Below, one piece after another: positions 1 through 62,622 of a stretch of 62,622 bases of DNA (its first letter is position 1; each line of letters starts with the position of its first letter). Both the position numbers and the translations under genes were made by a program. Where the stretch lies: positions 1-62,622 of the forward strand of contig JAQYVY010000018.1 in the NCBI GenBank assembly GCA_030145195.1, given 5' to 3'. The notes below the pieces were generated by a model. It saw nothing but the letters and a program-made list of their open reading frames with translations. It had not been told where the DNA came from and ran no database searches. This DNA comes from Desulfuromonadales bacterium. Lineage in GTDB: Bacteria > Desulfobacterota > Desulfuromonadia > Desulfuromonadales > BM103.

Positions 1-135
1 CTTCGGCGGCTTCGGCGGCTTCGGCGGCTTCGGCGGCTTCGGCGGCTTCGGCGGCTTCGGCGGCTTCGGCGGCTTCGGCGGCTTCGGCGGCTTCGGCGGC
101 TTCGGCGGCTTCGGCGGCTTCGGCGGCTTCGGCGG
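1..135 (-). repeat. 9-bp tandem repeat coding for (Glu-Ala-Ala)n
   Basis: Fifteen uninterrupted, identical copies of the 9-bp unit cttcggcgg fill positions 1-135. The array continues past the left edge, so the full copy number is unknown. On the minus strand it reads in frame as repeating Glu-Ala-Ala in the C-terminal tail of the TPR protein. The unit is a multiple of three, so changes in copy number would alter the length of the tail without shifting the frame. Confidence 0.97.
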
Positions 136-1537
136 CAATTACCTCATCAGTGGGTTCTTCTTCAAATTCAAGTTCCAAAGCACCTAAGTCGTCAAGATCA
201 AGTTCAATTTCAACATCGACATCGACATCGACTTCTTCCGACTCAGGTTCTTTTACACTCTCTGCCTTAGCCCCAACGGCAGGCCCCAAATCAAGGTCAA
301 GATCAAGGTCAAGGTCAAGATCTAATTCAAAACCAGCGGCAGCGGGAGTGGCCTTAGGCGCAATCTTATCCAGCGGCGGCACCTCAACATCTGGAGCGGC
401 CTCCTCACCAACCATTTCCAACTCTTCAACATCGCTGATTGCCTCATCAAGGATAGCAGCCTCGGCTGTCTCCTCAGGCACGTCAGCAATTTTCAATGAC
501 ACATCAAGATCGCTCAGTTTCTCAGTTTCACCAACAGCATCGTAAATAGCCGTAAGGGTTTCCACAACAACCGAATCGTTCGGCAAAGCAACTTTCAGCT
601 CTTCGTAGAAAAGCCGCAAGGCAGTAACGCGCTCAGCATGAAAAAAAGCGTCTTTCCATTCCTCAAGCCTGTCCCGGGCAGTCTCAAAATCTCCGCCATC
701 AAGGCAAATTCTCACATAGTACTCACGCAGATCCAGATCGGTCTGTTCCTGTTTGAGCAGGTGTTGCAAGGTGAGACGAGCGTTGGAAAAATCATGCATC
801 GCAACATAGGCATCGGCAAGAGTTCTGGTAACCTCCTGGTTTTCCGGTGCCTGTTTAAGAAGACTCTTGAGGAACTGGATAGATTTGTCATACAGCTTGC
901 TGTTGAATAGTGCCAGAGCCAGAGGCAGCCTTGCCTCGACTTCTTCCGGGCAGATATCGAGGAAACGATCGTAGAGCTTGATAATCTTGGTGTGTTCGTG
1001 CTTTTCAACCAGTGGGGCGATAATCAGCTGGAACCGTTCAAAGGCCTTAATATTCTGGCCATCGGACTTATAGCATTCGGCAATTTTAGCGGAAACATTA
1101 AGATTCTCGGGATCAAGCTCGGACATTTTCTCCAAGACATCGATTGCCTCATTGAGCATCCCGTTCTTTTCATAAAATGAAACCAGGTTGCGATACTCAC
1201 TCAGAGCATTGCCGACCAAACCCTGCTTTTCATTCAACTCGGCAAGACGGTGGTAGATATCTACCCGCGACGGTTCAAGCTTCTGCATCTGCTTGAAGAC
1301 CGCAATTGACTTGAGGTAGAAGCCTGTTTCCGTGTAATGCTTGGCAACAAGTTCATACTCTCTCAGAGCATCATCATTGCGATTATCACGACTAAACAGC
1401 TCCGCAAGCTTCTGCCGATTGCGCACGTCTTTCGGGAAAGCTTCAACGAGCTTCTGATACTCGCTGACAGCTTTAGAGACTTGCCCCTTTGCTAGGAATT
1501 TCTGAGCGCTTGCGAGGAGTTTTTCTTTATTGGCCAA
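1..1537 (-). CDS. TPR-repeat protein with acidic low-complexity tail (3' end outside window)
   Basis: The reading frame is open from a TTG at 1537 to the left edge, at least 512 codons. AGGGA lies about 7 nt before this TTG. The first ~330 residues are helical repeats of TPR type (for example AVSEYQKLVEAFPKD and AIDVLEKMSELDPENLNVS), typical protein-protein interaction scaffolds. After this the chain becomes disordered and acidic, with runs of alternating Leu-Asp (coded near 291-330) and Val-Asp (coded near 213-232), and ends in the Glu-Ala-Ala tandem repeat. There is no signal peptide, so it is probably cytoplasmic. The gene follows pgi but is separated from it by an intrinsic terminator, so it probably has its own promoter. 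Its partner and function cannot be told from sequence. Confidence 0.85.
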   Translation of the reverse strand, partial: MANKEKLLASAQKFLAKGQVSKAVSEYQKLVEAFPKDVRNRQKLAELFSRDNRNDDALREYELVAKHYTETGFYLKSIAVFKQMQKLEPSRVDIYHRLAELNEKQGLVGNALSEYRNLVSFYEKNGMLNEAIDVLEKMSELDPENLNVSAKIAECYKSDGQNIKAFERFQLIIAPLVEKHEHTKIIKLYDRFLDICPEEVEARLPLALALFNSKLYDKSIQFLKSLLKQAPENQEVTRTLADAYVAMHDFSNARLTLQHLLKQEQTDLDLREYYVRICLDGGDFETARDRLEEWKDAFFHAERVTALRLFYEELKVALPNDSVVVETLTAIYDAVGETEKLSDLDVSLKIADVPEETAEAAILDEAISDVEELEMVGEEAAPDVEVPPLDKIAPKATPAAAGFELDLDLDLDLDLDLGPAVGAKAESVKEPESEEVDVDVDVEIELDLDDLGALELEFEEEPTDEVIAAEAAEAAEAAEAAEAAEAAEAAEAAEAAEAAEAAEAAEAAEAAE

Positions 1538-1589
1538 GGATCTTCCCTGTGAAGTGGACTACATAACATATAGCGTGGAATCATAACTG

Positions 1590-1628
1590 AAAAACTCCGA
1601 TACTGTCAAGAGGTTACAGTCCGGAGTT
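1590..1628 (-). terminator. Intrinsic terminator downstream of pgi
   Basis: On the minus strand AACTCCG (7 bp) plus ACTGT (5 bp) form an interrupted stem around a 9-nt loop, followed immediately by five T. It lies about 40 nt after the pgi stop codon and before the TPR gene, and is the expected end of the operon that finishes with pgi. Confidence 0.75.
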
Positions 1629-1667
1629 CGGTAATTTATCTTTTAAATTCAACGAAATAGAAGATAA

Positions 1668-3065
1668 TTAACAATTCAGAACGCGAGTCTTCTGTCGTGC
1701 CTGAATTGAAGCATACTCCTGGCCCTTCTCTTCGAAGCCCTGACGACCCATGAGGGCGTAAGTGAATTGCTTGCCTTCTTCGACACCCGGCTGGTCAAGA
1801 GGATTAACGCCAAACAAGTATCCGGCAAAAAGCGTCTGCACTTCAAACAGATAGATCAGTGCACCAACCGTGGCCGGGGTAACCTGCAAGACATTGATTG
1901 TGCAATTAGGCCGGTGGTTTTTGGTCAGGGCTGCGGCTGTTGCCAAGCGCTCCATGCGGAGCAATTCGCCCATGGAATGGCCAGCAAGGTAGGTCATCGC
2001 GGGACTGGCGTCGTAGCGCGGAACCTCCAGGTCACGGTCAAACTTGTCGACCGCAATAAAGGTGACAACCTTGTCATACGGTCCCTCTACATAGAGTTGC
2101 ACTTGGGAGTGCTGGTCCGTTGTACCGAGGGCGTTGATCGGGGTTGGTCCGACATTAACAATCTTGCCATCGGTTCCATAACGCTTTCCAAGGCTTTCGG
2201 CCCAGAGCTGTCGAAACCAGTCCGCAACATCGCGCAGCCTGTCGCTGTAAGGCATCAGCACAGAAATCGACAAGCCCTTCTGATAAGCCAGATATTGCAA
2301 AGCAGCATTTAAATATGCAGGGTTGGTCTCAAGATCATCGTGACAAACTTTTTCCGAAAAATCCGCAGCGCCCTGCAACAGCGCCGCAATATCAACACCC
2401 GCACAAGCCAACGGCAAAAGCCCGACCGCGGTCAGAACACTGAAGCGCCCGCCGACACCAGCGGGGATAGCGCAAGAGCGGTACCCTTCCTGTCTGACCA
2501 AATCACGCAAAGCGCCAACTTCCGGGTCGGTAATCAGGACAAAATGATCCCGGTAGGCATCACCTACAGCGGCTTCAATCCATTGTCTGGCGATCAAAAA
2601 CTGGCAGGTTGTCTCCACAGTTGAGCCCGACTTACTGATCACAAAAAAACCGGTTCGAGCCGGGTCGCAAAGGTCAAGATGTGTAGAGAAACCATCAGGA
2701 TCAACGTTATCAAGCACAAACAGACGCGGCAAAGACTCGCGTTGTTTCGAGCCAAGCAGATTATGTGACAACCGCAGAGCCTGCAACACTGCGGTTGTTC
2801 CAAGCGCCGAGCCACCGATGCCAAGGACGACAAGATTATCGAACTGTTGGCGCAAATCATTAGCCAGAGAGGTGATTTCCGAAACAACCTCTTGGTTGGA
2901 TGGTAAATCGAAAAAAGGAAGTTCACCCTGCTGCCGGCGTCGGGCAATCTGACTATGAATCGACCGGGTCTGCTCATGCAAAGACTGTAATTCATCATCG
3001 GTTATGCCATATTCAGCACCGACCGTATCAGCCATCATGTTGGTGTAATCAAGTGAGATTTTCAT
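1668..3065 (-). CDS. pgi: Glucose-6-phosphate isomerase
   Basis: This enzyme interconverts glucose-6-phosphate and fructose-6-phosphate in glycolysis and gluconeogenesis. The 465-residue product has the SIS-fold phosphosugar signatures GIGGSALG (about 82-89) and SKSGST (about 144-149), then AESLGKRYG and a DQHSQVQ stretch carrying conserved catalytic and binding residues. The start is the ATG at 3065, because AGGAGG sits 6 nt upstream; an upstream in-frame start would bury that ribosome site. The length fits the shorter bacterial PGI form. It is the last gene of a leftward operon, 34 bp after the pseudouridine synthase gene, and also links to supply of sugar phosphates for the polysaccharide genes further right. 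Confidence 0.95.
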   Translation of the reverse strand: MKISLDYTNMMADTVGAEYGITDDELQSLHEQTRSIHSQIARRRQQGELPFFDLPSNQEVVSEITSLANDLRQQFDNLVVLGIGGSALGTTAVLQALRLSHNLLGSKQRESLPRLFVLDNVDPDGFSTHLDLCDPARTGFFVISKSGSTVETTCQFLIARQWIEAAVGDAYRDHFVLITDPEVGALRDLVRQEGYRSCAIPAGVGGRFSVLTAVGLLPLACAGVDIAALLQGAADFSEKVCHDDLETNPAYLNAALQYLAYQKGLSISVLMPYSDRLRDVADWFRQLWAESLGKRYGTDGKIVNVGPTPINALGTTDQHSQVQLYVEGPYDKVVTFIAVDKFDRDLEVPRYDASPAMTYLAGHSMGELLRMERLATAAALTKNHRPNCTINVLQVTPATVGALIYLFEVQTLFAGYLFGVNPLDQPGVEEGKQFTYALMGRQGFEEKGQEYASIQARQKTRVLNC

Positions 3066-3099
3066 GGGATCCTCCTGATTCAAGTTTCGTCAATTATGA

Positions 3100-3816
3100 C
3101 TATTTACCGAGACTTTTCAATCGATCAATTTCATCTTTTGTCAGGAGGCGGTACTGACCGGGTGCCAAACCGTTAAGGGTTAAAAAAGCATAGCCGACTC
3201 TTGCCAGCCGGCTCACCTGATGACCCAAGGCCTCGCACATACGACGGACCTGACGATTTCGACCTTCGTGAATTGTCAACGTGAACCAACTGTGAGTCCC
3301 CTGAATCCGAAGATCAGAAACTCGTGCCGGTGCGGTCAAACCATCATCAAGAAGCACCCCCTTCTCCAGTTGGCGTTTAGCCTGCTCACCCAACCTGCCA
3401 CGAACTCTGACCAGATAAACTTTGTCAACCTGGTGGCGGGGGTGAGCCAGCTGGTTCGCCAAAGAACCGTCGTTGGTCAACAATAGCAAGCCGGAAGTAT
3501 TAATATCGAGACGCCCCACAGGAAAAAGTCGAACCGACAGATCACGAATCAGGTCGGTGACAACGGGACGCCCTTCTGGATCATTTAAGGTGGTAACTGT
3601 GCCAACAGGTTTGTTCAACAGGACGTAAACAAAAGATTCCGCTTCGCGTAGCGGCTCACCATCAATGAGGATATGATTTATCGTCGGATCGGCTCTGTCG
3701 CCGAGTACAGCAACCCGACCATCAACCTTGATCAGGCCCGCCGAAATCAGCTCTTCGGCCTTGCGTCGCGAACAGTATCCAGCGGCGGCAATGATTTTCT
3801 GCAAGCGTTGCAGCAT
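3100..3816 (-). CDS. rluB: 23S rRNA pseudouridine synthase, RsuA/RluB family
   Basis: The protein isomerises uridine to pseudouridine in rRNA. Residues 1-50 form an S4 RNA-binding domain (LQKIIAAAGYCSRRKAEELI). The catalytic domain follows, with the family motif PVGRLDINTSGLLLLTNDG and the catalytic Asp at about residue 104. The C-terminal GRNRQVRRMCEALGH block is also typical. At 238 residues it matches RsuA/RluB enzymes without the basic tail of E. coli RluB. It lies 54 bp after scpB and 34 bp before pgi. The scpA-scpB-rluB order is common in bacteria, which favours RluB over RsuA, but the exact target uridine is not proven. Confidence 0.9.
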   Translation of the reverse strand: MLQRLQKIIAAAGYCSRRKAEELISAGLIKVDGRVAVLGDRADPTINHILIDGEPLREAESFVYVLLNKPVGTVTTLNDPEGRPVVTDLIRDLSVRLFPVGRLDINTSGLLLLTNDGSLANQLAHPRHQVDKVYLVRVRGRLGEQAKRQLEKGVLLDDGLTAPARVSDLRIQGTHSWFTLTIHEGRNRQVRRMCEALGHQVSRLARVGYAFLTLNGLAPGQYRLLTKDEIDRLKSLGK

Positions 3817-3870
3817 AAGTCTCCTGGGTTCAGGCCTGAATCAGCAAAGTTATCTCCAACTCAGGAAAAA

Positions 3871-4494
3871 TCACTCGTCTTGGTCGGCTGAAGATTCATT
3901 GACCACACCATCATCAACCAGCAAGGGTAACGACTCAGAGGTGGTTGCACCCGCTTCGACCTCAGGAGCAAGCTCGCTGAATTCACGTAAAGTTGGTAAA
4001 GCGGCAAGGTCAGACAAACCGAACAACTCCAGAAACTCACGAGTCGTGCCGTAGATCATCGGCTTCCCAGGAACATCTTTTTTGCCCAGGATCCGTACCA
4101 AATGTTTTTCGAGTAAGGTTTTAAGGACACTACCTGAATCGACGCCACGCAAATATTCGACTTCCGAACGCGTCACGGGTTGTCGGTAGGCAATAATGGA
4201 CAAAGTTTCGAGGGCTGGGCGTGAAAAACGAAAGGGCCGACTACGACCCAACCTCCGGAGATAATCAGCGTATTCCGGCCGAGTACGCAGCTGGTATCCG
4301 CCAGCGACTTCTTGCAGGAAAAACCCACGCGGCTGTTCGGCATAATCGAGTTGAAGGTTATCAATCGCGGCGATGATGGCGGCTTGATCGATCTCCAGAG
4401 CTTCGGCAATACGTTCTGGCTTGAGCGGGCCATCAGCGGCAAAGATTAAAGCTTCGACCAAAGGGACAAGATCAACTGTATCCAAGGCTGTCAT
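3871..4494 (-). CDS. scpB: Segregation and condensation protein B
   Basis: ScpB is the kleisin-associated winged-helix (kite) subunit of the Smc-ScpAB condensin, which compacts and segregates the chromosome. The ~207-residue product has the tandem winged-helix pattern, including LVEALIFAADGPL near the N terminus, FSRPALETLSIIAYRQPVT in the middle and YGTTREFLELFGLSDLAALP towards the end. The last ~35 residues are acidic and probably flexible. The start is either the ATG at 4494 or a TTG at 4500; both overlap the end of scpA, implying translational coupling. Confidence 0.93.
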   Translation of the reverse strand: MTALDTVDLVPLVEALIFAADGPLKPERIAEALEIDQAAIIAAIDNLQLDYAEQPRGFFLQEVAGGYQLRTRPEYADYLRRLGRSRPFRFSRPALETLSIIAYRQPVTRSEVEYLRGVDSGSVLKTLLEKHLVRILGKKDVPGKPMIYGTTREFLELFGLSDLAALPTLREFSELAPEVEAGATTSESLPLLVDDGVVNESSADQDE

Positions 4495-5242
4495 CTCCAA
4501 GCTTCAGGTCATCAGAGTCTTCGACCCCAACCGAGGGGAAGAGCCAGATCGCGCCAAAGCGGGAATTCTGCATAAAGCGCACCATGCGTAATTTCACCAA
4601 CTCAAGCAGTGCCAGAAAAGTCACTATGACTTCACTGCGCCTGATACCGTCGGGAAAAAGCTCTACAAAAGCGAGGCTTTCCCGCCCATGCAGCAGGGAA
4701 AGGATTGAATTAATTCGATCCGTAACTGAGAGTTGCTCGAGATTGACCTCATGGACCTGTGCTTCAGGATTCTGTGTGAGGACATCTTTAAGAGCGTCCA
4801 GCAGGTCAAAGAGTCCAACCGCAACGAATTCACCTTCAACGTCCTCCAGAACTTCCGGTTCTGGAGCCTGACGGGCGAAGATATCGCGATTCAGTTGCGG
4901 CCGACTTTCAAGGATTTGTGACACTTCCTTGTATTTCTGGTATTCGAGCAGACGCCGAACCAGCTCAGCCCGTGGGTCCTCTTCTTCTTCATCCAGCTCT
5001 TCTTCGATCATCTTCGGCAACAAAAGCTTCGACTTAACGTATATCAGAGTTGCAGCCATCAAGAGGAACTCGCCGGCCAAATCAAGGTTGAGCGTTTTCA
5101 TTGCATCGAGAAAGCCCAAATATTGAGCGGTGATTTCAGCCATGGGGATATCATTGATATCCATCTCGTTCTTCTTGATGAGATGCAGCAGAAGATCCAG
5201 CGGGCCTTCAAAATTTTCAAGTTGTACGGCGTAGTTGTCCAT
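4472..5242 (-). CDS. scpA: Segregation and condensation protein A (kleisin)
   Basis: ScpA is the kleisin that bridges the Smc heads and binds ScpB. The N-terminal block VQLENFEGPLDLLLHLIKK is the classic Smc-neck-binding helix region. A Glu/Asp-rich linker (EEELDEEEEDPRAELVRRL) follows, and a C-terminal winged helix (VIVTFLALLELVKLRMVRF) binds the Smc cap. The product is about 256 residues, normal for the family. The ATG at 5242 is preferred; a TTG at 5251 overlapping the M50 protease stop codon is possible. Tail-to-head coupling with scpB indicates co-expression. Confidence 0.94.
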   Translation of the reverse strand: MDNYAVQLENFEGPLDLLLHLIKKNEMDINDIPMAEITAQYLGFLDAMKTLNLDLAGEFLLMAATLIYVKSKLLLPKMIEEELDEEEEDPRAELVRRLLEYQKYKEVSQILESRPQLNRDIFARQAPEPEVLEDVEGEFVAVGLFDLLDALKDVLTQNPEAQVHEVNLEQLSVTDRINSILSLLHGRESLAFVELFPDGIRRSEVIVTFLALLELVKLRMVRFMQNSRFGAIWLFPSVGVEDSDDLKLGDDSLGYS

Positions 5243-5247
5243 ATCGC

Positions 5248-5931
5248 TCAACGGTAGAAAAGCAGCCGCATGGTCTGTTCTACCACATCGAGATGAGGGC
5301 CTGCCAAGATTGCCACCACGTAATGCACCGCCGGTCCGAACACGGTCTGCCAGATCGACGTACCAAACACCAGAAAAACGATCAGGAGCATGCCGAAGGG
5401 TTCGATTCGCCTTAGCAGCAGCGCTTGCCGCTCCGGCAGCAGCCCCATAACAACGCGTCCGCCATCGAGCGGTGGCACGGGCAATAGGTTAAACAGGCAG
5501 AGAATAACGTTGATGTAAAGGCCGAAAGCAGCCATTAACCCTATCGGCTCAATATAAGGCAGAGCCTGACTTCCTTCAGGCATGAGTGCCGCGAAATAGA
5601 CAACGCCTCGCAACAACAGCGCAGAAGCCAGTGCGAGCAGAAGATTAGCGGAGGGACCTGCCAGCGAGACCCAGATCATGTCAGTACGGGAGCGTCGCAG
5701 GTTGCTCGGATTCACAGGCACGGGTCGTGCCCAGCCAAAACCAAAAACCAACAAGGCGATGGTACCGATCGGATCGAGGTGCTTAAGCGGGTTCAACGAC
5801 AGGCGTCCGAGCAGACGCGCGGTCGGATCACCCAACCGCTCAGCCAGAAAACCGTGAGCGACCTCATGCAGCGTAACAGCCAGCAGTGCCGGTACCAGCA
5901 TGATCGAAATTTTAAGGAAAATCTGTTCCAT
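5248..5931 (-). CDS. Site-2 protease family (M50) membrane metalloprotease
   Basis: This 227-residue membrane protein has the M50 zinc motif HEVAH at 22-26 inside the first transmembrane helix and the second ligand motif in NLLPVPPLDGGR (Asp near 156). Several hydrophobic helices follow (about 55-70, 87-110, 132-152 and 170-190). It belongs to the short SREBP-protease/YwhC-like group without PDZ domain, often found next to scpAB in Firmicutes and delta-proteobacteria. It may cleave membrane-bound substrates, but none can be named. It is the first gene of the scp-rluB-pgi run and lies 160 bp after the tRNA nucleotidyltransferase gene. Confidence 0.88.
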   Translation of the reverse strand: MEQIFLKISIMLVPALLAVTLHEVAHGFLAERLGDPTARLLGRLSLNPLKHLDPIGTIALLVFGFGWARPVPVNPSNLRRSRTDMIWVSLAGPSANLLLALASALLLRGVVYFAALMPEGSQALPYIEPIGLMAAFGLYINVILCLFNLLPVPPLDGGRVVMGLLPERQALLLRRIEPFGMLLIVFLVFGTSIWQTVFGPAVHYVVAILAGPHLDVVEQTMRLLFYR

Positions 5932-6091
5932 TGATGCAGTACTCTGTTAGTCGTTAATTCGGCCTGAATCTTTAGAACAAGCATCGATCCAAGCCGGAAC
6001 AATCTTTGTAACAGATGAGCCAATTCAAGTCAATGACAGACGCGCTGTGAAAAATCTGTAAATACTTGATTTCACAAGGATAGGACAGTAC

Positions 6092-8746
6092 TCATGCAAG
6101 ATAATCACGATACTTTCGCAAGACCATCGCGCGTTCGTCATCAGCAGACTTGACCCGCTCATCGAGGCGAGCATTTTGCAGATCGTCAATAATAGTCCGA
6201 TAGATCGGTCCGCATTGAACCCCGAGCTTTTGCAGATCATACCCAGTCAACAGCGGCTGAACATCAGCCAAATGAGTAATATAGCGAGAGATCCATTGAC
6301 GAACAGAATCTTTAACGGTGCACGCCATGAGAAAAAGAAGCAACTCTGTTGGCAAAGGATGAAACCAGCGATACAGGTTGCTCGCTTTGGGGGGCCTCAT
6401 TTGCGGTCCACGTTTTTCCAGGCGCCGAAGAATGTCGAGAGCTACCGACCGCTGGTTATCGAACAAATCCAAATAACGTTGCTGCACATTCAAACGGCGG
6501 CACAAAGCCACAATACCGCTGCGATCCAAAGGCACCGTCAGAACCAGAAGATAACAAAGCCAGCGTTTACACGGTTGACCAGTGTACAAAAGATCGAACC
6601 AGTCCATAGCCCGCTTTGCTTCTTCAAAATAACGCGCATAATCAACTTTTTTCGTTAAAGTTGGATGCAAATAACGCAGAATATCGAGCTGAGCCAGACG
6701 CAACACCGCCGGGAGGGGATTGCGTTCGTTGAGAATAAGGTAGAGTTCATTGAAGATTCGATCACCGCTGAGCTTTTCCAACAGGCCGAGCCTGACAGCG
6801 CTCCGGAGCAGATGTTCAGTTTGTTTGCCGACGTTGAAGCCGAGCCTCTGTTCAAAACGAACGGCACGAAAGACCCGCGTCGGATCCTCGACGAAACTCA
6901 GGTTGTGCAGTACCCGCACGGCCTTTTCGTCAATATCACGCTGTCCGCCATAGTAATCGAGCATTTCGCCGAAAAGCTCAATGTTCAAGCTGATAGCCAG
7001 AGTATTGATGGTGAAATCCCGGCGAAAAAGATCCATTTTAACCGAAGAATGTTCGACATCCGGCAAGGCACCAGGACTGAGGTAATATTCCATGCGTGCC
7101 GAAGCCACATCAAGCTTGAAGCCGTCAGGATAAATCACCACCGCCGTACCAAATTTGCGATGGCAGCGCACCCGGCAATCATGTTTTTTGGCATAAGCTT
7201 CGGCGAAAGCGATGCCGTCGCCCTCGACCACAAGATCAAGATCAATATTTTCAACATTCAACAACAGATCGCGGACAAAGCCACCAACCAAAAAGGTGGC
7301 AACCCCCTGTTCGTCGGCCACTGCACTGAGGTGAGCCAAAACATCCTGGATATGCTTCGGCAGACGATTACGAATAAGTCGTTGGATCTGGTTGCGTTTA
7401 TAACGACGGCCACCGCGACCGATCAGGCCCCTGTCACCAGTACGAGGAGGAGCCCCGGCACTACTGGCCAGATGGCGAAGCAGGTCAGTGCGTGTCACCG
7501 CACCGGCCAGGACGCCCTCTTCGGTGACGGGAACAAAACGCTGATTAGACTCAACAATCAGGCCTTTCAAGATTTCTACCGGTGTTTGGGGGTTGACCAC
7601 ATGAAAATCGCTGGTCATGAACTCACTCACCGGTTGATCTTGCAGACCGTGATAAACCGCTTTTTCAACCAGTTGCCGTGAAATAATTCCGACAACTTCG
7701 GTGCGGCAGAGAACCGGAGCGCTATTAATATTGAAGCGAGACAGAGACTGGTGAGCATCAGCAATTGTTGAGTCAGCCTGAACGCTCTTGACTGGAGTCG
7801 ACATTAAGTGGCGGACCTGCCAATGAGGCTGAACGTGCTTATGCAACATTTTCGGTAGTTGTTCCAGAAGCTGCAACAGGGTCTGATCCCGAACCGTGCA
7901 GGAGGCGGCAGCGGCATGGCCACCACCACCGAATTCGGCGAGGACATCGCCGACATCAATTTCTTTAAGCCGCGACCTGGCGACAACAAAAACCCGGCTT
8001 TCCATACGCACCACGACAAAAAGAACATCCAGGTTCTCCATGTCCTTGAGTTTGTGCGCCAGGGTGGCAATATCACTGACGAAGTGATCAACCGAAGCGT
8101 GTGCCACCGTAACATTGATCCCCTGCACGTTGAGAACCGTTTTACTGGCAAGCAGATCATTGAGCAGCCGAACCTGATCGGGCGTCAACTCCTGTACGAT
8201 CAGATCGGCAACAACGTTCAGATTGGCCCCCTGGGTAAGCAGATAGGCCGCAGCCAGATAATCTTTGACGGTCGTGGTATGGAAAGTGAGACTGCCGGTA
8301 TCCTCATAGAGACCAAGCATCATCATGGTGGCCTCGTCCGGCGTAAGCGTAACCTTCTGATCTATAAACAGGTGCGAAAGAACCGTCACCGTCGAACCAA
8401 CCAACTCGACATGTTCAACCGAACCAGTCAGGTCCTCCCGCTTGGCGGGATGGTGATCAAAGATATGAATATCGACGTCAGGCCGCTCAGCAACGGCACC
8501 AAAAGCTCCGATGCGCGACGCTTGACGGACGTCCACCAGAATCAGGCGCGTCACATCTTCGAGATTGATATCCCGAACACGCTTAAAACCAAACGCATAC
8601 TGAGCACTCTTCAGGAAAAACTCGCGCAGGCTGCGCTCCTGCCCTCCAGGGAAAACCATTTCGGCATCAGGATAGAGGCGCTTCGCTGCAATCATCGACC
8701 CAAGGCAATCGAAATCAGCATTGATGTGGGTCGTGATGATTTCCAT
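6092..8746 (-). CDS. DHH-DHHA1-CBS-CBS-tRNA nucleotidyltransferase/poly(A) polymerase fusion
   Basis: The 884-residue protein joins several modules. DHH phosphoesterase motifs are at 8-16 (HINADFDCLG) and 97-100 (DHHP), and the DHHA1 block EFGGGGHAAAAS is near 271-282. Two CBS domains span about 314-370 and 376-428. A class II nucleotidyltransferase head begins at GGFVRD (488-493), with the metal-binding DLD near 502-504 and RRDFTIN near 575-581, and an all-helical C-terminal domain ends the chain. The head adds nucleotides to tRNA 3' ends (CCA or part of it) or makes poly(A) tails. In Geobacter relatives C-adding, A-adding and poly(A) activities are divided among paralogues, so specificity cannot be assigned here. 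The ATG at 8746 has AGGA about 7 nt upstream. Confidence 0.9.
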   Translation of the reverse strand: MEIITTHINADFDCLGSMIAAKRLYPDAEMVFPGGQERSLREFFLKSAQYAFGFKRVRDINLEDVTRLILVDVRQASRIGAFGAVAERPDVDIHIFDHHPAKREDLTGSVEHVELVGSTVTVLSHLFIDQKVTLTPDEATMMMLGLYEDTGSLTFHTTTVKDYLAAAYLLTQGANLNVVADLIVQELTPDQVRLLNDLLASKTVLNVQGINVTVAHASVDHFVSDIATLAHKLKDMENLDVLFVVVRMESRVFVVARSRLKEIDVGDVLAEFGGGGHAAAASCTVRDQTLLQLLEQLPKMLHKHVQPHWQVRHLMSTPVKSVQADSTIADAHQSLSRFNINSAPVLCRTEVVGIISRQLVEKAVYHGLQDQPVSEFMTSDFHVVNPQTPVEILKGLIVESNQRFVPVTEEGVLAGAVTRTDLLRHLASSAGAPPRTGDRGLIGRGGRRYKRNQIQRLIRNRLPKHIQDVLAHLSAVADEQGVATFLVGGFVRDLLLNVENIDLDLVVEGDGIAFAEAYAKKHDCRVRCHRKFGTAVVIYPDGFKLDVASARMEYYLSPGALPDVEHSSVKMDLFRRDFTINTLAISLNIELFGEMLDYYGGQRDIDEKAVRVLHNLSFVEDPTRVFRAVRFEQRLGFNVGKQTEHLLRSAVRLGLLEKLSGDRIFNELYLILNERNPLPAVLRLAQLDILRYLHPTLTKKVDYARYFEEAKRAMDWFDLLYTGQPCKRWLCYLLVLTVPLDRSGIVALCRRLNVQQRYLDLFDNQRSVALDILRRLEKRGPQMRPPKASNLYRWFHPLPTELLLFLMACTVKDSVRQWISRYITHLADVQPLLTGYDLQKLGVQCGPIYRTIIDDLQNARLDERVKSADDERAMVLRKYRDYLA

Positions 8747-8819
8747 GGTGAATCCTGTGTGGAAAGGTAAGTAATGATTCCGTGCGGCATGACGGTTGAA
8801 AGCGACAATCCCTACAACC

Positions 8820-9761
8820 TTACAACTTCAAGCTCCCAATTAATTCGTGGATATCATCAATCCCTTGTTCGACACAGAATGCCTCGATGCCTTCAATGAT
8901 CGAAATCATCGCCGAGGGATCAACAAAATTAGCCGTACCGACCTGAACGGCCGTGGCACCAACAATCAGGAATTCCAGAGCATCCATGGGCCGTACGATA
9001 CCGCCAATGCCAATAACCGGAACCGAAACGGCCTGTACGACCTGATGGACCATACGTACGGCCACCGGACGAATCGCTGGCCCAGAGAGGCCACCAGTAC
9101 AATTAGCAAGTCTCGGCTTGCGCGTGTGGACATCCACGGACATTCCGGTCAAGGTATTGATGCAGGCAATGGCATCAGCACCTGCCTCCTCAACGGCCCT
9201 GGCAACAACCGTAATATCGGTCACATTAGGCGTCAGCTTGACGATTAACGGCTTTTGCAGGTTCTTGCGCACCAGAGCAACAACTTCGCTGGCAGCCTTG
9301 GGATCGGTACCAAAAACAATACCGCCCTGTTTAACGTTCGGACAGGAAATATTCAGTTCGCCAGCAGCAATCTCCGGGATGTCATTGAGCCGCTTGGCAA
9401 CTTCACCATAATCTTCAAGGGTATTACCAAAGAAATTGGCAATGACCGGAGTATTGACAGTGCGCAGGAAAGGCATCTTGTGCTCGACGAAAGCGTCGAT
9501 ACCAACATTCTGCAGACCAATGGCGTTGAGCATGCCGCTGATGGTTTCAGCTATTCGTGGTGTGGGGTTACCCGCTTTAGGCTTGAGAGAAAGTCCCTTG
9601 GTCACGATCGCACCAATCTTTTCCAGATCGAGGAAAGGCGCATATTCTTCCCCGTAGCCAAAGGTTCCAGACGCTGGCATAACAGGATTCCTGAGCTTGA
9701 TACCAGCTATTTCTACGGACAGATTAGGCCGCATGACCGTTGTTTTCTTCAGTTCATTCAT
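8820..9761 (-). CDS. pyrD: Dihydroorotate dehydrogenase, class 1B catalytic subunit
   Basis: This subunit oxidises dihydroorotate to orotate in pyrimidine synthesis with FMN and passes electrons to PyrK. The 313-residue product shows a TIM-barrel FMN enzyme: NPVMPASGTFGYG near the N terminus, LNISCPNVKQGG, the catalytic cysteine environment of class 1B, IVKLTPNVTD, and C-terminal GIGGIVRPMDALEFLIVGA. The ATG at 9761 is chosen because it shares the A of the pyrK stop codon (TGATG) and GGAGG lies 9 nt upstream. The pairing with pyrK shows the NAD-dependent 1B type. Confidence 0.95.
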   Translation of the reverse strand: MNELKKTTVMRPNLSVEIAGIKLRNPVMPASGTFGYGEEYAPFLDLEKIGAIVTKGLSLKPKAGNPTPRIAETISGMLNAIGLQNVGIDAFVEHKMPFLRTVNTPVIANFFGNTLEDYGEVAKRLNDIPEIAAGELNISCPNVKQGGIVFGTDPKAASEVVALVRKNLQKPLIVKLTPNVTDITVVARAVEEAGADAIACINTLTGMSVDVHTRKPRLANCTGGLSGPAIRPVAVRMVHQVVQAVSVPVIGIGGIVRPMDALEFLIVGATAVQVGTANFVDPSAMISIIEGIEAFCVEQGIDDIHELIGSLKL

Positions 9762-10618
9762 CAGGCGCACCCTCCGCAGTCATTATTCTTTTGCCCTAGG
9801 GCACTCCAGTCCAGATATTGCGATTTAAAGACCGGCCCAACCTTACAAGAGCAGAGATAACTCGGGTTTTCCTCTGTATGCCCAGCCCCCTTAACCACAC
9901 AACCGAGGCAAGCACCGACCCCACAAGCCATCGACTCTTCCAGCGAAACCTGTAAGGGCGTCTGGTTATCCGAACAAATCGTGTGAACCGCACTCAGCAT
10001 CGGCATCGGACCACAAGCATAAACCTCGGCATCAGGAAATTTCAGCAATTTACGCTCCAGGACCTGGGTGACAAATCCCTCTTCACCAAGGCTGCCATCA
10101 TCTGTTGAGACATAAGTTTGAACTCCGAGGCGTTCAAATTCAGTGACAAACAAGATATCTTCACGGGTGCGTCCCCCCATCAACAGGCGCACCTTGCAGC
10201 CGTTAGCAATGAATTCACTGGCGAGCATATAGAGCGGAATCAGACCGATGCCGCCACCGACCAAAATCTTTTCACCATCGCAGGAGGTACTGTCGAAGCC
10301 ATTGCCCAAAGGCCCCAGCAACTCCACTTTGTCGCCTTCATGCAACTCTGCCATGATGCCGGTACCACGACCAACGACTTTGTAAACAATCTCGACAAAC
10401 TCTATCGGTGGCAAACCATCACAATCCGCAGGCAGAAAGCCCGTCCGGAAAATTCCGAAAGGCCGCCGCAATAAGGGCGGCAAGGACCGCTGCACACGGA
10501 ACATGATAAACTGTCCGGGATGGGCTTTATCACCAAAACCAGGTGCCAGAATCTTCATCCGGAAGTATCCGGGTGAAACCTCCTGGTTAGAAATAATTTT
10601 AGTCCGATAATTCTTCAT
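9761..10618 (-). CDS. pyrK: Dihydroorotate dehydrogenase electron transfer subunit
   Basis: PyrK carries FAD and a 2Fe-2S cluster and links PyrD to NAD. The ~285-residue protein has the FAD-binding PLLRRPFGIFR block, the nucleotide-binding LVGGGIGLIPLYMLA stretch, the GACGP-like YACGPMPML motif, and a C-terminal cysteine cluster (CGVGACLGCVVKG ... YLCSCKVGP) for the iron-sulfur centre. Its start at the ATG near 10618 gives the usual family N terminus (MKNYRTKII), with AGGA just before it. It lies 7 nt after rimI and overlaps pyrD, so the three genes probably share a transcript. Confidence 0.94.
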   Translation of the reverse strand: MKNYRTKIISNQEVSPGYFRMKILAPGFGDKAHPGQFIMFRVQRSLPPLLRRPFGIFRTGFLPADCDGLPPIEFVEIVYKVVGRGTGIMAELHEGDKVELLGPLGNGFDSTSCDGEKILVGGGIGLIPLYMLASEFIANGCKVRLLMGGRTREDILFVTEFERLGVQTYVSTDDGSLGEEGFVTQVLERKLLKFPDAEVYACGPMPMLSAVHTICSDNQTPLQVSLEESMACGVGACLGCVVKGAGHTEENPSYLCSCKVGPVFKSQYLDWSALGQKNNDCGGCA

Positions 10619-10625
10619 AATCCTG

Positions 10626-11135
10626 TCATTCTCCTGAAAGAGCTGTCGTATCTGCAACGACAGCCGCCTCTTGATAGGTCATAAGCAGAGCATCTTCACC
10701 GTCAGGATAGTAATCGGCCCGACAGCCCGTAATTTTAAAACCAAAACGCTGATAAAGAGCGACTGCCGCCAGATTTCCGGCACGCACTTCCAGCCAGGCT
10801 GTCGCCATGCCTGACAGGCGACTGCGTTCCAGCACATGGGCAAGAAGCTTGGCAGCAACCCCTTGACGACGCCATGCTGGTGCCGTCACAAGATTTTGTA
10901 TCTGTAATTCATCAAGGATCAACCAAGAGCAAAGGAACCCTGCCAGCTCATGGTCGCACCAATAAAGGTCAATAGCAGAGACCGGATTTTCAAATTCATC
11001 AGCGAAATCTTTCAAACTCCACGGATCTTGCTGGCCAGAAAACTCCAGGGCACGGATTTCATCCAGGTTATCACGCCGCATCGGCAAGATTCGGTGACCT
11101 GCAGGCAAAGCTGACAATCTGTATGAATCGATCAA
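10626..11135 (-). CDS. rimI: GNAT-family ribosomal-protein-alanine N-acetyltransferase (RimI-like)
   Basis: This is a 169-residue GNAT acetyltransferase. It has the acetyl-CoA loop in LVTAPAWRRQGVAAKLLAHVLERS (the R/QxxGxxA signature), followed by AWLEVRAGNLAAVALYQRFGF and a terminal DALLMT, which is the RimI pattern. RimI acetylates the N-terminal alanine of ribosomal protein S18 in E. coli; the target here is inferred only from family. Translation probably starts at the TTG at 11135, because AAGGAGG lies about 8 nt upstream. It is the first gene of the leftward pyrKD unit and is divergent from purM. Confidence 0.85.
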   Translation of the reverse strand: MIDSYRLSALPAGHRILPMRRDNLDEIRALEFSGQQDPWSLKDFADEFENPVSAIDLYWCDHELAGFLCSWLILDELQIQNLVTAPAWRRQGVAAKLLAHVLERSRLSGMATAWLEVRAGNLAAVALYQRFGFKITGCRADYYPDGEDALLMTYQEAAVVADTTALSGE

Positions 11136-11360
11136 TGCTCAAACCTCCTTCAACCGAGCCATTCGTGAAGGAAACGGCCATAGCTGAAATTGCGATTTAT
11201 AATAGGCTACCCACGATAGACTGTAAAGGGGGAGATGAACCGTCTGAGCCACAGGTTTTGCAATTGACAACCGATGATGGGTGATTTATTTAATAAGGTT
11301 CTAAAATCTATAACTAAGGCACTGTGGTTCTCAAACCTGAACCCATAAGGAGCACAACTC
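11136..11360. promoter_or_regulatory. Divergent promoter region between rimI and purM
   Basis: This 225-bp gene-free stretch must hold the start signals of both divergent units. Facing purM, TTGACA at 11264-11269 is followed after exactly 17 nt by TATTTA (11287-11292), a reasonable sigma-70-type pair. An isolated TATAAT on the plus strand at 11198-11203 lacks a convincing -35 partner. AAGGAG at 11347-11352 is the purM ribosome site. No riboswitch-like fold was recognised. Confidence 0.45.
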
Positions 11361-12410
11361 TTGTCTGATCGTTCAAGCATGACCTACAAAGGCGCTGGTG
11401 TTGATATTGAGGCTGGCAATCGTTTTGTCGACATGATTAAACCCCTGGTCAAATCGACCAGACGTCCCGAAGTTCTGACCGACATCGGCGGCTTCGGTGG
11501 TCTCTTCTCGTTAAACACCCAAAAATATACCGATCCAGTACTGGTTTCGTCAACAGACGGAGTCGGCACCAAATTGAAGCTGGCGTTTCAACTCGACCGT
11601 CACGATACGGTGGGAATTGACCTGGTTGCTATGTGCGTTAACGACATCATCGTTCAAGGCGCGGAGCCACTCTTCTTTCTCGATTATCTTGGCACCGGCA
11701 GGCTGGCCCCGGAAAAGGCAGCCGAGGTCGTCAAGGGCATCGCAGAAGGCTGCCGCCAAGCGGGATGCGCTCTAATAGGCGGTGAGACCGCCGAGATGCC
11801 TGGTTTTTATGCTGAGGGCGAGTACGACCTTGCAGGCTTTACCGTTGGCGTCGTTGAGCGGGATAATATCATCGACGGCTCCAGCACCCAAGTCGGCGAT
11901 GTCCTGATTGGCATCGCCTCTAACGGACTTCACTCTAATGGCTTCTCTCTAGCCCGAAGCATTATTAGCGAACGCATCGATGGAGGTCTTGACGCGATCG
12001 TTCCCGGAACAGAAGAGACCTTCGGCGAGGCACTGCTGCGTCCCACCAGAATTTACGTCAAAAGTATTCTCAACCTGCTGCGCGACTTCCAAATCCGCGG
12101 GATGGCCCACATTACAGGTGGTGGCTTGCTGGAAAATGTGCCGCGCGTGTTGCCACGTCATTGCAAAACAATCATAACCAAAGATTCATGGCCCAAGCTG
12201 CCACTCTTCGAAGCTTTGCGTGAAGCCGGTAATTTGGATGAAAAGGAGCTTTATCGCACCTTTAATTACGGCATAGGTATGGTTCTGGTGGTGCCAAAAG
12301 ATTCCTCCGAAGACATTCAGTCACGTCTGCAGGGGCTTAACGAACAGTCTTACATTATCGGCGAAATTGCAGCTTGCAAGGACTGCGACGAGCAGGTCGA
12401 GCTTGTATAA
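11361..12410 (+). CDS. purM: Phosphoribosylformylglycinamidine cyclo-ligase (AIR synthetase)
   Basis: PurM makes aminoimidazole ribonucleotide from FGAM using ATP, the fifth step of purine synthesis. The 349-residue protein has the family blocks TYKGAGVDIEAGN, DGVGTKLKLA, VAMCVNDIIVQGAEPLFFLDY, ALIGGETAEMPGFY, GLHSNGFSLAR and HITGGGLLENVPRV. The TTG at 11361 is preferred because AAGGAG is 8 nt upstream, although an ATG at 11379 would also keep the conserved core. It heads the only plus-strand operon of the window and is followed by purN 65 bp later. Confidence 0.96.
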   Translation: MSDRSSMTYKGAGVDIEAGNRFVDMIKPLVKSTRRPEVLTDIGGFGGLFSLNTQKYTDPVLVSSTDGVGTKLKLAFQLDRHDTVGIDLVAMCVNDIIVQGAEPLFFLDYLGTGRLAPEKAAEVVKGIAEGCRQAGCALIGGETAEMPGFYAEGEYDLAGFTVGVVERDNIIDGSSTQVGDVLIGIASNGLHSNGFSLARSIISERIDGGLDAIVPGTEETFGEALLRPTRIYVKSILNLLRDFQIRGMAHITGGGLLENVPRVLPRHCKTIITKDSWPKLPLFEALREAGNLDEKELYRTFNYGIGMVLVVPKDSSEDIQSRLQGLNEQSYIIGEIAACKDCDEQVELV

Positions 12411-12475
12411 CTGAAGAAACTATTCGCTGCATGTTGTGAATTTTACTACGGATCATATCGTTTTGGAGAAGTTCA

Positions 12476-13156
12476 ATGTCCAAGTTGTTGCGCGTCGGTG
12501 TCCTTGCCTCAGGTGGAGGCACAAACCTGCAAGCTATCATTGACCGTTGTCAGGACGGCAGCCTGTCTGCTGAACTGGTTGTGGTCCTTACCAACAAGCC
12601 CGGAGTGGGCGCGCTGGATCGCGCCAGCGAAGCGGGCATCCCAACTCTTTGCATTGACCACCGCGGATTCTCCAGCCGGGAGGCCTTCGACCAAGCGGTA
12701 GTAACAGCGCTTCAGGATGCAGGTGTTGAACTGGTGGTGCTGGCCGGGTTCATGCGCATTATTACTCAAGTGTTTCTCGACGCCTTCCCACAGCGCATCA
12801 TCAATATCCACCCGGCCCTGCTTCCAGCCTTTCCAGGACTCCATGTCCAACAGCAAGCAATTGACTATGGTGCCCGTTTTTCCGGCTGCACCGTGCACTT
12901 TGTTGACGGCGGTGTAGACACCGGAGCGATTATTATACAGGCCGTGGTGCCGGTTCTACCAGACGACACGGCGGACACCCTGGCAACACGGATACTCGAA
13001 CAAGAGCATAGAGTCTACCCACAGGCGATTCAACTGATCGCTGACGGTCGAATCAGCATCGCAGGTCGTCAGGTCATCATAACCCCTGAAATCCCCACGA
13101 AACCCGTAGCCCTTGTCAATCCGGCCATCAGTGACCGATCAAGCAGAGATCAATAG
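12476..13156 (+). CDS. purN: Phosphoribosylglycinamide formyltransferase
   Basis: PurN transfers a formyl group from 10-formyltetrahydrofolate to GAR, the third step of purine synthesis. The N terminus LRVGVLASGGGTNLQAIID binds the substrate phosphate. The catalytic triad is visible as Asn110 and His112 in IINIHPALLPAFPG and Asp148 in HFVDGGVDTGAII. At 226 residues it is slightly longer than E. coli PurN because of a C-terminal extension, part of which overlaps the next gene by 44 bp in another frame. GGAGA stands before the ATG. Confidence 0.95.
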   Translation: MSKLLRVGVLASGGGTNLQAIIDRCQDGSLSAELVVVLTNKPGVGALDRASEAGIPTLCIDHRGFSSREAFDQAVVTALQDAGVELVVLAGFMRIITQVFLDAFPQRIINIHPALLPAFPGLHVQQQAIDYGARFSGCTVHFVDGGVDTGAIIIQAVVPVLPDDTADTLATRILEQEHRVYPQAIQLIADGRISIAGRQVIITPEIPTKPVALVNPAISDRSSRDQ

Positions 13157-13616
13157 GGAGGAAGGCGCTCGGCAACCAATTCTGGTCAGCGCCTGCTTGC
13201 TCGGTTTACGAACCCGTTATGATGGCAAAACCAAGCTATCGCAAAAAGTTCTGGACTATCTTGAGCGTGAGGGTCTGATTGCCATTCCGGTCTGCCCGGA
13301 GCAGTTGGCCGGTATGCCGACCCCTCGCGAAGGGGCCCACTTTCTCAAAGGAAACGGCGAGGATGTACTCGAAGGTCGTGGCGAGATTTGTTCCGTGTCA
13401 GGAACGCCGATGGATCAAATCTTTCGGCATGGAGCAGAGGAAGTCTTGCGTATTGCTCAGCTGACTCAATGCCGGAGCGCATTATTAAAAGAACGCAGTC
13501 CATCCTGCGGCGTTAACCAGATTTATTGTCAAGGCATCCTGGTCACAGGAACAGGCGTGACAACAGCCCTCCTGATAAAATCAGGGCTGTCTGTTCTAAG
13601 CGAAGAAGATCTCTAG
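13113..13616 (+). CDS. DUF523/TudS-type iron-sulfur protein
   Basis: The ~150-residue conserved core begins at PILVSACLLGLRTRYDG and includes CPEQLAGMPTPREGA and KERSPSCGVNQIY. The three cysteines in these blocks match those that hold a 4Fe-4S cluster in the DUF523 family, of which TudS is a thiouracil desulfurase. The cellular role here is unknown. The start is unclear: candidates are a TTG at 13113 and a GTG at 13131, both inside purN, and neither has a good ribosome site. A GGGAGG just after the purN stop has no usual start codon behind it. Close packing suggests coupling to purN. Confidence 0.8.
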   Translation: MSIRPSVTDQAEINREEGARQPILVSACLLGLRTRYDGKTKLSQKVLDYLEREGLIAIPVCPEQLAGMPTPREGAHFLKGNGEDVLEGRGEICSVSGTPMDQIFRHGAEEVLRIAQLTQCRSALLKERSPSCGVNQIYCQGILVTGTGVTTALLIKSGLSVLSEEDL

Positions 13617-13628
13617 GGTCTAAAACTT

Positions 13629-14876
13629 ATGAGCTCAAAACATTACAATATCGCGATTATCGGCAGTTCCCTTGCGGGGCGCATTGCTGCAGCACTCCTG
13701 GCAAAGAATGGCCAGAGAGTCCTGCTCCTGCGTACTCATGAAAGATTGACCAGCCCCTGGTTTTACTCATCGTTATTTTTAGAGCAACTCCTTGGAATCC
13801 TCGGGGGACGATCATGTTTTGCCGCCCCGCAACCGTTTCAGGTTCTTTCCTCGAAGGCACGTATCAGCATCCATGGCGATATGTCCCTCAGTGAAGAGCT
13901 GCAACGCGAGTTCGGTGAAGCAGGCAGTGCCGCCCAGCAATACCTTGAAGACTTACGGATTACGGGACAAAGAATCGAGGCCCTGCTATGGGACAATAGT
14001 GGGCTGCCTATGCCTGGGATTAAGTCAGGAGCAATATTTCGTATGCTCTGCATGCGTCACAAAATACGTATGGCTGAGCTTGTGGCGCCTCTGTCGGAAA
14101 CTTTCCAGGCTTACAGCCCGACCATCAGGAGCCTACTCACAGACTTGTTCCAGGGACTCTCCCTCCAACCAATCAGCCAATTGTCGTTTGCGCACGGCGC
14201 TTTGCTTTGGGCTCATGCTGTTCGGCCTGAAAGTATCAAGGAACCCGACTTCAGTGACCTCCTCGAAAAACGATTCAATCAATTTCATGGTTCAAGTGAG
14301 AGCGCTGAGGATCTATCCAGCCTCGAGTTTGACGGCCAGCGCTATACCGGGGGAGCCATGAAAGCAGGAACCCGCTTCAAGGCAGACATGTTTCTACTCA
14401 GCACTTCAGAAAGCACATCTGTTTTCTCCGACAAAACGCCGATAAAGGTCTCCATTTGTCCGTCTACAATTGGCATGCTGACAACCTCACTTAAAGATCA
14501 GCTCTCGCCGCTCTTGGAAAACAGAGTTATTGTCGGCGGAGGCATCCCATTGCGTTTATTATTAAAAAGGAGTGCTGAGGAAGTGACCGGACACATCGGT
14601 TTCGGAGGAACTCCGACAGAAGCAGAACTTCGCCAGCAGCTTGAACCGGTCCTGCCCTTTGCCAAGTATGACATGATTCCACCCGATGGCTACGTCAGTA
14701 AAGAGCCTGAAGTGCCTGCGAGTTGCAGTTCTGACCTGTTTCAGTTGCCACTAAAGCCAGGAACCAATTTGTACCGGCTAGACAGCCAACATCTTCTCCC
14801 AACGCTTGGTGCAACGGGAGAAGCTTTACTTGGGTGGACCCTTGCAAACCACCTGAGCAAACCAAAACCGAAGTAG
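13629..14876 (+). CDS. FAD/NAD(P)-binding Rossmann-fold protein, function unknown
   Basis: The N terminus NIAIIGSSLAGRIAAALLAKNGQRVLLL is a dinucleotide-binding beta-alpha-beta unit, although the usual GxGxxG is changed to GSSLAG. The remaining ~380 residues carry no motif I can name. The overall plan resembles flavin amine oxidase or phytoene-desaturase-like proteins, and a C-terminal LLPTLGATGEALLGWTLANHL segment looks like the closing flavin-binding element of such enzymes. It lies 12 bp after the DUF523 gene, with a weak ribosome site. Substrate and redox partner are unknown. Confidence 0.7.
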   Translation: MSSKHYNIAIIGSSLAGRIAAALLAKNGQRVLLLRTHERLTSPWFYSSLFLEQLLGILGGRSCFAAPQPFQVLSSKARISIHGDMSLSEELQREFGEAGSAAQQYLEDLRITGQRIEALLWDNSGLPMPGIKSGAIFRMLCMRHKIRMAELVAPLSETFQAYSPTIRSLLTDLFQGLSLQPISQLSFAHGALLWAHAVRPESIKEPDFSDLLEKRFNQFHGSSESAEDLSSLEFDGQRYTGGAMKAGTRFKADMFLLSTSESTSVFSDKTPIKVSICPSTIGMLTTSLKDQLSPLLENRVIVGGGIPLRLLLKRSAEEVTGHIGFGGTPTEAELRQQLEPVLPFAKYDMIPPDGYVSKEPEVPASCSSDLFQLPLKPGTNLYRLDSQHLLPTLGATGEALLGWTLANHLSKPKPK

Positions 14877-14894
14877 CGGAGATGACAAAACCCC

Positions 14895-14923
14895 TTGCAA
14901 AGCGTTGTCAATCATGCTAGAAG
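14895..14923 (+). promoter_or_regulatory. Candidate promoter of rpmB
   Basis: TTGCAA (14895-14900) and TAGAAG (14918-14923) are separated by exactly 17 nt, and a TG precedes the -10 as in extended -10 promoters. It lies in the 80-bp gap before rpmB and would let the ribosomal gene be expressed apart from the purMN unit. Confidence 0.35.
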
Positions 14924-14956
14924 ATTCCGTTCAGAACACATTAGGAGGAACAAGAA

Positions 14957-15148
14957 ATGGCAAACGTTTGTGATGTCTGTGGAAAAAAATCGATGAGTGG
15001 CAATAATGTCAGCCATGCGCATAATAAAACCAAAAGAGTATTCAAGCCGAACTTGCAGAAAGTCCGGGCGGTACAGGAAGGTTCTGTTCGCGCAATGAAA
15101 GTCTGCACTCGCTGTATTCGCTCAGGTGCCGTGCAAAAAGCAAGCTGA
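14957..15148 (+). CDS. rpmB: 50S ribosomal protein L28
   Basis: This 63-residue protein is a component of the large ribosomal subunit. The N terminus [11 protein letters not shown] and the KVCTRC near the end hold two CxxC pairs (C5/C8 and C50/C53), so this is the zinc-binding (C+) form of L28. The [13 protein letters not shown] stretch is the family signature. AGGAGG stands 8 nt before the ATG. It is the last gene of the plus-strand unit and is closed by a strong hairpin. Confidence 0.97.
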
Positions 15149-15173
15149 CATTCGATTGTATTACGAAATTAAG

Positions 15174-15206
15174 AAAGGGGCGGCCTATCAACAGGCCGCC
15201 CCTTTT
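15174..15206. terminator. Bidirectional intrinsic terminator between rpmB and ridA
   Basis: A perfect 13-bp stem (AAAGGGGCGGCCT with its complement) encloses a 6-nt loop. Its A/T ends give TTTT on the plus strand and TTTCTT on the minus strand. It lies between the convergent genes rpmB and ridA and probably stops both. Confidence 0.9.
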
Positions 15207-15229
15207 GTCGTCACATACGCTGATCGCAG

Positions 15230-15607
15230 TTACGCGGCAATCCAGTCAATCTCGATGGCGGCCCCTTTCGGCAAAGCAGCCACCTGAACGCAGGCTCTCG
15301 CAGGTGGCGTGCCCTTGAAGCACTCACCGTAAATATCGTTTACCACGGCAAAATCGGCAAGATTCGTCAGGTAAATTGTCGTCTTTACAATATTGTCATA
15401 ATCGAAGTCTGAGGCCCGAAGCATCGCCAGCATATTGGCCATCACCTGGCGGGTCTGCTCAACAATACCGCCAGCAACGATTGCTGCAGTCTTTGGATCG
15501 AGCGGAATTTGACCTGAATAAAAGACCAATCCTCCGGTCTTGATCGCTTGAGAATATGGACCTATCGCTGCCGGAGCCGCATCGGTACTGATGGCAACCT
15601 TTTGCAT
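15230..15607 (-). CDS. ridA: RidA/YjgF reactive imine deaminase
   Basis: RidA hydrolyses reactive enamine/imine intermediates produced by PLP enzymes. The 125-residue product has IGPYSQAIKTGGLVFYSGQIPLDP, the middle block NMLAMLRASDFDYDNIVKTT, and the C-terminal PPARACVQVAALPKGAAIEID containing the conserved active-site Arg. The ATG is preceded by GAGG at good distance. It is the last gene of the long leftward array, 35 bp after rel. Confidence 0.95.
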   Translation of the reverse strand: MQKVAISTDAAPAAIGPYSQAIKTGGLVFYSGQIPLDPKTAAIVAGGIVEQTRQVMANMLAMLRASDFDYDNIVKTTIYLTNLADFAVVNDIYGECFKGTPPARACVQVAALPKGAAIEIDWIAA

Positions 15608-15642
15608 TCCAACCTCCTGTTCTGCCCTTAAAACATCCGGAA

Positions 15643-17799
15643 TTATTCCCCACGTCCGTAGCGCAACCGCTCAACTTGCTGGACCCCTTTGAGCTTCTGG
15701 ATCGCTTCCATGACCTGCCCCAAATGGTGAGCATCCCTTACATCAACTTCAAAGCTGTGAACACCCCGACCGTCATGGGTAGAATAGACGCTGGCTCGAA
15801 GAATGTTGGCTTCACACTTAGTAATGACCTTGGTAATTGCCGCCAGAATACCTTTTTGGTCAACACTGTAAACCCTGACCTTGGCAGGTCTCGTCATTCC
15901 CTTATGTCGACCCCAGGTGGCCTCAATGCGTCGTTGTGGATCAGTCTCAAGAACTCTCGGACAATCAGCAGCATGAATGGTAACCCCTAACCCCTGTGAG
16001 ATGAAACCGACAATTTCATCTCCCGGAAGCGGATTGCAACACTTAGAGAAGCGGACCAGGATATCATTCATCCCCTGGACATTAATTGCATCCACGGGCT
16101 TTTTGCGCATCTTATCGAGTACCCGAGAAATGCGTCCGGGCTTAGGCAGCTCCGCTTTGAATTCGTCTGGAATCAACCGCGAAAGAACCTGCCCACTGGT
16201 GGCCTTACCGTAGCCAACCGCAGCGGTAAGATCGTCGACAGAGCGATACCCCAGTTCAGACAAAGTGTTCTTCATGCTGGGTAGATTCACCGCCCGCTTG
16301 AAACTGTAACCGTACTTGCGAAGGTCCTTTTCCAGCAGGTCGCGACCAAGCTCTAAACTTTGATGCCGCTCCTGATCCTTCACCCAGTTACGAATGCGGT
16401 TCTTCGCCTTAGACGTCTTGACAAATTTCAGCCAGTCTTTACTCGGAGACTGGTTGGGCGAGGTCGTAACTTCTACAATATCGCCATTATTAAGCATGGT
16501 TTTTAGAGGAACCAGTCGTCCGTTGACCTTCGCCCCGGAACAATGATGGCCGACATCAGAATGCACACTGAAAGCAAAATCGACCGGCGTGCTATTCTTC
16601 GGCAGTTCCTTGACATCACCTTGTGGCGTGAAGACATAGACTTCCTCGGGGAAGAGGTCAACCTTGACCGAAGACATGAACTCACTGGAGTCCTTGAGCT
16701 CTTTCTGCCACTCCAGCATTTGTCGCAGCCAGCCGAAACGACCTTTCTCGGGTCGATTGGCGGCCCGACCCTCCTTGTACATCCAGTGAGCAGCGATGCC
16801 CTCTTCGGCCACGCTGTGCATTTCAGCGGTACGAATCTGCACTTCCGTACGCTGCCCGGACGGACCGATAACAGTCGTATGTAAAGACTGGTACATGTTG
16901 GCTTTGGGCATAGCGATAAAATCTTTGAATCGACCTGGGATAGGCCGCCAGGCGGAATGAATCACACCAAGCATGGCGTAGCAGTCGCGCACCGAGTCAA
17001 CAATGATCCGAAAGGCAACCAGATCGTGAATCTGTTCAAACTCAATTTTCTGTTTGATAATTTTATTATAAATCGAGCAAATATGCTTACGGCGGCCCTG
17101 AACATGGCCTTCTATGCCATGTTCTTTAAGGATACCTTCCAGCCGTTGCTTCATATCGGCCACGTAGGTGTCACATTCCCGACGATGTTGGTTAATCTTC
17201 TTTTCCAGCTCCTTGTAGACTTTCGGCTCAAGATAACTGAGAGCAAGATCCTCCAGTTCACTTTTAACCCAACTGATCCCCAAGCGATTCGCTAGAGGAG
17301 CATAGATATCCTTTGTCTCCTGAGCAATTTCACTGAGTCGCTCTTCAGACTGAAAAGTAAGGGTTCGCATGTTGTGTAAACGATCAGCCAGCTTGACCAG
17401 AATAACGCGAATATCTCGCGCCATCGCCAAGAGCATCTTACGAAAATTCTCCGCCTGACGCTCTTCCCTCGTTTTAAAGGTAATCTTGCTTATTTTGGTG
17501 ACACCATCGACCATCTCGACAACTTCATCACCAAACAGCTCACGCAATTCCTCAGTGGAGGCCAAGGTATCTTCAATAGTATCGTGCAGAAGGCCGGTAA
17601 CAATGGTAGGGACATCCATGCGCAGGCGCGTCAGAATGAACGCAACTTCCATGGGATGAGTCATATATGGATCGCCGGAGAGTCGTCTTTGACCTTGATG
17701 TACCTTCGCAGAATACACGTAGGCCTTGCGCACGGCATCGAGGTCGGCGTCAGCGTGGTAGGATCGGATAGCGTCGAGGATATCGTCGATGCGAATCAT
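15643..17799 (-). CDS. rel: Bifunctional (p)ppGpp synthetase/hydrolase (Rel/SpoT)
   Basis: This enzyme makes and degrades the stringent-response alarmone (p)ppGpp. The 718-residue protein has all the long-RSH domains. An HD hydrolase domain carries HP and HDTIEDT in the first 80 residues. The synthetase has RFKDFIAMPKANMYQSLHT, where RxKD marks bifunctional Rel/SpoT rather than RelA. A TGS domain (VYVFTPQGDVKELPKNSTPVDFA), a zinc-finger-like CCNPLPGDEI region and a C-terminal ACT domain follow. The start is the ATG at 17799; a longer frame would run through the hairpin that precedes the gene. Intact key residues in both active sites suggest it could be the main alarmone regulator. Confidence 0.94.
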   Translation of the reverse strand: MIRIDDILDAIRSYHADADLDAVRKAYVYSAKVHQGQRRLSGDPYMTHPMEVAFILTRLRMDVPTIVTGLLHDTIEDTLASTEELRELFGDEVVEMVDGVTKISKITFKTREERQAENFRKMLLAMARDIRVILVKLADRLHNMRTLTFQSEERLSEIAQETKDIYAPLANRLGISWVKSELEDLALSYLEPKVYKELEKKINQHRRECDTYVADMKQRLEGILKEHGIEGHVQGRRKHICSIYNKIIKQKIEFEQIHDLVAFRIIVDSVRDCYAMLGVIHSAWRPIPGRFKDFIAMPKANMYQSLHTTVIGPSGQRTEVQIRTAEMHSVAEEGIAAHWMYKEGRAANRPEKGRFGWLRQMLEWQKELKDSSEFMSSVKVDLFPEEVYVFTPQGDVKELPKNSTPVDFAFSVHSDVGHHCSGAKVNGRLVPLKTMLNNGDIVEVTTSPNQSPSKDWLKFVKTSKAKNRIRNWVKDQERHQSLELGRDLLEKDLRKYGYSFKRAVNLPSMKNTLSELGYRSVDDLTAAVGYGKATSGQVLSRLIPDEFKAELPKPGRISRVLDKMRKKPVDAINVQGMNDILVRFSKCCNPLPGDEIVGFISQGLGVTIHAADCPRVLETDPQRRIEATWGRHKGMTRPAKVRVYSVDQKGILAAITKVITKCEANILRASVYSTHDGRGVHSFEVDVRDAHHLGQVMEAIQKLKGVQQVERLRYGRGE

Positions 17800-17837
17800 A
17801 ACCGACGTCCATGCAAAAGTTGGAGGAAACCAAAAGG

Positions 17838-17863
17838 GATGCCGGCCATCACTGGCCGGCATC
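17838..17863 (-). terminator. Hairpin between rpoZ and rel
   Basis: An 11-bp perfect GC-rich stem (GATGCCGGCCA and its complement) with a 4-nt loop, followed on the minus strand by CCTTTTG, lies between rpoZ and rel. It could be a partial terminator that lowers rel expression relative to gmk-rpoZ, or an mRNA-stabilising hairpin. The T run is short, so termination is probably incomplete. Confidence 0.6.
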
Positions 17864-17911
17864 TTGAATTTTTCAGGGCAGTCAGATCAAAGATCTTCGT
17901 GCAGGAGTGAC

Positions 17912-18121
17912 TCAGGGTTGCTTCCGGGGAGGAATTTCAAACTCAACCTTACCCGCAGCAATTTCCCGTAGAGCCAGAACAATCTTACGATTTTTTGACT
18001 TGTTTTCGATCAGGGGCTGAGATCCTTTATAAAGCTGCTTAGCCCTCTTGGCTGCTACCATAGTCAGCAGAAAACGGTTGGGAATAGCTTTCAAACAATC
18101 TTCAACGGTAATACGTGCCAT
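17912..18121 (-). CDS. rpoZ: DNA-directed RNA polymerase omega subunit
   Basis: Omega assists assembly and stability of RNA polymerase and, in E. coli, forms part of a ppGpp-binding site. The 69-residue product has [30 protein letters not shown] and [19 protein letters not shown], both standard omega blocks. GAGG lies before the ATG. It stands between gmk and rel, the usual order. Confidence 0.96.
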
Positions 18122-18203
18122 ATTTCCTCACTTTTCAACATTACGCCCGCAGACGAATAGATTTATTTTCAGTCAACCTTTAGATGATATACGTCAAAGC
18201 AAA

Positions 18204-18818
18204 CTATTTCAAGCCGAATTCTTCAGGTAAGGTGGTGAGCATCCTTTGTGTTCGCGCGGTCTCTGCACACATGATCGACTTTACAGTCTCAACCGCCCTC
18301 CTCAAGTCATCATTAACCACCAGGTAATCAAAGTTGGCCGCCTGGTTGATTTCTCCTGATGCATTTTGCAGTCGACGTTCTATCACGACGGCATTGTCCG
18401 AGTCACGACCGATGAGACGGCGGCGCAACTCAGCCATGTCTGGTGGCAGGACAAAAATAAACACTCCATCGAGTCCACTATCGCGCAATTGGGCCGCACC
18501 CTGAAAATCAATGTCGAGCAAAACATCTGTACATTTTTCACACGCCAGTTCCAGAGTTCTGCGTGCGGTTCCGTAACAATTGTCGTGAACCTTCGCCCAT
18601 TCGGCAAATTCACCAGCAACAACCATCTGGTCAAACGTCTCACACGAGACAAAATGGTAGTCAACACCATCTCGTTCATCGGAACGCATGTCACGTGTCG
18701 TGTAGGAAATCGACTGACAAAGGTCTTTGGACCCCTTCAGGAGCTCCTTGCAAATTGACGTCTTGCCCGCCCCAGACGGAGCCGACATTATAAACAAAAG
18801 ACCTTTTCTCTTCATAAT
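18204..18818 (-). CDS. gmk: Guanylate kinase
   Basis: Gmk phosphorylates GMP to GDP with ATP. The ~204-residue product has the P-loop SAPSGAGKTSICKELL, then YTTRDMRSDERDGVDYHFV (GMP binding), and VLLDIDFQGAAQLRDS, all typical. The ATG at 18818 gives the normal family start (MKRKGLLFI). An ATG at 18833 is also possible and would overlap the end of yicC by none to few bases. It is close to yicC and rpoZ, forming a conserved nucleotide/RNA operon. Confidence 0.95.
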   Translation of the reverse strand: MMKRKGLLFIMSAPSGAGKTSICKELLKGSKDLCQSISYTTRDMRSDERDGVDYHFVSCETFDQMVVAGEFAEWAKVHDNCYGTARRTLELACEKCTDVLLDIDFQGAAQLRDSGLDGVFIFVLPPDMAELRRRLIGRDSDNAVVIERRLQNASGEINQAANFDYLVVNDDLRRAVETVKSIMCAETARTQRMLTTLPEEFGLK

Positions 18819-18840
18819 TTTTCTCGTCATGCGTCTTGCG

Positions 18841-19719
18841 CTACTCGATATTTTGAACTTGCTCACGAATTTTTTCGAATTCTGCCTTGAGGGAGACGAC
18901 CGAGGTGGTCAGCTCAGCATCGTTGGACTTGGAGCCCATAGTATTAACTTCACGGTTCAACTCCTGGAGCAGGAAGTCCATCTTTCGACCGACGGGTTCA
19001 TCGACATTAAAAAGAGACCTGAATTGTATCAGATGACTCTTGAAGCGGGCAAGTTCTTCGCTGATATCGCAACGATCGGTAAAGATGGCGATTTCTTGCG
19101 CGACCCGTTGTGGATCCCATTCGACATTTTGCTGAAGCTTCGCCAGCCGTTCGGTCAACTTCCCCTGCCATTCAATTGGAACCTGGGGGGCACGCTTCTC
19201 AATCTGCACCAGCATCGATTCTGTGGCATTCAACCGCGCATCCATATCCTTGCGCGTCTCTTCACCCTCGGCAAGACGCATTGCAATCAATTGCTCCAGA
19301 GCAATTTCCGTAGCGCGAGTCAGGCAGTCACCGAGGGTTGCTTCGTCGATCTCTGCCTCCTCGACCTGCACAACATCTCTTTGGTTGATAATGTGAGAAA
19401 TTGCGACTTGATCCTGCAGTTCAAAATCTTTGGCCATGCCAGCAAAGAGTTTGTGATATGCAGATGCAAGCTCACGATTGAGCACTGGCACTGCTTGTGA
19501 CTCAGTCGAAAGTTCGTAATTCACATAAACATCAACTTTGCCGCGTCCCAAGGACTGCCCGATCTTCTTGCGCACGCCATTTTCAAAGTTCATGAATGAG
19601 CGCGGCAATTTCACCGAGATATCAATGTGGCGATGGTTCACGGTTTTTATTTCTACGGTGACGGTTACATCGTCTTGTTGGGCTTCACCTTTGCCGTAGC
19701 CAGTCATGCTATAAATCAT
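18841..19719 (-). CDS. yicC: YicC-type endoribonuclease family protein
   Basis: The 292-residue protein starts with IYSMTGYGKGEAQ and VEIKTVNHRHIDISVKLP and ends with GRKMDFLLQELNREVNTMGSKSND, the N- and C-terminal YicC/DUF1732 signatures. E. coli YicC is an endoribonuclease affecting small-RNA stability; the activity here is inferred from family. AGGG precedes the ATG. It begins only 17 bp after the polysaccharide gene wbaP with no terminator between, so read-through from the surface-glycan genes into this housekeeping run is likely. Confidence 0.92.
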   Translation of the reverse strand: MIYSMTGYGKGEAQQDDVTVTVEIKTVNHRHIDISVKLPRSFMNFENGVRKKIGQSLGRGKVDVYVNYELSTESQAVPVLNRELASAYHKLFAGMAKDFELQDQVAISHIINQRDVVQVEEAEIDEATLGDCLTRATEIALEQLIAMRLAEGEETRKDMDARLNATESMLVQIEKRAPQVPIEWQGKLTERLAKLQQNVEWDPQRVAQEIAIFTDRCDISEELARFKSHLIQFRSLFNVDEPVGRKMDFLLQELNREVNTMGSKSNDAELTTSVVSLKAEFEKIREQVQNIE

Positions 19720-19736
19720 GTAATCACCCTGTATGT

Positions 19737-21149
19737 TTAAAAACTACCTTTTCGAGAAAAAACGACGTAAATCGTTTTTAGGAGAATTTTAATATCAAGC
19801 CATAGGCTCCAGTTATCAATATAGCTGAGATCGAGGTCAACAACTTTATCAAAATCTTTAATTTCATTACGTCCACTCACTTGCCACAATCCTGTAATTC
19901 CAGGAGTAATACTAATTCGCCGATGTTGCCAATTATCGTAATCAGACACTTCCTCAGGCGTCGGAGGGCGTGTTCCTACCAGACTCATTTCCCCGACGAG
20001 AACATTCCAGAACTGCGGTAGCTCGTCGAGGCTTGCTTTACGTAGGAAACGTCCAACAGTGGTAACACGAGGATCATTCGCCATCTTAAACATAGCGCCT
20101 GACACTTCGTTCTCTGCCATCAAATCGGCCTTACGTTGCTCTGCATCAATATACATAGAGCGGAATTTCCAGCATCGAAAGACCCGGCCACTCTGTCCGA
20201 CACGTTTCTGACCAAAGAATATGGCTCCAGGTGAATCTATTTTGATAGCTAGAATCACAAAAGGTAGCAAAAAAGCCGTTACCAAAAGACCGACAAATGC
20301 GCCCAAAATATCGACGACCCTCTTAACCAGAAGTTGCTGAGCATCGAACGCTTTCGCATGGAAAGTCAGAATCGGGATATCATTATGAAAAAAACTGACT
20401 TCCTTCCGGTAGAACGTGAGATCAAAGATGTCAAGGACGATTCGTACCGAAACTCCCAGTTCTTCCAATTGTTGGAGGTACTCTTCAACATCAACAACAT
20501 AATCCTTTGGTATGCAGAAGATGACTTCGTCTACGGGATATGCTTTGCAGATTTCAACCAGATCAGCAACCTTCCCGAGGATATTCTGATCACTAAAGTC
20601 TTCCCCTAATGGTGCATCAGAAACCCTGACAAAACCGATCACTTTCAGGCCCCAGTCACTATGGGCTTTAAGTAGCTTCAAAAAACGGGTTGCCTTTTCC
20701 CGAGTTCCGACAATGATCAGGTTGCGAGTATTGTAACCGCGACTGCGAGCCACTCCGAGCGCAAAACGTAAAATAACTTTTTCGGCAAGCAGCAGGATGA
20801 AAGCACAAACGATAAAAGAAAGTAAGAATCCACGGCTGTAACGGTCTCGGTCAACAAAATATATAATTGAGGCGATAACAAAACCGCCCGTCAAATGAAC
20901 ATTAAAGAGTCGAGTGAGCAGATCAAAAATCGTCAGTCTGCGTATAGAGGCAAACAGATCCCAACGAAGCAAAAGATAGTACCAGAGAGGGATAATTACA
21001 AAAAGGGACCAAAGATAAAAGCGAACATCACGGAGACCTTGATCAAACTGGTCCCTGATCTCGTAAGCAACAAAAAAAGCCGCAAAGATCAAGAAAAGAT
21101 CAAGCAACATGGAGAATCGATGGATTAATTTGGCTTGTTCTTTAAGCAT
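19737..21149 (-). CDS. Undecaprenyl-phosphate sugar phosphotransferase (WbaP/EpsE type)
   Basis: This initiating enzyme transfers a sugar-1-phosphate from a nucleotide sugar to undecaprenyl phosphate and so starts a polysaccharide repeat unit in the inner membrane. The 470-residue product has four N-terminal membrane helices, a Rossmann-like CoA-binding domain (NLIIVGTREKATRFLKLL), and a C-terminal bacterial sugar transferase domain from ~275. That domain contains KRVVDILGAFVGL, FGQKRVGQSGRVFRCWKFR, KASLDELPQFWNVLVGEMSL and PGITGLWQVSGR. The size and layout match the WbaP/CpsE/WcaJ group; the sugar is not known. As last gene of the glycan block it directly precedes yicC. Confidence 0.93.
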   Translation of the reverse strand: MLKEQAKLIHRFSMLLDLFLIFAAFFVAYEIRDQFDQGLRDVRFYLWSLFVIIPLWYYLLLRWDLFASIRRLTIFDLLTRLFNVHLTGGFVIASIIYFVDRDRYSRGFLLSFIVCAFILLLAEKVILRFALGVARSRGYNTRNLIIVGTREKATRFLKLLKAHSDWGLKVIGFVRVSDAPLGEDFSDQNILGKVADLVEICKAYPVDEVIFCIPKDYVVDVEEYLQQLEELGVSVRIVLDIFDLTFYRKEVSFFHNDIPILTFHAKAFDAQQLLVKRVVDILGAFVGLLVTAFLLPFVILAIKIDSPGAIFFGQKRVGQSGRVFRCWKFRSMYIDAEQRKADLMAENEVSGAMFKMANDPRVTTVGRFLRKASLDELPQFWNVLVGEMSLVGTRPPTPEEVSDYDNWQHRRISITPGITGLWQVSGRNEIKDFDKVVDLDLSYIDNWSLWLDIKILLKTIYVVFSRKGSF

Positions 21150-21155
21150 AGTTAG

Positions 21156-22289
21156 TCAGACGAATTTCAACAGCAACTGTTCATACTGTTCCAGCACATG
21201 GGGCCACTCAAACCTTTCCTGATGAAGACGATAGCTTTCCACGCGCATCGATGCAAGTAATTGTTTATTACCTAACAACAGGTCTAGTTTGGCACAGCAG
21301 TCCTCTTCCTGATGAAAGTAACTAGCATCTTCGCCTGCAACCCATCGGTTAAATTTGTTATCGTGTGCAAGAATAGGAGAACCAGCCCCAAGAGCTTCCA
21401 CCAAAGACGGATTGGTGCCACCAACAGTATGCCCGTGCATGTAAAGGCAGCAATTCTTGCGCAGAGCGGCCACAACGCTTTGGTCATAAATGGCACCAGG
21501 GAAGAGAACCTCGTCACTGGCCGCAGCCATCACCACTTTGTGGTAAGGAAAAATCTTCGGCTCGAACTTCCCGAGCACGACAAGCTTAATGCCACGGGGC
21601 CGACGGCTAAAAGCCTGTACCATCTCCAAAATCGAGTTTTCCGGTTCAGGCCTGGCAACAACAAGTGAGTAACGATCAACTTCTAACCCGTAAGCCTGAA
21701 GTTTCTCAGTATCAGCATGCTCCACGCGGTCTGAGCCATAAGGGATCATCGTAATCTTACGTTCTTCAGCAAACCCGGCCAAGTGTTCCTGAATACCGGG
21801 ATTGTCAGCAACAAGATGGTTGCCGAGCAAACTCCCAAGACGTTCGTTGATGAACAACCAAACTTTTTCCAGCAAGCTCCATTTCTCTCGCCGCCATTCT
21901 ATCCCGTCCATATTAATCAAATTAGTGATTTTTTTTACTCGGTAGAGAAAACAAAAGATTGCGGTATTGTACCCAAGGGTCAAAACGGCATCATTAGACC
22001 TTGCAGCGTGAAGTGTGGAAAGCCAATCGAAAATGATTGTTCCTGAAGCACCAGCCCTGTTAATCGGGATATGTACAAGATCTACACCATTCCAACGGTC
22101 CTGGTATGTCTTCCCTTGTCCTTCGTCCTGACAGTAGACTGTTACACTCCACCCTTTGAAGACAAGATAAAGCGCCAATCTCTCGGCAAAAGTCTCGAAT
22201 CCACCATGTTGAGCGGGGATTCCACGTGTACCGAGAATGCGCAGGTGATGGCGGTCAGCATTAATTTCAGGCACAGGCATCACCATCAT
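21156..22289 (-). CDS. Glycosyltransferase family 4, DUF1972 N-terminal domain
   Basis: The N terminus LRILGTRGIPAQHGGFETFAERLALYLV is the DUF1972 signature seen in putative rhamnosyltransferases. The C-terminal half has GT-B features, including a nucleotide-sugar loop region (VGGTNPSLVEALGAGSPILAHDN, with the EX7E glutamate). The 377-residue product is probably a cytoplasmic, membrane-associated transferase adding a sugar to a lipid-linked repeat; rhamnose is plausible because rmlBDAC lies in the same cluster. The start lies inside the end of the upstream sulfotransferase gene, with several possible ATG codons (22289, 22286, 22280). Confidence 0.85.
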   Translation of the reverse strand: MMVMPVPEINADRHHLRILGTRGIPAQHGGFETFAERLALYLVFKGWSVTVYCQDEGQGKTYQDRWNGVDLVHIPINRAGASGTIIFDWLSTLHAARSNDAVLTLGYNTAIFCFLYRVKKITNLINMDGIEWRREKWSLLEKVWLFINERLGSLLGNHLVADNPGIQEHLAGFAEERKITMIPYGSDRVEHADTEKLQAYGLEVDRYSLVVARPEPENSILEMVQAFSRRPRGIKLVVLGKFEPKIFPYHKVVMAAASDEVLFPGAIYDQSVVAALRKNCCLYMHGHTVGGTNPSLVEALGAGSPILAHDNKFNRWVAGEDASYFHQEEDCCAKLDLLLGNKQLLASMRVESYRLHQERFEWPHVLEQYEQLLLKFV

Positions 22290-23277
22290 AACCGAGTGTA
22301 TTCATAACATCATCAAAGCTGGTACGCAGATATTCCGGCATCGGGAAAGATGGACGTTGACCGGTCGTCTCGAGTATTTCAGAAGCGTAGTCCAGAACTT
22401 TCTGGTCTTCACTCAATTGAGCAAAAGAGAACAGCTGGCCAAGAACCGAAGCCGGTTCAGAAACGAGCTTCTCATAATGAACCATCTGAATATTCTCCGG
22501 ATAATCGGCCATGACCTTTAACCCCGCCCTCATACTCAAAATCCATTCTGTGGCCGCCATAAGACGGTGGTCCTGAAGATTGCGCAGATGGTTAACATGA
22601 TCTCGGAGGTGTTCATCGTTAGCCGCGACCTGATCAATGAGGAAGAACCATTTGCGTCGGTCGCGCCCCCACCAATCGTGGGTTTGCGAAGCTTCATGGC
22701 AGGCGTGTTTATCAGACCAGCTGTTAATGGAAAAACACGTATCCCAACCGTTCCTGACTAAAAAAATAAATTTGGCGTTGGGGAAAAGTCTCAAGACAAA
22801 AGGGACACGAAAGACTAACTCTGGATATTTATCGACCGCTTGTCGGCACAGTGTGAAAAAACGGTGCCAACCATACAGCCGTTGGGCACGGGTAACCATC
22901 TCTCCGGTAGCATCAGCCCTATTTAGGCGATAGCTCGCCGGAACATCTGTGTAGTTACCGACGATATCCTCTCCCTGGTTGATGACATGCCACATCGCTT
23001 TCGGTTCGTTGAGAAAGCCGACCTGCCGGTGCAGTCCAAGAATCTGCCCAAGGACAGTGGTTCCACTACGCCCGGTTCCAATGATAAATAAAGGATCATT
23101 CATGTATTGAAGAGTCGGAAGATGCTTCAATATATTCAGGAATCCGAAGACAACCGGATTAATCCAACGCCCACGGGTGGTCAAAGGGCGCCCCTCAAAC
23201 AAAACGTAGCTAACCAATCTGGTTATCGCTCGCCATGGGCGTGATCGGATGAAAGAGTTATCGAGTTGTGCGATCAA
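22267..23277 (-). CDS. PAPS-dependent sulfotransferase family protein (1 of 6)
   Basis: The 336-residue protein has the 5'-phosphosulfate-binding loop FIIGTGRSGTTVLGQILGLH (near 64-83) and a 3'-phosphate-binding segment FIFLVRNGWDTCFSINSWSD. It probably transfers sulfate from PAPS to a sugar hydroxyl of the glycan made by this locus. Conserved Trp residues around WWGRDRRKW may contribute to acceptor binding. A TTG at 23277 is the likely start, with GGTGGAG about 8 nt upstream. It overlaps the following glycosyltransferase gene by 23 bp, indicating coupling. The acceptor is unknown. Confidence 0.83.
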   Translation of the reverse strand: MIAQLDNSFIRSRPWRAITRLVSYVLFEGRPLTTRGRWINPVVFGFLNILKHLPTLQYMNDPLFIIGTGRSGTTVLGQILGLHRQVGFLNEPKAMWHVINQGEDIVGNYTDVPASYRLNRADATGEMVTRAQRLYGWHRFFTLCRQAVDKYPELVFRVPFVLRLFPNAKFIFLVRNGWDTCFSINSWSDKHACHEASQTHDWWGRDRRKWFFLIDQVAANDEHLRDHVNHLRNLQDHRLMAATEWILSMRAGLKVMADYPENIQMVHYEKLVSEPASVLGQLFSFAQLSEDQKVLDYASEILETTGQRPSFPMPEYLRTSFDDVMNTLGYDGDACA

Positions 23278-23302
23278 AAAATTATCTCCACCAATCTGTC
23301 CA

Positions 23303-24301
23303 TCAAGACAAAAGCGCCAGAACCCTTCGTGGATTCATCAAAGCAGCTCCACACAGGTGCAGAGGATATGACAGATAAGCCAATCGGGGGATTTGATGCT
23401 GATTTTCAGGTAAAGTAGCATCGTAACTCAACTGACCCATAAGATCACCCGACAAAGTCTCACAAACCTTGATTTCAGTTAAGCTCAAGCCTTCTCTCCA
23501 CAGTTCAAGACTTCCCGTTGAAACCCCTCGATGATCCTTATTTAAATGGCTGTGCGATGAACCTTTCGCTTCAACGTTAAGCATTTCAGGAACGAAATCA
23601 AGGTCGAGAAAATCACAAAGCATACCGATCTGTCGTTGTGGGTCAGCCACAACATCTTCATACTTAATGAGCATAAAACGAGGGTCATTTCTAAGTTTCA
23701 TGCCACATAACGCAGCCCGGTTCCAGAGCCTTGACATTATAATCGGATGATAATTCACCCAGACGCGCAAAGCGTTATGCAGGGGGATCGACTTGTCTCC
23801 GAGCCAGCGTTTGCGCCAGCGCTGTTTTTGCGAGAAAAGGACAGCCCTTGGATCACGTACCATCTGCACAACACGTAACTCAGGGATCTTGGCCAACAGG
23901 TCATATGCATACAGGATGTTGCGCGGAGTCTGATCGGTCGTATAGGAAGACGCACAAGTTTCGCCGAGATGTGACAATACCCTCTGAAACATTTCAATAG
24001 AATCCAGGTCGTTGTCTTCCGCACCGAACAACGTACCTGCCTCACAATATTCATCAGGTGTGGGCAGCTCCCCCCAGATCCCTCTTCTTGCCCTAGCGAG
24101 CAAACGCGCCATAAGATCTACAGAAGTTTTTTTTAAATATGACGACCTTGTGGATGGAGATGGTACCAAGTCTCCAAAATAGTGAAGTTCATTCAACGCC
24201 AAGATGGAAGGATGACCGGACAATATGCGGTTGAGCATGGTTGTGCCGCTTCTGGAGGCTCCCACCACAAGGAGTGGAGCACCGTGAGACGAAGGAATCA
24301 T
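23303..24301 (-). CDS. PAPS-dependent sulfotransferase family protein (2 of 6)
   Basis: This 332-residue protein starts at the ATG at 24301, which overlaps the stop codon of the upstream gene (TAATG) and has GGAA 7-8 nt before. The phosphosulfate loop LLVVGASRSGTTMLNRIL is at residues 10-27, followed by SGHPSILALNELHYFG; the 3'-phosphate site is VVQMVRDPRAVLFSQKQRW. It is of the same general family as its neighbours, but clearly divergent outside the two motifs, so its acceptor is likely to differ. Confidence 0.85.
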   Translation of the reverse strand: MIPSSHGAPLLVVGASRSGTTMLNRILSGHPSILALNELHYFGDLVPSPSTRSSYLKKTSVDLMARLLARARRGIWGELPTPDEYCEAGTLFGAEDNDLDSIEMFQRVLSHLGETCASSYTTDQTPRNILYAYDLLAKIPELRVVQMVRDPRAVLFSQKQRWRKRWLGDKSIPLHNALRVWVNYHPIIMSRLWNRAALCGMKLRNDPRFMLIKYEDVVADPQRQIGMLCDFLDLDFVPEMLNVEAKGSSHSHLNKDHRGVSTGSLELWREGLSLTEIKVCETLSGDLMGQLSYDATLPENQHQIPRLAYLSYPLHLCGAALMNPRRVLALLS

Positions 24302-25227
24302 TATCTGTTTCCTTCCGAATGGGTCATCAACCATTGCGGTAAATCAGCATATCCAGCAGAGGCAAGGATTTCCCCTGTCGTACGGTTGGAGTCAACATAC
24401 AACCCGTTCAATTCTTTTTTAAGTGTAGCAGTGACCTCAAGAGTGGTTCCGCGCGTATTGAACGCTTGGTATATCTTGCGAAGACGGTTCTTTATTTCAG
24501 GATGACTGCGCAGGAAACGTTCGCTTGACTGGTTAAACGTCAAAGCCAGACGATGCAAGAAAGGATTCCTATAGGCAACAGTACGGTTTTCTGCGCCACC
24601 AATATAGTTTTGACAACCTGCAGATGAAACATTCAGCCACTCACAGAGTTCAGTAACAAGTCCAACGGGTTCATCCTTGAGTTGATCGAAGAATACGATT
24701 TTCAAGCGGTCTCCGAAAACCTCAAACCAGTCTGGCAGGTACTTATCATAGAAGCCGCCCTCAAGCCCGAAGTAGGGGTTGTTCTTCCGCGACAAAAGGT
24801 CTGTGGCCGACATCTGTCGGCAGACATCAAGATATGCTGCCAGACTCATGTTCTGATCCAGGTTGAGCATACTTTTCTGAAACTGGAAGAAAGAGATCAG
24901 TCTGGAAACCGGCTCTCTCAACATCACAATAACGCGAACCCCGGGTAGCCTTTGCTCTATGGCTCTGGCGACATCTCCGGCCCCATAGAAATAACCTGGT
25001 GTCGCCTCCATGCGGTAGGGTGCGCGGCGAGGAAAATCTGGGAAACATGAGGTGTAAGTCATAATATCCTGCAGTTGCTCGCCATAGCGTAGTGAGAGGA
25101 AGTAAGTCGTTTCCTTAACCTCAGATGACTCAATCTCGGGATGTTTGCTTAAATAAGCAAACAAAGAGGTAGAACCGGACTTATTGACACCGGCGATGAT
25201 TAAATTAGGTAGTTTATCAAAAGGCAT
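24301..25227 (-). CDS. Heparan-type sulfotransferase domain protein (3 of 6)
   Basis: The 308-residue protein has LIIAGVNKSGSTSLFAYLSK near the N terminus and a following KHPEIESSEVKETTYFLS block. The latter contains the Lys-Glu pair typical of heparan sulfate N- and 3-O-sulfotransferase-like enzymes, where this Glu acts as base. The 3'-phosphate segment is VIVMLREPVSRLISFFQF. The C-terminal half resembles the P-loop sulfotransferase family (YLPDWFEVFGDRLKIVFFDQ). Its stop codon overlaps the start of the next sulfotransferase. Confidence 0.86.
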   Translation of the reverse strand: MPFDKLPNLIIAGVNKSGSTSLFAYLSKHPEIESSEVKETTYFLSLRYGEQLQDIMTYTSCFPDFPRRAPYRMEATPGYFYGAGDVARAIEQRLPGVRVIVMLREPVSRLISFFQFQKSMLNLDQNMSLAAYLDVCRQMSATDLLSRKNNPYFGLEGGFYDKYLPDWFEVFGDRLKIVFFDQLKDEPVGLVTELCEWLNVSSAGCQNYIGGAENRTVAYRNPFLHRLALTFNQSSERFLRSHPEIKNRLRKIYQAFNTRGTTLEVTATLKKELNGLYVDSNRTTGEILASAGYADLPQWLMTHSEGNR

Positions 25228-25230
25228 CGA

Positions 25231-26448
25231 TTATACTCTTTGGAACTTTGGCTCTAATCGACTATAGACATCGATGATTTTATGGTAATGCACATCAGGG
25301 TTAAATTCAGTTTCAACTTTGTTGCGTCCGGCTTTCCCCATAGCAACAGATTGTTCCGGATGTACTTCCAACCAGCCGATTTTCTCAGCCAACTCCGTTG
25401 CGCTACCAGGTTCAATCAGGAAACCGTCAACACCATCAGTTACAACCTCGGTCATTCCTCCGATACGACTGGCAATGACCGGCTTTCCGTGGGCGAACGA
25501 CTCGATGATCGTCAGACCAAAAGTCTCATACCACTCGGAAGGCACGACCGTGGCAAAGCAACCGGCGATCAAACCCTGAAGTTCATCGCCACTTTTATAC
25601 CCAAGGAATTTAACATGGTCCAATTGCAACTCTTTAGCTAAGTTTTCCAATTCAGCGCGAGCAGTGCCTTCACCTACTATATAGAGAGGGGTCTCGCGAC
25701 AAGCGCTTGCTGCCTGGAGAAGAATCCCGACCCCTTTTACATGTTCTATGCGCCCAAAGTAGAGGAGATAAGAACCGGCACTATAGTTCGGTTGAATGCC
25801 TGATACATCCATAAAATTATGGACAGTAGTAATTTTATCCTCCGGCACGCCGAAATCGATCATCTTGTTTCGCAAAAAATCGCTGACCGCGACAAAATGG
25901 TCAATATCGGAGAGTGCGCCTCTCCATCTACTGACATAACTTTCAACGGTGCTCAATAATGAACGCGCGATTGAGCCCCGGTTGCACCTGTTAACGGCAG
26001 CATGCCAGAACTGCCCCCTACCACAATCTTCACAAATTTCACCGTGGCTAATCAGCTGGTAGGTTGGACAAACGAGTTTGTACTCATGCAAGGTCTGAAC
26101 GATTGGGATACCTCTCGACTTGAGAGGCTTCAAAATCGCAGTGGTCAATTGACCGTAATAGATGTGCAAGTGGGCAAGGTCAATCTGGTGGACATCGAGG
26201 AGTCTTTCCAGACAACGACGTGCCATAGGATGGTGAATATAGTTAAGGAGATCTTTAATGCCTGGGCCTTCAAAGTTGACCCTTCCGGGGAAATATTCTG
26301 CATACGGTGTCGGATGATTACCCGTGTGCTGCGTTGAAAAAGGAATGACCGTATGACCATGTTCCTGCAACAAATCTTGCAAAGAAAACATGTATCGGTC
26401 AGACCCACCCTTTATGAAATAATTTTGCCCACAATTCAGTATATTCAT
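25231..26448 (-). CDS. Glycosyltransferase family 4
   Basis: The ~405-residue GT-B protein begins MNILNCGQNYFIKGGSDRYMF, with the glycine-rich acceptor loop. Its C-terminal nucleotide-sugar domain contains YFGRIEHVKGVGILLQA, GEGTARAELENLA, FLGYKSGDELQ and VPSEWYETFGLTIIESFAHGKP, the EX7E motif of retaining GT4 enzymes. A cysteine-rich patch (CEDCGRGQFWHAAVNRC) in the middle resembles the insert seen in some GT4 proteins of O-antigen loci. It probably adds a sugar to the lipid-linked repeat before sulfation. The ATG at 26448 is preferred over longer upstream starts that overlap the neighbouring gene. Confidence 0.88.
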   Translation of the reverse strand: MNILNCGQNYFIKGGSDRYMFSLQDLLQEHGHTVIPFSTQHTGNHPTPYAEYFPGRVNFEGPGIKDLLNYIHHPMARRCLERLLDVHQIDLAHLHIYYGQLTTAILKPLKSRGIPIVQTLHEYKLVCPTYQLISHGEICEDCGRGQFWHAAVNRCNRGSIARSLLSTVESYVSRWRGALSDIDHFVAVSDFLRNKMIDFGVPEDKITTVHNFMDVSGIQPNYSAGSYLLYFGRIEHVKGVGILLQAASACRETPLYIVGEGTARAELENLAKELQLDHVKFLGYKSGDELQGLIAGCFATVVPSEWYETFGLTIIESFAHGKPVIASRIGGMTEVVTDGVDGFLIEPGSATELAEKIGWLEVHPEQSVAMGKAGRNKVETEFNPDVHYHKIIDVYSRLEPKFQRV

Positions 26449-26488
26449 AGAAAAAAGCAAAAGACACTCCAAGTAGAACTTCTGACCT

Positions 26489-27367
26489 TTAGCCGATAAT
26501 CCAGTCATCGAGTCTGCGATCAATCAACAGGCTTAACTCTTTAATAGAGGGTTCGTAAAATCTGGACAGCTTTAAGCGTGTTTCTTCTGACATGGGAGGC
26601 TTTTCAAATGCCTTCTCATTGAGCTCTCTGACCATGTATTTTATTTTCAGTCTTTTTGACCGTGGGATGACGGTTCTTGCTATCCTTTTCAATAGGCTCT
26701 TCTGATAAATCAACGTATTCAAGATCGAAAATCTGGGCAGAGAAGCGACATTGTGTTTTTTCCCATCAAAAGGCTCCTCCATCCTAGGCAAACCGTGACT
26801 TTGCAAAATGGCATCACACACGATAGAAGGATTATTCTTCAACTCTTCTACAAGAACTACCTTTACACGGTCTTGTCCAAAAACACGAAACAGGTTCTTG
26901 AGATGTTTAACATAAAGGCCGCGATCGACATAAGAATTCCCCCCCACATGGCACCATTTATCATAGTCCGTCAGATTAATCGCTGCTTCGAATGTAGGAG
27001 ATAGCTCAAGGCCAAGGCGTTTGGCATACCAGTACGCTGAGTAGGCTCTGTCGACCGGGTTGCGCAATGCCACAACGACCTGCATAGACGGGTTATGCTG
27101 ATAAGCACGATTGATCGCCGCTGGCTGATAAAGCACTCCGACACTCTTTGCAGCACGCAACAAGTTGCGATCAGGCTCACAACCATAATAGTCATGAAAA
27201 ACCTTGCTATAGCTTTCACAAGACAGATCTTCATTCACAAAATACGGGAATTCCAACGTACTGTGATACTGAACACCAGGGTGCATCCCTAAATATTTGA
27301 TCAAGGATGATGTGCCAGCTTTTTCAGCCCCGGCGATGAGCAATTGAATCGGGAGATCTTCTCGCAT
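26489..27367 (-). CDS. Sulfotransferase domain protein (4 of 6)
   Basis: The 292-residue protein has LLIAGAEKAGTSSLIKYL at 9-26 and the 3'-phosphate segment VVVALRNPVDRAYSAYWYA. The C-terminal PPMSEETRLKLSRFYEPSIKEL matches the equivalent tail of the next gene, so these two look like an old tandem duplication. The phosphate-loop lysine is present. GGAAG stands before the ATG. Confidence 0.86.
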   Translation of the reverse strand: MREDLPIQLLIAGAEKAGTSSLIKYLGMHPGVQYHSTLEFPYFVNEDLSCESYSKVFHDYYGCEPDRNLLRAAKSVGVLYQPAAINRAYQHNPSMQVVVALRNPVDRAYSAYWYAKRLGLELSPTFEAAINLTDYDKWCHVGGNSYVDRGLYVKHLKNLFRVFGQDRVKVVLVEELKNNPSIVCDAILQSHGLPRMEEPFDGKKHNVASLPRFSILNTLIYQKSLLKRIARTVIPRSKRLKIKYMVRELNEKAFEKPPMSEETRLKLSRFYEPSIKELSLLIDRRLDDWIIG

Positions 27368-27372
27368 AGTTA

Positions 27373-28269
27373 TTACTTCCAGTGAGAAAGGTCGCGTTTA
27401 ATCAGTTCAGATAGCTTTTGATTGTGTTCCCGAAAATAGGCACGAAGCCTCTCCCGTACTTCCTCAGACATCGGCGGTGGCGTAAATGGTTTATCGTTCA
27501 TGGCCAGAAGGTTGCGCTTGACGTTATCAGACCATTTCAATGGTATAATCCGCCTTAAAGTTCTTTTCACAGGATTATTGGCAGAGAAGAACCATGCTAT
27601 CCCCCGTGCAACAAGAACCGAGCGAGGAGCACCAGCAATATTCAGTTTTTTTGAAGTGGCTCCCCCGAGGCTCTCTTCAAGATCTAACCCGAACCACTCC
27701 ATTAGGCTTCGGCAGACCTCTTCTGGGTCGTTTTTCAGGTCTTCCTGCAGAACAACGCGCAAGCCATCGTCGCCCGTTAATTCAAGAATATTCTTCACAT
27801 GGGGATAGTAAACACCACGAAAAAGATATGCCGTCTTGCCCCAATAGACATCTTTTTTAGTATTCCGTTCCGACTCAGCAGCAAGCGCCTCTTCAAAGTT
27901 TGCCTTGTTTTCCCAACCACGTCGCCTCGAATACCAATATGAAGAGTACGCACGATCGATAGGATTCCTTAAGACAAGAACCAATTTAACGTTATCATTA
28001 TGTTTAAGAATCCTACTAGCAAACTCCTGTTCATAAAAAGCCGTAGCATCTTTAGCTATGAGCTTTTGTGTGGCGCAAGTCTCACGCTCAGGGAAGTACC
28101 GCCCAAGGGCATAGTTAAACCCCTTGCTGTACTCAAAATCGCTGGAGAAGAATGTCATCTCTGGTTGTTGATGTGTCATGACCTCGTCATATCCAGCGAG
28201 GTAACGGAGTAAAGATGTCGTGCCTGATTTAGCTGCACCAGCGATAAAGAAATCGATCTTATCGCTCAT
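27373..28269 (-). CDS. Sulfotransferase domain protein (5 of 6)
   Basis: The ~298-residue protein starts at the ATG at 28269, overlapping the preceding gene by 11 bp. It has FFIAGAAKSGTTSLLRYL near the N terminus, PEMTFFSSDF at the catalytic Glu position, and LVLVLRNPIDRAYSSYWYS for the 3'-phosphate. It shares the RNPxDRAYSxYWY segment and the PPMSEE tail with the downstream neighbour, its closest paralogue in the window. Confidence 0.87.
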   Translation of the reverse strand: MSDKIDFFIAGAAKSGTTSLLRYLAGYDEVMTHQQPEMTFFSSDFEYSKGFNYALGRYFPERETCATQKLIAKDATAFYEQEFASRILKHNDNVKLVLVLRNPIDRAYSSYWYSRRRGWENKANFEEALAAESERNTKKDVYWGKTAYLFRGVYYPHVKNILELTGDDGLRVVLQEDLKNDPEEVCRSLMEWFGLDLEESLGGATSKKLNIAGAPRSVLVARGIAWFFSANNPVKRTLRRIIPLKWSDNVKRNLLAMNDKPFTPPPMSEEVRERLRAYFREHNQKLSELIKRDLSHWK

Positions 28270-29197
28270 CAGAAAGCCCTTTCTGGCCATTCATATCAAA
28301 GTTCTCCCATGGTAGATCCTTCAGGCCAAGCTCATTTTTGAGTGCGAGGACAGACTCCTCATAGTAACTCTTAAGTTTTAGGAAATCTTCTCGGTTCATA
28401 CCCTTTTCTGCATCATCTCCATAGATGAGGGCCTCGCATAATCGATTCAATCTCACCAGAGAGGCATGCACCCCCTGACAACCTCGAACCCAGTGTCGAA
28501 TCCTTTTTTTAAAAGTTTTATACTCTTTGGCCACGAAAGAACTACGTGACTTTTTTGTGGCATTATACGTTTCAAATGCGTAATCGTCATAGTAAGACGA
28601 GTCGATGTCTGCAAATTCACAAATTTGTTTGGCGAAGCCGAGAGGATTACGCGAAAGATCCTCAAAGAACCCCACAAAGATGTCCTTTCTGTCGATATCT
28701 GCAAAATAATTTTGCAGATAACCAATATACTGCCCTTGAATCAGTGCCAGCTGATATTGCTCTGTTGCCAGCGAGATATTATCGCATTGCATATTAATGA
28801 AACCATTCAAGGTCGTGTCAGCAGGAAGGTCGCCATTCTGCTGGGCAAACCTGTACCAGGAAAAGAATCTGTCCACAGGGTCTCTCAGCAGGAGAACAAT
28901 TTTGAAATCTGCAAGATGATCTTTCAAGCGTTGTGGCGTTCCAACAGAGTGCAGATAATCGGGCGTTGCTTCCAAGCGGAGACCATCTCCTTGGAAAAGC
29001 GCACAGTAATCATCCAGGCTACGTTTGTGATCGCATCTCTGCACAACAGGATAACCCTCGTCAATAAAGAATCTGCTTTCTTTATAAAAACATGGAGCCA
29101 CATCAGGATGACCCTTCAAATAATTGAAGAGCGACGTAGTCGCGGCTTTGGTCGTGCCGCAGACCAGCAAGTATCGATTCTTGTCATCAAAATCCAT
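28259..29197 (-). CDS. Sulfotransferase domain protein (6 of 6)
   Basis: The 312-residue protein has LLVCGTTKAATTSLFNYLKG as phosphosulfate loop, with Ala-Ala in the middle where the others have Gly, then CFYKESRFFIDEGYP with the Lys-Glu pair. The 3'-phosphate segment is IVLLLRDPVDRFFSWYRF. It is the first of the sulfotransferase genes in transcription order, 19 bp after the flippase gene. Confidence 0.86.
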   Translation of the reverse strand: MDFDDKNRYLLVCGTTKAATTSLFNYLKGHPDVAPCFYKESRFFIDEGYPVVQRCDHKRSLDDYCALFQGDGLRLEATPDYLHSVGTPQRLKDHLADFKIVLLLRDPVDRFFSWYRFAQQNGDLPADTTLNGFINMQCDNISLATEQYQLALIQGQYIGYLQNYFADIDRKDIFVGFFEDLSRNPLGFAKQICEFADIDSSYYDDYAFETYNATKKSRSSFVAKEYKTFKKRIRHWVRGCQGVHASLVRLNRLCEALIYGDDAEKGMNREDFLKLKSYYEESVLALKNELGLKDLPWENFDMNGQKGLSDER

Positions 29198-29216
29198 AGC
29201 AGTATTTAAACCTATA

Positions 29217-30530
29217 TCATCTTTTGCGGTGTATAAATGGCAGATAAACGGTCAGAATCCGCATGTGATGATAAACCACAAAAACAGATGCAATATTACG
29301 AATTGCGATAGCAACCATACTGGCAAAAGCCGCACCGTTGATACCAAAAGAAGGTATTAACAAAAAATTCAACCCGATATTGAGAGCCAATGCAACAAAA
29401 GTTATGTTCCGATAGGCAACATGATGTCCTGACATCTGCAACAGAATTCCGACAGATCCTGAGATAGCATTTACAAACATGCCAACAGATAGAAATATCA
29501 GAGCCGTGGAGGCGACTTTGAACTCAGGACCGAAGAAACCGAGCCAAAACTCAGGTAAAGCTACAAACAAGAACAGAACCGGCGTACTGCACCAGAAGAT
29601 CACGCGTGTTGAATCGTGGATTGACGCTGAAAGCTCCTCATGTTCACCACGACTACAAAGTTCAGCGAAGCGATGTCCTGTCGCAGTATTCACAGCCTTT
29701 AAAGCAAGGACTGCAAGCATCGAGACCCTTACAGCAACATTATAGACACCAACGTCAGTCTCCGTTTTGAGGATTCCAAGAATAATAGTGTCAGCCCAGA
29801 ACAGGACCAACCCCATTGAAGCAGCGAGCATTAACGGAAAAGCATCATTAATGAAATCGAAAGTTGTAACACCAGGAGCACGGGATGGTTTAGATGAAAC
29901 TTTCTTTACCAGATAAACGCTAACAAAAAAAGTGACATAACCTGACAAGGTGTAAGCAAGAACGGGAGTGTAAATATCATCAAAGCCAAAACACAAAGCT
30001 AGCAGAAGAACTAAAAACAAGCTAAAGAGGCTTAGGGCAGAGTTTTGTAAAAATGCAAAAACCTTAACGAAACCTAGTCCACGCAGGAACCCCGCATTAA
30101 CCTGAAAAGCCACAATTGGTAGCACGGCAGCAGCGGCGTAGCAGAAACCAGCAGAAAGGCCAGGCTTGCCAAACAGGTTAACTGCAAGAGAATCTCTGAA
30201 TACAAAGAGACCGAGAGAAAAAAACAGTGCCAGAAGTGCGGAAACCTTCAATGCCAGACGATAACAGTAACTGGCGAACGGCCCTTGTCCATTGAGGCGA
30301 TAAGATGAAGCAACCTTGACCAAGTGGGTATCAAACCCCAGTCTGGCGACAACCGCCACAATTGAAATAACACTTGTACATAGTGCATAAAGACCGACGG
30401 ACTCTGCACCATAGTTTCTGGACACAAAGAGTAGGAAAACGTATCCAGACAACAGGCTGAAGACTTTAGCCACAAGAGCAAACGCGCTATTGCCGAGAAA
30501 TCCATTTTTCCCACTACGTAAATTATTCAT
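29217..30530 (-). CDS. wzx: Wzx-type polysaccharide flippase
   Basis: The 437-residue product has about 12-14 hydrophobic helices with the MATE/MOP pattern of polysaccharide exporters (for example FALVAKVFSLLSGYVFLLFV near the start and paired helices around YTLSGYVTFFVSVYLV). Wzx proteins flip the undecaprenyl-linked repeat unit across the inner membrane. The start is the ATG at 30530, which overlaps the polymerase gene by 8 bp. Its position between Wzy-like and sulfotransferase genes suggests that sulfation happens on the cytoplasmic side before flipping. wzx genes are not sequence-conserved, so topology and context carry the call. Confidence 0.82.
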   Translation of the reverse strand: MNNLRSGKNGFLGNSAFALVAKVFSLLSGYVFLLFVSRNYGAESVGLYALCTSVISIVAVVARLGFDTHLVKVASSYRLNGQGPFASYCYRLALKVSALLALFFSLGLFVFRDSLAVNLFGKPGLSAGFCYAAAAVLPIVAFQVNAGFLRGLGFVKVFAFLQNSALSLFSLFLVLLLALCFGFDDIYTPVLAYTLSGYVTFFVSVYLVKKVSSKPSRAPGVTTFDFINDAFPLMLAASMGLVLFWADTIILGILKTETDVGVYNVAVRVSMLAVLALKAVNTATGHRFAELCSRGEHEELSASIHDSTRVIFWCSTPVLFLFVALPEFWLGFFGPEFKVASTALIFLSVGMFVNAISGSVGILLQMSGHHVAYRNITFVALALNIGLNFLLIPSFGINGAAFASMVAIAIRNIASVFVVYHHMRILTVYLPFIHRKR

Positions 30531-31917
30531 CAATGGGTTTTCTTCGCATACAGACACTCAGCGCAACACCATTTATCAGCCAAAACAAGTAGCTATATAT
30601 TCGCAACTCAAAAGCACGGACAACACAAGCATAGACCACGGTTGCAAGAATACAGAGGAGAGCCATCAAAACGACTGAAAGTTCATTCTTCTTGATGGTT
30701 TTCAGGTACTTAACATAGCGGAACGATAAAAACATAAACAGCGAAAGAATTGAGAGTAGGCCGGGATATCCGTAGAAACAGAGCAAAGCGACCCAGTAGA
30801 AATCTTTAAAACCGTCATAACCCAATACATAGACCAACTCAGGGTTTTGTTTGGCCAAAGACTTTTTCACCTGTTCCTGATCAGGGCCGTAACCAAGAAA
30901 AGGGCCAAACAGAATGTATTCACGTCCGACATTTTGTAATGTCGACAATCTGGATACCGACGCAGATTTTTCCCAGTACTGTCTAGATAGAATTTGTTGC
31001 ATCATCAGAGTATAAGGGATATTGGTTTCCCTGGAGAGCTTTGACTTGAAGCCGACCTCCCCTGCATTGAAGTTCATTCCGACAAAGAGAATGCCCACTC
31101 CCAGCAAAAAAACGAGCCATTTTCTCGTTTTTTTTACAAGAAGAAAAAGGATGATGCAGGACATAGAGACGCCAAGCAGTAAAGGCATTCGTTTATGAGA
31201 AAGAAATAGCCCGTAAGACAAAAGAATCATGCCAAGCGGCCAACAAACCATATGGTGCCTTTTTGAATAAAGAACAAAAGCAGAAAGAACAATCATCGAC
31301 AACAACAGAAAGGCAGACAAGGTCGTAGGATCATTAAAGCTTCCGGTGTATGCACCTTGCTTAAAAACCCTCATATTCTGAGCAAAAGCGCCCCCTACCC
31401 AACGTGACAAAGGACGGTTCAATTCCAGTAGGCTATTTGTAACAAAACCAGCACTAAGTTTCTGCAATTGAGCTACGGCAACTTGAAAAAAAGACAGAAA
31501 CAGGATCGAGACAAATAAGACCAACTGCCTGTTTCTACCCCATACCAGTGTAAGAGAAAGAAGAAAAACGAAAAAATATCGCAAGAACAACCTGGCACTC
31601 AAAGCATTGTCCAGTAAACTAGATTCACTGAGAAAAACAGACAAAGAGATAGAGGACAACAAGCTGACGACTAACAGAAAAAGGACTTTAGATTCTCCAA
31701 GAGCTTCTGCAATCTCGTGGAAACGTATAATGACAAGAGTGCAAACCAAAAATTCACTCAGATATTTTGCAATGACAAAAGAAGCAACATTGAAGTTCAG
31801 AAGATTTACAACATATTTTTCAAAGCACAGATAAAAAAGCAGGAATATCAGCACTAAAAAAACATGATATTCAAACCTCTGACTACACTTATAATTACTT
31901 ATTTTTTCTAGAAACAT
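30523..31917 (-). CDS. wzy: Wzy-like O-antigen polymerase/ligase membrane protein
   Basis: This 464-residue protein has 10-12 predicted membrane helices and a large periplasmic loop between about residues 270 and 370 (region of REYILFGPFLGYGPDQEQ), the layout of Wzy polymerases and WaaL ligases. It would join flipped repeat units in the periplasm. Between these two alternatives Wzy is favoured by the neighbouring wzx and Wzz-like genes, but sequence alone does not separate them. It overlaps both neighbours, so all are probably translated together. Confidence 0.78.
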   Translation of the reverse strand: MFLEKISNYKCSQRFEYHVFLVLIFLLFYLCFEKYVVNLLNFNVASFVIAKYLSEFLVCTLVIIRFHEIAEALGESKVLFLLVVSLLSSISLSVFLSESSLLDNALSARLFLRYFFVFLLSLTLVWGRNRQLVLFVSILFLSFFQVAVAQLQKLSAGFVTNSLLELNRPLSRWVGGAFAQNMRVFKQGAYTGSFNDPTTLSAFLLLSMIVLSAFVLYSKRHHMVCWPLGMILLSYGLFLSHKRMPLLLGVSMSCIILFLLVKKTRKWLVFLLGVGILFVGMNFNAGEVGFKSKLSRETNIPYTLMMQQILSRQYWEKSASVSRLSTLQNVGREYILFGPFLGYGPDQEQVKKSLAKQNPELVYVLGYDGFKDFYWVALLCFYGYPGLLSILSLFMFLSFRYVKYLKTIKKNELSVVLMALLCILATVVYACVVRAFELRIYSYLFWLINGVALSVCMRRKPIDE

Positions 31918-32674
31918 AAAGGTATGAGATAAAAGTTGTTAACAAAAAAGCTAAAAGGAATGAAAAGCTTTTTTTAGAATTCGACGATCTCTCCTTAATT
32001 TTCACACAATCATCGACATCATTGATGCTGTCAGCAGAGGCTATAAGTTCCTTAATTTTACCCTCAGCTTCCTCTATGTATTTTAGATTGTTTGTTATTT
32101 TTTTTGTATAATCGTACTGGATGTAATCCAGCACAAATCTGTCAAACTTCGACGCTTTAGTTGTAACTAAGGTATCCCTTATGTCTTCAAGTTTTTTTTC
32201 CAATTCCAGCAACTCTTGTTTCTTGTCTGCAACTGTCAGCCGCGTCTCCGACATTTTATCAGCAACAAACGCCCTTATTTCCTTCACCAACTCCCTTTGG
32301 GCCTTAAAAAGTTCACTGATCAACAACTTTGCGGCGTTATTCACAACACGCTTGTCCGCGCCTGAGACTGTCACAACCAAGGATTTACTGTTCCGTCTTA
32401 ATAAGGATCTGACATCTGGAACGTCTTCCACAGCCAATTTTTCAGACAAGAATGGCTGGTAAAAATCTTTATTAATATTGAGATTAAGTGCTTCATAATC
32501 ATCAACAGACAATATTAAATTGTTGTTTTTTGGCCCACCAGACTCCATGCCAACAGAATCAACAGCGAGACTTATGACACTGGAATAATAGACAGGGGTC
32601 AGCGAGTACGCTCCAAACCCAACCAACAGAGGCAGGACAAGAAAGAGCATCCCGTTAAACAACGTATTCTTCAA
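31895..32674 (-). CDS. Wzz-like chain-length determinant protein
   Basis: The 259-residue protein has a hydrophobic helix near residues 7-28, a long hydrophilic domain with a coiled-coil stretch (SETRLTVADKKQELLELEKK and after), and a second helix near the C terminus (FSFLLAFLLTTFISYLYVS). This two-helix plan is that of polysaccharide co-polymerases (Wzz), which set chain length with Wzy. It lacks the usual proline-rich TM2 motif and is short for the family. It overlaps the wzy-like gene by 23 bp. Confidence 0.7.
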   Translation of the reverse strand: MKNTLFNGMLFLVLPLLVGFGAYSLTPVYYSSVISLAVDSVGMESGGPKNNNLILSVDDYEALNLNINKDFYQPFLSEKLAVEDVPDVRSLLRRNSKSLVVTVSGADKRVVNNAAKLLISELFKAQRELVKEIRAFVADKMSETRLTVADKKQELLELEKKLEDIRDTLVTTKASKFDRFVLDYIQYDYTKKITNNLKYIEEAEGKIKELIASADSINDVDDCVKIKERSSNSKKSFSFLLAFLLTTFISYLYVSRKNK

Positions 32675-32701
32675 GGTATTTCTCCGAACAGTGGATAATA
32701 G

Positions 32702-33256
32702 CTAGAGTGTTTCCAGTTCACAAAAGGGGCTCGCCTCTTCGTCTTTCTCTGACAGTAAGGGCGAGACTCCCCCTAGGCCCCAATCAATGTTAAGGGCCGG
32801 GTCGTTCCACAAAAGAGCTCTTTCGTGTTCCGGCGAGTAATAGTCCGTTGTTTTGTATAGAAGTTCAGCGACACTACTTAATGTCAGAAACCCGTGCGCG
32901 AACCCTTCTGGAATCCATAACTGGTATTTGTTTTCCGCAGAGAGCCGTTGCCCCACCCATTTTCCGAAATTCGGAGAGCTGCGACGGATATCGACCGCAA
33001 CATCAAAAAATTCACCGACAAGAGCACGCACAAGCTTCCCCTGTGCGGCTGGCGGCAACTGATAATGCAACCCACGCAGGACTCCCTGCTTTGATCGCGA
33101 GTGGTTGTCCTGAACGAAATCACAATCGACACCCGTCGCTTCAAGCCACTCCTGTCGATTGAACGATTCGAAGAAAAAGCCACGTTCGTCTTCAAAGACA
33201 CGTGGTTTAATCAACAACACTTCAGGCAAAGCTGTTTTAACTACCTCTATTGACAT
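32702..33256 (-). CDS. rmlC: dTDP-4-dehydrorhamnose 3,5-epimerase
   Basis: RmlC epimerises dTDP-4-keto-6-deoxyglucose at C3 and C5 in dTDP-L-rhamnose synthesis. The 184-residue cupin protein has VFEDERGFFFESFN, DNHSRSKQGVLRGLHYQ with catalytic His64, and FAHGFLTLS. The order rmlB-rmlD-rmlA-rmlC along the transcript is a complete dTDP-rhamnose operon. AGGAAG precedes the ATG. Confidence 0.96.
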   Translation of the reverse strand: MSIEVVKTALPEVLLIKPRVFEDERGFFFESFNRQEWLEATGVDCDFVQDNHSRSKQGVLRGLHYQLPPAAQGKLVRALVGEFFDVAVDIRRSSPNFGKWVGQRLSAENKYQLWIPEGFAHGFLTLSSVAELLYKTTDYYSPEHERALLWNDPALNIDWGLGGVSPLLSEKDEEASPFCELETL

Positions 33257-33280
33257 AACAAAACACTTCCTATTTGAATT

Positions 33281-34156
33281 TTAGAATTCGCGTAAAACGC
33301 GTTCGAGATAAGAGCGATAACTTGAGATTGGCGTCGCATCGATTACCTCTTTCATCCCCTCCCGGTCAATAAAGCCCTGGTGCAGAGCAATCTCCTCCAG
33401 GCAGGCAATCTTAAGACCTTGACGGGCCTCAAGGGTGCCAATGAAGTGGCTGGCTTCAAGCAGGCTTTCATGGGTACCAGTATCAAGCCAGGCAATCCCA
33501 CGCCCAAGTTTCTCGACCATCAACTGGCTCTTCTCCAGATAAGCCTTGTTGACATCAGTAATCTCGAGTTCGCCTCGGGGAGAAGGCTTCAAGGCCTTGG
33601 TGATCTCAACCACATTACGATCATAAAGATAAAGGCCGGGAATAGCATAGTGGGACTTCGGCTCAGCCGGTTTTTCTTCAATACTGAGGACCCGCCCTTC
33701 CCTGTCAAATTCAACAACACCGTAACGCTCTGGATCATGGACCGGATAACCGAACACCATGGCACCATCATCAAACGCTTTAACAGTGTGATCAAAGCCC
33801 ATTTTACCGTAAAAAATATTATCGCCGAGAATCAGTGCAACATTCTCATTATCAATAAATTCTTCACCAACGAGAAACGCCTGAGCAATCCCTTTTGGTT
33901 CCGGCTGCACTACGTAAGTTAGCTTAATCCCCCAGCGACTGCCATCGCCCAACAAGGCTTCAAAGCGAGGCGTGTCTTGCGGCGTCGAAATAATCAGGAT
34001 ATCGCGAATGCCCGCCATCATCAGCGTTGACAACGGATAATAGATCATCGGTTTGTCGTAAACCGGTTGCAACTGCTTGCTGGCAACCAAAGTCAACGGG
34101 TAGAGGCGAGAGCCTGCACCACCAGCTAAAACAATTCCTTTGCGAACACCTGACAT
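33281..34156 (-). CDS. rmlA: Glucose-1-phosphate thymidylyltransferase
   Basis: RmlA couples glucose-1-phosphate and dTTP to dTDP-glucose, the first and feedback-regulated step of dTDP-rhamnose synthesis. The 291-residue protein starts [32 protein letters not shown], the nucleotidyltransferase signature, with LGDNIFYG and [18 protein letters not shown] further on. GAGGAG lies before the ATG. Confidence 0.97.
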
Positions 34157-34175
34157 CTACTTTATCTCCTCAGAA

Positions 34176-35081
34176 TCATTTATCACGCATCAGGAAATAG
34201 GCCTGCAGGCTTTCTTGCCATGCAGGAATAGTTGACCCTGTTGCGGAAAGATATTTGGTTTTATCAAAAACAGAATAAGCCGGCCTTTTTGCCGGCAAAG
34301 GATAATCATCTGTTGTAATCGGCCACAATTCACTAACCTTGAGAGGCAACCCGGCGTGCCGACCTTGACGTATGATTTCACAGGCGAAATCATGCCAACT
34401 ACACTGACCCTGATTGGAGAAATGATATATTCCGTAGTGACCAAAGTCTGGAGACTTGGAGTTAGTCGAAGTCCTCAAAAGACTAAAAACCGCCTCAGCC
34501 AAATCACTCGTATAGGTCGGCGTTCCAACCTGGTCAGCAACAATTCTCAACTCATCACGTTCTCTAGCCAAACGTAATATCGTTTCAACGAAATTATTAC
34601 CGCCAGAGCCATAAAGCCAACTGGTCCTGATGATGAAATATTTTTTTAATTCACTGGCGAGAATTGCATGTTCACCCAGCAGCTTTGAGTGTCCATAAAC
34701 TGATTGTGGATTCGTCTCATCACTCTCAACATAAGGGGCTGTCTTTTCACCATCAAAAACGTAATCCGTTGAAATATGAACCAGAGTCGCATCTACTTTT
34801 TTAGCCGCTCCAGCTAAGTAGCCAACAGCAATGCCATTCACCCGGTTCGCTAACTCTTGCTCCGCCTCGCAGCCGTCCACATTAGTATAGGCCGCACAGT
34901 TGATAATAACTTCTGGCTGCATCGCATCAACAAAAGAGCAGACTTGATTATTATCAGTCATATCAAACGCAGGCAAATCCACTGCCGTTATTTTATATTC
35001 AGCAGGTGCTTCAGAAGCGACTTTACGGGCAAGCATCCCGTTGCCGCCAACAAGCAACACCTTTCTGTATTGACCAGACAT
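34176..35081 (-). CDS. rmlD: dTDP-4-dehydrorhamnose reductase
   Basis: RmlD reduces dTDP-4-keto-L-rhamnose with NAD(P)H to dTDP-L-rhamnose. The 301-residue SDR protein has LLVGGNGMLARKVASEA at the N terminus, VHISTDYVFDG and the catalytic YGHSKLLGE (YxxxK), and TSWLYGSGGNNFVETIL. The ATG at 35081 is favoured, just after the rmlB stop (TAGTGATG). Confidence 0.95.
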   Translation of the reverse strand: MSGQYRKVLLVGGNGMLARKVASEAPAEYKITAVDLPAFDMTDNNQVCSFVDAMQPEVIINCAAYTNVDGCEAEQELANRVNGIAVGYLAGAAKKVDATLVHISTDYVFDGEKTAPYVESDETNPQSVYGHSKLLGEHAILASELKKYFIIRTSWLYGSGGNNFVETILRLARERDELRIVADQVGTPTYTSDLAEAVFSLLRTSTNSKSPDFGHYGIYHFSNQGQCSWHDFACEIIRQGRHAGLPLKVSELWPITTDDYPLPAKRPAYSVFDKTKYLSATGSTIPAWQESLQAYFLMRDK

Positions 35082-35083
35082 CA

Positions 35084-36184
35084 CTACCGTTCACCATACA
35101 ATTTGTCATAATAGTCTTGGTAAGATCCGTCAATCACAGCCGAGATCCATTCGGTATTATCAAGATACCAGTCAATGGTCATGCGAATGCCATCGTTGAA
35201 ATCAACGCTTGGCTCCCAACCGAGTTCATTTTTGAGTTTTGAAGCATCAATGGCGTAACGTCGGTCATGACCAGCGCGATCTTTAACAAACTTGATTAAC
35301 GAACGGCGGACTTCACCACTCTCTAAAGGCGCGACCTTTTCGTCAAGGATGTCACAAATTGTCTGAACAACCTCAATATTCTGTTTTTCACTGTTGCCAC
35401 CAACATTATAAGTTTCTCCGACCTTCCCATTCTGGAGAACTTTGATAATGGCAGTGCAGTGATCTACGACATAGAGCCAGTCGCGAACATTCTTTCCATC
35501 GCCGTAAACAGGTAAATCCTTACTATTCAGGGCATTATTGATAATGAGCGGAATAAGCTTTTCCGGGAACTGAAACGGCCCATAATTGTTAGAACAATTG
35601 GTCATCAGAATCGGCAGGCCGTAGGTATGATAATAGGCACTGACCAGATGATCTGATGACGCCTTGCTGGCAGAATACGGCGAGCGAGGATCGTATGGAG
35701 TCGTCTCTTCAAAAAGTCCGGTCTCGCCCAAGGAACCATAGACCTCATCGGTGGAGACGTGCAGGAAACGTGGAGAGGACTCTGTAACGGCCTCGTCATC
35801 ACCAGTCACGGATTTTTCGTTATTGTCTAACTTCCACGCCTTTCGCGCGGCCTCTAGAAGCGTAAAAGTACCGACAATATTGGTCTGGATGAATTCAGCC
35901 GGGCCTTCAATACTGCGGTCAACGTGTGATTCCGCCGCGAAGTGGATGACCGTATCAATTTTCTCTTCCTGAAACAGTTGACCGACCAGCGATGCGTCAC
36001 AAATATCGCCGTGCACAAAACGATAACGAAAGTCATCTGCAACGTCTAAAAGGTTACCTGGATTGCCAGCGTAGGTGAGTTTATCCAGATTAATCAGGCG
36101 GCATGCTGGGACTTTTTCTAAACAGAGTCGGACAAAATTGGAGCCGATAAAACCGGAACCACCTGTAACAAGAATATTTTTCAT
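35084..36184 (-). CDS. rmlB: dTDP-glucose 4,6-dehydratase
   Basis: RmlB converts dTDP-glucose to dTDP-4-keto-6-deoxyglucose with bound NAD. The 366-residue SDR protein shows ILVTGGSGFIGSNFVR, FAAESHVDRSI, HVSTDEVYGSLGE, the catalytic YSASKASSDHLVSAY and NNYGPFQFPEKLIPL. A stretch DNNEKSVTGDDEAV is a small insert relative to common RmlB. It opens the rml block; AAGG is placed before the ATG. Confidence 0.97.
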   Translation of the reverse strand: MKNILVTGGSGFIGSNFVRLCLEKVPACRLINLDKLTYAGNPGNLLDVADDFRYRFVHGDICDASLVGQLFQEEKIDTVIHFAAESHVDRSIEGPAEFIQTNIVGTFTLLEAARKAWKLDNNEKSVTGDDEAVTESSPRFLHVSTDEVYGSLGETGLFEETTPYDPRSPYSASKASSDHLVSAYYHTYGLPILMTNCSNNYGPFQFPEKLIPLIINNALNSKDLPVYGDGKNVRDWLYVVDHCTAIIKVLQNGKVGETYNVGGNSEKQNIEVVQTICDILDEKVAPLESGEVRRSLIKFVKDRAGHDRRYAIDASKLKNELGWEPSVDFNDGIRMTIDWYLDNTEWISAVIDGSYQDYYDKLYGER

Positions 36185-36243
36185 TTTTTACACCTTGAAT
36201 AATTGCAAAAGCTATTATGTAAACAATAATCCACATAAAATAT

Positions 36244-37767
36244 TTATAATCGCTGCTTGGATTCTGATTTTTCGTAAATTCTAATTACGCTTTTGTCTTC
36301 ACCAAACTCTTTTACAAGTTCAAAATTAACAAAACCTGTATCACCATGAAAATTTTTCTTACTGGACCTCAACACTACAACCTTAATTCCTCCTTTATCG
36401 GCTGCTTTTTCGTAGGCTATACCCTGACCAGGCAGGAACCTCTTTGTTATATAATTACTCCGATAAAGACCGGCATAGAACGGGATCCGCTCATCATTAG
36501 TCATTAACTTACTCTGTGTGTTTTTTGCTTTCAACCACTCACCTGCAACCTTGATTTCATTCTTTTCTTCCGTTGCCCCAACAAGTGTTATTACAACTGG
36601 AAGAAAAATGCATATAAACGCGAGAGGTAGGACCGCTCGTGGATACCGAAAAGTAAAGATATGGTCATATATACGTTGTAAGCCATGACCGACTACAGGA
36701 ACGAGGAGAACCACGGCTGAGAACAGATAGCGATCAGACAAACAATTTCGAGTCAACAGGACAAAGTACCCCAGAAATAGATACCCGACAACCACACACA
36801 AAAGAAGTGCTGTTTTTCTGTTAAGAAAGCTTTTTAAATTTAAACCACAAAAAAGGGGCAGAAGGAATATTGGGGTTATCGAGCGAACAAGGGACTCAAA
36901 CAAACCAATCAGGTAAACCAGATACAGATTATGTCGTGCTATCTCAAAAAAGTCCTGGGGGTTAACACCACCAGGCACTCTTCTCTCTGAAACCTTAAGA
37001 TATTCGTACAATGTCTGGTAGCGCGAAAAGAGTCCATCCTTTACGTAGTGGGCACGAAACCTCAGGTAAAGTTCATCAAAACGTTCAGATAAACCCACAT
37101 TAAACATATAAACAAACAGAACAGCGGAAAGGACAAATAGCGGGGGACTTGTAAGAGCAGAAATCGATTTACAGTAAAACCGGCGTTGCTGATCGCACTT
37201 AAAAGCCAGGACCGCAAAATAAAACACAATAACAGGAAAGAGCAGCAGCGCTTCCAAACGAAAAGCGCCCGCTATTAATGCAAACACACCAGCACTAACA
37301 AAAAACCTCCAATTCTCTTTTTTCATTCCCGACAGAACAAACCAGACAGAAAGGAGCAGAAAAAAAACAAAGGGAGGTTCTCTCACAATTGTTGCAGACA
37401 AGCTATTGATGGTGGGGAAAAGAGTAAAAGCCAGTCCTGCGCCAAGCGCAGCGGCCTTACCAAATAGTTCACGGGCTATGAAGTATAGTGGAACGGTAGA
37501 AAGCAGCAACAAGAGGCTGGACATAATCTTGCCAGCCAGGAATCCATCCGGAACAACTAAATTGAACAGGCCAAGCAAAAATGCAAAGACAAGATTCCTG
37601 TCGTGGGCGAAAGCCTGAGAAATATTACCTTGAAACAATTCATGTGCTGCGTTGAGATATCGCACACCATCAGGGTTAATAATTTCAGTCTGGAAGATCA
37701 AGACACATTTGATCATCATGGAGAGGAAAAGAATACCAGTGAGACACTGTCTTTCCTGTTGCTCCAT
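36244..37767 (-). CDS. GT39-like polytopic membrane glycosyltransferase
   Basis: This is a ~507-residue protein with about ten membrane helices. The first loop has NPDGVRYLNAAHELFQGN, with the acidic residue used by ArnT/PMT-type (GT-C) transferases that take sugar from polyprenyl phosphate on the periplasmic face. The last ~110 residues form a soluble domain containing EIKVAGEWLKAKNTQS and DERIPFYAGLYRSN. A second, stand-alone copy of that domain is encoded at 44.3-44.7 kb. The ATG at 37767 has AGGGCG about 8 nt upstream. It begins the operon leading into rmlBDAC, with 59 bp between. Confidence 0.82.
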   Translation of the reverse strand: MEQQERQCLTGILFLSMMIKCVLIFQTEIINPDGVRYLNAAHELFQGNISQAFAHDRNLVFAFLLGLFNLVVPDGFLAGKIMSSLLLLLSTVPLYFIARELFGKAAALGAGLAFTLFPTINSLSATIVREPPFVFFLLLSVWFVLSGMKKENWRFFVSAGVFALIAGAFRLEALLLFPVIVFYFAVLAFKCDQQRRFYCKSISALTSPPLFVLSAVLFVYMFNVGLSERFDELYLRFRAHYVKDGLFSRYQTLYEYLKVSERRVPGGVNPQDFFEIARHNLYLVYLIGLFESLVRSITPIFLLPLFCGLNLKSFLNRKTALLLCVVVGYLFLGYFVLLTRNCLSDRYLFSAVVLLVPVVGHGLQRIYDHIFTFRYPRAVLPLAFICIFLPVVITLVGATEEKNEIKVAGEWLKAKNTQSKLMTNDERIPFYAGLYRSNYITKRFLPGQGIAYEKAADKGGIKVVVLRSSKKNFHGDTGFVNFELVKEFGEDKSVIRIYEKSESKQRL

Positions 37768-37798
37768 ATCAGTTCGCCCTAAAAACCTATTTTTTTTA

Positions 37799-37835
37799 AG
37801 AACCATTATATGTTAGCTCTTGCTTATGGGTAACG
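37799..37835 (-). promoter_or_regulatory. Candidate promoter of the GT39-rmlBDAC operon
   Basis: On the minus strand a consensus TATAAT (37810-37805) stands about 40 nt before the GT39 start at 37767. Seventeen nt upstream lies only TTACCC, a poor -35. It is at the gene-proximal edge of a 440-bp non-coding region, the natural place for a promoter of the polysaccharide operon. Confidence 0.35.
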
Positions 37836-38254
37836 ATCGCGAGGATGAAATCAGCACGTCAGCTCAACGCATGCAATTTTCCTGGGTTAAACAAGTAGCC
37901 TAAAAGTGGTTATTATTCGTCCAACATACTTCAATGTTTTTTTAGCACTACGGCGGATCTTTGCTGGGCGCTCATCGATTGTTTATCATCATATATACAA
38001 CTCTTTTATCGGACAAGCATCACAGCCCCAAAACACACCGAAGCATGCTATCAACGGGGGAAAATTAATTTATGCAACGAATAAACTAACTAAATAAGAG
38101 CATTCCTTTGTAAAGCAACTTAGCATTCATGGACTAGAATTGACGAGGTAGAGGTTACCTTGTCGCGGGTTAAGAGCCAAGAGCTTTATCGTTAGGCTAC
38201 CCAACTCTGCTTATCATAAACAGTCACCTTTGCCCAAAAAGCCCGACTAGAGGC
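37836..38254. other. Long intergenic region
   Basis: About 420 bp without a credible gene separate the rhamnose/GT39 operon from gmhB. It is AT-rich and holds short direct and inverted stretches, no ribosomal sites, and no copy of the JUMPstart/ops element I could see. Its right part contains the tRNA-like remnant described separately, and the edge next to gmhB has a weak hairpin plus five T that may end the gmhB transcript. Confidence 0.6.
38138..38206 (-). pseudogene. Degenerate tRNA-Lys(CUU)-like structure
   Basis: Read on the minus strand, 69 nt can be drawn as a cloverleaf. The 7-nt acceptor arm AGTTGGG pairs with GTCAATT at six of seven positions counting G-T. TA follows at positions 8-9. 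The D-arm has one mismatch. The anticodon loop is CTCTTAA, exactly that of tRNA-Lys(CUU), and the T-arm pairs only AGGT with ACCT. The anticodon stem has two mismatches and the T-loop lacks TTCGA, so it cannot be a normal tRNA. It is a decayed tRNA, a tRNA-derived attachment remnant, or chance. Confidence 0.3.
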
Positions 38255-38257
38255 TCA
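38236..38257 (-). terminator. Weak terminator after gmhB
   Basis: On the minus strand AGCC, an 8-nt loop and GGCT are followed by five T, starting within the gmhB stop codon. The stem is only 4-5 bp, so termination would be inefficient. Confidence 0.3.
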
Positions 38258-38830
38258 ATCGAGTTCTTGTAGTATATATTCGACGGCAGTATTGATATCA
38301 GCACATTTAGGGACGTCGTTCAGGGCTGAATCCATAGCGGTTTTCTGTCCGTATCCCGTCAACACCAGAATGGGCTGACAACCTGCGCTTGAGCCCGCTT
38401 CAATGTCCGCCAATTTATCACCAATCATATATGAATTTTCGAGATCAATATTATGTTCGTACGCCGCCTGCAACAACATCCCGGGTCGTCCTTTACGGCA
38501 GGCACAAACAACCTTGTACTGCCCGCCCCCTTTGGTTGGATGATGCGGGCAAAAATAGAACCCGTCAACCGAAGCCCCGAAACGCAAAAGCTCCTGCAGC
38601 AGGTGCCGGTGGAGATTATCAACATCAGCCTCAGAGTAATAACCACGGCCGACACCAGACTGATTGGTCACGACAACAACCAGAAAACCGGCCTCGTTGA
38701 GACGTTTTATAGAATTTATCGCACCGGGAATAAATTCAAAATCCCTGGTTTTGTAGAGATAGTCTTTCTCGACATTGATGGTACCATCACGATCAAGAAA
38801 AACCGCCCGTTGTTTACCGCTTATATTCAA
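38255..38830 (-). CDS. gmhB: D-glycero-heptose-1,7-bisphosphate 7-phosphatase
   Basis: GmhB removes the 7-phosphate in ADP-heptose synthesis for the LPS inner core. The ~191-residue HAD protein has FLDRDGTIN (the DxDGT nucleophile motif), VVVVTNQSGVGRGYY, the zinc-binding loop CPHHPTKGGGQYKVVCACRKG, and YMIGDKLADIEAG. A TTG at 38830 fits best: it lies 4 nt after the hldE stop, with AGGA 8 nt upstream; longer frames would overlap hldE. Confidence 0.93.
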   Translation of the reverse strand: MNISGKQRAVFLDRDGTINVEKDYLYKTRDFEFIPGAINSIKRLNEAGFLVVVVTNQSGVGRGYYSEADVDNLHRHLLQELLRFGASVDGFYFCPHHPTKGGGQYKVVCACRKGRPGMLLQAAYEHNIDLENSYMIGDKLADIEAGSSAGCQPILVLTGYGQKTAMDSALNDVPKCADINTAVEYILQELD

Positions 38831-38834
38831 TATT

Positions 38835-40304
38835 TCAATCCTGATACGATTCCAGAATCTTATTAATAATATTGGTCGTCGACTTACCATCAACGAACTG
38901 GATCAATTCAACGCGCCCACCATAGCTTTCAACCAGATCACGCCCGACAACTGCTTCCGGGGTATAATCGCCGCCCTTAACGAGGATATCAGGCCTTATC
39001 GCTTCGATCAGTTCCAGCGGAGTATCTTCGTCAAAAACCACGATATAGTCGATGCAATGTAACGCAGCAAGAATATGAGCTCGTTCGTCCTGCCCGATCA
39101 AGGGACGATTATCTCCTTTGAGTCTCCGGATGGACGCATCGGAATTCAGCCCCAAAACCAGAAGACCACCGAGTTTACGCGCTGCTTGCAGGTATTTAAC
39201 ATGACCAACATGCAGTAAATCGAAACAACCGTTGGTAAAAACAACCTCGCGCTTGCCACCACTCTCTTGAGCAAGCAGTCGTTTAAGATCTTCACGCGAG
39301 ACAATTTTATGATCCAGACCCATCTCCCGGCGACTGACCTCGGCAAGGATTTCCTGAGCTGACACCGTTGAGGTACCGACCTTACCGACGACAATTCCAG
39401 CAGCAATATTAGCGATTTCAGCGGCCTCTCGCATGCTCTGCCCGCTCGCCAGAGCCAGTCCAAGCATTGACATCACGGTATCCCCAGCACCGGAGACGTC
39501 AAACACCTCCCGAGCACGGGTCGGCAACCTGACATGCTGTCCATCCGAGGTGAAGAGCGACATGCCCTCCTCGCTTCGAGTAATGACCAGCGACTCCAGA
39601 TTCAATCTCTCACGCAATTGCTGACCGGCATGGTCGAGGCTCACCTCATCAACAATCGCCACAAGCGAAGCCGCCTGTGCCTCTTTGCGGTTTGGCGTGA
39701 TCATGGTTGCACCACGATACTTAGTGTAATCATTCCCCTTAGGATCAACAACCACTGGGATATTATGCACCTGACCCAGCCTGACAATTTCCTGGATGAG
39801 CGTTTCGGTCAGAACGCCCTTTTCGTAATCCGAGACCAGAATAACCTGAACATCCTTGATATTTTCGGTGACATAGTCGACCAGCGACTGCTCAAATTCC
39901 GGGGCCAACCAGTTACGGCTTTCACGGTCGACTCTAAGAACCTGTTGACTCGAAGCAAGAATACGGGTTTTGCGTGCCGTCGTACGCCCAGGGACCGTCA
40001 GCAGACCAGAAAGGGGGATCTCCAGACTGGCGAGCATTGAACGAAGACGCCTACCATCTTCGTCGTCACCAAGGGCACTGGCAACCTGGACTTGGACTCC
40101 AAGCGTCCTGAGATTATTAATAACATTTCCGGCACCGCCCAAACGTAAATCTTCTCGCTGCACATCCACAACCGGCACAGGAGCCTCTGGAGAGATCCGT
40201 TCAATGTCACACCAGAGGTATTCATCAAGCATCAGGTCGCCGACAACCAGCGCCTTGATCTTTGGCAGACCTTTGAGAAACTGTTCCAGCTTATTATGAT
40301 CCAT
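38835..40304 (-). CDS. hldE: Bifunctional heptose-7-phosphate kinase/heptose-1-phosphate adenylyltransferase
   Basis: HldE phosphorylates heptose-7-phosphate at C1 and, after GmhB, adenylylates heptose-1-phosphate to ADP-heptose. The 489-residue protein has a PfkB-type kinase domain (VVGDLMLDEYLWCDIERISPEAP, RLGGAGNVINNLRTLG, and catalytic FDVSGAGDTVMSMLGLAL) and a C-terminal nucleotidyltransferase domain (VFTNGCFDLLHVGHVKYLQ, HxGH). The ATG at 40304 has AAGGAG upstream. With gmhA and gmhB the heptose pathway lacks only the hldD epimerase in this window. Confidence 0.96.
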   Translation of the reverse strand: MDHNKLEQFLKGLPKIKALVVGDLMLDEYLWCDIERISPEAPVPVVDVQREDLRLGGAGNVINNLRTLGVQVQVASALGDDEDGRRLRSMLASLEIPLSGLLTVPGRTTARKTRILASSQQVLRVDRESRNWLAPEFEQSLVDYVTENIKDVQVILVSDYEKGVLTETLIQEIVRLGQVHNIPVVVDPKGNDYTKYRGATMITPNRKEAQAASLVAIVDEVSLDHAGQQLRERLNLESLVITRSEEGMSLFTSDGQHVRLPTRAREVFDVSGAGDTVMSMLGLALASGQSMREAAEIANIAAGIVVGKVGTSTVSAQEILAEVSRREMGLDHKIVSREDLKRLLAQESGGKREVVFTNGCFDLLHVGHVKYLQAARKLGGLLVLGLNSDASIRRLKGDNRPLIGQDERAHILAALHCIDYIVVFDEDTPLELIEAIRPDILVKGGDYTPEAVVGRDLVESYGGRVELIQFVDGKSTTNIINKILESYQD

Positions 40305-40368
40305 AGGGGAAATCGCTCCTTGCCCGGCGACAGGCAGCACGAGAGAACAGTAATAATGCAGAGAGACC

Positions 40369-41124
40369 TTACTCGCGGTCCTTGAAAAAATCCACAATCC
40401 TGCGAATCCGCTTCTTTTCAGTCATAGAAAATCGCTCGATTTGAACATACATTTTAAAAAACCGTAGCCGCTGAGTTCGGCTCAAATGATATTTGCCCAC
40501 TTTATCTAAACAGGCCAGATCCTTAATAATACGCCTTTCAAGAAACAACCTCGGCCAATATTGGCCGGTGGGACAATCAATCAGGTAAAGTTGCGGCGTC
40601 GCCAGGTCCTGAGTAACGAGAATGTTACGCCACTTGAGATCGTTGTGGCAGAAACCGAAATCATGCAGCGTGCGGGTAATTTCTGCCAACTGCTGAGTCA
40701 CAGAAGTTACCCACATGGCGCTTTTAAAACATTCCGGCTTGTTCACAGCCGTCCAGGAAAGATCCCTGGTACCTATCTGTTCCTCGGTGACAAGACAACC
40801 GCGCAGAGTTTTGCTGCAAAGATACTCTTCACCATAAGCGACGACTTTGGCGGCAGGCAACCCGACCTGGCTAAACCACAGCTGGTTTCTGGCTTCAACC
40901 CTGATCCGCGATCGGCCCAACCAGCTCCGGAGCCCAAGTGTCTGATGGTAGCGTTTTACATAAAAATTACGTCCTTCTATCTGCACCCGAATCACAACAC
41001 TCTGTTTGTCACTGGTGATGGGTGTCCCCTGGAGCAGAAACACCTTTTCTAGGGAGCCAAGGACCTCACCGACGGGTGTGCCTTGCCACGGAGGGACAAT
41101 CAACCATTTTTTTTTAATTCTCAC
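40369..41124 (-). CDS. Lipopolysaccharide kinase (KdkA/WaaP-like)
   Basis: This 251-residue kinase-fold protein has a lysine in FYVKRYHQT for ATP, the catalytic loop FCHNDLKWRNILVT (HxDxxxxN) and LYLIDCPTGQ as metal-binding segment. The fold is that of LPS sugar kinases such as KdkA, WaaP and WaaY, which phosphorylate core Kdo or heptose. It starts at a GTG (41124) with AAGG before it. It follows the next WaaP-like gene after a 138-bp gap and precedes hldE. Confidence 0.85.
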   Translation of the reverse strand: MRIKKKWLIVPPWQGTPVGEVLGSLEKVFLLQGTPITSDKQSVVIRVQIEGRNFYVKRYHQTLGLRSWLGRSRIRVEARNQLWFSQVGLPAAKVVAYGEEYLCSKTLRGCLVTEEQIGTRDLSWTAVNKPECFKSAMWVTSVTQQLAEITRTLHDFGFCHNDLKWRNILVTQDLATPQLYLIDCPTGQYWPRLFLERRIIKDLACLDKVGKYHLSRTQRLRFFKMYVQIERFSMTEKKRIRRIVDFFKDRE

Positions 41125-41262
41125 GGTGAAACCTTAAAAGAAAAGAACGTCAGGAGGAATCCCGCATTTCAAATACAGACAAAGAGATCAAGGGTAGAGT
41201 GATCATGTGACACTCAACAATCGCGTGACTATTGACACTGACCGATAAAATGATTCTATATC

Positions 41263-42057
41263 TCAACGCAGTTCTTTAATGATACATGAATACACTTGGC
41301 GATATAAAGTCTTACGATCTACAGCCCAGACATCAGCAATCACGGCAAGATAACCTTCGGTAAAGGCCCTCATGGTCAGAGGCCCCATGCGGAAATCTTC
41401 ACGAATCTGCCGACGGAAAGAGCGGGCCAGGGAGCGAACACACTTCTTGCTCGAAAACCTCGACGCCCAAGGTTTACCGGTTTCACGATCAATCAGAACA
41501 AGGTCAATCTTATCTTGCTCAAAATTCGTCTCAGCGGAACAGAAAAGATCCTTGATCCGCACCGGCTGATAGAATCCCGATTTATGAAGTCTGCCGACAA
41601 ACCGGCCAATTGCATTGAACAGTTTTTGTTGGTCTACCTTGGAGAGGTTGCGGTAAATATCTGCAACCTCCTCACCGATCACTTCCCGCACCAACAAAAA
41701 ACCACAACGAGGGAAACCAAACCTGCGTCTCTCCCCCCAAGCAACCGGCTCCATCATCGCGACACCGGCCTGTTGCATCAATTCAATCAGAGTCTTCTCG
41801 CGAATTGATGCGGACATGGGACGTCGACCAACCAAAAGCATCCGCAATAGGTGCGTCAAACTTACACGACTGGACCGTTTCAGATAAAAGCGGAACGGTT
41901 CACCTTTATCCGACAGAACCAACCGGCGGACTTCACGGCCATTGCTGTCCTTGTTTATGGATTCGCCAATCGGTTTACTCGCAAGAGAGTCAAAATCAGC
42001 CAGACCGGCCGCTTCCAACATCTCCTTTATTTCTGGTATGGCGTGCCACTCAGTCAT
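41263..42057 (-). CDS. WaaP-like protein with degenerate catalytic loop
   Basis: The 264-residue product has the overall look of WaaP/RfaP kinases: a lysine in FRFYLKRSSR, LIELMQQAGVAMMEPVAWGE and GFLLVREVIGEEVADI. Where these enzymes have HRDFYICH, this protein reads YQPVRIKDLFCS, with no His-x-Asp. An LVLIDRETG segment remains. It may be inactive, or use a changed mechanism. It starts 12 nt after the deoxyhypusine-synthase-like gene with AAGGA before the ATG, and precedes a canonical kinase, so the two could work as pseudokinase and kinase. Confidence 0.7.
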   Translation of the reverse strand: MTEWHAIPEIKEMLEAAGLADFDSLASKPIGESINKDSNGREVRRLVLSDKGEPFRFYLKRSSRVSLTHLLRMLLVGRRPMSASIREKTLIELMQQAGVAMMEPVAWGERRRFGFPRCGFLLVREVIGEEVADIYRNLSKVDQQKLFNAIGRFVGRLHKSGFYQPVRIKDLFCSAETNFEQDKIDLVLIDRETGKPWASRFSSKKCVRSLARSFRRQIREDFRMGPLTMRAFTEGYLAVIADVWAVDRKTLYRQVYSCIIKELR

Positions 42058-42068
42058 GCAGGGAGTCC

Positions 42069-43031
42069 TTACTCATCATTTTGTTCTAAACGCTCAAGCA
42101 CAGCCAAGGCAAACAGAGGCAGGTTGATCTCATGATGGCCAATAATGTTGAAGCCTTTACCACCGCCTGAGGTCGGCCGTTTAACCACATTTAACATCGG
42201 CCGGTAATGCTGGTTCATATCAAAATTCGCGGTGGTGAAATTATCAACATGATGCCCCAGGTTCTGGGCGATTGACAAGGCCTTGAGGAACACCTCGGGC
42301 ATAATCACAGCCGAGCCGACATTGAGCCAGACTCCACCGTCACCGAGATCGGAAACGACCGAGGTCACAAGACGAAAATCCCGAAAGCTCATTTCACCGG
42401 TCACCGCACCGTCCATCTCGGGATGCTGGTGGATGATATCCGTTCCCATCGCCACATGCACTGTAACCGGCAGATCATTCTCTACACAAGCCGATATCAG
42501 GCTGTATTCTCGAAACGGGTGAGACTGCGCAGAGATCCATTCGCCGATCGCCTGCCCGAAGCCTATATCTTTCGCCACTCCGGCCTTGAGTGCGCGGTTC
42601 ATACCGCCTCCGGTCTCATCAGAGAATCCGAAATCACCTGTATGCAGCACATCGCCAACTTCTTCCGAAGTTGCCCCAACCAATGAAACCTCAAAATCAT
42701 GGATGGCCGCTGAACCGTTCATGGCAACAGCGGTGATCACATCGGCTTCGATCAGGCCTTTCAGTATCGGCTGCAGCCCGCACTTGATGACGTGCCCCCC
42801 CATGGCCAAAACCACAGGGCGCTTGTTTTTTCTCGCGGTGACAACAGCGTCGACAACACTTCTAAGGTTATCAGCGCCCAACAATTTTGGCATGCTATCC
42901 AAAAGGTCTACAAAGGACAAACCCTTTTCCAGAGGACGAGCGAAATGGTCCTTAATATTAACCTTGTTGTCCCGAGTAGCAATGGAATACGTATTGATTT
43001 TGGAAAGGTCGACTTGATTGTATTTACCCAC
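42069..43031 (-). CDS. Conserved protein, deoxyhypusine-synthase-like fold (function unknown)
   Basis: The 320-residue soluble protein has a Rossmann-like look: PVVLAMGGHVIKCGLQPILK, ITAVAMNGSAAIHDFEVSLV, SLISACVENDLPVTVHVAMG and WLNVGSAVIMPEVFLKALS. The order of these segments recalls deoxyhypusine synthase, but the lysine nucleophile block of that enzyme (GGGxxKH) is absent. I recall no known activity. Its place among heptose and LPS-kinase genes suggests a core-related role. A GTG at 43031 with AAGGAG upstream starts it, overlapping the upstream gene by 8 bp. Confidence 0.6.
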   Translation of the reverse strand: MGKYNQVDLSKINTYSIATRDNKVNIKDHFARPLEKGLSFVDLLDSMPKLLGADNLRSVVDAVVTARKNKRPVVLAMGGHVIKCGLQPILKGLIEADVITAVAMNGSAAIHDFEVSLVGATSEEVGDVLHTGDFGFSDETGGGMNRALKAGVAKDIGFGQAIGEWISAQSHPFREYSLISACVENDLPVTVHVAMGTDIIHQHPEMDGAVTGEMSFRDFRLVTSVVSDLGDGGVWLNVGSAVIMPEVFLKALSIAQNLGHHVDNFTTANFDMNQHYRPMLNVVKRPTSGGGKGFNIIGHHEINLPLFALAVLERLEQNDE

Positions 43032-43746
43032 TCGTCACTCCTTGTTGGCACTGATCGAAAAAAGGCACTTTATTTCTTAACAACTTTAAGAATGGCTCTT
43101 TTTTCGAAACATCCATTTCACTGGCATGGAGGTACTCTTCCAGGAACACTGCAACCCCAAACGTTTCAATCGAAGTACAGTCTTCCTGATACCGCACCAT
43201 ATGTTTAAAGTTTCTTACTCTTTCGGCAACGGAAAGGCTCGTGCCCTTAATCCTCATATCTGCGACGTCTATTAATCCTAAAGAATCCCCGGACTCAGAG
43301 ACAATGACGTTATTGAAATGTACCGAACGGAAAAGAATCCCTTTATCATGCAACTCCGCCATAAAAGCGCTAAACATTTTCATAACTTTAGTTGTGTTAT
43401 CACCTTCACGCAATAAATCCCTCAGTGTCGAGCCAGGAAGAGGATGATAATATACCAAAGTTCGCTTGATAGGTTTGCAATAGTAGAGATCTTGCGCGTC
43501 GATGGTATTGATACCACGCTGCTTGAGTAATTCGGCATTTTCGACAAAACGTGCAGCATAGGATTTCAAAACAGCGGAAGAAAAGACACTTTTCAGCCTA
43601 AACAGTTTAACTATCCGCCCATCGAGGGTTTTAATTACCTTTACCCCCCTCCCATCTTGTTCGATAACAGTGCCTGTATCAACTAACTTCTGATATTGTT
43701 TCAAACTCAAAGATTTCAAGTTGGCCCCAGACCAGAAAAAGGACAT
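43024..43746 (-). CDS. Kinase-fold protein lacking the His-x-Asp motif
   Basis: The 240-residue protein has the N-lobe lysine in GRIVKLFRLKS and then LVYYHPLPGSTLRDLL as hinge region. In place of the catalytic HxD loop it has ILFRSVHFNNVIVSESGDSLGLIDVADMRI: the Asn and the later Asp are kept, but the catalytic Asp is not visible at its usual place. Such RS-x-H-x-x-N variants occur in kinase-like proteins of LPS loci. It lies 15 bp after gmhA and overlaps the following gene, so it is probably co-expressed with heptose genes. Confidence 0.65.
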   Translation of the reverse strand: MSFFWSGANLKSLSLKQYQKLVDTGTVIEQDGRGVKVIKTLDGRIVKLFRLKSVFSSAVLKSYAARFVENAELLKQRGINTIDAQDLYYCKPIKRTLVYYHPLPGSTLRDLLREGDNTTKVMKMFSAFMAELHDKGILFRSVHFNNVIVSESGDSLGLIDVADMRIKGTSLSVAERVRNFKHMVRYQEDCTSIETFGVAVFLEEYLHASEMDVSKKEPFLKLLRNKVPFFDQCQQGVTSG

Positions 43747-43761
43747 AGCGTCATAATAAGT

Positions 43762-44343
43762 TCAATGTTCATTTTGGAAAAGCGCCTTTTCAACCAGATC
43801 GCATAAAATGTGAATGATCACGGAATGTGCTTCCTGAATTCTCGCCGTTTCCTGACACGGAACCGTAAGGTTCAAATCTACATGCAAACCAATGTCTCCA
43901 CCATCCCGGCCCAAAAAACCGATCGTTTTCGTGCCAAGGGTGCGACCAAGTTCCAATGCCAACGAAACATTCCTGGAATTTCCACTCGTTGATATCCCAA
44001 TAAGCACATCTCCCGGCTGGGCCAACGCTTCAACCTGTCGTTTAAAAATATCATTGAAGCCATAATCATTGCCTACAGCCGTCAAAATAGATGTGTCCGT
44101 TGTCAAAGCAATCGCAGGGAGGGCTTTGCGTTCAAGAACGAAACGGCCAACCAATTCGGCGGCCAGATGCTGAGCATCTGCGGCAGAACCACCGTTACCC
44201 ATAACCAAAATTTTGTTACCGTTTATGAGGGAATTAACCAGCATAACAGCACATTCTAAAACAACGGGACTCAATTGTTCTTTGACTAATTCAATGACCT
44301 CAATATGACGATCTAAATGACCTACAACATCAGTTCTGTTCAT
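43762..44343 (-). CDS. gmhA: Sedoheptulose-7-phosphate isomerase
   Basis: GmhA makes heptose-7-phosphate from sedoheptulose-7-phosphate, the first step to ADP-heptose. The 193-residue SIS protein has [62 protein letters not shown] and the C-terminal [16 protein letters not shown], all family features. Its ATG overlaps the stop of the upstream small gene (ATGA), so the two are coupled. Confidence 0.95.
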
Positions 44344-44747
44344 GAAGTTCTCTCAAAAATAAGGATGGTTGTTTTTTTACCTTTTATCTCTTTGGAAAGC
44401 GAATAATTCTGAAAAGCAGGTTTTGTCTTCATATGTTTTGTCGAATTTTGCAGGACGATAATTTCGCTTTTTTTACGCAAAGCAATCTTTTCAAAATCTA
44501 TCTTTGCCTTATCGGGAAACACTTGATATTGATCCCGCATCAAACCGGGATAAAAAGGAATTCTCAAGTCTGAGCTAATAACTGCCAAAGATTGAATATC
44601 CGTATGATTCTTCAGCCACTCCCCCGCCAGCTTAATTTCCTTTTTTTCGTCAAAAGTTTCATCTATCGACTTGTAAAGAGGCAGGCAGAAAAGAACGAGT
44701 GAAAAACAGAGCAACGCTAAAAGATATTTTTTGTCAGTTTGAGTCAT
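44340..44747 (-). CDS. Stand-alone GT39 C-terminal-domain homologue with one membrane helix
   Basis: The ~135-residue product has one N-terminal membrane helix ([18 protein letters not shown]) and then a soluble domain clearly related to the last ~110 residues of the GT39-like protein at 36-38 kb: [17 protein letters not shown] matches EIKVAGEWLKAKNTQS, and [15 protein letters not shown] matches DERIPFYAGLYRSN. It has no catalytic N-terminal part. It could be the remnant of a second GT39 gene, but the intact frame and 4-bp coupling to gmhA argue that it is still translated. The start may be the ATG at 44747. Confidence 0.6.
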
Positions 44748-44822
44748 TTTCAAACAAATTAACCGTAGTTTATAATTATCGGTCCGTAGCAAGACACAGT
44801 GAAGTCATTTTATAGAGCCCAA

Positions 44823-46781
44823 CTAATTTGCCCGTTCCAGAATTTGTGAAACCCACCCCATGTTGTTTGCCAAGAGCACGGATCCTTCGTAAGACAGATG
44901 TCCATTGTCACGGTAGATAAAAGTGTCATCAATAAAGGTTTTGCAAAATTCCTCATCACAGAGATAATCACCTAGCTGAATAACTTCGACCTTCGACTCT
45001 AGCGGCAACGCTGACAAAAACTCCAAAACGGGCCCCCTTGTCTCCGTCCAGGACTCGACACTTATCTGGCAATCACTTTCAGTGCCAAAAACAGGCAGAC
45101 CGTCATCAAAACGCTCAAGACAGAGCCCTATATCAAAACCATTTGATGGTGGAGGAGAAATGACCACGACCGATTTGCCCAGGGCTCTAACGCTATCAAC
45201 CGTTTGCTTCATACTGGCCACAGTCTCAGTTAAACCAGCAGTGATCAAGCCATGACTCTCGTCGCTGTAATTTCTTTTGAGCAATTGCCCCTGACTATCC
45301 AAGTACGACATGAATGGACTTGACAGAACAACCGTTTGCACCGAATCAGCCCCGGCAAGGTAGTCGACCACCGAATCGTTAAAATCGATGCAGGCCTCGG
45401 CACTTGCAAGGTTTTTCTGTTCACTTACTGTTGAGATTCCAAGCAAAGGCGCACATGCTGATCGGGTTGCTTGAATTATCGAAGGGCCTGTGTTTCCGGT
45501 TCCGACAAGTCCAGGCACCAAATGCATCGCATAGGAATCGCCCCAGACAAGGAGCTCTGGTTGTTCCGAGGTGCGACATTCAGCAATGGGTATAAAAACA
45601 TCTCCTAACGCGCATTTTTTGTCTAATCCGTAATTCCTGTGACGAATCTCTGAGTAATCTTTCCCGGTCGCTCTGGCCTGGGAAATAATCCCCATGGGAA
45701 TAACCAACAGGAGCATGGAAGCCGCTACAGTGCGAACAAGTGTCTTCCGGTTCAATTTGACGTCAATGCGTCTTGCGGGCTCTTCTATGAATCGGTTCAG
45801 GGCCCAGGCTAAAAGCAAAGAAAGCAGCAGCAGCCCGAAGCGGATTTCAACCGGGGGTGTCGATTCATTGTCTACTCCAAACCAGGAGTTGTTCAGGAAC
45901 GCGAAAAGTGGCCAATGAACCAGGTAGAGCGAGTAAGAGATGTCACCCAACTTGCTAAAACCGTGGATTAATGGCCCACGAAACATGAGCGGGTGCTGCC
46001 TAAGAACAATCACAAGCGTTGCCAGGCAAATCACCAGTGCATCAGGCCCAGGATGGAAGTTGGCGATTTTCACGACAGGAAGAGTCAACAAAGCTACCAA
46101 GGCGGGCCAGAACAATATCTTCAAGAATCGCTTCAGACGGTCTCCAATCAATAACAGTGCGCCAACTGAACCGATAGCCATTTCCCAACCTCTGGTCGGC
46201 AGAAGATAGAATGTCGCATCTGGGTCACGATGAACAAGGAAGAAACATAAAGCCATACTTGCCAGCAGGATCAAAGCTGCAGTCCACTTCCATTGCCTGC
46301 GGGGGATGAAGAACATAAGCGCGGGTAGAATAAAGTAGTATTGCTCCTCGATTGAGAGTGACCAGACATGCAGAAAGGGTTTTAGTCCAGACTCTCCTTC
46401 AAAATATCCGGACTGATCCCAGAGTGTGAAGTTTGAGGTGAATGTCACAGCTCCGGTCATTTGCGCACGGAAATCATACATTTCGTTACTGGCAAGAAAA
46501 AATGGGGCCGCGAGCGCAGTAATTAAAAAAGTGGTGTAAGCTGCAGGAAGTAGCCGTTTGGCGCGACGAAAGTAAAAATCGCTGAATTTGAAGTCACCGC
46601 GTTCAATGCTGTCCCTCACAAGTCCTGTGATCAGAAAACCGGAAATCACAAAAAACACGTCGACGCCAAGAAAACCGGCGGAGAGTGAGCCAATCTTGGC
46701 GTGATACAAGAGGACGATTAAGACGGCAAAACCTCGGAGGGCCTGTATGTCCGTGCGGAATTTCTTTTGTGTCTTTCTCAT
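44823..46781 (-). CDS. OafA/YrhL-type acyltransferase with SGNH domain
   Basis: The 652-residue protein starts FRTDIQALRGFAVLIVLLYHAKIG and GVDVFFVISGFLITGLV, the acyltransferase-3 signature, followed by about ten membrane helices. From ~390 on it has a soluble periplasmic SGNH-hydrolase-like domain (LLVWGDSYAMHLVPGLVG, and YRDNGHLSYEGS near the end with the His). Such proteins O-acetylate surface polysaccharides: the membrane part brings acyl groups across and the SGNH domain attaches them. The target is probably the LPS core or O-chain of this locus. Confidence 0.92.
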   Translation of the reverse strand: MRKTQKKFRTDIQALRGFAVLIVLLYHAKIGSLSAGFLGVDVFFVISGFLITGLVRDSIERGDFKFSDFYFRRAKRLLPAAYTTFLITALAAPFFLASNEMYDFRAQMTGAVTFTSNFTLWDQSGYFEGESGLKPFLHVWSLSIEEQYYFILPALMFFIPRRQWKWTAALILLASMALCFFLVHRDPDATFYLLPTRGWEMAIGSVGALLLIGDRLKRFLKILFWPALVALLTLPVVKIANFHPGPDALVICLATLVIVLRQHPLMFRGPLIHGFSKLGDISYSLYLVHWPLFAFLNNSWFGVDNESTPPVEIRFGLLLLSLLLAWALNRFIEEPARRIDVKLNRKTLVRTVAASMLLLVIPMGIISQARATGKDYSEIRHRNYGLDKKCALGDVFIPIAECRTSEQPELLVWGDSYAMHLVPGLVGTGNTGPSIIQATRSACAPLLGISTVSEQKNLASAEACIDFNDSVVDYLAGADSVQTVVLSSPFMSYLDSQGQLLKRNYSDESHGLITAGLTETVASMKQTVDSVRALGKSVVVISPPPSNGFDIGLCLERFDDGLPVFGTESDCQISVESWTETRGPVLEFLSALPLESKVEVIQLGDYLCDEEFCKTFIDDTFIYRDNGHLSYEGSVLLANNMGWVSQILERAN

Positions 46782-46828
46782 AGATTCTATGTGACTTTAA
46801 GTGTTATTCAGGGAAAAATGAATCTAAC

Positions 46829-47602
46829 TCAGTTACTGTTCAAACCCTTATCTTTATGATTCATGCTTATATTATTCGTATAATACCTGTCCATTTTGAT
46901 CGCCTTGATAAACATAAAGCCCAGTTCACAAAGGTAGCGATCAACCTTTTCAACATTTGCAGGAAATATTTCAACCTGCAAGACACAGTCATTTGACGTC
47001 ATCAATGCAACCATGCCCTTCATGGCGTTTTCTTCGTGACCTTCAACATCGATTTTGATTGCCAGTTTGTCATTTTTGACATGAATAATATCATCCAGGC
47101 GGCGAACCTTAATGACCTTTTCAGTGAATTTATCAGGATCCAATTTGTTAATATTGGTTTCTTTAAGCCTTGATCTCCCCGTGCTATTTCCAGCATTTTC
47201 CAGAAAAACCATTTCACCTTCTTTGTCACTTAAGGCAAACGGTAGCACTTCGACATTTTCATACAAACTATTCAGCAGCAAGTTAGCCTGTAGCTGATAT
47301 CTATTACGGGTCGATGGCTCAAAAGCATAGACTTTCTGAATGGATTCGACCTGCGACACATTAACCGTGTAAAGGCCAACATTTGCCCCGACATCAATAA
47401 ATACACGGCATTGATTTATTTCAATAAGTTCCCGAAAGTACTTGATTCGGTCTTTTTCATACCCACCATCAACTATAATTTTGCGATCAATACTGTTCGT
47501 ATAATTCAAGAGGAAGTTGAGTCCACCTCTCTTAACAACCTGAAACCTGTCTCTGACAAGTCCACGAAAAAAAAGCTTACGTATCTTTCTGATTATCGTC
47601 AC
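46829..47602 (-). CDS. FkbM-family SAM-dependent methyltransferase
   Basis: The 257-residue protein has the FkbM core VFIDVGANVGLYTVNVSQ, YAFEPSTRNRYQLQANL, DKEGEMVFLENAG and LAIKIDVEGHEENAMKGM. FkbM proteins O-methylate sugars or other small acceptors, and in glycan loci usually cap or decorate sugars. A GTG at 47602 with AAGGAG 6 nt before is the likely start. It lies in an AT-rich part of the core cluster, after a 192-bp gap where I see nothing else. Confidence 0.9.
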   Translation of the reverse strand: MTIIRKIRKLFFRGLVRDRFQVVKRGGLNFLLNYTNSIDRKIIVDGGYEKDRIKYFRELIEINQCRVFIDVGANVGLYTVNVSQVESIQKVYAFEPSTRNRYQLQANLLLNSLYENVEVLPFALSDKEGEMVFLENAGNSTGRSRLKETNINKLDPDKFTEKVIKVRRLDDIIHVKNDKLAIKIDVEGHEENAMKGMVALMTSNDCVLQVEIFPANVEKVDRYLCELGFMFIKAIKMDRYYTNNISMNHKDKGLNSN

Positions 47603-47794
47603 TGCTTTCTCCTTAGACGTTGAACTTTAATCAATATTCCCCGGTCAAACCGAAGGCTTTATATAACAGTGGAAACGGGTTGACAACCCTGCGGGGTTCC
47701 CAAACGTTGAATCAGAGACTCATCGCTACACTGATCATCGATAACTGGTACATGCGTATTTGAAAGCGAGTCCTATTTTGATGCGCCCGACAGA

Positions 47795-48610
47795 TTACAG
47801 ATAACTAATCAAAGATTTTCCTTCAGGGTTTATCGTTGACATTCTAAGCTGCCTTAGTTTTTTAGAAAGCGGCCGATTGCTAATAAAAAGGCTAATTGCT
47901 TTTTCACTTTCCGGCTTTATAGAAGCGAACGTAGATCGTAGAACCTCTTTAATTATTGTTTTTATTTCGGTTTCACTTATAAGTGTGTTGATTCTCCAGT
48001 CGTAGATACTCGCGCACATATACACAAAGCACAATTGATTGTCACACGTTGATGGCATCGCTAGTTCGAAATCAATTACTTCAATGTCTTTAATAGTGTT
48101 GCCGTCGAACGAACAAAACACATTACTTGAATTCATATCTCCATGATAAAGGCCTAGCATTGATAACGCTGCAAACTCTGTCAACACACTGGTAATAACA
48201 GGGGTTATATCAATATCCTTATAATCATTGAGTACTTGGTCTAATGGTTGTTTATCCAGTATTTTCTTAAAATACGCAGTGGCCTGCAGACTAAGAAGGT
48301 TGAATGTCAGCATCTCCAGGTTGTGAGACTTAAAACCCAGCTTATTTGCTACCAGTGTATTTAAGGCTTCACCAATAATGCCTTTTAAGGGGGCTTGGCT
48401 TGAGAATGTATTTTTTATCCTAGCGATATAACGATCGTTATCGATTTTACAAATATAACTATTGTAGATTCTAGTAGAACGGTTGGATCCTTTAAGTTCA
48501 GCTTGCAGAGGTTCTGGTCCTATTGGGACAGTAGAAAAATAAAGGTGCTCTACTATGCCTTGGCGATTTGCTTTGACAGCATTGCTTCTCAGGCTTTTAA
48601 TGGCTGTCAT
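47795..48610 (-). CDS. Kinase-fold phosphotransferase
   Basis: The 271-residue protein has a canonical catalytic loop, GLYHGDMNSSNVFCS (HxDxxxxN), and EVIDFELAMPS for metal binding, in a small kinase-like scaffold without the N-lobe pattern of KdkA. It is AT-rich and has no neighbour of similar sequence here. It overlaps the upstream nucleotidyltransferase-like gene by 14 bp, so the two probably act together. Whether it phosphorylates LPS, another sugar or a small molecule is not visible. Confidence 0.65.
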   Translation of the reverse strand: MTAIKSLRSNAVKANRQGIVEHLYFSTVPIGPEPLQAELKGSNRSTRIYNSYICKIDNDRYIARIKNTFSSQAPLKGIIGEALNTLVANKLGFKSHNLEMLTFNLLSLQATAYFKKILDKQPLDQVLNDYKDIDITPVITSVLTEFAALSMLGLYHGDMNSSNVFCSFDGNTIKDIEVIDFELAMPSTCDNQLCFVYMCASIYDWRINTLISETEIKTIIKEVLRSTFASIKPESEKAISLFISNRPLSKKLRQLRMSTINPEGKSLISYL

Positions 48611-49742
48611 TGAGCCTTAAAACCTTATCTACACACTGCATTACATATTCTGCCTCGATGACATTATCGGTGCCGTGGATTGAATCCTTAGTATCACGGT
48701 TTTCAACTATGATATTTCGCAGTTCTTCCTTAAGTGCGAAATTAACATTGTCAACTAATGGAAAGTCGGCATCTGCTTCACGAGGTTTTTCTGGGTGTTG
48801 ATCATGGGCGACAATTATACGATATGGATTGGTGGTTTTTCCGGTGCCAATTTGTATCCAATTACCGCCCCTGGTCATCGCGCCCAGCTCTTTTCTCGCC
48901 GATATCGGTATCATAATGTCATCCAAGATAGGCATTGTTTTAGAAATTTCGTTAATAACCACTTTTTCACTGTTTGAGCCTTCAATGTTCTCTCGCAACA
49001 TGAATACAAATATGTATTGATCATTCCATCGAGGTGGGCCAATCAGCCTTCGTTGTTCTTTTTCAAGGCGCTGTTGTAGCTCATCTCCGTTGAGAGCCCA
49101 GCGACAGAGAAGATCATAGGGCATACTTAGGTTATGTTGGTCTAAAAAATCGACAAGATCTTTTAGCGTTATGGGTGAGTCAAGAGTTAGCCCAGCTGCG
49201 GAAATTTTTTGTGTGAGCTTTTCAATGTATTTCCTGCTCGAACTTGTGGTTTCAATTTCCTTAAATCCTGTTTCAATGCCACTGGCCAGAGACTTTTGAT
49301 AGACTAAGTGAAAAGCATAAGCCAAAAAATCTGCTTTAGGTGCAAGGCAGTAATAATCTCCATTTTTTTGGCGTTGTGAAATCAAGTAGCTTGAAAAGCG
49401 TGGGGGGTAATATGGAAACTTTCTATAATTCAGTTTCTTTCCGCCTGAAACTGAATATAAGTCCACCTTGGTGCCCGTGGGAGAATGGCAATCAATAAGC
49501 AAATCCACAATATCTTTATATTTTCGGACATCGATAAGCACATCAAAGTCTCCCTCAGTATCTGATATATCGGGAGGTCTTAAGACAGCGTATTCTATGG
49601 CCGCGGTTTCAAATAACCGAAACATCGCTACAGGGTCTTGAACGCGAAAACCTTGTAGTCCTCTCTTTCTGATTCTTTTCTTGGCTAGATATTGTCTGTG
49701 TAAACCGCAGATATATTTGTTGACTTTTTTGATCACAATCAT
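48597..49742 (-). CDS. Two-domain protein: nucleotidyltransferase-like N terminus, NDPK-like C terminus
   Basis: In the ~381-residue product the first part has EYAVLRPPDISDTEGDFDVL, with an Asp-x-Asp that resembles the minimal nucleotidyltransferase active site. Near the C terminus, DSIHGTDNVIEAEYVMQCV resembles the catalytic segment of nucleoside diphosphate kinase (NxxHGSDS...A), with its His kept but the first Asn and the Ser changed. The region before that does not align well by eye. An ATG at 49742 or TTG at 49754 could start it. The pairing with a phosphotransferase gene suggests nucleotide or phosphate handling, but no pathway can be assigned. Confidence 0.45.
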   Translation of the reverse strand: MIVIKKVNKYICGLHRQYLAKKRIRKRGLQGFRVQDPVAMFRLFETAAIEYAVLRPPDISDTEGDFDVLIDVRKYKDIVDLLIDCHSPTGTKVDLYSVSGGKKLNYRKFPYYPPRFSSYLISQRQKNGDYYCLAPKADFLAYAFHLVYQKSLASGIETGFKEIETTSSSRKYIEKLTQKISAAGLTLDSPITLKDLVDFLDQHNLSMPYDLLCRWALNGDELQQRLEKEQRRLIGPPRWNDQYIFVFMLRENIEGSNSEKVVINEISKTMPILDDIMIPISARKELGAMTRGGNWIQIGTGKTTNPYRIIVAHDQHPEKPREADADFPLVDNVNFALKEELRNIIVENRDTKDSIHGTDNVIEAEYVMQCVDKVLRLNDSH

Positions 49743-50071
49743 AGGCCAGTTCAATGGATTTTAGTCAATATAGCCAAGCAGGTCATTGCTCGGCCGTTCA
49801 GATAAAACGATGAAGAAGTCATTTTGACGGACGTGTTAGCCCCATTTGAGTTGTTTGCCTGAAATTCACCGATACCGCAATTGGTTAAAAAGATGATATT
49901 TATACTACTAAGTGCGTCGCTATATTTTTTTGACTAAAGACGTTCTTAAGTCAAAACAGTTAATCATATCCCTCAAGGCTTGCTTTGTCGTGAACATCAA
50001 TTTACGATTGGCAATCCGCTGCTTGCTGAGGTGTAACTCATTATCGAAAATCGAATAAAAGCTAATATACA
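49743..50071. other. AT-rich gene-poor stretch
   Basis: About 330 bp separate the IS630 remnant from the nucleotidyltransferase-like gene. The right part (49920-50072) holds a minus-strand frame of 50 codons starting with MYISFYSIFDNELHLSKQRI, whose ATG overlaps the stop of the transposase fragment (TGATG). It could be a remnant in another frame or a short unrelated ORF. I see no promoter or terminator that I trust in the rest. Confidence 0.4.
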
Positions 50072-50272
50072 TCAGCACTTTGTCGCGATCAACATAAACA
50101 GCAGAACCGCCTCGCTCGTTTTTTTACAGATAGTGCTGACGGGAATTTTGCAAAGAGCGTCTATCTCGGAGATGGTATGGTTGCACAGTCCTTTTTCACG
50201 TAAAAGAAAGATTTGCTTACGTAGTTCGCACTGTGTTTGCTGCTTGAATGTACGAGTATCTATAGCATTCAT
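50072..50272 (-). pseudogene. IS630-family transposase N-terminal remnant
   Basis: MNAIDTRTFKQQTQCELRKQ (from 50272) followed by IFLLREKGLCNHTISEIDALCKIPVS is the N-terminal helix-turn-helix DNA-binding domain of IS630-type transposases (DTRxLxxExQxELRKQVVxLxxxG). The frame stops after ~66 residues, and the DDE catalytic domain is absent. No terminal inverted repeats or TA duplication were identified. It marks an old insertion in the LPS core cluster, just after the CgeB-like gene. Confidence 0.6.
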
Positions 50273-50297
50273 GCCAGCTACTGTCAGTAGTATTTTA

Positions 50298-50306
50298 GGG
50301 GGGGGG
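50298..50306. repeat. Nine-base G homopolymer
   Basis: A run of nine G sits in the gap between the IS630 remnant and the end of the CgeB-like gene. It is not inside a credible gene, so slippage here would have no visible coding effect. Confidence 0.85.
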
Positions 50307-50387
50307 ATGGTTACACCTAGGATACAGTACATTACAAGGAGGATCTGAGTATATATTCACCGAGTTGATAGATCGTCACCATAAACT

Positions 50388-51329
50388 TTATCTAAAAAAC
50401 GTACTCAATCCAAACCTCCGCCGGGTGGAGAGTTCTTCCTTCAAGTAGCTATATAGTTGTTCAGACTGATTAAAATAGTCAAAAGTTTTGGCCGCAAACT
50501 CCTTACCTTTATCTGCTATCAAGCGACATTTTTCGCTATCATTTCTCAGCACTTTAACCTTTTCGGAGAAGTTCTTAAAACCATCATAGAGAATCACATT
50601 CTCACCATCTACAAACCCGAGTGCTTGCTCCTCTCCGCGACCTTGTCGGCAAGCCAACAACAAGCAACCACAGGCCATCGCTTCGAAGTTTTTAGCCATA
50701 TATTCGCCAAGACCGATATCACCACTCACAAAAACCTTGATACGATTCAGCGCGTCTCGATACTCATCACCAGGTTCAGTACGCATGGACTTGAGACCGA
50801 ACTCATGAGTCACCCGTTGAAGAAACTCTTTTCTCTCTGTATATGTGTCACTTGAGGTCCGCCCGATAAAGCCTAGTTCAATGTCTCTTTCGTCCTCTGT
50901 ATCATAGAGCTTTGAGCTATCGTACCCCTTTGGCAAAAAACGCGCATCAACCCCCGTGGCTCGAAATTTTTCCGAGACACTGTATCCCGTCATGATGACC
51001 CTGACATGGGGCAACTTCCGATAGAACAAAGAGAACTTGCCGCGCCATTTTGAATTGGAAATAAACTCCTGGCAGGCGTCCTCTTCGTACAAGACAAGTC
51101 CGGGCAATTGCCGCAAAAGACTAACCTGTTTATGCAGAAAACGGAAAAACAGGTCGAGTACAACTCGATCATAAGCATCCAGATCAATTGAAGCAAAAGA
51201 CTTTTTCAAGTTGCGCTGCTGGTCTTTATTTAAAAAACGAATATCTACTTCGGCAAACGAACGCAAACCCTCCCACAACAAATGATTGTCTGGTTCACGA
51301 GCAGCAACTGTCAGTACGAGAATTTTCAT
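50388..51329 (-). CDS. CgeB-like glycosyltransferase
   Basis: The 313-residue GT-B-like protein has an N-terminal half without strong motifs and a C-terminal nucleotide-binding half: IELGFIGRTSSDTYTERKEF, then KNFEAMACGCLLLACRQGRGEE, where the Glu-Ala-x-Ala-Cys-Gly stretch and the late Glu pattern resemble CgeB/DUF3880-type spore and glycan transferases. It would add a sugar to the LPS core or O-chain. It starts 4 bp after the fusion gene, so the two are surely co-translated. Confidence 0.78.
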   Translation of the reverse strand: MKILVLTVAAREPDNHLLWEGLRSFAEVDIRFLNKDQQRNLKKSFASIDLDAYDRVVLDLFFRFLHKQVSLLRQLPGLVLYEEDACQEFISNSKWRGKFSLFYRKLPHVRVIMTGYSVSEKFRATGVDARFLPKGYDSSKLYDTEDERDIELGFIGRTSSDTYTERKEFLQRVTHEFGLKSMRTEPGDEYRDALNRIKVFVSGDIGLGEYMAKNFEAMACGCLLLACRQGRGEEQALGFVDGENVILYDGFKNFSEKVKVLRNDSEKCRLIADKGKEFAAKTFDYFNQSEQLYSYLKEELSTRRRFGLSTFFR

Positions 51330-51333
51330 AAAG

Positions 51334-53841
51334 CTATTTACCGATCAAGAGTTTCGGCACTTTACGCAGATAATTCCAATGCAGGGTTTGCACTAAACTG
51401 TAGTTAAGTGATTTTTTGTAAAAATTCCAAGCAGCACCATTATCTCCGGCTATGAGTGCAGCACGAAAAAGAGAAAGATATCGTTGCGAAGTATAACGCT
51501 TACGCAAAACCTGGCACTCTAAGGGCAAGCAAGAGAAAACCTCGTGAATCAGGTCCGGGATAAAATATTCTTCGTCCGCCCTCTGGTTACGCAAGCTTCC
51601 TGAGTGCCTATAAATCCGCGCCACGGGGGCTTGGATAAACTCAATCGGCGCACTGACCAGAAGATAAGCAAAAACAGGAATATCCTCACTACTACGAAAG
51701 CTTTCTGGATATGGCCGCTGTAACAGCAGGTCACGACGAAAAAGTGAACAGCCATGCGAGATAGAGAGCTGCTTATCCAGAAGGTAGCGACGAGTCAATT
51801 GCAACGGAGTTCCAGAGACCGCAGTCGGTAAATGCTGTCGCTCTCGGCCATCAGAGTGAACAGATTTATATCCAGCCAAAAAAATGCCGCTTGTTGGATT
51901 GGAGTTAATTGCGCGGCGAAACACTTCGAAAGCATTCGGTAGTAACGCATCATCTGCATCCAACATCAGGGCATAGCGTCCACTAGCCAGACGAACACCA
52001 TTATTCCGTGCTGATGCAGGCCCAGCATTGTCCTGGTAGAAAACCTGTACTTGTGGATAGCGATTGCTGTAATCCTCAAGGACTTCAGCGGTGTCGTCAG
52101 TTGAACCATCATTGACGACAATCAGTTCAATGTCATCAGACCATTGAGCCAAAACTGAATCCAGCGTTCTCGTTATCAACTTGGCATAATTGTACGCAGG
52201 AACGATAACGCTAATGAGCTTTTCAGTTGGTGCAGAGTCGACAGTTCGACTTTTCTCAGACGAGATACCTTCAATGCAAGTCGTGTCTTGGCTGCACGTT
52301 CGCCATAATCCTGTACGTCTGCCCCAAACATCTAAAAACAGGTTAGACGACGGTTTATTTTCAGAATACTTGTCTAAGTCTCTCAGAAATCTTTTTAGAT
52401 CTTTCCTGAAGCAGTCTTCATTCAATTTTTTGAGAATTCGACTTCCATCAAGATCGACAAGAAAAGCCTGACCGCTGCCATCCTGAGGGATAAGGACGTT
52501 GTTCCATTTCAAATCTCCGTGTATGCATAATGAATTATGCATTTCCCCAAGCAACAAGCCGAAGATCGATAGCAGGCTCTGTTTACCTGCCGCAGTTGAA
52601 TGGTTCCACTCATCAATCAGATTTTTACAATCAGGAATAAACTCACTCAAAAGATAGGATGAGCCAAGAAAACGCGTAGTTCTTCTCTCAAAGCAGGCCA
52701 GAGGTTCTGGAACCGGCAAATTGCGTACATGGAATGCCCACGTGTTACGCCAGGTTCTCGTCGCGCGAGAGCGGCGAAAAACATTTCTAAAGCTGTACCA
52801 CCAACCTTTACAATTGTAGCGTTTCAAAAAGTACTGACGACCATTCAGGGTAACAATTCCAGCTCTAACGGTATTCCCGTCTTTTAATGTTTTCCCGGCT
52901 TCAAGGCAAGAATCAGGATCGGCAAGGAGTTCAAAAAAATCTTTTTCTGGCAAACCTTCACGCTTGCGAAATGTGAGCCATCCGTTGTGCCTCTCCCGGG
53001 TAAAGCGGCTATTGGTATGAAGACATCTTTCAGCCTTTTTCTTCCAGACTCTATGAGCGAGGGCAAGGTGTTTTTTCTGGACGTCTACTAGAAAACATCT
53101 AAATGATTTATCGAAAGAGAAGCCATAGAACTTAAGAAAACGGAATTGTTCCTGGTGACTGGTCCAGGCGCGAACACTGTTTAAGAGGATAGCGAAACTT
53201 TTTATCTCTTCTATACGTTCAAGAGGTCGCCCTTTCAAATCGATTTTGTCGACATCCAGCAAAACAAACTTGTTTACGGCATCGTCCTGCACATAAAGAA
53301 TATTCCCAAGATGCAGGTCTGCGTGCAAAACCCCCTTCTCATGTATTAACTTAATAAATCGAGCAAAATCTTCAAGCAAAGAAAGCTTTTGATGGAAACT
53401 GAGAGTTTGGAATGTTGTTTCTAGAAAACTGTCTAGATTGACACTGTTTGCCACTTCACGGGTAACAAGCAGGTCACGATGAAGCAGACCTCCGCGACTT
53501 TCTTCGCCAACGGCCAATATTTCAGGAACCTCGACACCCAGCGCTTTGAGTTTCAGGCAGATCTCTGCTTCTCGGTGCGCCGAGCCGCCACAAAACTTTT
53601 TAAGAAGCTTCCGGCAGCCGGTGTAGGAGTTCTGCTTGATGAAATAATCATCCAGACAAACAACCTTCCTTTTGACATTCTCTTTAACTAGGCGCCCAGT
53701 AATAGCCTCCTCAGGCTGGCCCTGTAGCCACTCTGAAACATTGTTGTCAAGACAACGCCACGACAATCCGTGCAGTTGAATTGTTTCTGTCTTATCAACT
53801 GGAACGGTAGGGCGATAGTTTTTTGTCAAGAAAATAGACAT
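51334..53841 (-). CDS. Kinase-kinase-GT2 three-domain fusion protein
   Basis: One uninterrupted 835-codon frame holds three modules. Kinase 1 (~20-270) has a Lys in YFIKQN, HADLHLGN at 173-180 and LLDVDK at 194-199. Kinase 2 (~310-500) has Lys340 in FLKRYN, HGDLKWNN at 441-448 and LVDLDG at 461-466. Both keep the complete catalytic triads of LPS kinases. From ~540 a GT2 glycosyltransferase follows: ISVIVPAYNYAKLITRTLDS, VVNDGSTDDTAEVL and DADD near 628-631, with SSED and a late HSGS region. The protein could phosphorylate two sugar positions and add a further sugar. There is no membrane helix, so it is likely cytoplasmic. Confidence 0.85.
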   Translation of the reverse strand: MSIFLTKNYRPTVPVDKTETIQLHGLSWRCLDNNVSEWLQGQPEEAITGRLVKENVKRKVVCLDDYFIKQNSYTGCRKLLKKFCGGSAHREAEICLKLKALGVEVPEILAVGEESRGGLLHRDLLVTREVANSVNLDSFLETTFQTLSFHQKLSLLEDFARFIKLIHEKGVLHADLHLGNILYVQDDAVNKFVLLDVDKIDLKGRPLERIEEIKSFAILLNSVRAWTSHQEQFRFLKFYGFSFDKSFRCFLVDVQKKHLALAHRVWKKKAERCLHTNSRFTRERHNGWLTFRKREGLPEKDFFELLADPDSCLEAGKTLKDGNTVRAGIVTLNGRQYFLKRYNCKGWWYSFRNVFRRSRATRTWRNTWAFHVRNLPVPEPLACFERRTTRFLGSSYLLSEFIPDCKNLIDEWNHSTAAGKQSLLSIFGLLLGEMHNSLCIHGDLKWNNVLIPQDGSGQAFLVDLDGSRILKKLNEDCFRKDLKRFLRDLDKYSENKPSSNLFLDVWGRRTGLWRTCSQDTTCIEGISSEKSRTVDSAPTEKLISVIVPAYNYAKLITRTLDSVLAQWSDDIELIVVNDGSTDDTAEVLEDYSNRYPQVQVFYQDNAGPASARNNGVRLASGRYALMLDADDALLPNAFEVFRRAINSNPTSGIFLAGYKSVHSDGRERQHLPTAVSGTPLQLTRRYLLDKQLSISHGCSLFRRDLLLQRPYPESFRSSEDIPVFAYLLVSAPIEFIQAPVARIYRHSGSLRNQRADEEYFIPDLIHEVFSCLPLECQVLRKRYTSQRYLSLFRAALIAGDNGAAWNFYKKSLNYSLVQTLHWNYLRKVPKLLIGK

Positions 53842-53878
53842 AAAGTCACTGTTGTTGGAAAATAATTCGCGTCATAAT

Positions 53879-54862
53879 TTAGCTATTAAGCGCATCCAGT
53901 TGTGCCATCATTATCTTTACACAAGCTTCTTGTGAATAGTGCTGCTGACACAGAGCATACCCCGTCTCTCCCATTTGCTCCCGAAGTGACGAGGATTTTG
54001 CCAGGGATGAGATCGACTCGATCCACTCCTGCTCTGTATCAGCGAGGAATCCCGTTTTGCCACAATGAACAACCTCACTGTTTGCACCAACCTTTGACGA
54101 AACGACCGGCAATCGACTGGCCATGTACTGTAAAATCTTCAGAGCACATTTGCCACGGGTCCATGAATCATCGGGCATCGGAGCGATCCCGATATGGGCA
54201 TTTTTCAATTCACGCACTTCCGTATCCGAATGCCACGGCACAGCGACAATCTCCAGAACTTCCGATTGCAACGAAAAATCTGCAATAATTTTCAGGCGCA
54301 GCCGTGGAACATTCAACGCAGCTTGCTCTAGGACAGGCAGAATCGCTTCCAGATATTTTCGAGTCGAGCTGCTACCGATCCATACCGGATCGATTGTATC
54401 AGCGGCTTTTTGAGCTTGTATTTGATAACGGGACAAATCAACAGATGTCGGCAATACAATTGTTTTCGACGTGATATTTTTTACACGTTCAGCAAGATAA
54501 TGATTCCCAGCCCAGATGCGATCACACAAAGCAACGGTCCTGTCAAAACGCTTCGCTCTAACCGTTGAAGGCCTTCCACTTGATTTTAAAAAAACCGCAT
54601 CATCAAAATCAAACACCAGCTTGCGGCTACACTTTCGCAGCAATGGGAGAAAAGGAAAAACCAGACCATGCCTCAGCAGTACCACAACGTCGGAGGATCG
54701 TGCAGCCTGCAGTATGGCTATTTTCCCGGCAAGACCTTCATGCAGCCCCATATGAGCAACAGACCATCCATTCTCCTGCAATGTGGAAAAATAGCTGAGC
54801 GCCCTATACCGAGTTGAAACTGGCTTTTCACCTTTGGAGAGAAACAGGATCTTTTTCATCAT
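53879..54862 (-). CDS. Glycosyltransferase (GT-B, GT4-like)
   Basis: The 327-residue protein starts MMKKILFLSKGEKPVSTRYR and has LVFDFDDAVFLKSSGRP (a DDA element of some GT4 enzymes). The C-terminal domain contains PVWIGSSSTRKYLEAILPVL, GIAPMPDDSWTRGKCALKIL and QYMASRLPVVSSKVGANSEV, with a KxxKxLQYMAxxxPVV pattern for the nucleotide sugar. It probably acts on the LPS outer core. AGGT lies before the ATG, 30 bp after the methyltransferase gene. Confidence 0.83.
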   Translation of the reverse strand: MMKKILFLSKGEKPVSTRYRALSYFSTLQENGWSVAHMGLHEGLAGKIAILQAARSSDVVVLLRHGLVFPFLPLLRKCSRKLVFDFDDAVFLKSSGRPSTVRAKRFDRTVALCDRIWAGNHYLAERVKNITSKTIVLPTSVDLSRYQIQAQKAADTIDPVWIGSSSTRKYLEAILPVLEQAALNVPRLRLKIIADFSLQSEVLEIVAVPWHSDTEVRELKNAHIGIAPMPDDSWTRGKCALKILQYMASRLPVVSSKVGANSEVVHCGKTGFLADTEQEWIESISSLAKSSSLREQMGETGYALCQQHYSQEACVKIMMAQLDALNS

Positions 54863-54891
54863 TGACCTGCGTTAAGTTTTCGCCCAAATAT

Positions 54892-55536
54892 TCAATCAAC
54901 AGGTTTAGCAGCAACCAGCATGATCTGCTTTGCATAATCGATCCGCACCATCCGGAACAATGGATAAGCGCAGTACCTTCTGATGAATTGTTTGAGCAGC
55001 GACTCCTTGTAAAGTCGATACAACTGCTTAACTTCGAATCCTGCCAACTTTGCAATACCACCAAGTTCATCATAGCACCACGGTGTCACATGAGTGGCAT
55101 CTCGTAAGTAGGCAGGAGGATAGTAGATATTCGGAGTTGTCACCATCAGCAAGCCACCAGGAGTGAGGACTTTGAAGCACTTGTTCAGAGTAAGCAAAGG
55201 AAGAGAGGGCGAAAGATGCTCTATTACTTCGAACATACAGATCACATCATACTCACCTGTGATCTCATCAAGGTCAAGGAAATCATGGTCACCGCAAGGG
55301 TCCACATCGAAGCTGAGATAGTGACACTCTGGCCAGCGTCCAGCCACCTTTTTCTGCAGGCCTCTATCGCCAGCACCGACCTCAAGCAAAGCCGTTGGGC
55401 TGATATCAGCATTCAGGAGAACATCACTGTAGCGAGGAGCTATCGGCAGCTTCCATATGGAATCGAAGCAGCGGTTAACCTCACTTCGGTTTTTAAACAG
55501 CTGACTCCAATCAACAGTGGACATGTGAAACCTCAT
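54892..55536 (-). CDS. Class I SAM-dependent methyltransferase
   Basis: The 214-residue protein has the SAM-binding motif I in ALLEVGAGDRGLQKKVAG, motif II in CHYLSFDVDP, and VICMFEVIEHLSPSLPLLTL and LTPGGLLMVTTPN, the Methyltransf_11/23 pattern. It is likely to methylate a sugar or phosphate of the core. The acceptor is not visible. It is located between waaP and a glycosyltransferase gene. Confidence 0.85.
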   Translation of the reverse strand: MRFHMSTVDWSQLFKNRSEVNRCFDSIWKLPIAPRYSDVLLNADISPTALLEVGAGDRGLQKKVAGRWPECHYLSFDVDPCGDHDFLDLDEITGEYDVICMFEVIEHLSPSLPLLTLNKCFKVLTPGGLLMVTTPNIYYPPAYLRDATHVTPWCYDELGGIAKLAGFEVKQLYRLYKESLLKQFIRRYCAYPLFRMVRIDYAKQIMLVAAKPVD

Positions 55537-55569
55537 CTAACCAGAGCGCAACCGTCAGCGGAGAGCAGT

Positions 55570-56361
55570 TCAGAAATGCTTCCGGTAAAGCTTCAAGGCC
55601 AAGTTATTGACCTTTAACCAGAAAGCCGGCCTGTTAGACATAATATGTTGAATTGACATCTTTTCGTAGCAAGTTAAAAAACGTAACAAATCTCTCTGTG
55701 TCAGACCGGCATCCATGCTGGAAAAATGTAACCCCGCCAGATCTTTTACCAGCCAGCGTTCAGGAACACGGGATCGGATCTGTGTGCGGTGCAGGTCGAT
55801 TACGTGCAAAGGAGGGTCAGTGTCATAATCATTTTTAGCCAACCAATTTTCCGGCAACAAAAAATGACAAATATAGAAATCCCTGTGGTTCAGGCCATGC
55901 TGGTGCATGCCTCTCGCGATATCAGCAATCTTGCGGATCAAAGACCTTTTCAACTTCGGGTGCGGTGGATTACGCTTCCAATCTTTTGTCAGATCTTCGA
56001 GACTGACTGCATTCTCAATCTCTTCGGTGATCAAAAAAGACTCTATCTTTGCCGGGTTGCGACCTCTATGGCCATAACCAGCAATTTTCATCGTCAGGAT
56101 ATCCAGCTTTTCCAGAGCCAGAATCGCGTCATGTTCGTGACGCGCCCCAAGGACTGGCATACGCAGATAGAGTAAATTTTTGATGATCTCTCGCCAGCCG
56201 ACACCTGGGTGGATTTTGAGAAAATAACCCTTCCCCTCGTGGACGAAGCGCAGGGTTTTTCGCCCTTTGTGATTGCGAAAGATCGCCCCATCCATGGCCA
56301 GCACTTTATCGAAGGCATCGTCTCCGGAAAATTTCTGTTTAAGGGCCGGGCAAAAAGTCAT
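55570..56361 (-). CDS. waaP: Lipopolysaccharide core heptose kinase WaaP/RfaP
   Basis: The 263-residue protein has the N-lobe lysine in GYFLKIHPGVGWREIIKNLL and the hallmark catalytic block GMHQHGLNHRDFYICHFLL, then LHVIDLHRTQIRSRVPERW, so it is a canonical WaaP that puts phosphate on heptose I of the inner core. The ATG at 56361 overlaps the waaG stop (TGATG). Together with waaG, waaC and waaF it forms the standard core gene block. Confidence 0.93.
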   Translation of the reverse strand: MTFCPALKQKFSGDDAFDKVLAMDGAIFRNHKGRKTLRFVHEGKGYFLKIHPGVGWREIIKNLLYLRMPVLGARHEHDAILALEKLDILTMKIAGYGHRGRNPAKIESFLITEEIENAVSLEDLTKDWKRNPPHPKLKRSLIRKIADIARGMHQHGLNHRDFYICHFLLPENWLAKNDYDTDPPLHVIDLHRTQIRSRVPERWLVKDLAGLHFSSMDAGLTQRDLLRFLTCYEKMSIQHIMSNRPAFWLKVNNLALKLYRKHF

Positions 56362-57494
56362 CAATGGCTTGCCCTCTTTTCGGATACGGTTTCAATGACA
56401 GCCACAGCTTGGTCATGCAAACCGGTGACATCGACAGAAGCGGTGTATTTCGTCCCGTTGCGACCCCAGGCAGCTAAATCATCGCCACTGAGAAACTCTT
56501 TGAGCGCTAGGTTGAGGTTCTCCTGAGAATAAGGCATCGGAACCAGTCGGCCCGCATCAGCAGCTTTAACATGAAAGCTGTAACCACAATTTTCGGTGGC
56601 CAAGACAGGCAACCCGGCAGCCATGGCTTCAACCAGAACAGTTCCGGTGTTCTCAGTGCGGGCCGGGTGAACCAGAAGATCAGCAGCCTGTAAGAAACGC
56701 GGGACATCATCGCGCCCTCCAAGGAAGCGAACCTGTTTATCAACATTATGTCGAGCGGCCATTTTCAACAGAGGCTCGGACTTCCCCTTGCCAATAACTA
56801 GTAAATAGCTTTTGTTGCGCAGGGTTGCGGGCAGACTCGCTACAGCCGCAATAACGCGATCAACGCCCTTGGTCGTAAATGCTGAGCCGACCATTAACAG
56901 GACAAGATCGTTGTCAGAGAAACCATATTCTTGTCGAGTGCTTAACCGGATCGTGTCAGAGTCAATTTTCACAAAACGGTCTTTGGATATGCCAGGTGGC
57001 AGTAAATGGAATCGTTCGTCAGAAGTCCCATAATATTGAATGAATTTAGATTTCTCCGGGGGTGATAACAAAAGAATTTCCGTTGTTGACTCAATGTTAA
57101 AAACAGCCTGTTCTAGCTGTAGATACGTGCGGCAGCGGGGAGTCATTCGATAAAGTGCCGATCTGGACTCCATGACTTTGGCCCGGTAGCAGGTATCGGC
57201 AGCATAATAGACATCAAGACCCGGCATTTTATTGAAACCAACCACAACATCACACGATATCTTTGCCAATTGTTTCTGGACTCTCGACGCAAAATCGATT
57301 GACCGACCATGATTTGAACGGGATTTCACAGGGATTTTATGGACGATGAGGCCATCAGGCACCGGCCCTTCCCACTCCATAGTAAAAACATCAACCGTAT
57401 GTCCACGCTCGAAGCATTTCTGGGCTATTTTTGCAAAATCGAGTTGCAAACCGCCAAACGGAAAATATTTAAACAGACAGAAGACAATATTCAT
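56361..57494 (-). CDS. waaG: LPS core glucosyltransferase (WaaG/RfaG-like)
   Basis: The 377-residue GT4 protein begins MNIVFCLFKYFPFGGLQLD, which is the typical WaaG start, and has LLPPGISKDRF, VLLMVGSAFTTKGVDRVIAA, FLGGRDDVPRFLQAADLLVH and ENTGTVLVEAMAAGLPVLAT with the EX7E motif. WaaG adds the first outer-core hexose to heptose II. The product and order (waaC-waaG-waaP) agree; the exact sugar is not proven. Confidence 0.92.
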   Translation of the reverse strand: MNIVFCLFKYFPFGGLQLDFAKIAQKCFERGHTVDVFTMEWEGPVPDGLIVHKIPVKSRSNHGRSIDFASRVQKQLAKISCDVVVGFNKMPGLDVYYAADTCYRAKVMESRSALYRMTPRCRTYLQLEQAVFNIESTTEILLLSPPEKSKFIQYYGTSDERFHLLPPGISKDRFVKIDSDTIRLSTRQEYGFSDNDLVLLMVGSAFTTKGVDRVIAAVASLPATLRNKSYLLVIGKGKSEPLLKMAARHNVDKQVRFLGGRDDVPRFLQAADLLVHPARTENTGTVLVEAMAAGLPVLATENCGYSFHVKAADAGRLVPMPYSQENLNLALKEFLSGDDLAAWGRNGTKYTASVDVTGLHDQAVAVIETVSEKRASH

Positions 57495-57542
57495 GACAAA
57501 TAATTTAACATAATAGCAGTGAACCAGTTGTTTTTACACTAT

Positions 57543-58601
57543 TTACGATAAAGGACTAATCGTTTTATTGAAATGCGAAACAACCAGTTCAAAAACGGTG
57601 TCCACAGAGATACTCTTGCCACACTCCAAGTCGCGATCACACTCTTTGCGCAGACAAGGCGCACAATCAAAATTGGCAACAGCGTGGGCATGAATTTTAC
57701 CCCTTGGCGCATTACGGTCTGGATCAGTCACCCGGAAGATTGACACAGTCGCTGTGCCGACAGCAGCTGCAATGTGCACAGGACCGGTATCACCCCCAAC
57801 AACAAGATCAGCTTCAGACAAAAGTGCTGACAGTTCTTTCAGACTACCACGCGGCCAGATAAAACATCTACCAGTGCAAGCATCCTGGATAGCCTGTACT
57901 GCGGCATATTCCTTTTCATTGCCCCAGGTCAACACAGGACGAAGTCCCTTTTCCTCGACCAATCTGAGGGCCAGCGTTTGCCAGGACGCAATCGGCCAGA
58001 GCTTGGTCACCCAGGTAGTCCCGTAGTGGAGAACAATGATCGGCTTATCAACCAGCCCTGCTTTCCCAAGCTGCTGCTGTATCGTCTGCAGGGCGGTAGC
58101 ATCAACTGGCAAGGGGCCAGCGACGCGAAGCTCTGAACCTTTAGGAAAAGCGGCCCTGGCAATTGATAACGAACGATCAGTGATATGAAAATCGAGCTCA
58201 CCTGGAGCAACTTTGCGATTGGTCGCCAGCAGATTGAGGTTCTCGCGTGCCGCATCACGATCAAAACCGCAACGCAAAGGCGCACCGGACATCAAGGTGA
58301 AGAGACCGCTCTTAGCGTTTCCCTGGAGATCGAGCACCACATCATACTTTTCCTGCCGTAGACAGCGAATCATCTGCCAGGCGCCCTTGACGCTCGCGCG
58401 CACGCCACCACGACGCCATGCCTTGGTGCTGAGTTGATGGACCTTTCGAATCAGAGGGTGCTCTTCGAGAAAAGGTGCAAACGACTCTTCAACCAACCAA
58501 TCAATCTGCATAGACTCATCGGCGCTTTTCAACCAGGCCAGAACCGGCAAGGCATGCACTACGTCACCCAGAGCGCTGACTTTGACGATGAGAACTTTCA
58601 C
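57543..58601 (-). CDS. waaC: Lipopolysaccharide heptosyltransferase I
   Basis: WaaC adds the first L-glycero-D-manno-heptose to Kdo of the inner core. The 352-residue GT9 protein shows MKVLIVKVSALGDVVHALPV, WLVEESFAPFLEEHP, IIVLHYGTTWVTKLWP and LVVGGDTGPVHIAAAVGTAT. The GTG start at 58601 overlaps the stop of waaF (GTGA). A cysteine cluster CAPCLRKECDRDLECGKS near the C terminus resembles that of many heptosyltransferases. Confidence 0.94.
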   Translation of the reverse strand: MKVLIVKVSALGDVVHALPVLAWLKSADESMQIDWLVEESFAPFLEEHPLIRKVHQLSTKAWRRGGVRASVKGAWQMIRCLRQEKYDVVLDLQGNAKSGLFTLMSGAPLRCGFDRDAARENLNLLATNRKVAPGELDFHITDRSLSIARAAFPKGSELRVAGPLPVDATALQTIQQQLGKAGLVDKPIIVLHYGTTWVTKLWPIASWQTLALRLVEEKGLRPVLTWGNEKEYAAVQAIQDACTGRCFIWPRGSLKELSALLSEADLVVGGDTGPVHIAAAVGTATVSIFRVTDPDRNAPRGKIHAHAVANFDCAPCLRKECDRDLECGKSISVDTVFELVVSHFNKTISPLS

Positions 58602-59629
58602 GCTGGGCGACCCATAAGACTTTCAACCGCCAACATGACATCCTCTGCTGTCACAGACTCCATACAGCGATGATCGGTTGGGCACTGACGCAACAAACAG
58701 GGCGAACAGCCAACATCATGACGAACGATTCGCGAATTGTCACTCCACGGCGATGTTGTGGTGTGATCCGTCGGGCCAAAAACGGCAACCAGGGGCGTCT
58801 GGAAAGCAGCACCCATATGCATGGGCCCGGAATCATTAGTAATCATCAGTTTGCTATTCGCTAACAAGGCCATCAACTGCCTGACATTAGTTTTCCCGAT
58901 AAAGTTCTGACATGGTGACTTCATTGCTGAGGCAATGTCTTGCCCAATCTCGATTTCAGCAGGGCCACCGGTTAAAATAATCGACAGACCATATTCCTCA
59001 ACGAGTCGATCCGCGACAGCAGCGAAACGTTGTGGCAACCATCGTTTTGCCGAACCGTAGGCGGCTCCAGGATTTATTGCGGCAACGGGGCCAGGCGGCA
59101 TGTTTTTCTGCGCCCAGGTCTGTTCATCCGGACGAAGCGAGAGTCTTTGCGCTTTTTCTGACGCAACGACTCCGTAACGCGACAATATGTTCAAATAGTA
59201 ATCGGTATGGTGCAAAGTCTTGAGTTGCGGGGTAACTCCAACAGGATGGGTCAATAACAGTCGCCTGTGTTCATGTGTATAGCCGAGACGTTTGGGGATG
59301 CCTGCCAGAAAAGTCAGCAACGCGGCTTCAATGGCATTCTGGAACAAAATGGCCAGATCAAAGTGTTCTCTGCGTAGCCGACGACAGAACCGCAAAAAAC
59401 CCAAAGGTCCACGGTCAACACCCTTCCGGTCGTAAACGATAACCCCATCGCAATCGGGATGGGACTCGAAGAGTTGAGCAACCAAAGGATTTGCAACAAC
59501 AGTGATATCGGCTTCGGGAAAAGTTTCGCGCACGGCCCTGAGGGCTGGCGTGGTCATAACCGCATCGCCGATCCAGTTGGTCGTGCGGATCAAGATGCGG
59601 CTGATATCATTGAGGCTGGAATGTTTCAA
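58598..59629 (-). CDS. waaF: Lipopolysaccharide heptosyltransferase II
   Basis: WaaF adds the second heptose. The protein has ILIRTTNWIGDAVMTTPALR, AILFQNAIEAALLTFLAGIP, VAAINPGAAYGSAKRWLPQR and LMITNDSGPMHMGAAFQTPL, the GT9/WaaF signatures, and a C-terminal CSPCLLRQCPTDHRC cluster. A TTG at 59629, ten nt after the Trm112-type stop, is the proposed start (343 residues); an upstream start at 59689 would overlap the previous gene by 50 bp. The start is uncertain, the identity is not. Confidence 0.93.
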   Translation of the reverse strand: MKHSSLNDISRILIRTTNWIGDAVMTTPALRAVRETFPEADITVVANPLVAQLFESHPDCDGVIVYDRKGVDRGPLGFLRFCRRLRREHFDLAILFQNAIEAALLTFLAGIPKRLGYTHEHRRLLLTHPVGVTPQLKTLHHTDYYLNILSRYGVVASEKAQRLSLRPDEQTWAQKNMPPGPVAAINPGAAYGSAKRWLPQRFAAVADRLVEEYGLSIILTGGPAEIEIGQDIASAMKSPCQNFIGKTNVRQLMALLANSKLMITNDSGPMHMGAAFQTPLVAVFGPTDHTTTSPWSDNSRIVRHDVGCSPCLLRQCPTDHRCMESVTAEDVMLAVESLMGRPA

Positions 59630-59639
59630 AATGATCGTT

Positions 59640-59834
59640 TCAGGATTTTTCTGTTGTCGCGTCAGCAGCAAGAGCGCTCGCCTCATCAAGTAGCATCACT
59701 GGAATTCCATCCCGCACCGGATAAGAAAGCTGGCAGGCATGACAAATCAAACAACTATGGCTTTCGTCAGCCACTACGGGGTTTTTGCATAGCGGGCAAG
59801 CCAAAATATCAAGTAATTCCCTAGAAAGAGTCAT
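59640..59834 (-). CDS. Trm112/YcaR-family zinc-ribbon peptide
   Basis: This 64-residue protein has LLDILACPLCKNPVV and CLICHACQLSYPVRDGIPVM, the Trm112/UPF0434 pattern. Cys13, Cys16, Cys31 and Cys34 form a zinc ribbon, with the terminal RDGIPVML strand conserved. Trm112 partners activate methyltransferases in eukaryotes and archaea; the role of the bacterial form is unclear, but its neighbourhood with lpxK (as in E. coli, ycaR after lpxK) is conserved. AGGAGA stands before the ATG. Confidence 0.93.
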   Translation of the reverse strand: MTLSRELLDILACPLCKNPVVADESHSCLICHACQLSYPVRDGIPVMLLDEASALAADATTEKS

Positions 59835-59835
59835 T

Positions 59836-60906
59836 CTATGTTCTCCTGATCAAACCATCCAGCACAATTTTCAATTGCTCAACATCCTCAAAAGCAAGGT
59901 TAAGCTGCGTTTGATAACATGGTATGGAAAATTCGGCACCGATGAGTTTGACGGCATCTTTTTCCGTTGTGATTAACAGATCACTATTATTGCATGCTTG
60001 ATTAAGTTGATTCAACACCACGGACGAATAAGCCTGATGATCATCAAAAGCAATCGTATCGACGAGATTGAGGTTCTTCTGCCTGAGCGCAGAAAAAAAA
60101 TCTTGGGGTTGGGCAATCCCGGCAAACGCCGTACAGCGTTTCCCTCGCAAGTCTTCCCATGAGATCACATCACCAGCAAGCGAAATCAGCTCATCAGCCA
60201 AAGAATGGCAACAAACCAGAGTCTCCTTCCCTTGCGGAAAGTCCTGGCTCAGTCCTTTGTCCGAACGGGTTCTAACCATCAGATGGCAACGGTTCAAGGA
60301 GTCAGGAGTCTCACGTAACGGACCCGCTGGCAGGAGATGACCATTACCAAAGGGCTTGTTCGAATCGAGTAAGACAATATCAGCCTCCCTATGAACAGCC
60401 AAGTGCTGAAAGCCGTCATCCAGGACAATCAGATCGGCGGCGGCCTCTTCTGCCGCCTCAACGCCATCGCGTCGTCGTCGAGCGACAAAAACCGAAACCC
60501 CAGGGTTGCGCCTGGCCAGCAGATAGGGCTCATCACCACAAGCCTCGGCCGTCATCAGTAAAGACCCATCTGGAGCGTTAACTTTGCCGACGGCACCGCG
60601 ATAACGTCCGCCATAGCCACGACTGACTATCGCCACTCTCTTTCCCTCGGAATGGAAATGTTTGACCAGAAAGTCGACCATCGGAGTTTTACCAGTGCCG
60701 CCGACAGTAATATTTCCAACAGAAATCACCGGCGTAGAAGCATGGTAAACGGACTTAAAACCAACAATAAATAGCTGTTTACGCAGCGCAACAACCAAAC
60801 GATAGAAACAACTGAGGGGCCAAAGGCCCCAAAAAACCATCCAACCGGCAATGTTGCTTGGCCCGTTTTCAAGCATCTGTTGATAGCGTTTGTGTATGGG
60901 TTTCAT
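59836..60906 (-). CDS. lpxK: Tetraacyldisaccharide 4'-kinase
   Basis: LpxK phosphorylates the 4' position of the lipid A precursor in the inner membrane. The 356-residue protein has a P-loop in [20 protein letters not shown], then [34 protein letters not shown] and [12 protein letters not shown], all family motifs. The N-terminal hydrophobic helix ([20 protein letters not shown]) is the membrane anchor. It starts at the ATG at 60906, sharing the A of the waaA stop (TGATG). Confidence 0.96.
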
Positions 60907-62201
60907 CAATCGGCAATCCGTAGGGCAATTTCATCCAGGGTTTTTGCCGTTGCGCCGCGATTTTCAGCCAACAGACGGTGGCCGTTTTCGCCGATACGGC
61001 AACCTTCTTCCGGGTTTTCAATCAGAAGACACATTTGACGATACAAGTCTTCCTCATCCTTAACTTGCATTCCACCATAAGCCTTCTTTACCAGACGGAC
61101 AATCTCTTTAAAGTTTTGTGTATAAGGGCCAAACAGCACAGGCTTTTTTATCAGTGCTGCCTCTAGAATATTATGCCCACCGACAGGAACCAGGCTGCCC
61201 CCGACAAAGACAATATCAGACAAAGCGTAGAGCTTCAGCATCTCACCGATTGTGTCCACCAAGAGGATTTCACCGGGAGCGAGAGAGCGGGTCAGCTCAG
61301 GCAGGGCGGTACGCAAAACGCAAGGGACATCATCCTGATTCAGCTCTTCTTCAACCAAGCGCGATCTTTCAGGATGTCGCGGGACTAAAATCAAACATGT
61401 ATTGGGATGTTTCTCCAGCAACCGCAGGTACACCCTGGTAATGATTTTCTCTTCTCCAGCGTGGGTACTACCTGCCACCCAGACGAAACAATCATTAGAC
61501 AAGCGATATTCTCGTCGCAGCTCTGCAACGGAGAGAGATTCTGATTGCGACAAATCCATGTCGAATTTAAGATTTCCTGTGACCTTAACCCGACCGGGGA
61601 GTGCTCCAAGCAACTGAATACGCCTGGCGTCCTGATCGGTCTGCATGCAGAAAGAGGTCATACTCTCAAGAATAGAGACAAGTAACTTACCAGCCATTCG
61701 GTAACGTGGGAAAGAGCGATCAGAGATCCGGCCATTAACCAGAACGACAGGAATTTCCTGGCGATGGGCTTCCCGGACAAAATTCGGCCAAATTTCCGTT
61801 TCGACCAGAATTATGATTTTCGGCTTGACCGTTGCGATTGCCTTGCGAACCACCCAACTCAGATCAAAGGGGAAAAATATAAAGAAATCGGCTTCCGGTA
61901 TAGTCCGGGCCATTTCACGTCCAGTTTCAGTCACGTTCGAAATCACCAGGAGTGCTTCTGGATAACGTTGACGCAGGGCTTTAAATAAGGGAATAGCGGC
62001 ACGGGTTTCACCTACAGAAACAGCATGCACCCAAATCACGTCACGACCGGGCAAGGCCCTTAAAAAGGTTTGGTGGAAAAATCCGAGACGCTCTCTAATT
62101 CCGCGTCGGGCTTTACCGTAACGAACTCCTCGCACCAGGTAGTAAGGAATCAGCACCAGGGCGGAGAGGCAGAGGATGAAATCATACAGCAGATAAATCA
62201 T
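60906..62201 (-). CDS. waaA: 3-deoxy-D-manno-octulosonic acid transferase
   Basis: WaaA attaches Kdo to lipid A. The 431-residue protein has an N-terminal membrane anchor (FILCLSALVLIPYYLVRG), GFFHQTFLRALPGRDVIWVH, AVSVGETRAAIPLFKALRQR, ETEIWPNFVREA and the C-terminal FVGGSLVPVGGHNILEAALI, all family features of Kdo transferases. Whether it adds one or two Kdo cannot be seen. It overlaps the upstream acyltransferase gene by 20 bp. Confidence 0.96.
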   Translation of the reverse strand: MIYLLYDFILCLSALVLIPYYLVRGVRYGKARRGIRERLGFFHQTFLRALPGRDVIWVHAVSVGETRAAIPLFKALRQRYPEALLVISNVTETGREMARTIPEADFFIFFPFDLSWVVRKAIATVKPKIIILVETEIWPNFVREAHRQEIPVVLVNGRISDRSFPRYRMAGKLLVSILESMTSFCMQTDQDARRIQLLGALPGRVKVTGNLKFDMDLSQSESLSVAELRREYRLSNDCFVWVAGSTHAGEEKIITRVYLRLLEKHPNTCLILVPRHPERSRLVEEELNQDDVPCVLRTALPELTRSLAPGEILLVDTIGEMLKLYALSDIVFVGGSLVPVGGHNILEAALIKKPVLFGPYTQNFKEIVRLVKKAYGGMQVKDEEDLYRQMCLLIENPEEGCRIGENGHRLLAENRGATAKTLDEIALRIAD

Positions 62202-62622
62202 ATCGATTCAGATACTCCGAAGCCTTGGCAGTATTTTCCGCCATGGCTTTCTGAACAGCGCTTCTGAAATCCTCCAGAGACTCGCTCTTGTCATAATATA
62301 GCGGCTCACCAAATGAGAAAACCCCGCGTCCCCAGGGATAAGGGAACAGGAATCGGTCCCAGGAGGCGAAACGATGACCGTGGCTGCAAACAAAGGCCAT
62401 TGGCACGATCGGACGCTTGGTGAGTCGAGCCAATTGCACAACCCCATCTTTCACCTCGCGGCGCGGGCCCTTCGGTCCATCAGGGGTAATAACAAGATCG
62501 ACATTCTCATCAGCAAGGGCAAGCATTTCGCGAAATGCCGCCCTGCCACCGCGAGTCGATGAACCACGCACAGTGCCAACCCCAAAATAAGACATGGCTC
62601 GAGTCAGCAACTCACCATCCTT
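62182..62622 (-). CDS. DUF374 lysophospholipid acyltransferase family (5' end outside window)
   Basis: The visible part begins KDGELLTRAMSYFGVGTVRG at the right edge, so the first third of the gene is missing. It has STRGGRAAFREMLAL and VITPDGPKGPRREVKDGVVQ, the DUF374/LPLAT signature, followed by PIVPMAFVCSHGHRFASWDR. This family acylates lysophospholipids or lipid A; the chromosomal partner waaA points to outer-membrane lipid work. It is coupled to waaA by a 20-bp overlap. Confidence 0.88.
   Translation of the reverse strand, partial: KDGELLTRAMSYFGVGTVRGSSTRGGRAAFREMLALADENVDLVITPDGPKGPRREVKDGVVQLARLTKRPIVPMAFVCSHGHRFASWDRFLFPYPWGRGVFSFGEPLYYDKSESLEDFRSAVQKAMAENTAKASEYLNRYDLSAV

Follow-up and report, generated by a model that had tools for sequence, protein, structure and literature searches.

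A bacterium of the order Desulfuromonadales (family BM103) carries six sulfotransferase genes within a single gene run that also encodes the components of a Wzx/Wzy-type assembly pathway, and in our judgment this operon quite likely makes a sulfated Wzx/Wzy glycan. Judging from the genes, a coat of heavily sulfated glycan probably surrounds the cell. The sequence-only reading had proposed a sulfated, rhamnose-containing Wzx/Wzy polymer, for which the present analysis adds strong genomic support from protein families, motifs, the modelled fold of one enzyme (ST6), a complete genomic arm for synthesis of the sulfate donor PAPS, and class-wide co-occurrence and linkage with APS kinase. The window, by which we mean the whole stretch of DNA analysed, comprises 62,622 nt of contig JAQYVY010000018.1 (assembly GCA_030145195.1), and the host genome measures 3.4 Mb (completeness 99.95). 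A genome-wide Pfam scan returned, as PF00685 matches in the entire host genome, exactly the six window genes; because the scan was one for PF00685, with genes matching PF13469 alone falling outside its scope, the genome may hold further PAPS users from other sulfotransferase families.

The six open reading frames, ST1 to ST6, span positions 22267-29197, all on the minus strand, and are as the sequence-only reading described them. Against PF00685 they scored 31.9-62.5 bits in a Pfam profile search of the window and 29.3-61.5 bits in the genome-wide scan, and all exceeded its curated cut-off of 22 bits, which excludes a chance motif match; five of the six also exceeded the PF13469 cut-off of 27 bits, the exception being ST4 (24.1). 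All six lack internal stops and hydrophobic segments. Each keeps the phosphosulfate loop, whose Lys/Arg and Ser/Thr we take to serve the 5'-phosphosulfate, as well as the Arg...Ser 3'-phosphate segment, so that both motifs noted earlier are borne out in every protein, and each additionally keeps a candidate catalytic Glu.

The proteins fall into two groups, and identities among them are 21-34% over the longer alignments. The first is the pair ST1/ST2, which in sequence resemble tyrosyl-protein/CurM-type sulfotransferases. ST1 (22267..23277, minus strand, 336 aa; PF13469 82.1 and PF00685 43.9 bits, both above cut-off) carries the loop GTGRSGTT, the 3' segment VRNGWDTCFS and the candidate Glu in LNEPKAMW, and its relative ST2 (23303..24334, minus strand, 343 aa; 87.2 and 62.5 bits, respectively) carries GASRSGTT, VRDPRAVLFS and LNELHYF. 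A joint ST1+ST2 profile matched TPST1 at 1.9e-12, and the closest solved structure to ST2 is the CurM sulfotransferase 4gbm (3.8e-9). The second group, ST3-ST6, resembles heparan-sulfate sulfotransferases (3-OST/NDST and the bacterial 3rnl) at the sequence level, and the solved relatives of this group are enzymes with glycan substrates. ST3 (24301..25227, minus strand, 308 aa; PF13469 44.7, PF00685 31.9 bits; motifs GVNKSGST, LREPVSRLIS and KETTYF) matched 3rnl at 1.5e-10, 3-OST-1 at 4.5e-9 and NDST1 at 1.7e-8. ST4 (26489..27367, minus strand, 292 aa; PF00685 38.7 bits; GAEKAGTS, LRNPVDRAYS and LEFPYF) matched 3rnl at 1.8e-23 and NDST1 at 1.6e-7, and its paralogue ST5 (27373..28290, minus strand, 305 aa; PF00685 55.4 bits; GAAKSGTT, LRNPIDRAYS and PEMTFF) matched them at 2.3e-24 and 2.2e-10. 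The long tail that these two genes had been said to share is real, the proteins being 34% identical over a nearly full-length alignment. ST6 (28259..29197, minus strand, 312 aa; PF00685 51.1 bits; GTTKAATT, LRDPVDRFFS and KESRFF) has ST3 as its nearest relative in the window.

A structure model of ST6 (pLDDT 62, pTM 0.60) reached Z 17.3 to 1t8t and Z 16.0-17.3 against 15 structures of the 3-OST/NDST/3rnl type, the next type scoring 11.2, and this modelling supports the sulfotransferase fold for ST6 only among the six; the model of ST1 was of too low quality (pLDDT 40) for the fold comparison. The NDST, 3-OST and 3rnl structures are like ST3-ST6 in sequence and like ST6 in fold, but they are only 15-24% identical to ST6, and no membrane anchor was seen in ST1-ST6. 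Low identity to solved enzymes, together with the unusual loops of ST6 (KAATT) and ST3 (KSGST), could be read to mean that the six are sulfotransferase-like proteins that have lost the use of PAPS, or degenerating gene copies within an O-antigen locus. We consider this very improbable in view of the uninterrupted reading frames, the retention of the loop Lys/Arg, the 3' Arg/Ser and the Glu in all six, and the presence of a PAPS arm in the genome alongside a class-wide linkage of sulfotransferase and APS kinase genes (see below).

The sulfotransferase genes belong to a one-strand run that extends from a PMT_2 gene (36244) to gmk with intergenic gaps of -35 to +59, all features listed here lying on the minus strand. 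These include a WcaJ/WbaP-type initiating sugar-phosphate transferase of 470 aa (19737..21149; PF02397 230.3, and TIGR03025 431.7 against a cut-off of 295.55) and two glycosyltransferases, both of which had been described as interleaved with the sulfotransferases. This holds for GT4b, a family-4 enzyme of 430 aa (25231..26523; PF00534 125.4 bits) and the one glycosyltransferase inside the interval, whereas GT4a, a DUF1972/GT4, Cps2T-rhamnosyltransferase-like protein of 377 aa (21156..22289; PF09314 67.9 bits; 168 bits to the NCBIfam Cps2T model, under that model's cut-off of 500), flanks it. On the other side lie a Wzx-type flippase of 446 aa with 12 hydrophobic segments (29217..30557; PF01943 67.1 vs 28.2) and a Wzy-type polymerase or O-antigen ligase of 464 aa (30523..31917), the single PF04932 match in the host genome; its score barely clears the cut-off (33.5 vs 31.7 bits), so the Wzy assignment is a weak one and a ligase is an alternative. 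A Wzz/PCP-like protein of 259 aa (31895..32674), with a hydrophobic segment at both ends, found no match in Pfam or NCBIfam and is assigned from the layout. Next come the rmlC, rmlA, rmlD and rmlB genes for dTDP-rhamnose synthesis (32702..36184; PF00908, PF00483, PF04321 and PF16363, all above cut-off), and 59 bases separate rmlB from the gene for the PMT_2 (GT-C-like) protein of 520 aa (36244..37806; PF13231 52.4 vs 26.1), a possible fourth glycosyl-transfer gene of the operon. The GC content of 21156-30557 is 46.2% vs 47.5% for the whole window, and with no clear signal here a foreign-island origin of the locus was set aside.

In the mechanism that we propose, the WcaJ-type initiator and then the two GT4 enzymes would assemble, on undecaprenyl phosphate, a repeat unit that contains rhamnose, and the six soluble, PAPS-dependent sulfotransferases would sulfate this unit in the cytoplasm, the site of PAPS. 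Wzx would then flip the sulfated unit, Wzy would polymerise it, and the Wzz-like protein would set chain length, with PAPS supplied by an arm on contig C56 distinct from the assimilation genes, including the APS reductase, on contig C10. Gene content, protein families, motifs, the ST6 fold and the two sulfate arms are what the analysis shows directly, whereas the acceptor, how many sites carry sulfate, the sequence of steps and the choice of O-antigen over capsule or exopolysaccharide (EPS) are inferred.

We lean towards an LPS O-antigen as the product, because the run directly continues an LPS-core locus (kdtA, lpxK, two GT9 genes, gmhA and hldE upstream) and its genes include no Wza- or Wzc-type Pfam match. 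An identical sulfated repeat unit might nevertheless leave the cell as capsule or EPS, not ligated to LPS, through a Wza/Wzc-like pair on contig C50. This contig holds the genome's only Poly_export match together with a Wzc-like Wzz/GNVR/ATPase protein, a UDP-sugar dehydrogenase and a CpsB-like protein, so such export is possible, and synechan, a sulfated Wzx/Wzy polymer from the literature, is in the available portions of its description an EPS with its OPX gene away from the cluster (PMC8205485). Given that the run adjoins the LPS-core locus, terminates in yicC-gmk and has its own Wzz-like protein without Wza, we regard the C50 route as rather unlikely.

Six sulfotransferases stand against three glycosyl-transfer genes (the initiator and two GT4 enzymes), or four if PMT_2 is counted. 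One explanation for this excess would be that the enzymes serve several molecules, such as LPS core, a lipid or a second polymer, rather than all serving one repeat unit. The distance between the ST1/ST2 and ST3-ST6 groups is compatible with such a division of labour, as is the occurrence of one or two sulfotransferases among LPS-core genes in loci L072, L074, L079 and L080 of relatives; we nonetheless find it doubtful, since all six sit close together in one run, bounded by wzx on one side and by the glycosyltransferases next to wcaJ on the other. With a single repeat unit as acceptor, a tentative and not especially probable extension is that six regiospecific sulfotransferases act on three or four sugars to reach a maximum of roughly two sulfates per sugar, which would give LPS a heparin- or carrageenan-like charge density fed by a separate PAPS arm with an adjoining sulfate importer.

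The earlier statement that PAPS synthesis genes are missing holds for the window, which contains no APS kinase, but not for the genome: a check for cysNC elsewhere, as had been suggested, locates CysNC on C56 along with CysD, CysQ and a second CysC. CysNC, CysQ and CysD all scored above NCBIfam cut-offs, covering ATP sulfurylase, APS kinase and PAP phosphatase. Next to these genes, on the opposite strand, lies a sulfate importer whose binding protein passed both sulfate and thiosulfate models. Because the PAPS arm and the six sulfotransferases are on different contigs of the assembly, no linkage is visible here, and the host stands outside the 30 linked genomes described below. C10 carries a second set, composed of an APS-type CysH, CysD, a 470-aa CysN, a sulfite/nitrite-reductase-like gene and a CysG-like gene, and no APS kinase was found on it. 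Its CysH passed the APS-reductase model (253.6 vs a cut-off of 235.3) and fell below the PAPS-reductase model (165.3 vs 254.2). Assimilation would accordingly run separately via an APS-type reductase, leaving the six sulfotransferases as the only PAPS users found. With this second gene set on C10, a role of the C56 arm as mere assimilation supply was rejected. Mildly against that rejection, the C10 CysH also passes a broad NCBIfam model that bears the name phosphoadenylyl-sulfate reductase (284.8 vs 154), and the 470-aa CysN just passes the bifunctional CysN/C model (723 vs 715), aligned to the CysN part only.

Sulfated glycans had been called little known in this group, which matches literature searches naming the group, yet the genes are common: sulfotransferase genes were found in 71/277 genomes of the class and, with up to six candidates scored per genome, in at least 151 of 395 sampled genomes of the phylum. 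Within the class, 62 genomes had both a sulfotransferase and a canonical APS kinase, nine a sulfotransferase only, 34 an APS kinase only and 172 neither, an association with an odds ratio of 34.8 without correction for ancestry and 23.3 when stratified by family, the family limits having been inferred from genome order with the G151/G152 and G201 borders guessed. The association and linkage tests took all 143 sulfotransferase rows, including two that scored below the family cut-off, and counted APS kinase rows of at least 178 bits (103 rows, 96 genomes; up to 13 candidates scored per genome), weaker or unlisted rows being dropped. A sulfotransferase lay within 20 kb of an APS kinase in 30 of the 62 genomes with both, compared with approximately 1.5 expected at random places in 3.7-Mb genomes. 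Three of the nine genomes with a sulfotransferase only (G005, G089 and G113) are 99-100% complete.

Sulfated Wzx/Wzy glycans are a kind already known, and six sulfotransferases to three or four glycosyl-transfer genes is an extreme instance. In the parts of the published accounts available, the xss cluster for synechan in Synechocystis 6803 is like the host run in its Wzx/Wzy pathway, rhamnose among its sugars and distinct sulfotransferase subfamilies, and sulfation of that polymer was demonstrated chemically; it differs in combining two sulfotransferases with eight glycosyltransferases and in making a cyanobacterial plasmid-encoded EPS, whereas the host run adjoins an LPS-core locus (PMC8205485). 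Likewise from partial accounts, the sulfated capsule cluster of Vibrio sp. KMM 8419 shares dTDP-rhamnose, sulfotransferases and second copies of cysC/N/D, but belongs to an ABC-transporter capsule, spreads three sulfotransferases over an 80-gene region and includes the PAPS genes; its authors regard the combination of PAPS genes and sulfotransferases as a hallmark, and likewise suspect sulfation of an O-antigen (PMC11641403). The Cobetia marina KMM 1449 capsule cluster, as far as the accessible text describes it, shares rhamnose, PAPS genes with a PAP phosphatase and sulfate permease, and a sulfotransferase, but again for an ABC-transporter capsule with PAPS genes in the cluster (PMC11766843). 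The wps-1 locus of Actinoplanes missouriensis, compared by genes and from a partial source, is a Wzx/Wzy/Wzz cluster with a heparan-sulfate-type sulfotransferase, but comes from an actinomycete and has two sulfotransferases (PMC13390465). A published Pontiella cluster contains one.

If the product is as the genes suggest, these bacteria would be covered by a dense and strongly acidic layer, with a possible capacity to bind metal ions or retain water and salt. The operon offers six predicted bacterial glycan sulfotransferases for enzymology, four of them apparently heparan-type, and the two-arm sulfate layout provides a simple genomic test for makers of sulfated glycans.

The host run is the largest PF00685 array among the 277 genomes of the class, the next-largest having four genes, or five in one case if a sub-cut-off gene is counted. 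An ST5 search of these genomes found relatives in 15, including its own, with the best outside its own genome at 34%, and no orthologous six-gene run was seen. No close ST5 relatives were found in genome_contigs, and a protein search of plasmids gave 152 records, all below 60% identity, the best among the matches listed being 29.6%. The yicC side of the locus was rejected as a conserved sulfotransferase hot spot, with a sulfotransferase in 0/80 loci listed around YicC (our own profile at 1e-5; several loci short or from Clostridia); exceptions with a sulfotransferase at the yicC side are L072, L073 and L074. A similar layout occurs in G132 (loci L084 and L085), from another family of the order, where wzx, four PF00685 genes, a GT2, a GT4 and a polymerase follow consecutively and a second array holds five sulfotransferases, one under both Pfam cut-offs, with two GT4s. 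These arrays differ from the host's in having four and five genes rather than six, and the two ST5-like proteins of G132 show 27% identity; were the hypersulfated reading true, they would make such glycans a class within the order.

This system stands out for how many sulfotransferases it has per glycosyl-transfer gene and for its separate PAPS arm; the kind of system is itself already known, because sulfated polymers outside the cyanobacteria are reported for Pontiella (2020), Vibrio (2024, PMC11641403) and Cobetia (2025, PMC11766843). A 2021 paper on synechan (PMC8205485) states that sulfated polysaccharides were unreported in bacteria except cyanobacteria, and describes two sulfotransferases in such a cluster as new to its authors. 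Among the titles and abstract openings listed by open-access literature searches that named the group, none dealt with a sulfated glycan from it, and a search pairing Desulfuromonadales with sulfotransferase found no open-access paper.

The six sulfotransferase genes (ST1 to ST6; 22267-29197, minus strand) were found as open reading frames where the sequence-only reading had placed them, and their proposed identity was borne out by HMM search, all six scoring above the curated PF00685 cut-off; a genome-wide PF00685 scan returned ST1 to ST6 and no others. Sequence comparison gave 21% identity for ST1 and ST2 (1e-7), 34% across almost the full length of ST4 and ST5, and 26% for ST3 and ST6. An alignment that adds six homologues encoded in other genomes to ST3 to ST6 shows no variation in Gly and Lys of the loop, in the Glu of a KExxFF-like segment or, within the 3' segment, in Arg-x-Pro and Ser, and ST1 and ST2 retain GxxRSGTT, VR(N/D)...S and a Glu about 20-25 residues past the loop. 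For the functional roles of the loop, Glu and 3'-segment residues, we presume those assigned by work on animal enzymes.

In the structure database, ST3 to ST6 matched the bacterial sulfotransferase 3rnl first and the heparan sulfate enzymes NDST1 and 3-OST after it; ST2 matched the CurM and olefin-synthase sulfotransferases, and a joint ST1 and ST2 profile matched tyrosyl-protein sulfotransferase. The fold comparison rests on a model of ST6, built from four window sequences and of modest confidence (pLDDT 62.4, pTM 0.60), the ST1 model being unusable. A structure search with the ST6 model retrieved 3rnl (E 2.5e-11) as well as NDST and 3-OST structures, many of which hold bound PAP or PAPS, and Z was 16.0-17.3 for this kind of structure vs 11.2 for the next kind. 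A hydrophobic segment is absent from all six proteins, so that on a simple reading sulfation would precede flipping.

The sulfotransferases are embedded in a run of genes, all on the minus strand and with intergenic gaps of -35 to +59 bases, that begins with a PMT_2 gene (36244-37806) and continues through rmlB, rmlD, rmlA, rmlC, genes for Wzz-like, Wzy_C and Wzx proteins, ST6, ST5, ST4, a family-4 glycosyltransferase (GT4b, 25231-26523), ST3, ST2, ST1, a second such enzyme (GT4a, 21156-22289), a WcaJ-type transferase, yicC and gmk. In a YicC scan, the nearest named contig among the matches listed was from a Desulfuromonadales MAG (68%). Only three glycosyl-transfer genes lie between wzx and yicC, namely the initiator (TIGR03025) and the two GT4s, one of which resembles the Cps2T rhamnosyltransferase with a score under that model's cut-off. 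PMT_2 possibly counts as a fourth, and the repeat unit might in addition be a substrate for enzymes encoded in the LPS-core locus. This locus, farther along the same strand, comprises hldE, gmhA, WaaP/Kdo-kinase-like genes, two heptosyltransferase-family genes, lpxK and kdtA. Because the run adjoins it, and because the genome's single Wza-type match sits on a separate contig together with a Wzc-like protein, gene content favours O-antigen over capsule as the product without deciding between them.

Several other genes of this neighbourhood were noted. An 835-aa fusion of WaaP/Kdo-kinase-like and GT2 domains (51334-53841) lies inside the LPS-core locus, and a 320-aa protein (42069-43031), with a deoxyhypusine synthase match below cut-off only, shows strong conservation in several relatives, where it is encoded close to gmhA/hldE. 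An Acyltransferase-3/SGNH protein (44823-46781) and an FkbM-type methyltransferase (46829-47602) are possible further surface-glycan decorations.

A check for cysNC elsewhere in the genome, as the sequence-only reading had proposed, located a CysNC fusion (ATP sulfurylase/APS kinase) on a 10.6-kb contig, C56, which holds both of the genome's APS-kinase matches. One strand of C56 encodes CysQ, the CysNC fusion, CysD and a DUF2061-CysC fusion, and the opposite strand carries a sulfate or thiosulfate ABC importer facing these PAPS genes. A second contig, C10, carries cysH and cysD, encodes a CysN of 470 aa, and also has cysG-like and sulfite/nitrite-reductase-like genes; the genome's APS-kinase search found no match there. 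The C10 CysH scores above the cut-off of the APS-reductase model (253.6 vs 235.3) and below that of the PAPS-reductase model (165.3 vs 254.2); it also passes a broader model titled phosphoadenylyl-sulfate reductase. With no APS kinase on C10, a CysH that scores as an APS reductase, and PF01507 matched in the genome by just three proteins, this CysH and the two CysD, assimilation can, as judged from gene content, run on APS. Within the families scanned (PF00685 and PF01507), the six sulfotransferases are the sole PAPS users found.

The C56 fusion (L009:8226-8957) joined a DUF2061 membrane domain to an APS-kinase domain in a domain search made for this protein alone; putative proteins of the same kind occur in two other genomes (L087:18698-19462 and L078:5109-5870), and in the three genomes examined the fused kinase lies within about 4 kb of a canonical one. 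Its P-loop reads GLPASGKK, with Lys at a position usually occupied by Ser/Thr, and D-x-x-DVRPLFP stands in place of DGDNVRHGLN. Within the PAPS arm, the protein may serve as an APS kinase that is tethered to the membrane or has a regulatory role. Near the contig edge (L009:9420-9870) lies a small ORF pair, by eye a putative RelE/ParE-type toxin-antitoxin.

Across the class, PF00685 is present in 71 of 277 genomes and a canonical APS kinase (a match of at least 178 bits) in 96, with both in 62, the sulfotransferase only in 9, the kinase only in 34 and neither in 172. The association has an odds ratio of 34.8 (p 3e-27) unstratified and of 23.3 (p 3e-20) when stratified by family. Of the 62 genomes carrying both, 30 have a sulfotransferase and the kinase no more than 20 kb apart, about 1.5 being expected; the window's genome is outside these 30. 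PF00685 occurs in 151 of the 395 genomes sampled across the phylum. Every other PF00685 array in the class is smaller than the window's six within 7 kb; next come arrays of four in G132 (two arrays) and in G011, then an array of three in G119. The two separate arrays of G132, a 2.6-Mb genome from another family of the order, comprise wzx, four sulfotransferases, a GT2, a GT4 and a polymerase (L084:11617-15158), and five sulfotransferase-like genes, one scoring under Pfam cut-offs, with two GT4s and an ABC protein (L085:9662-14775).
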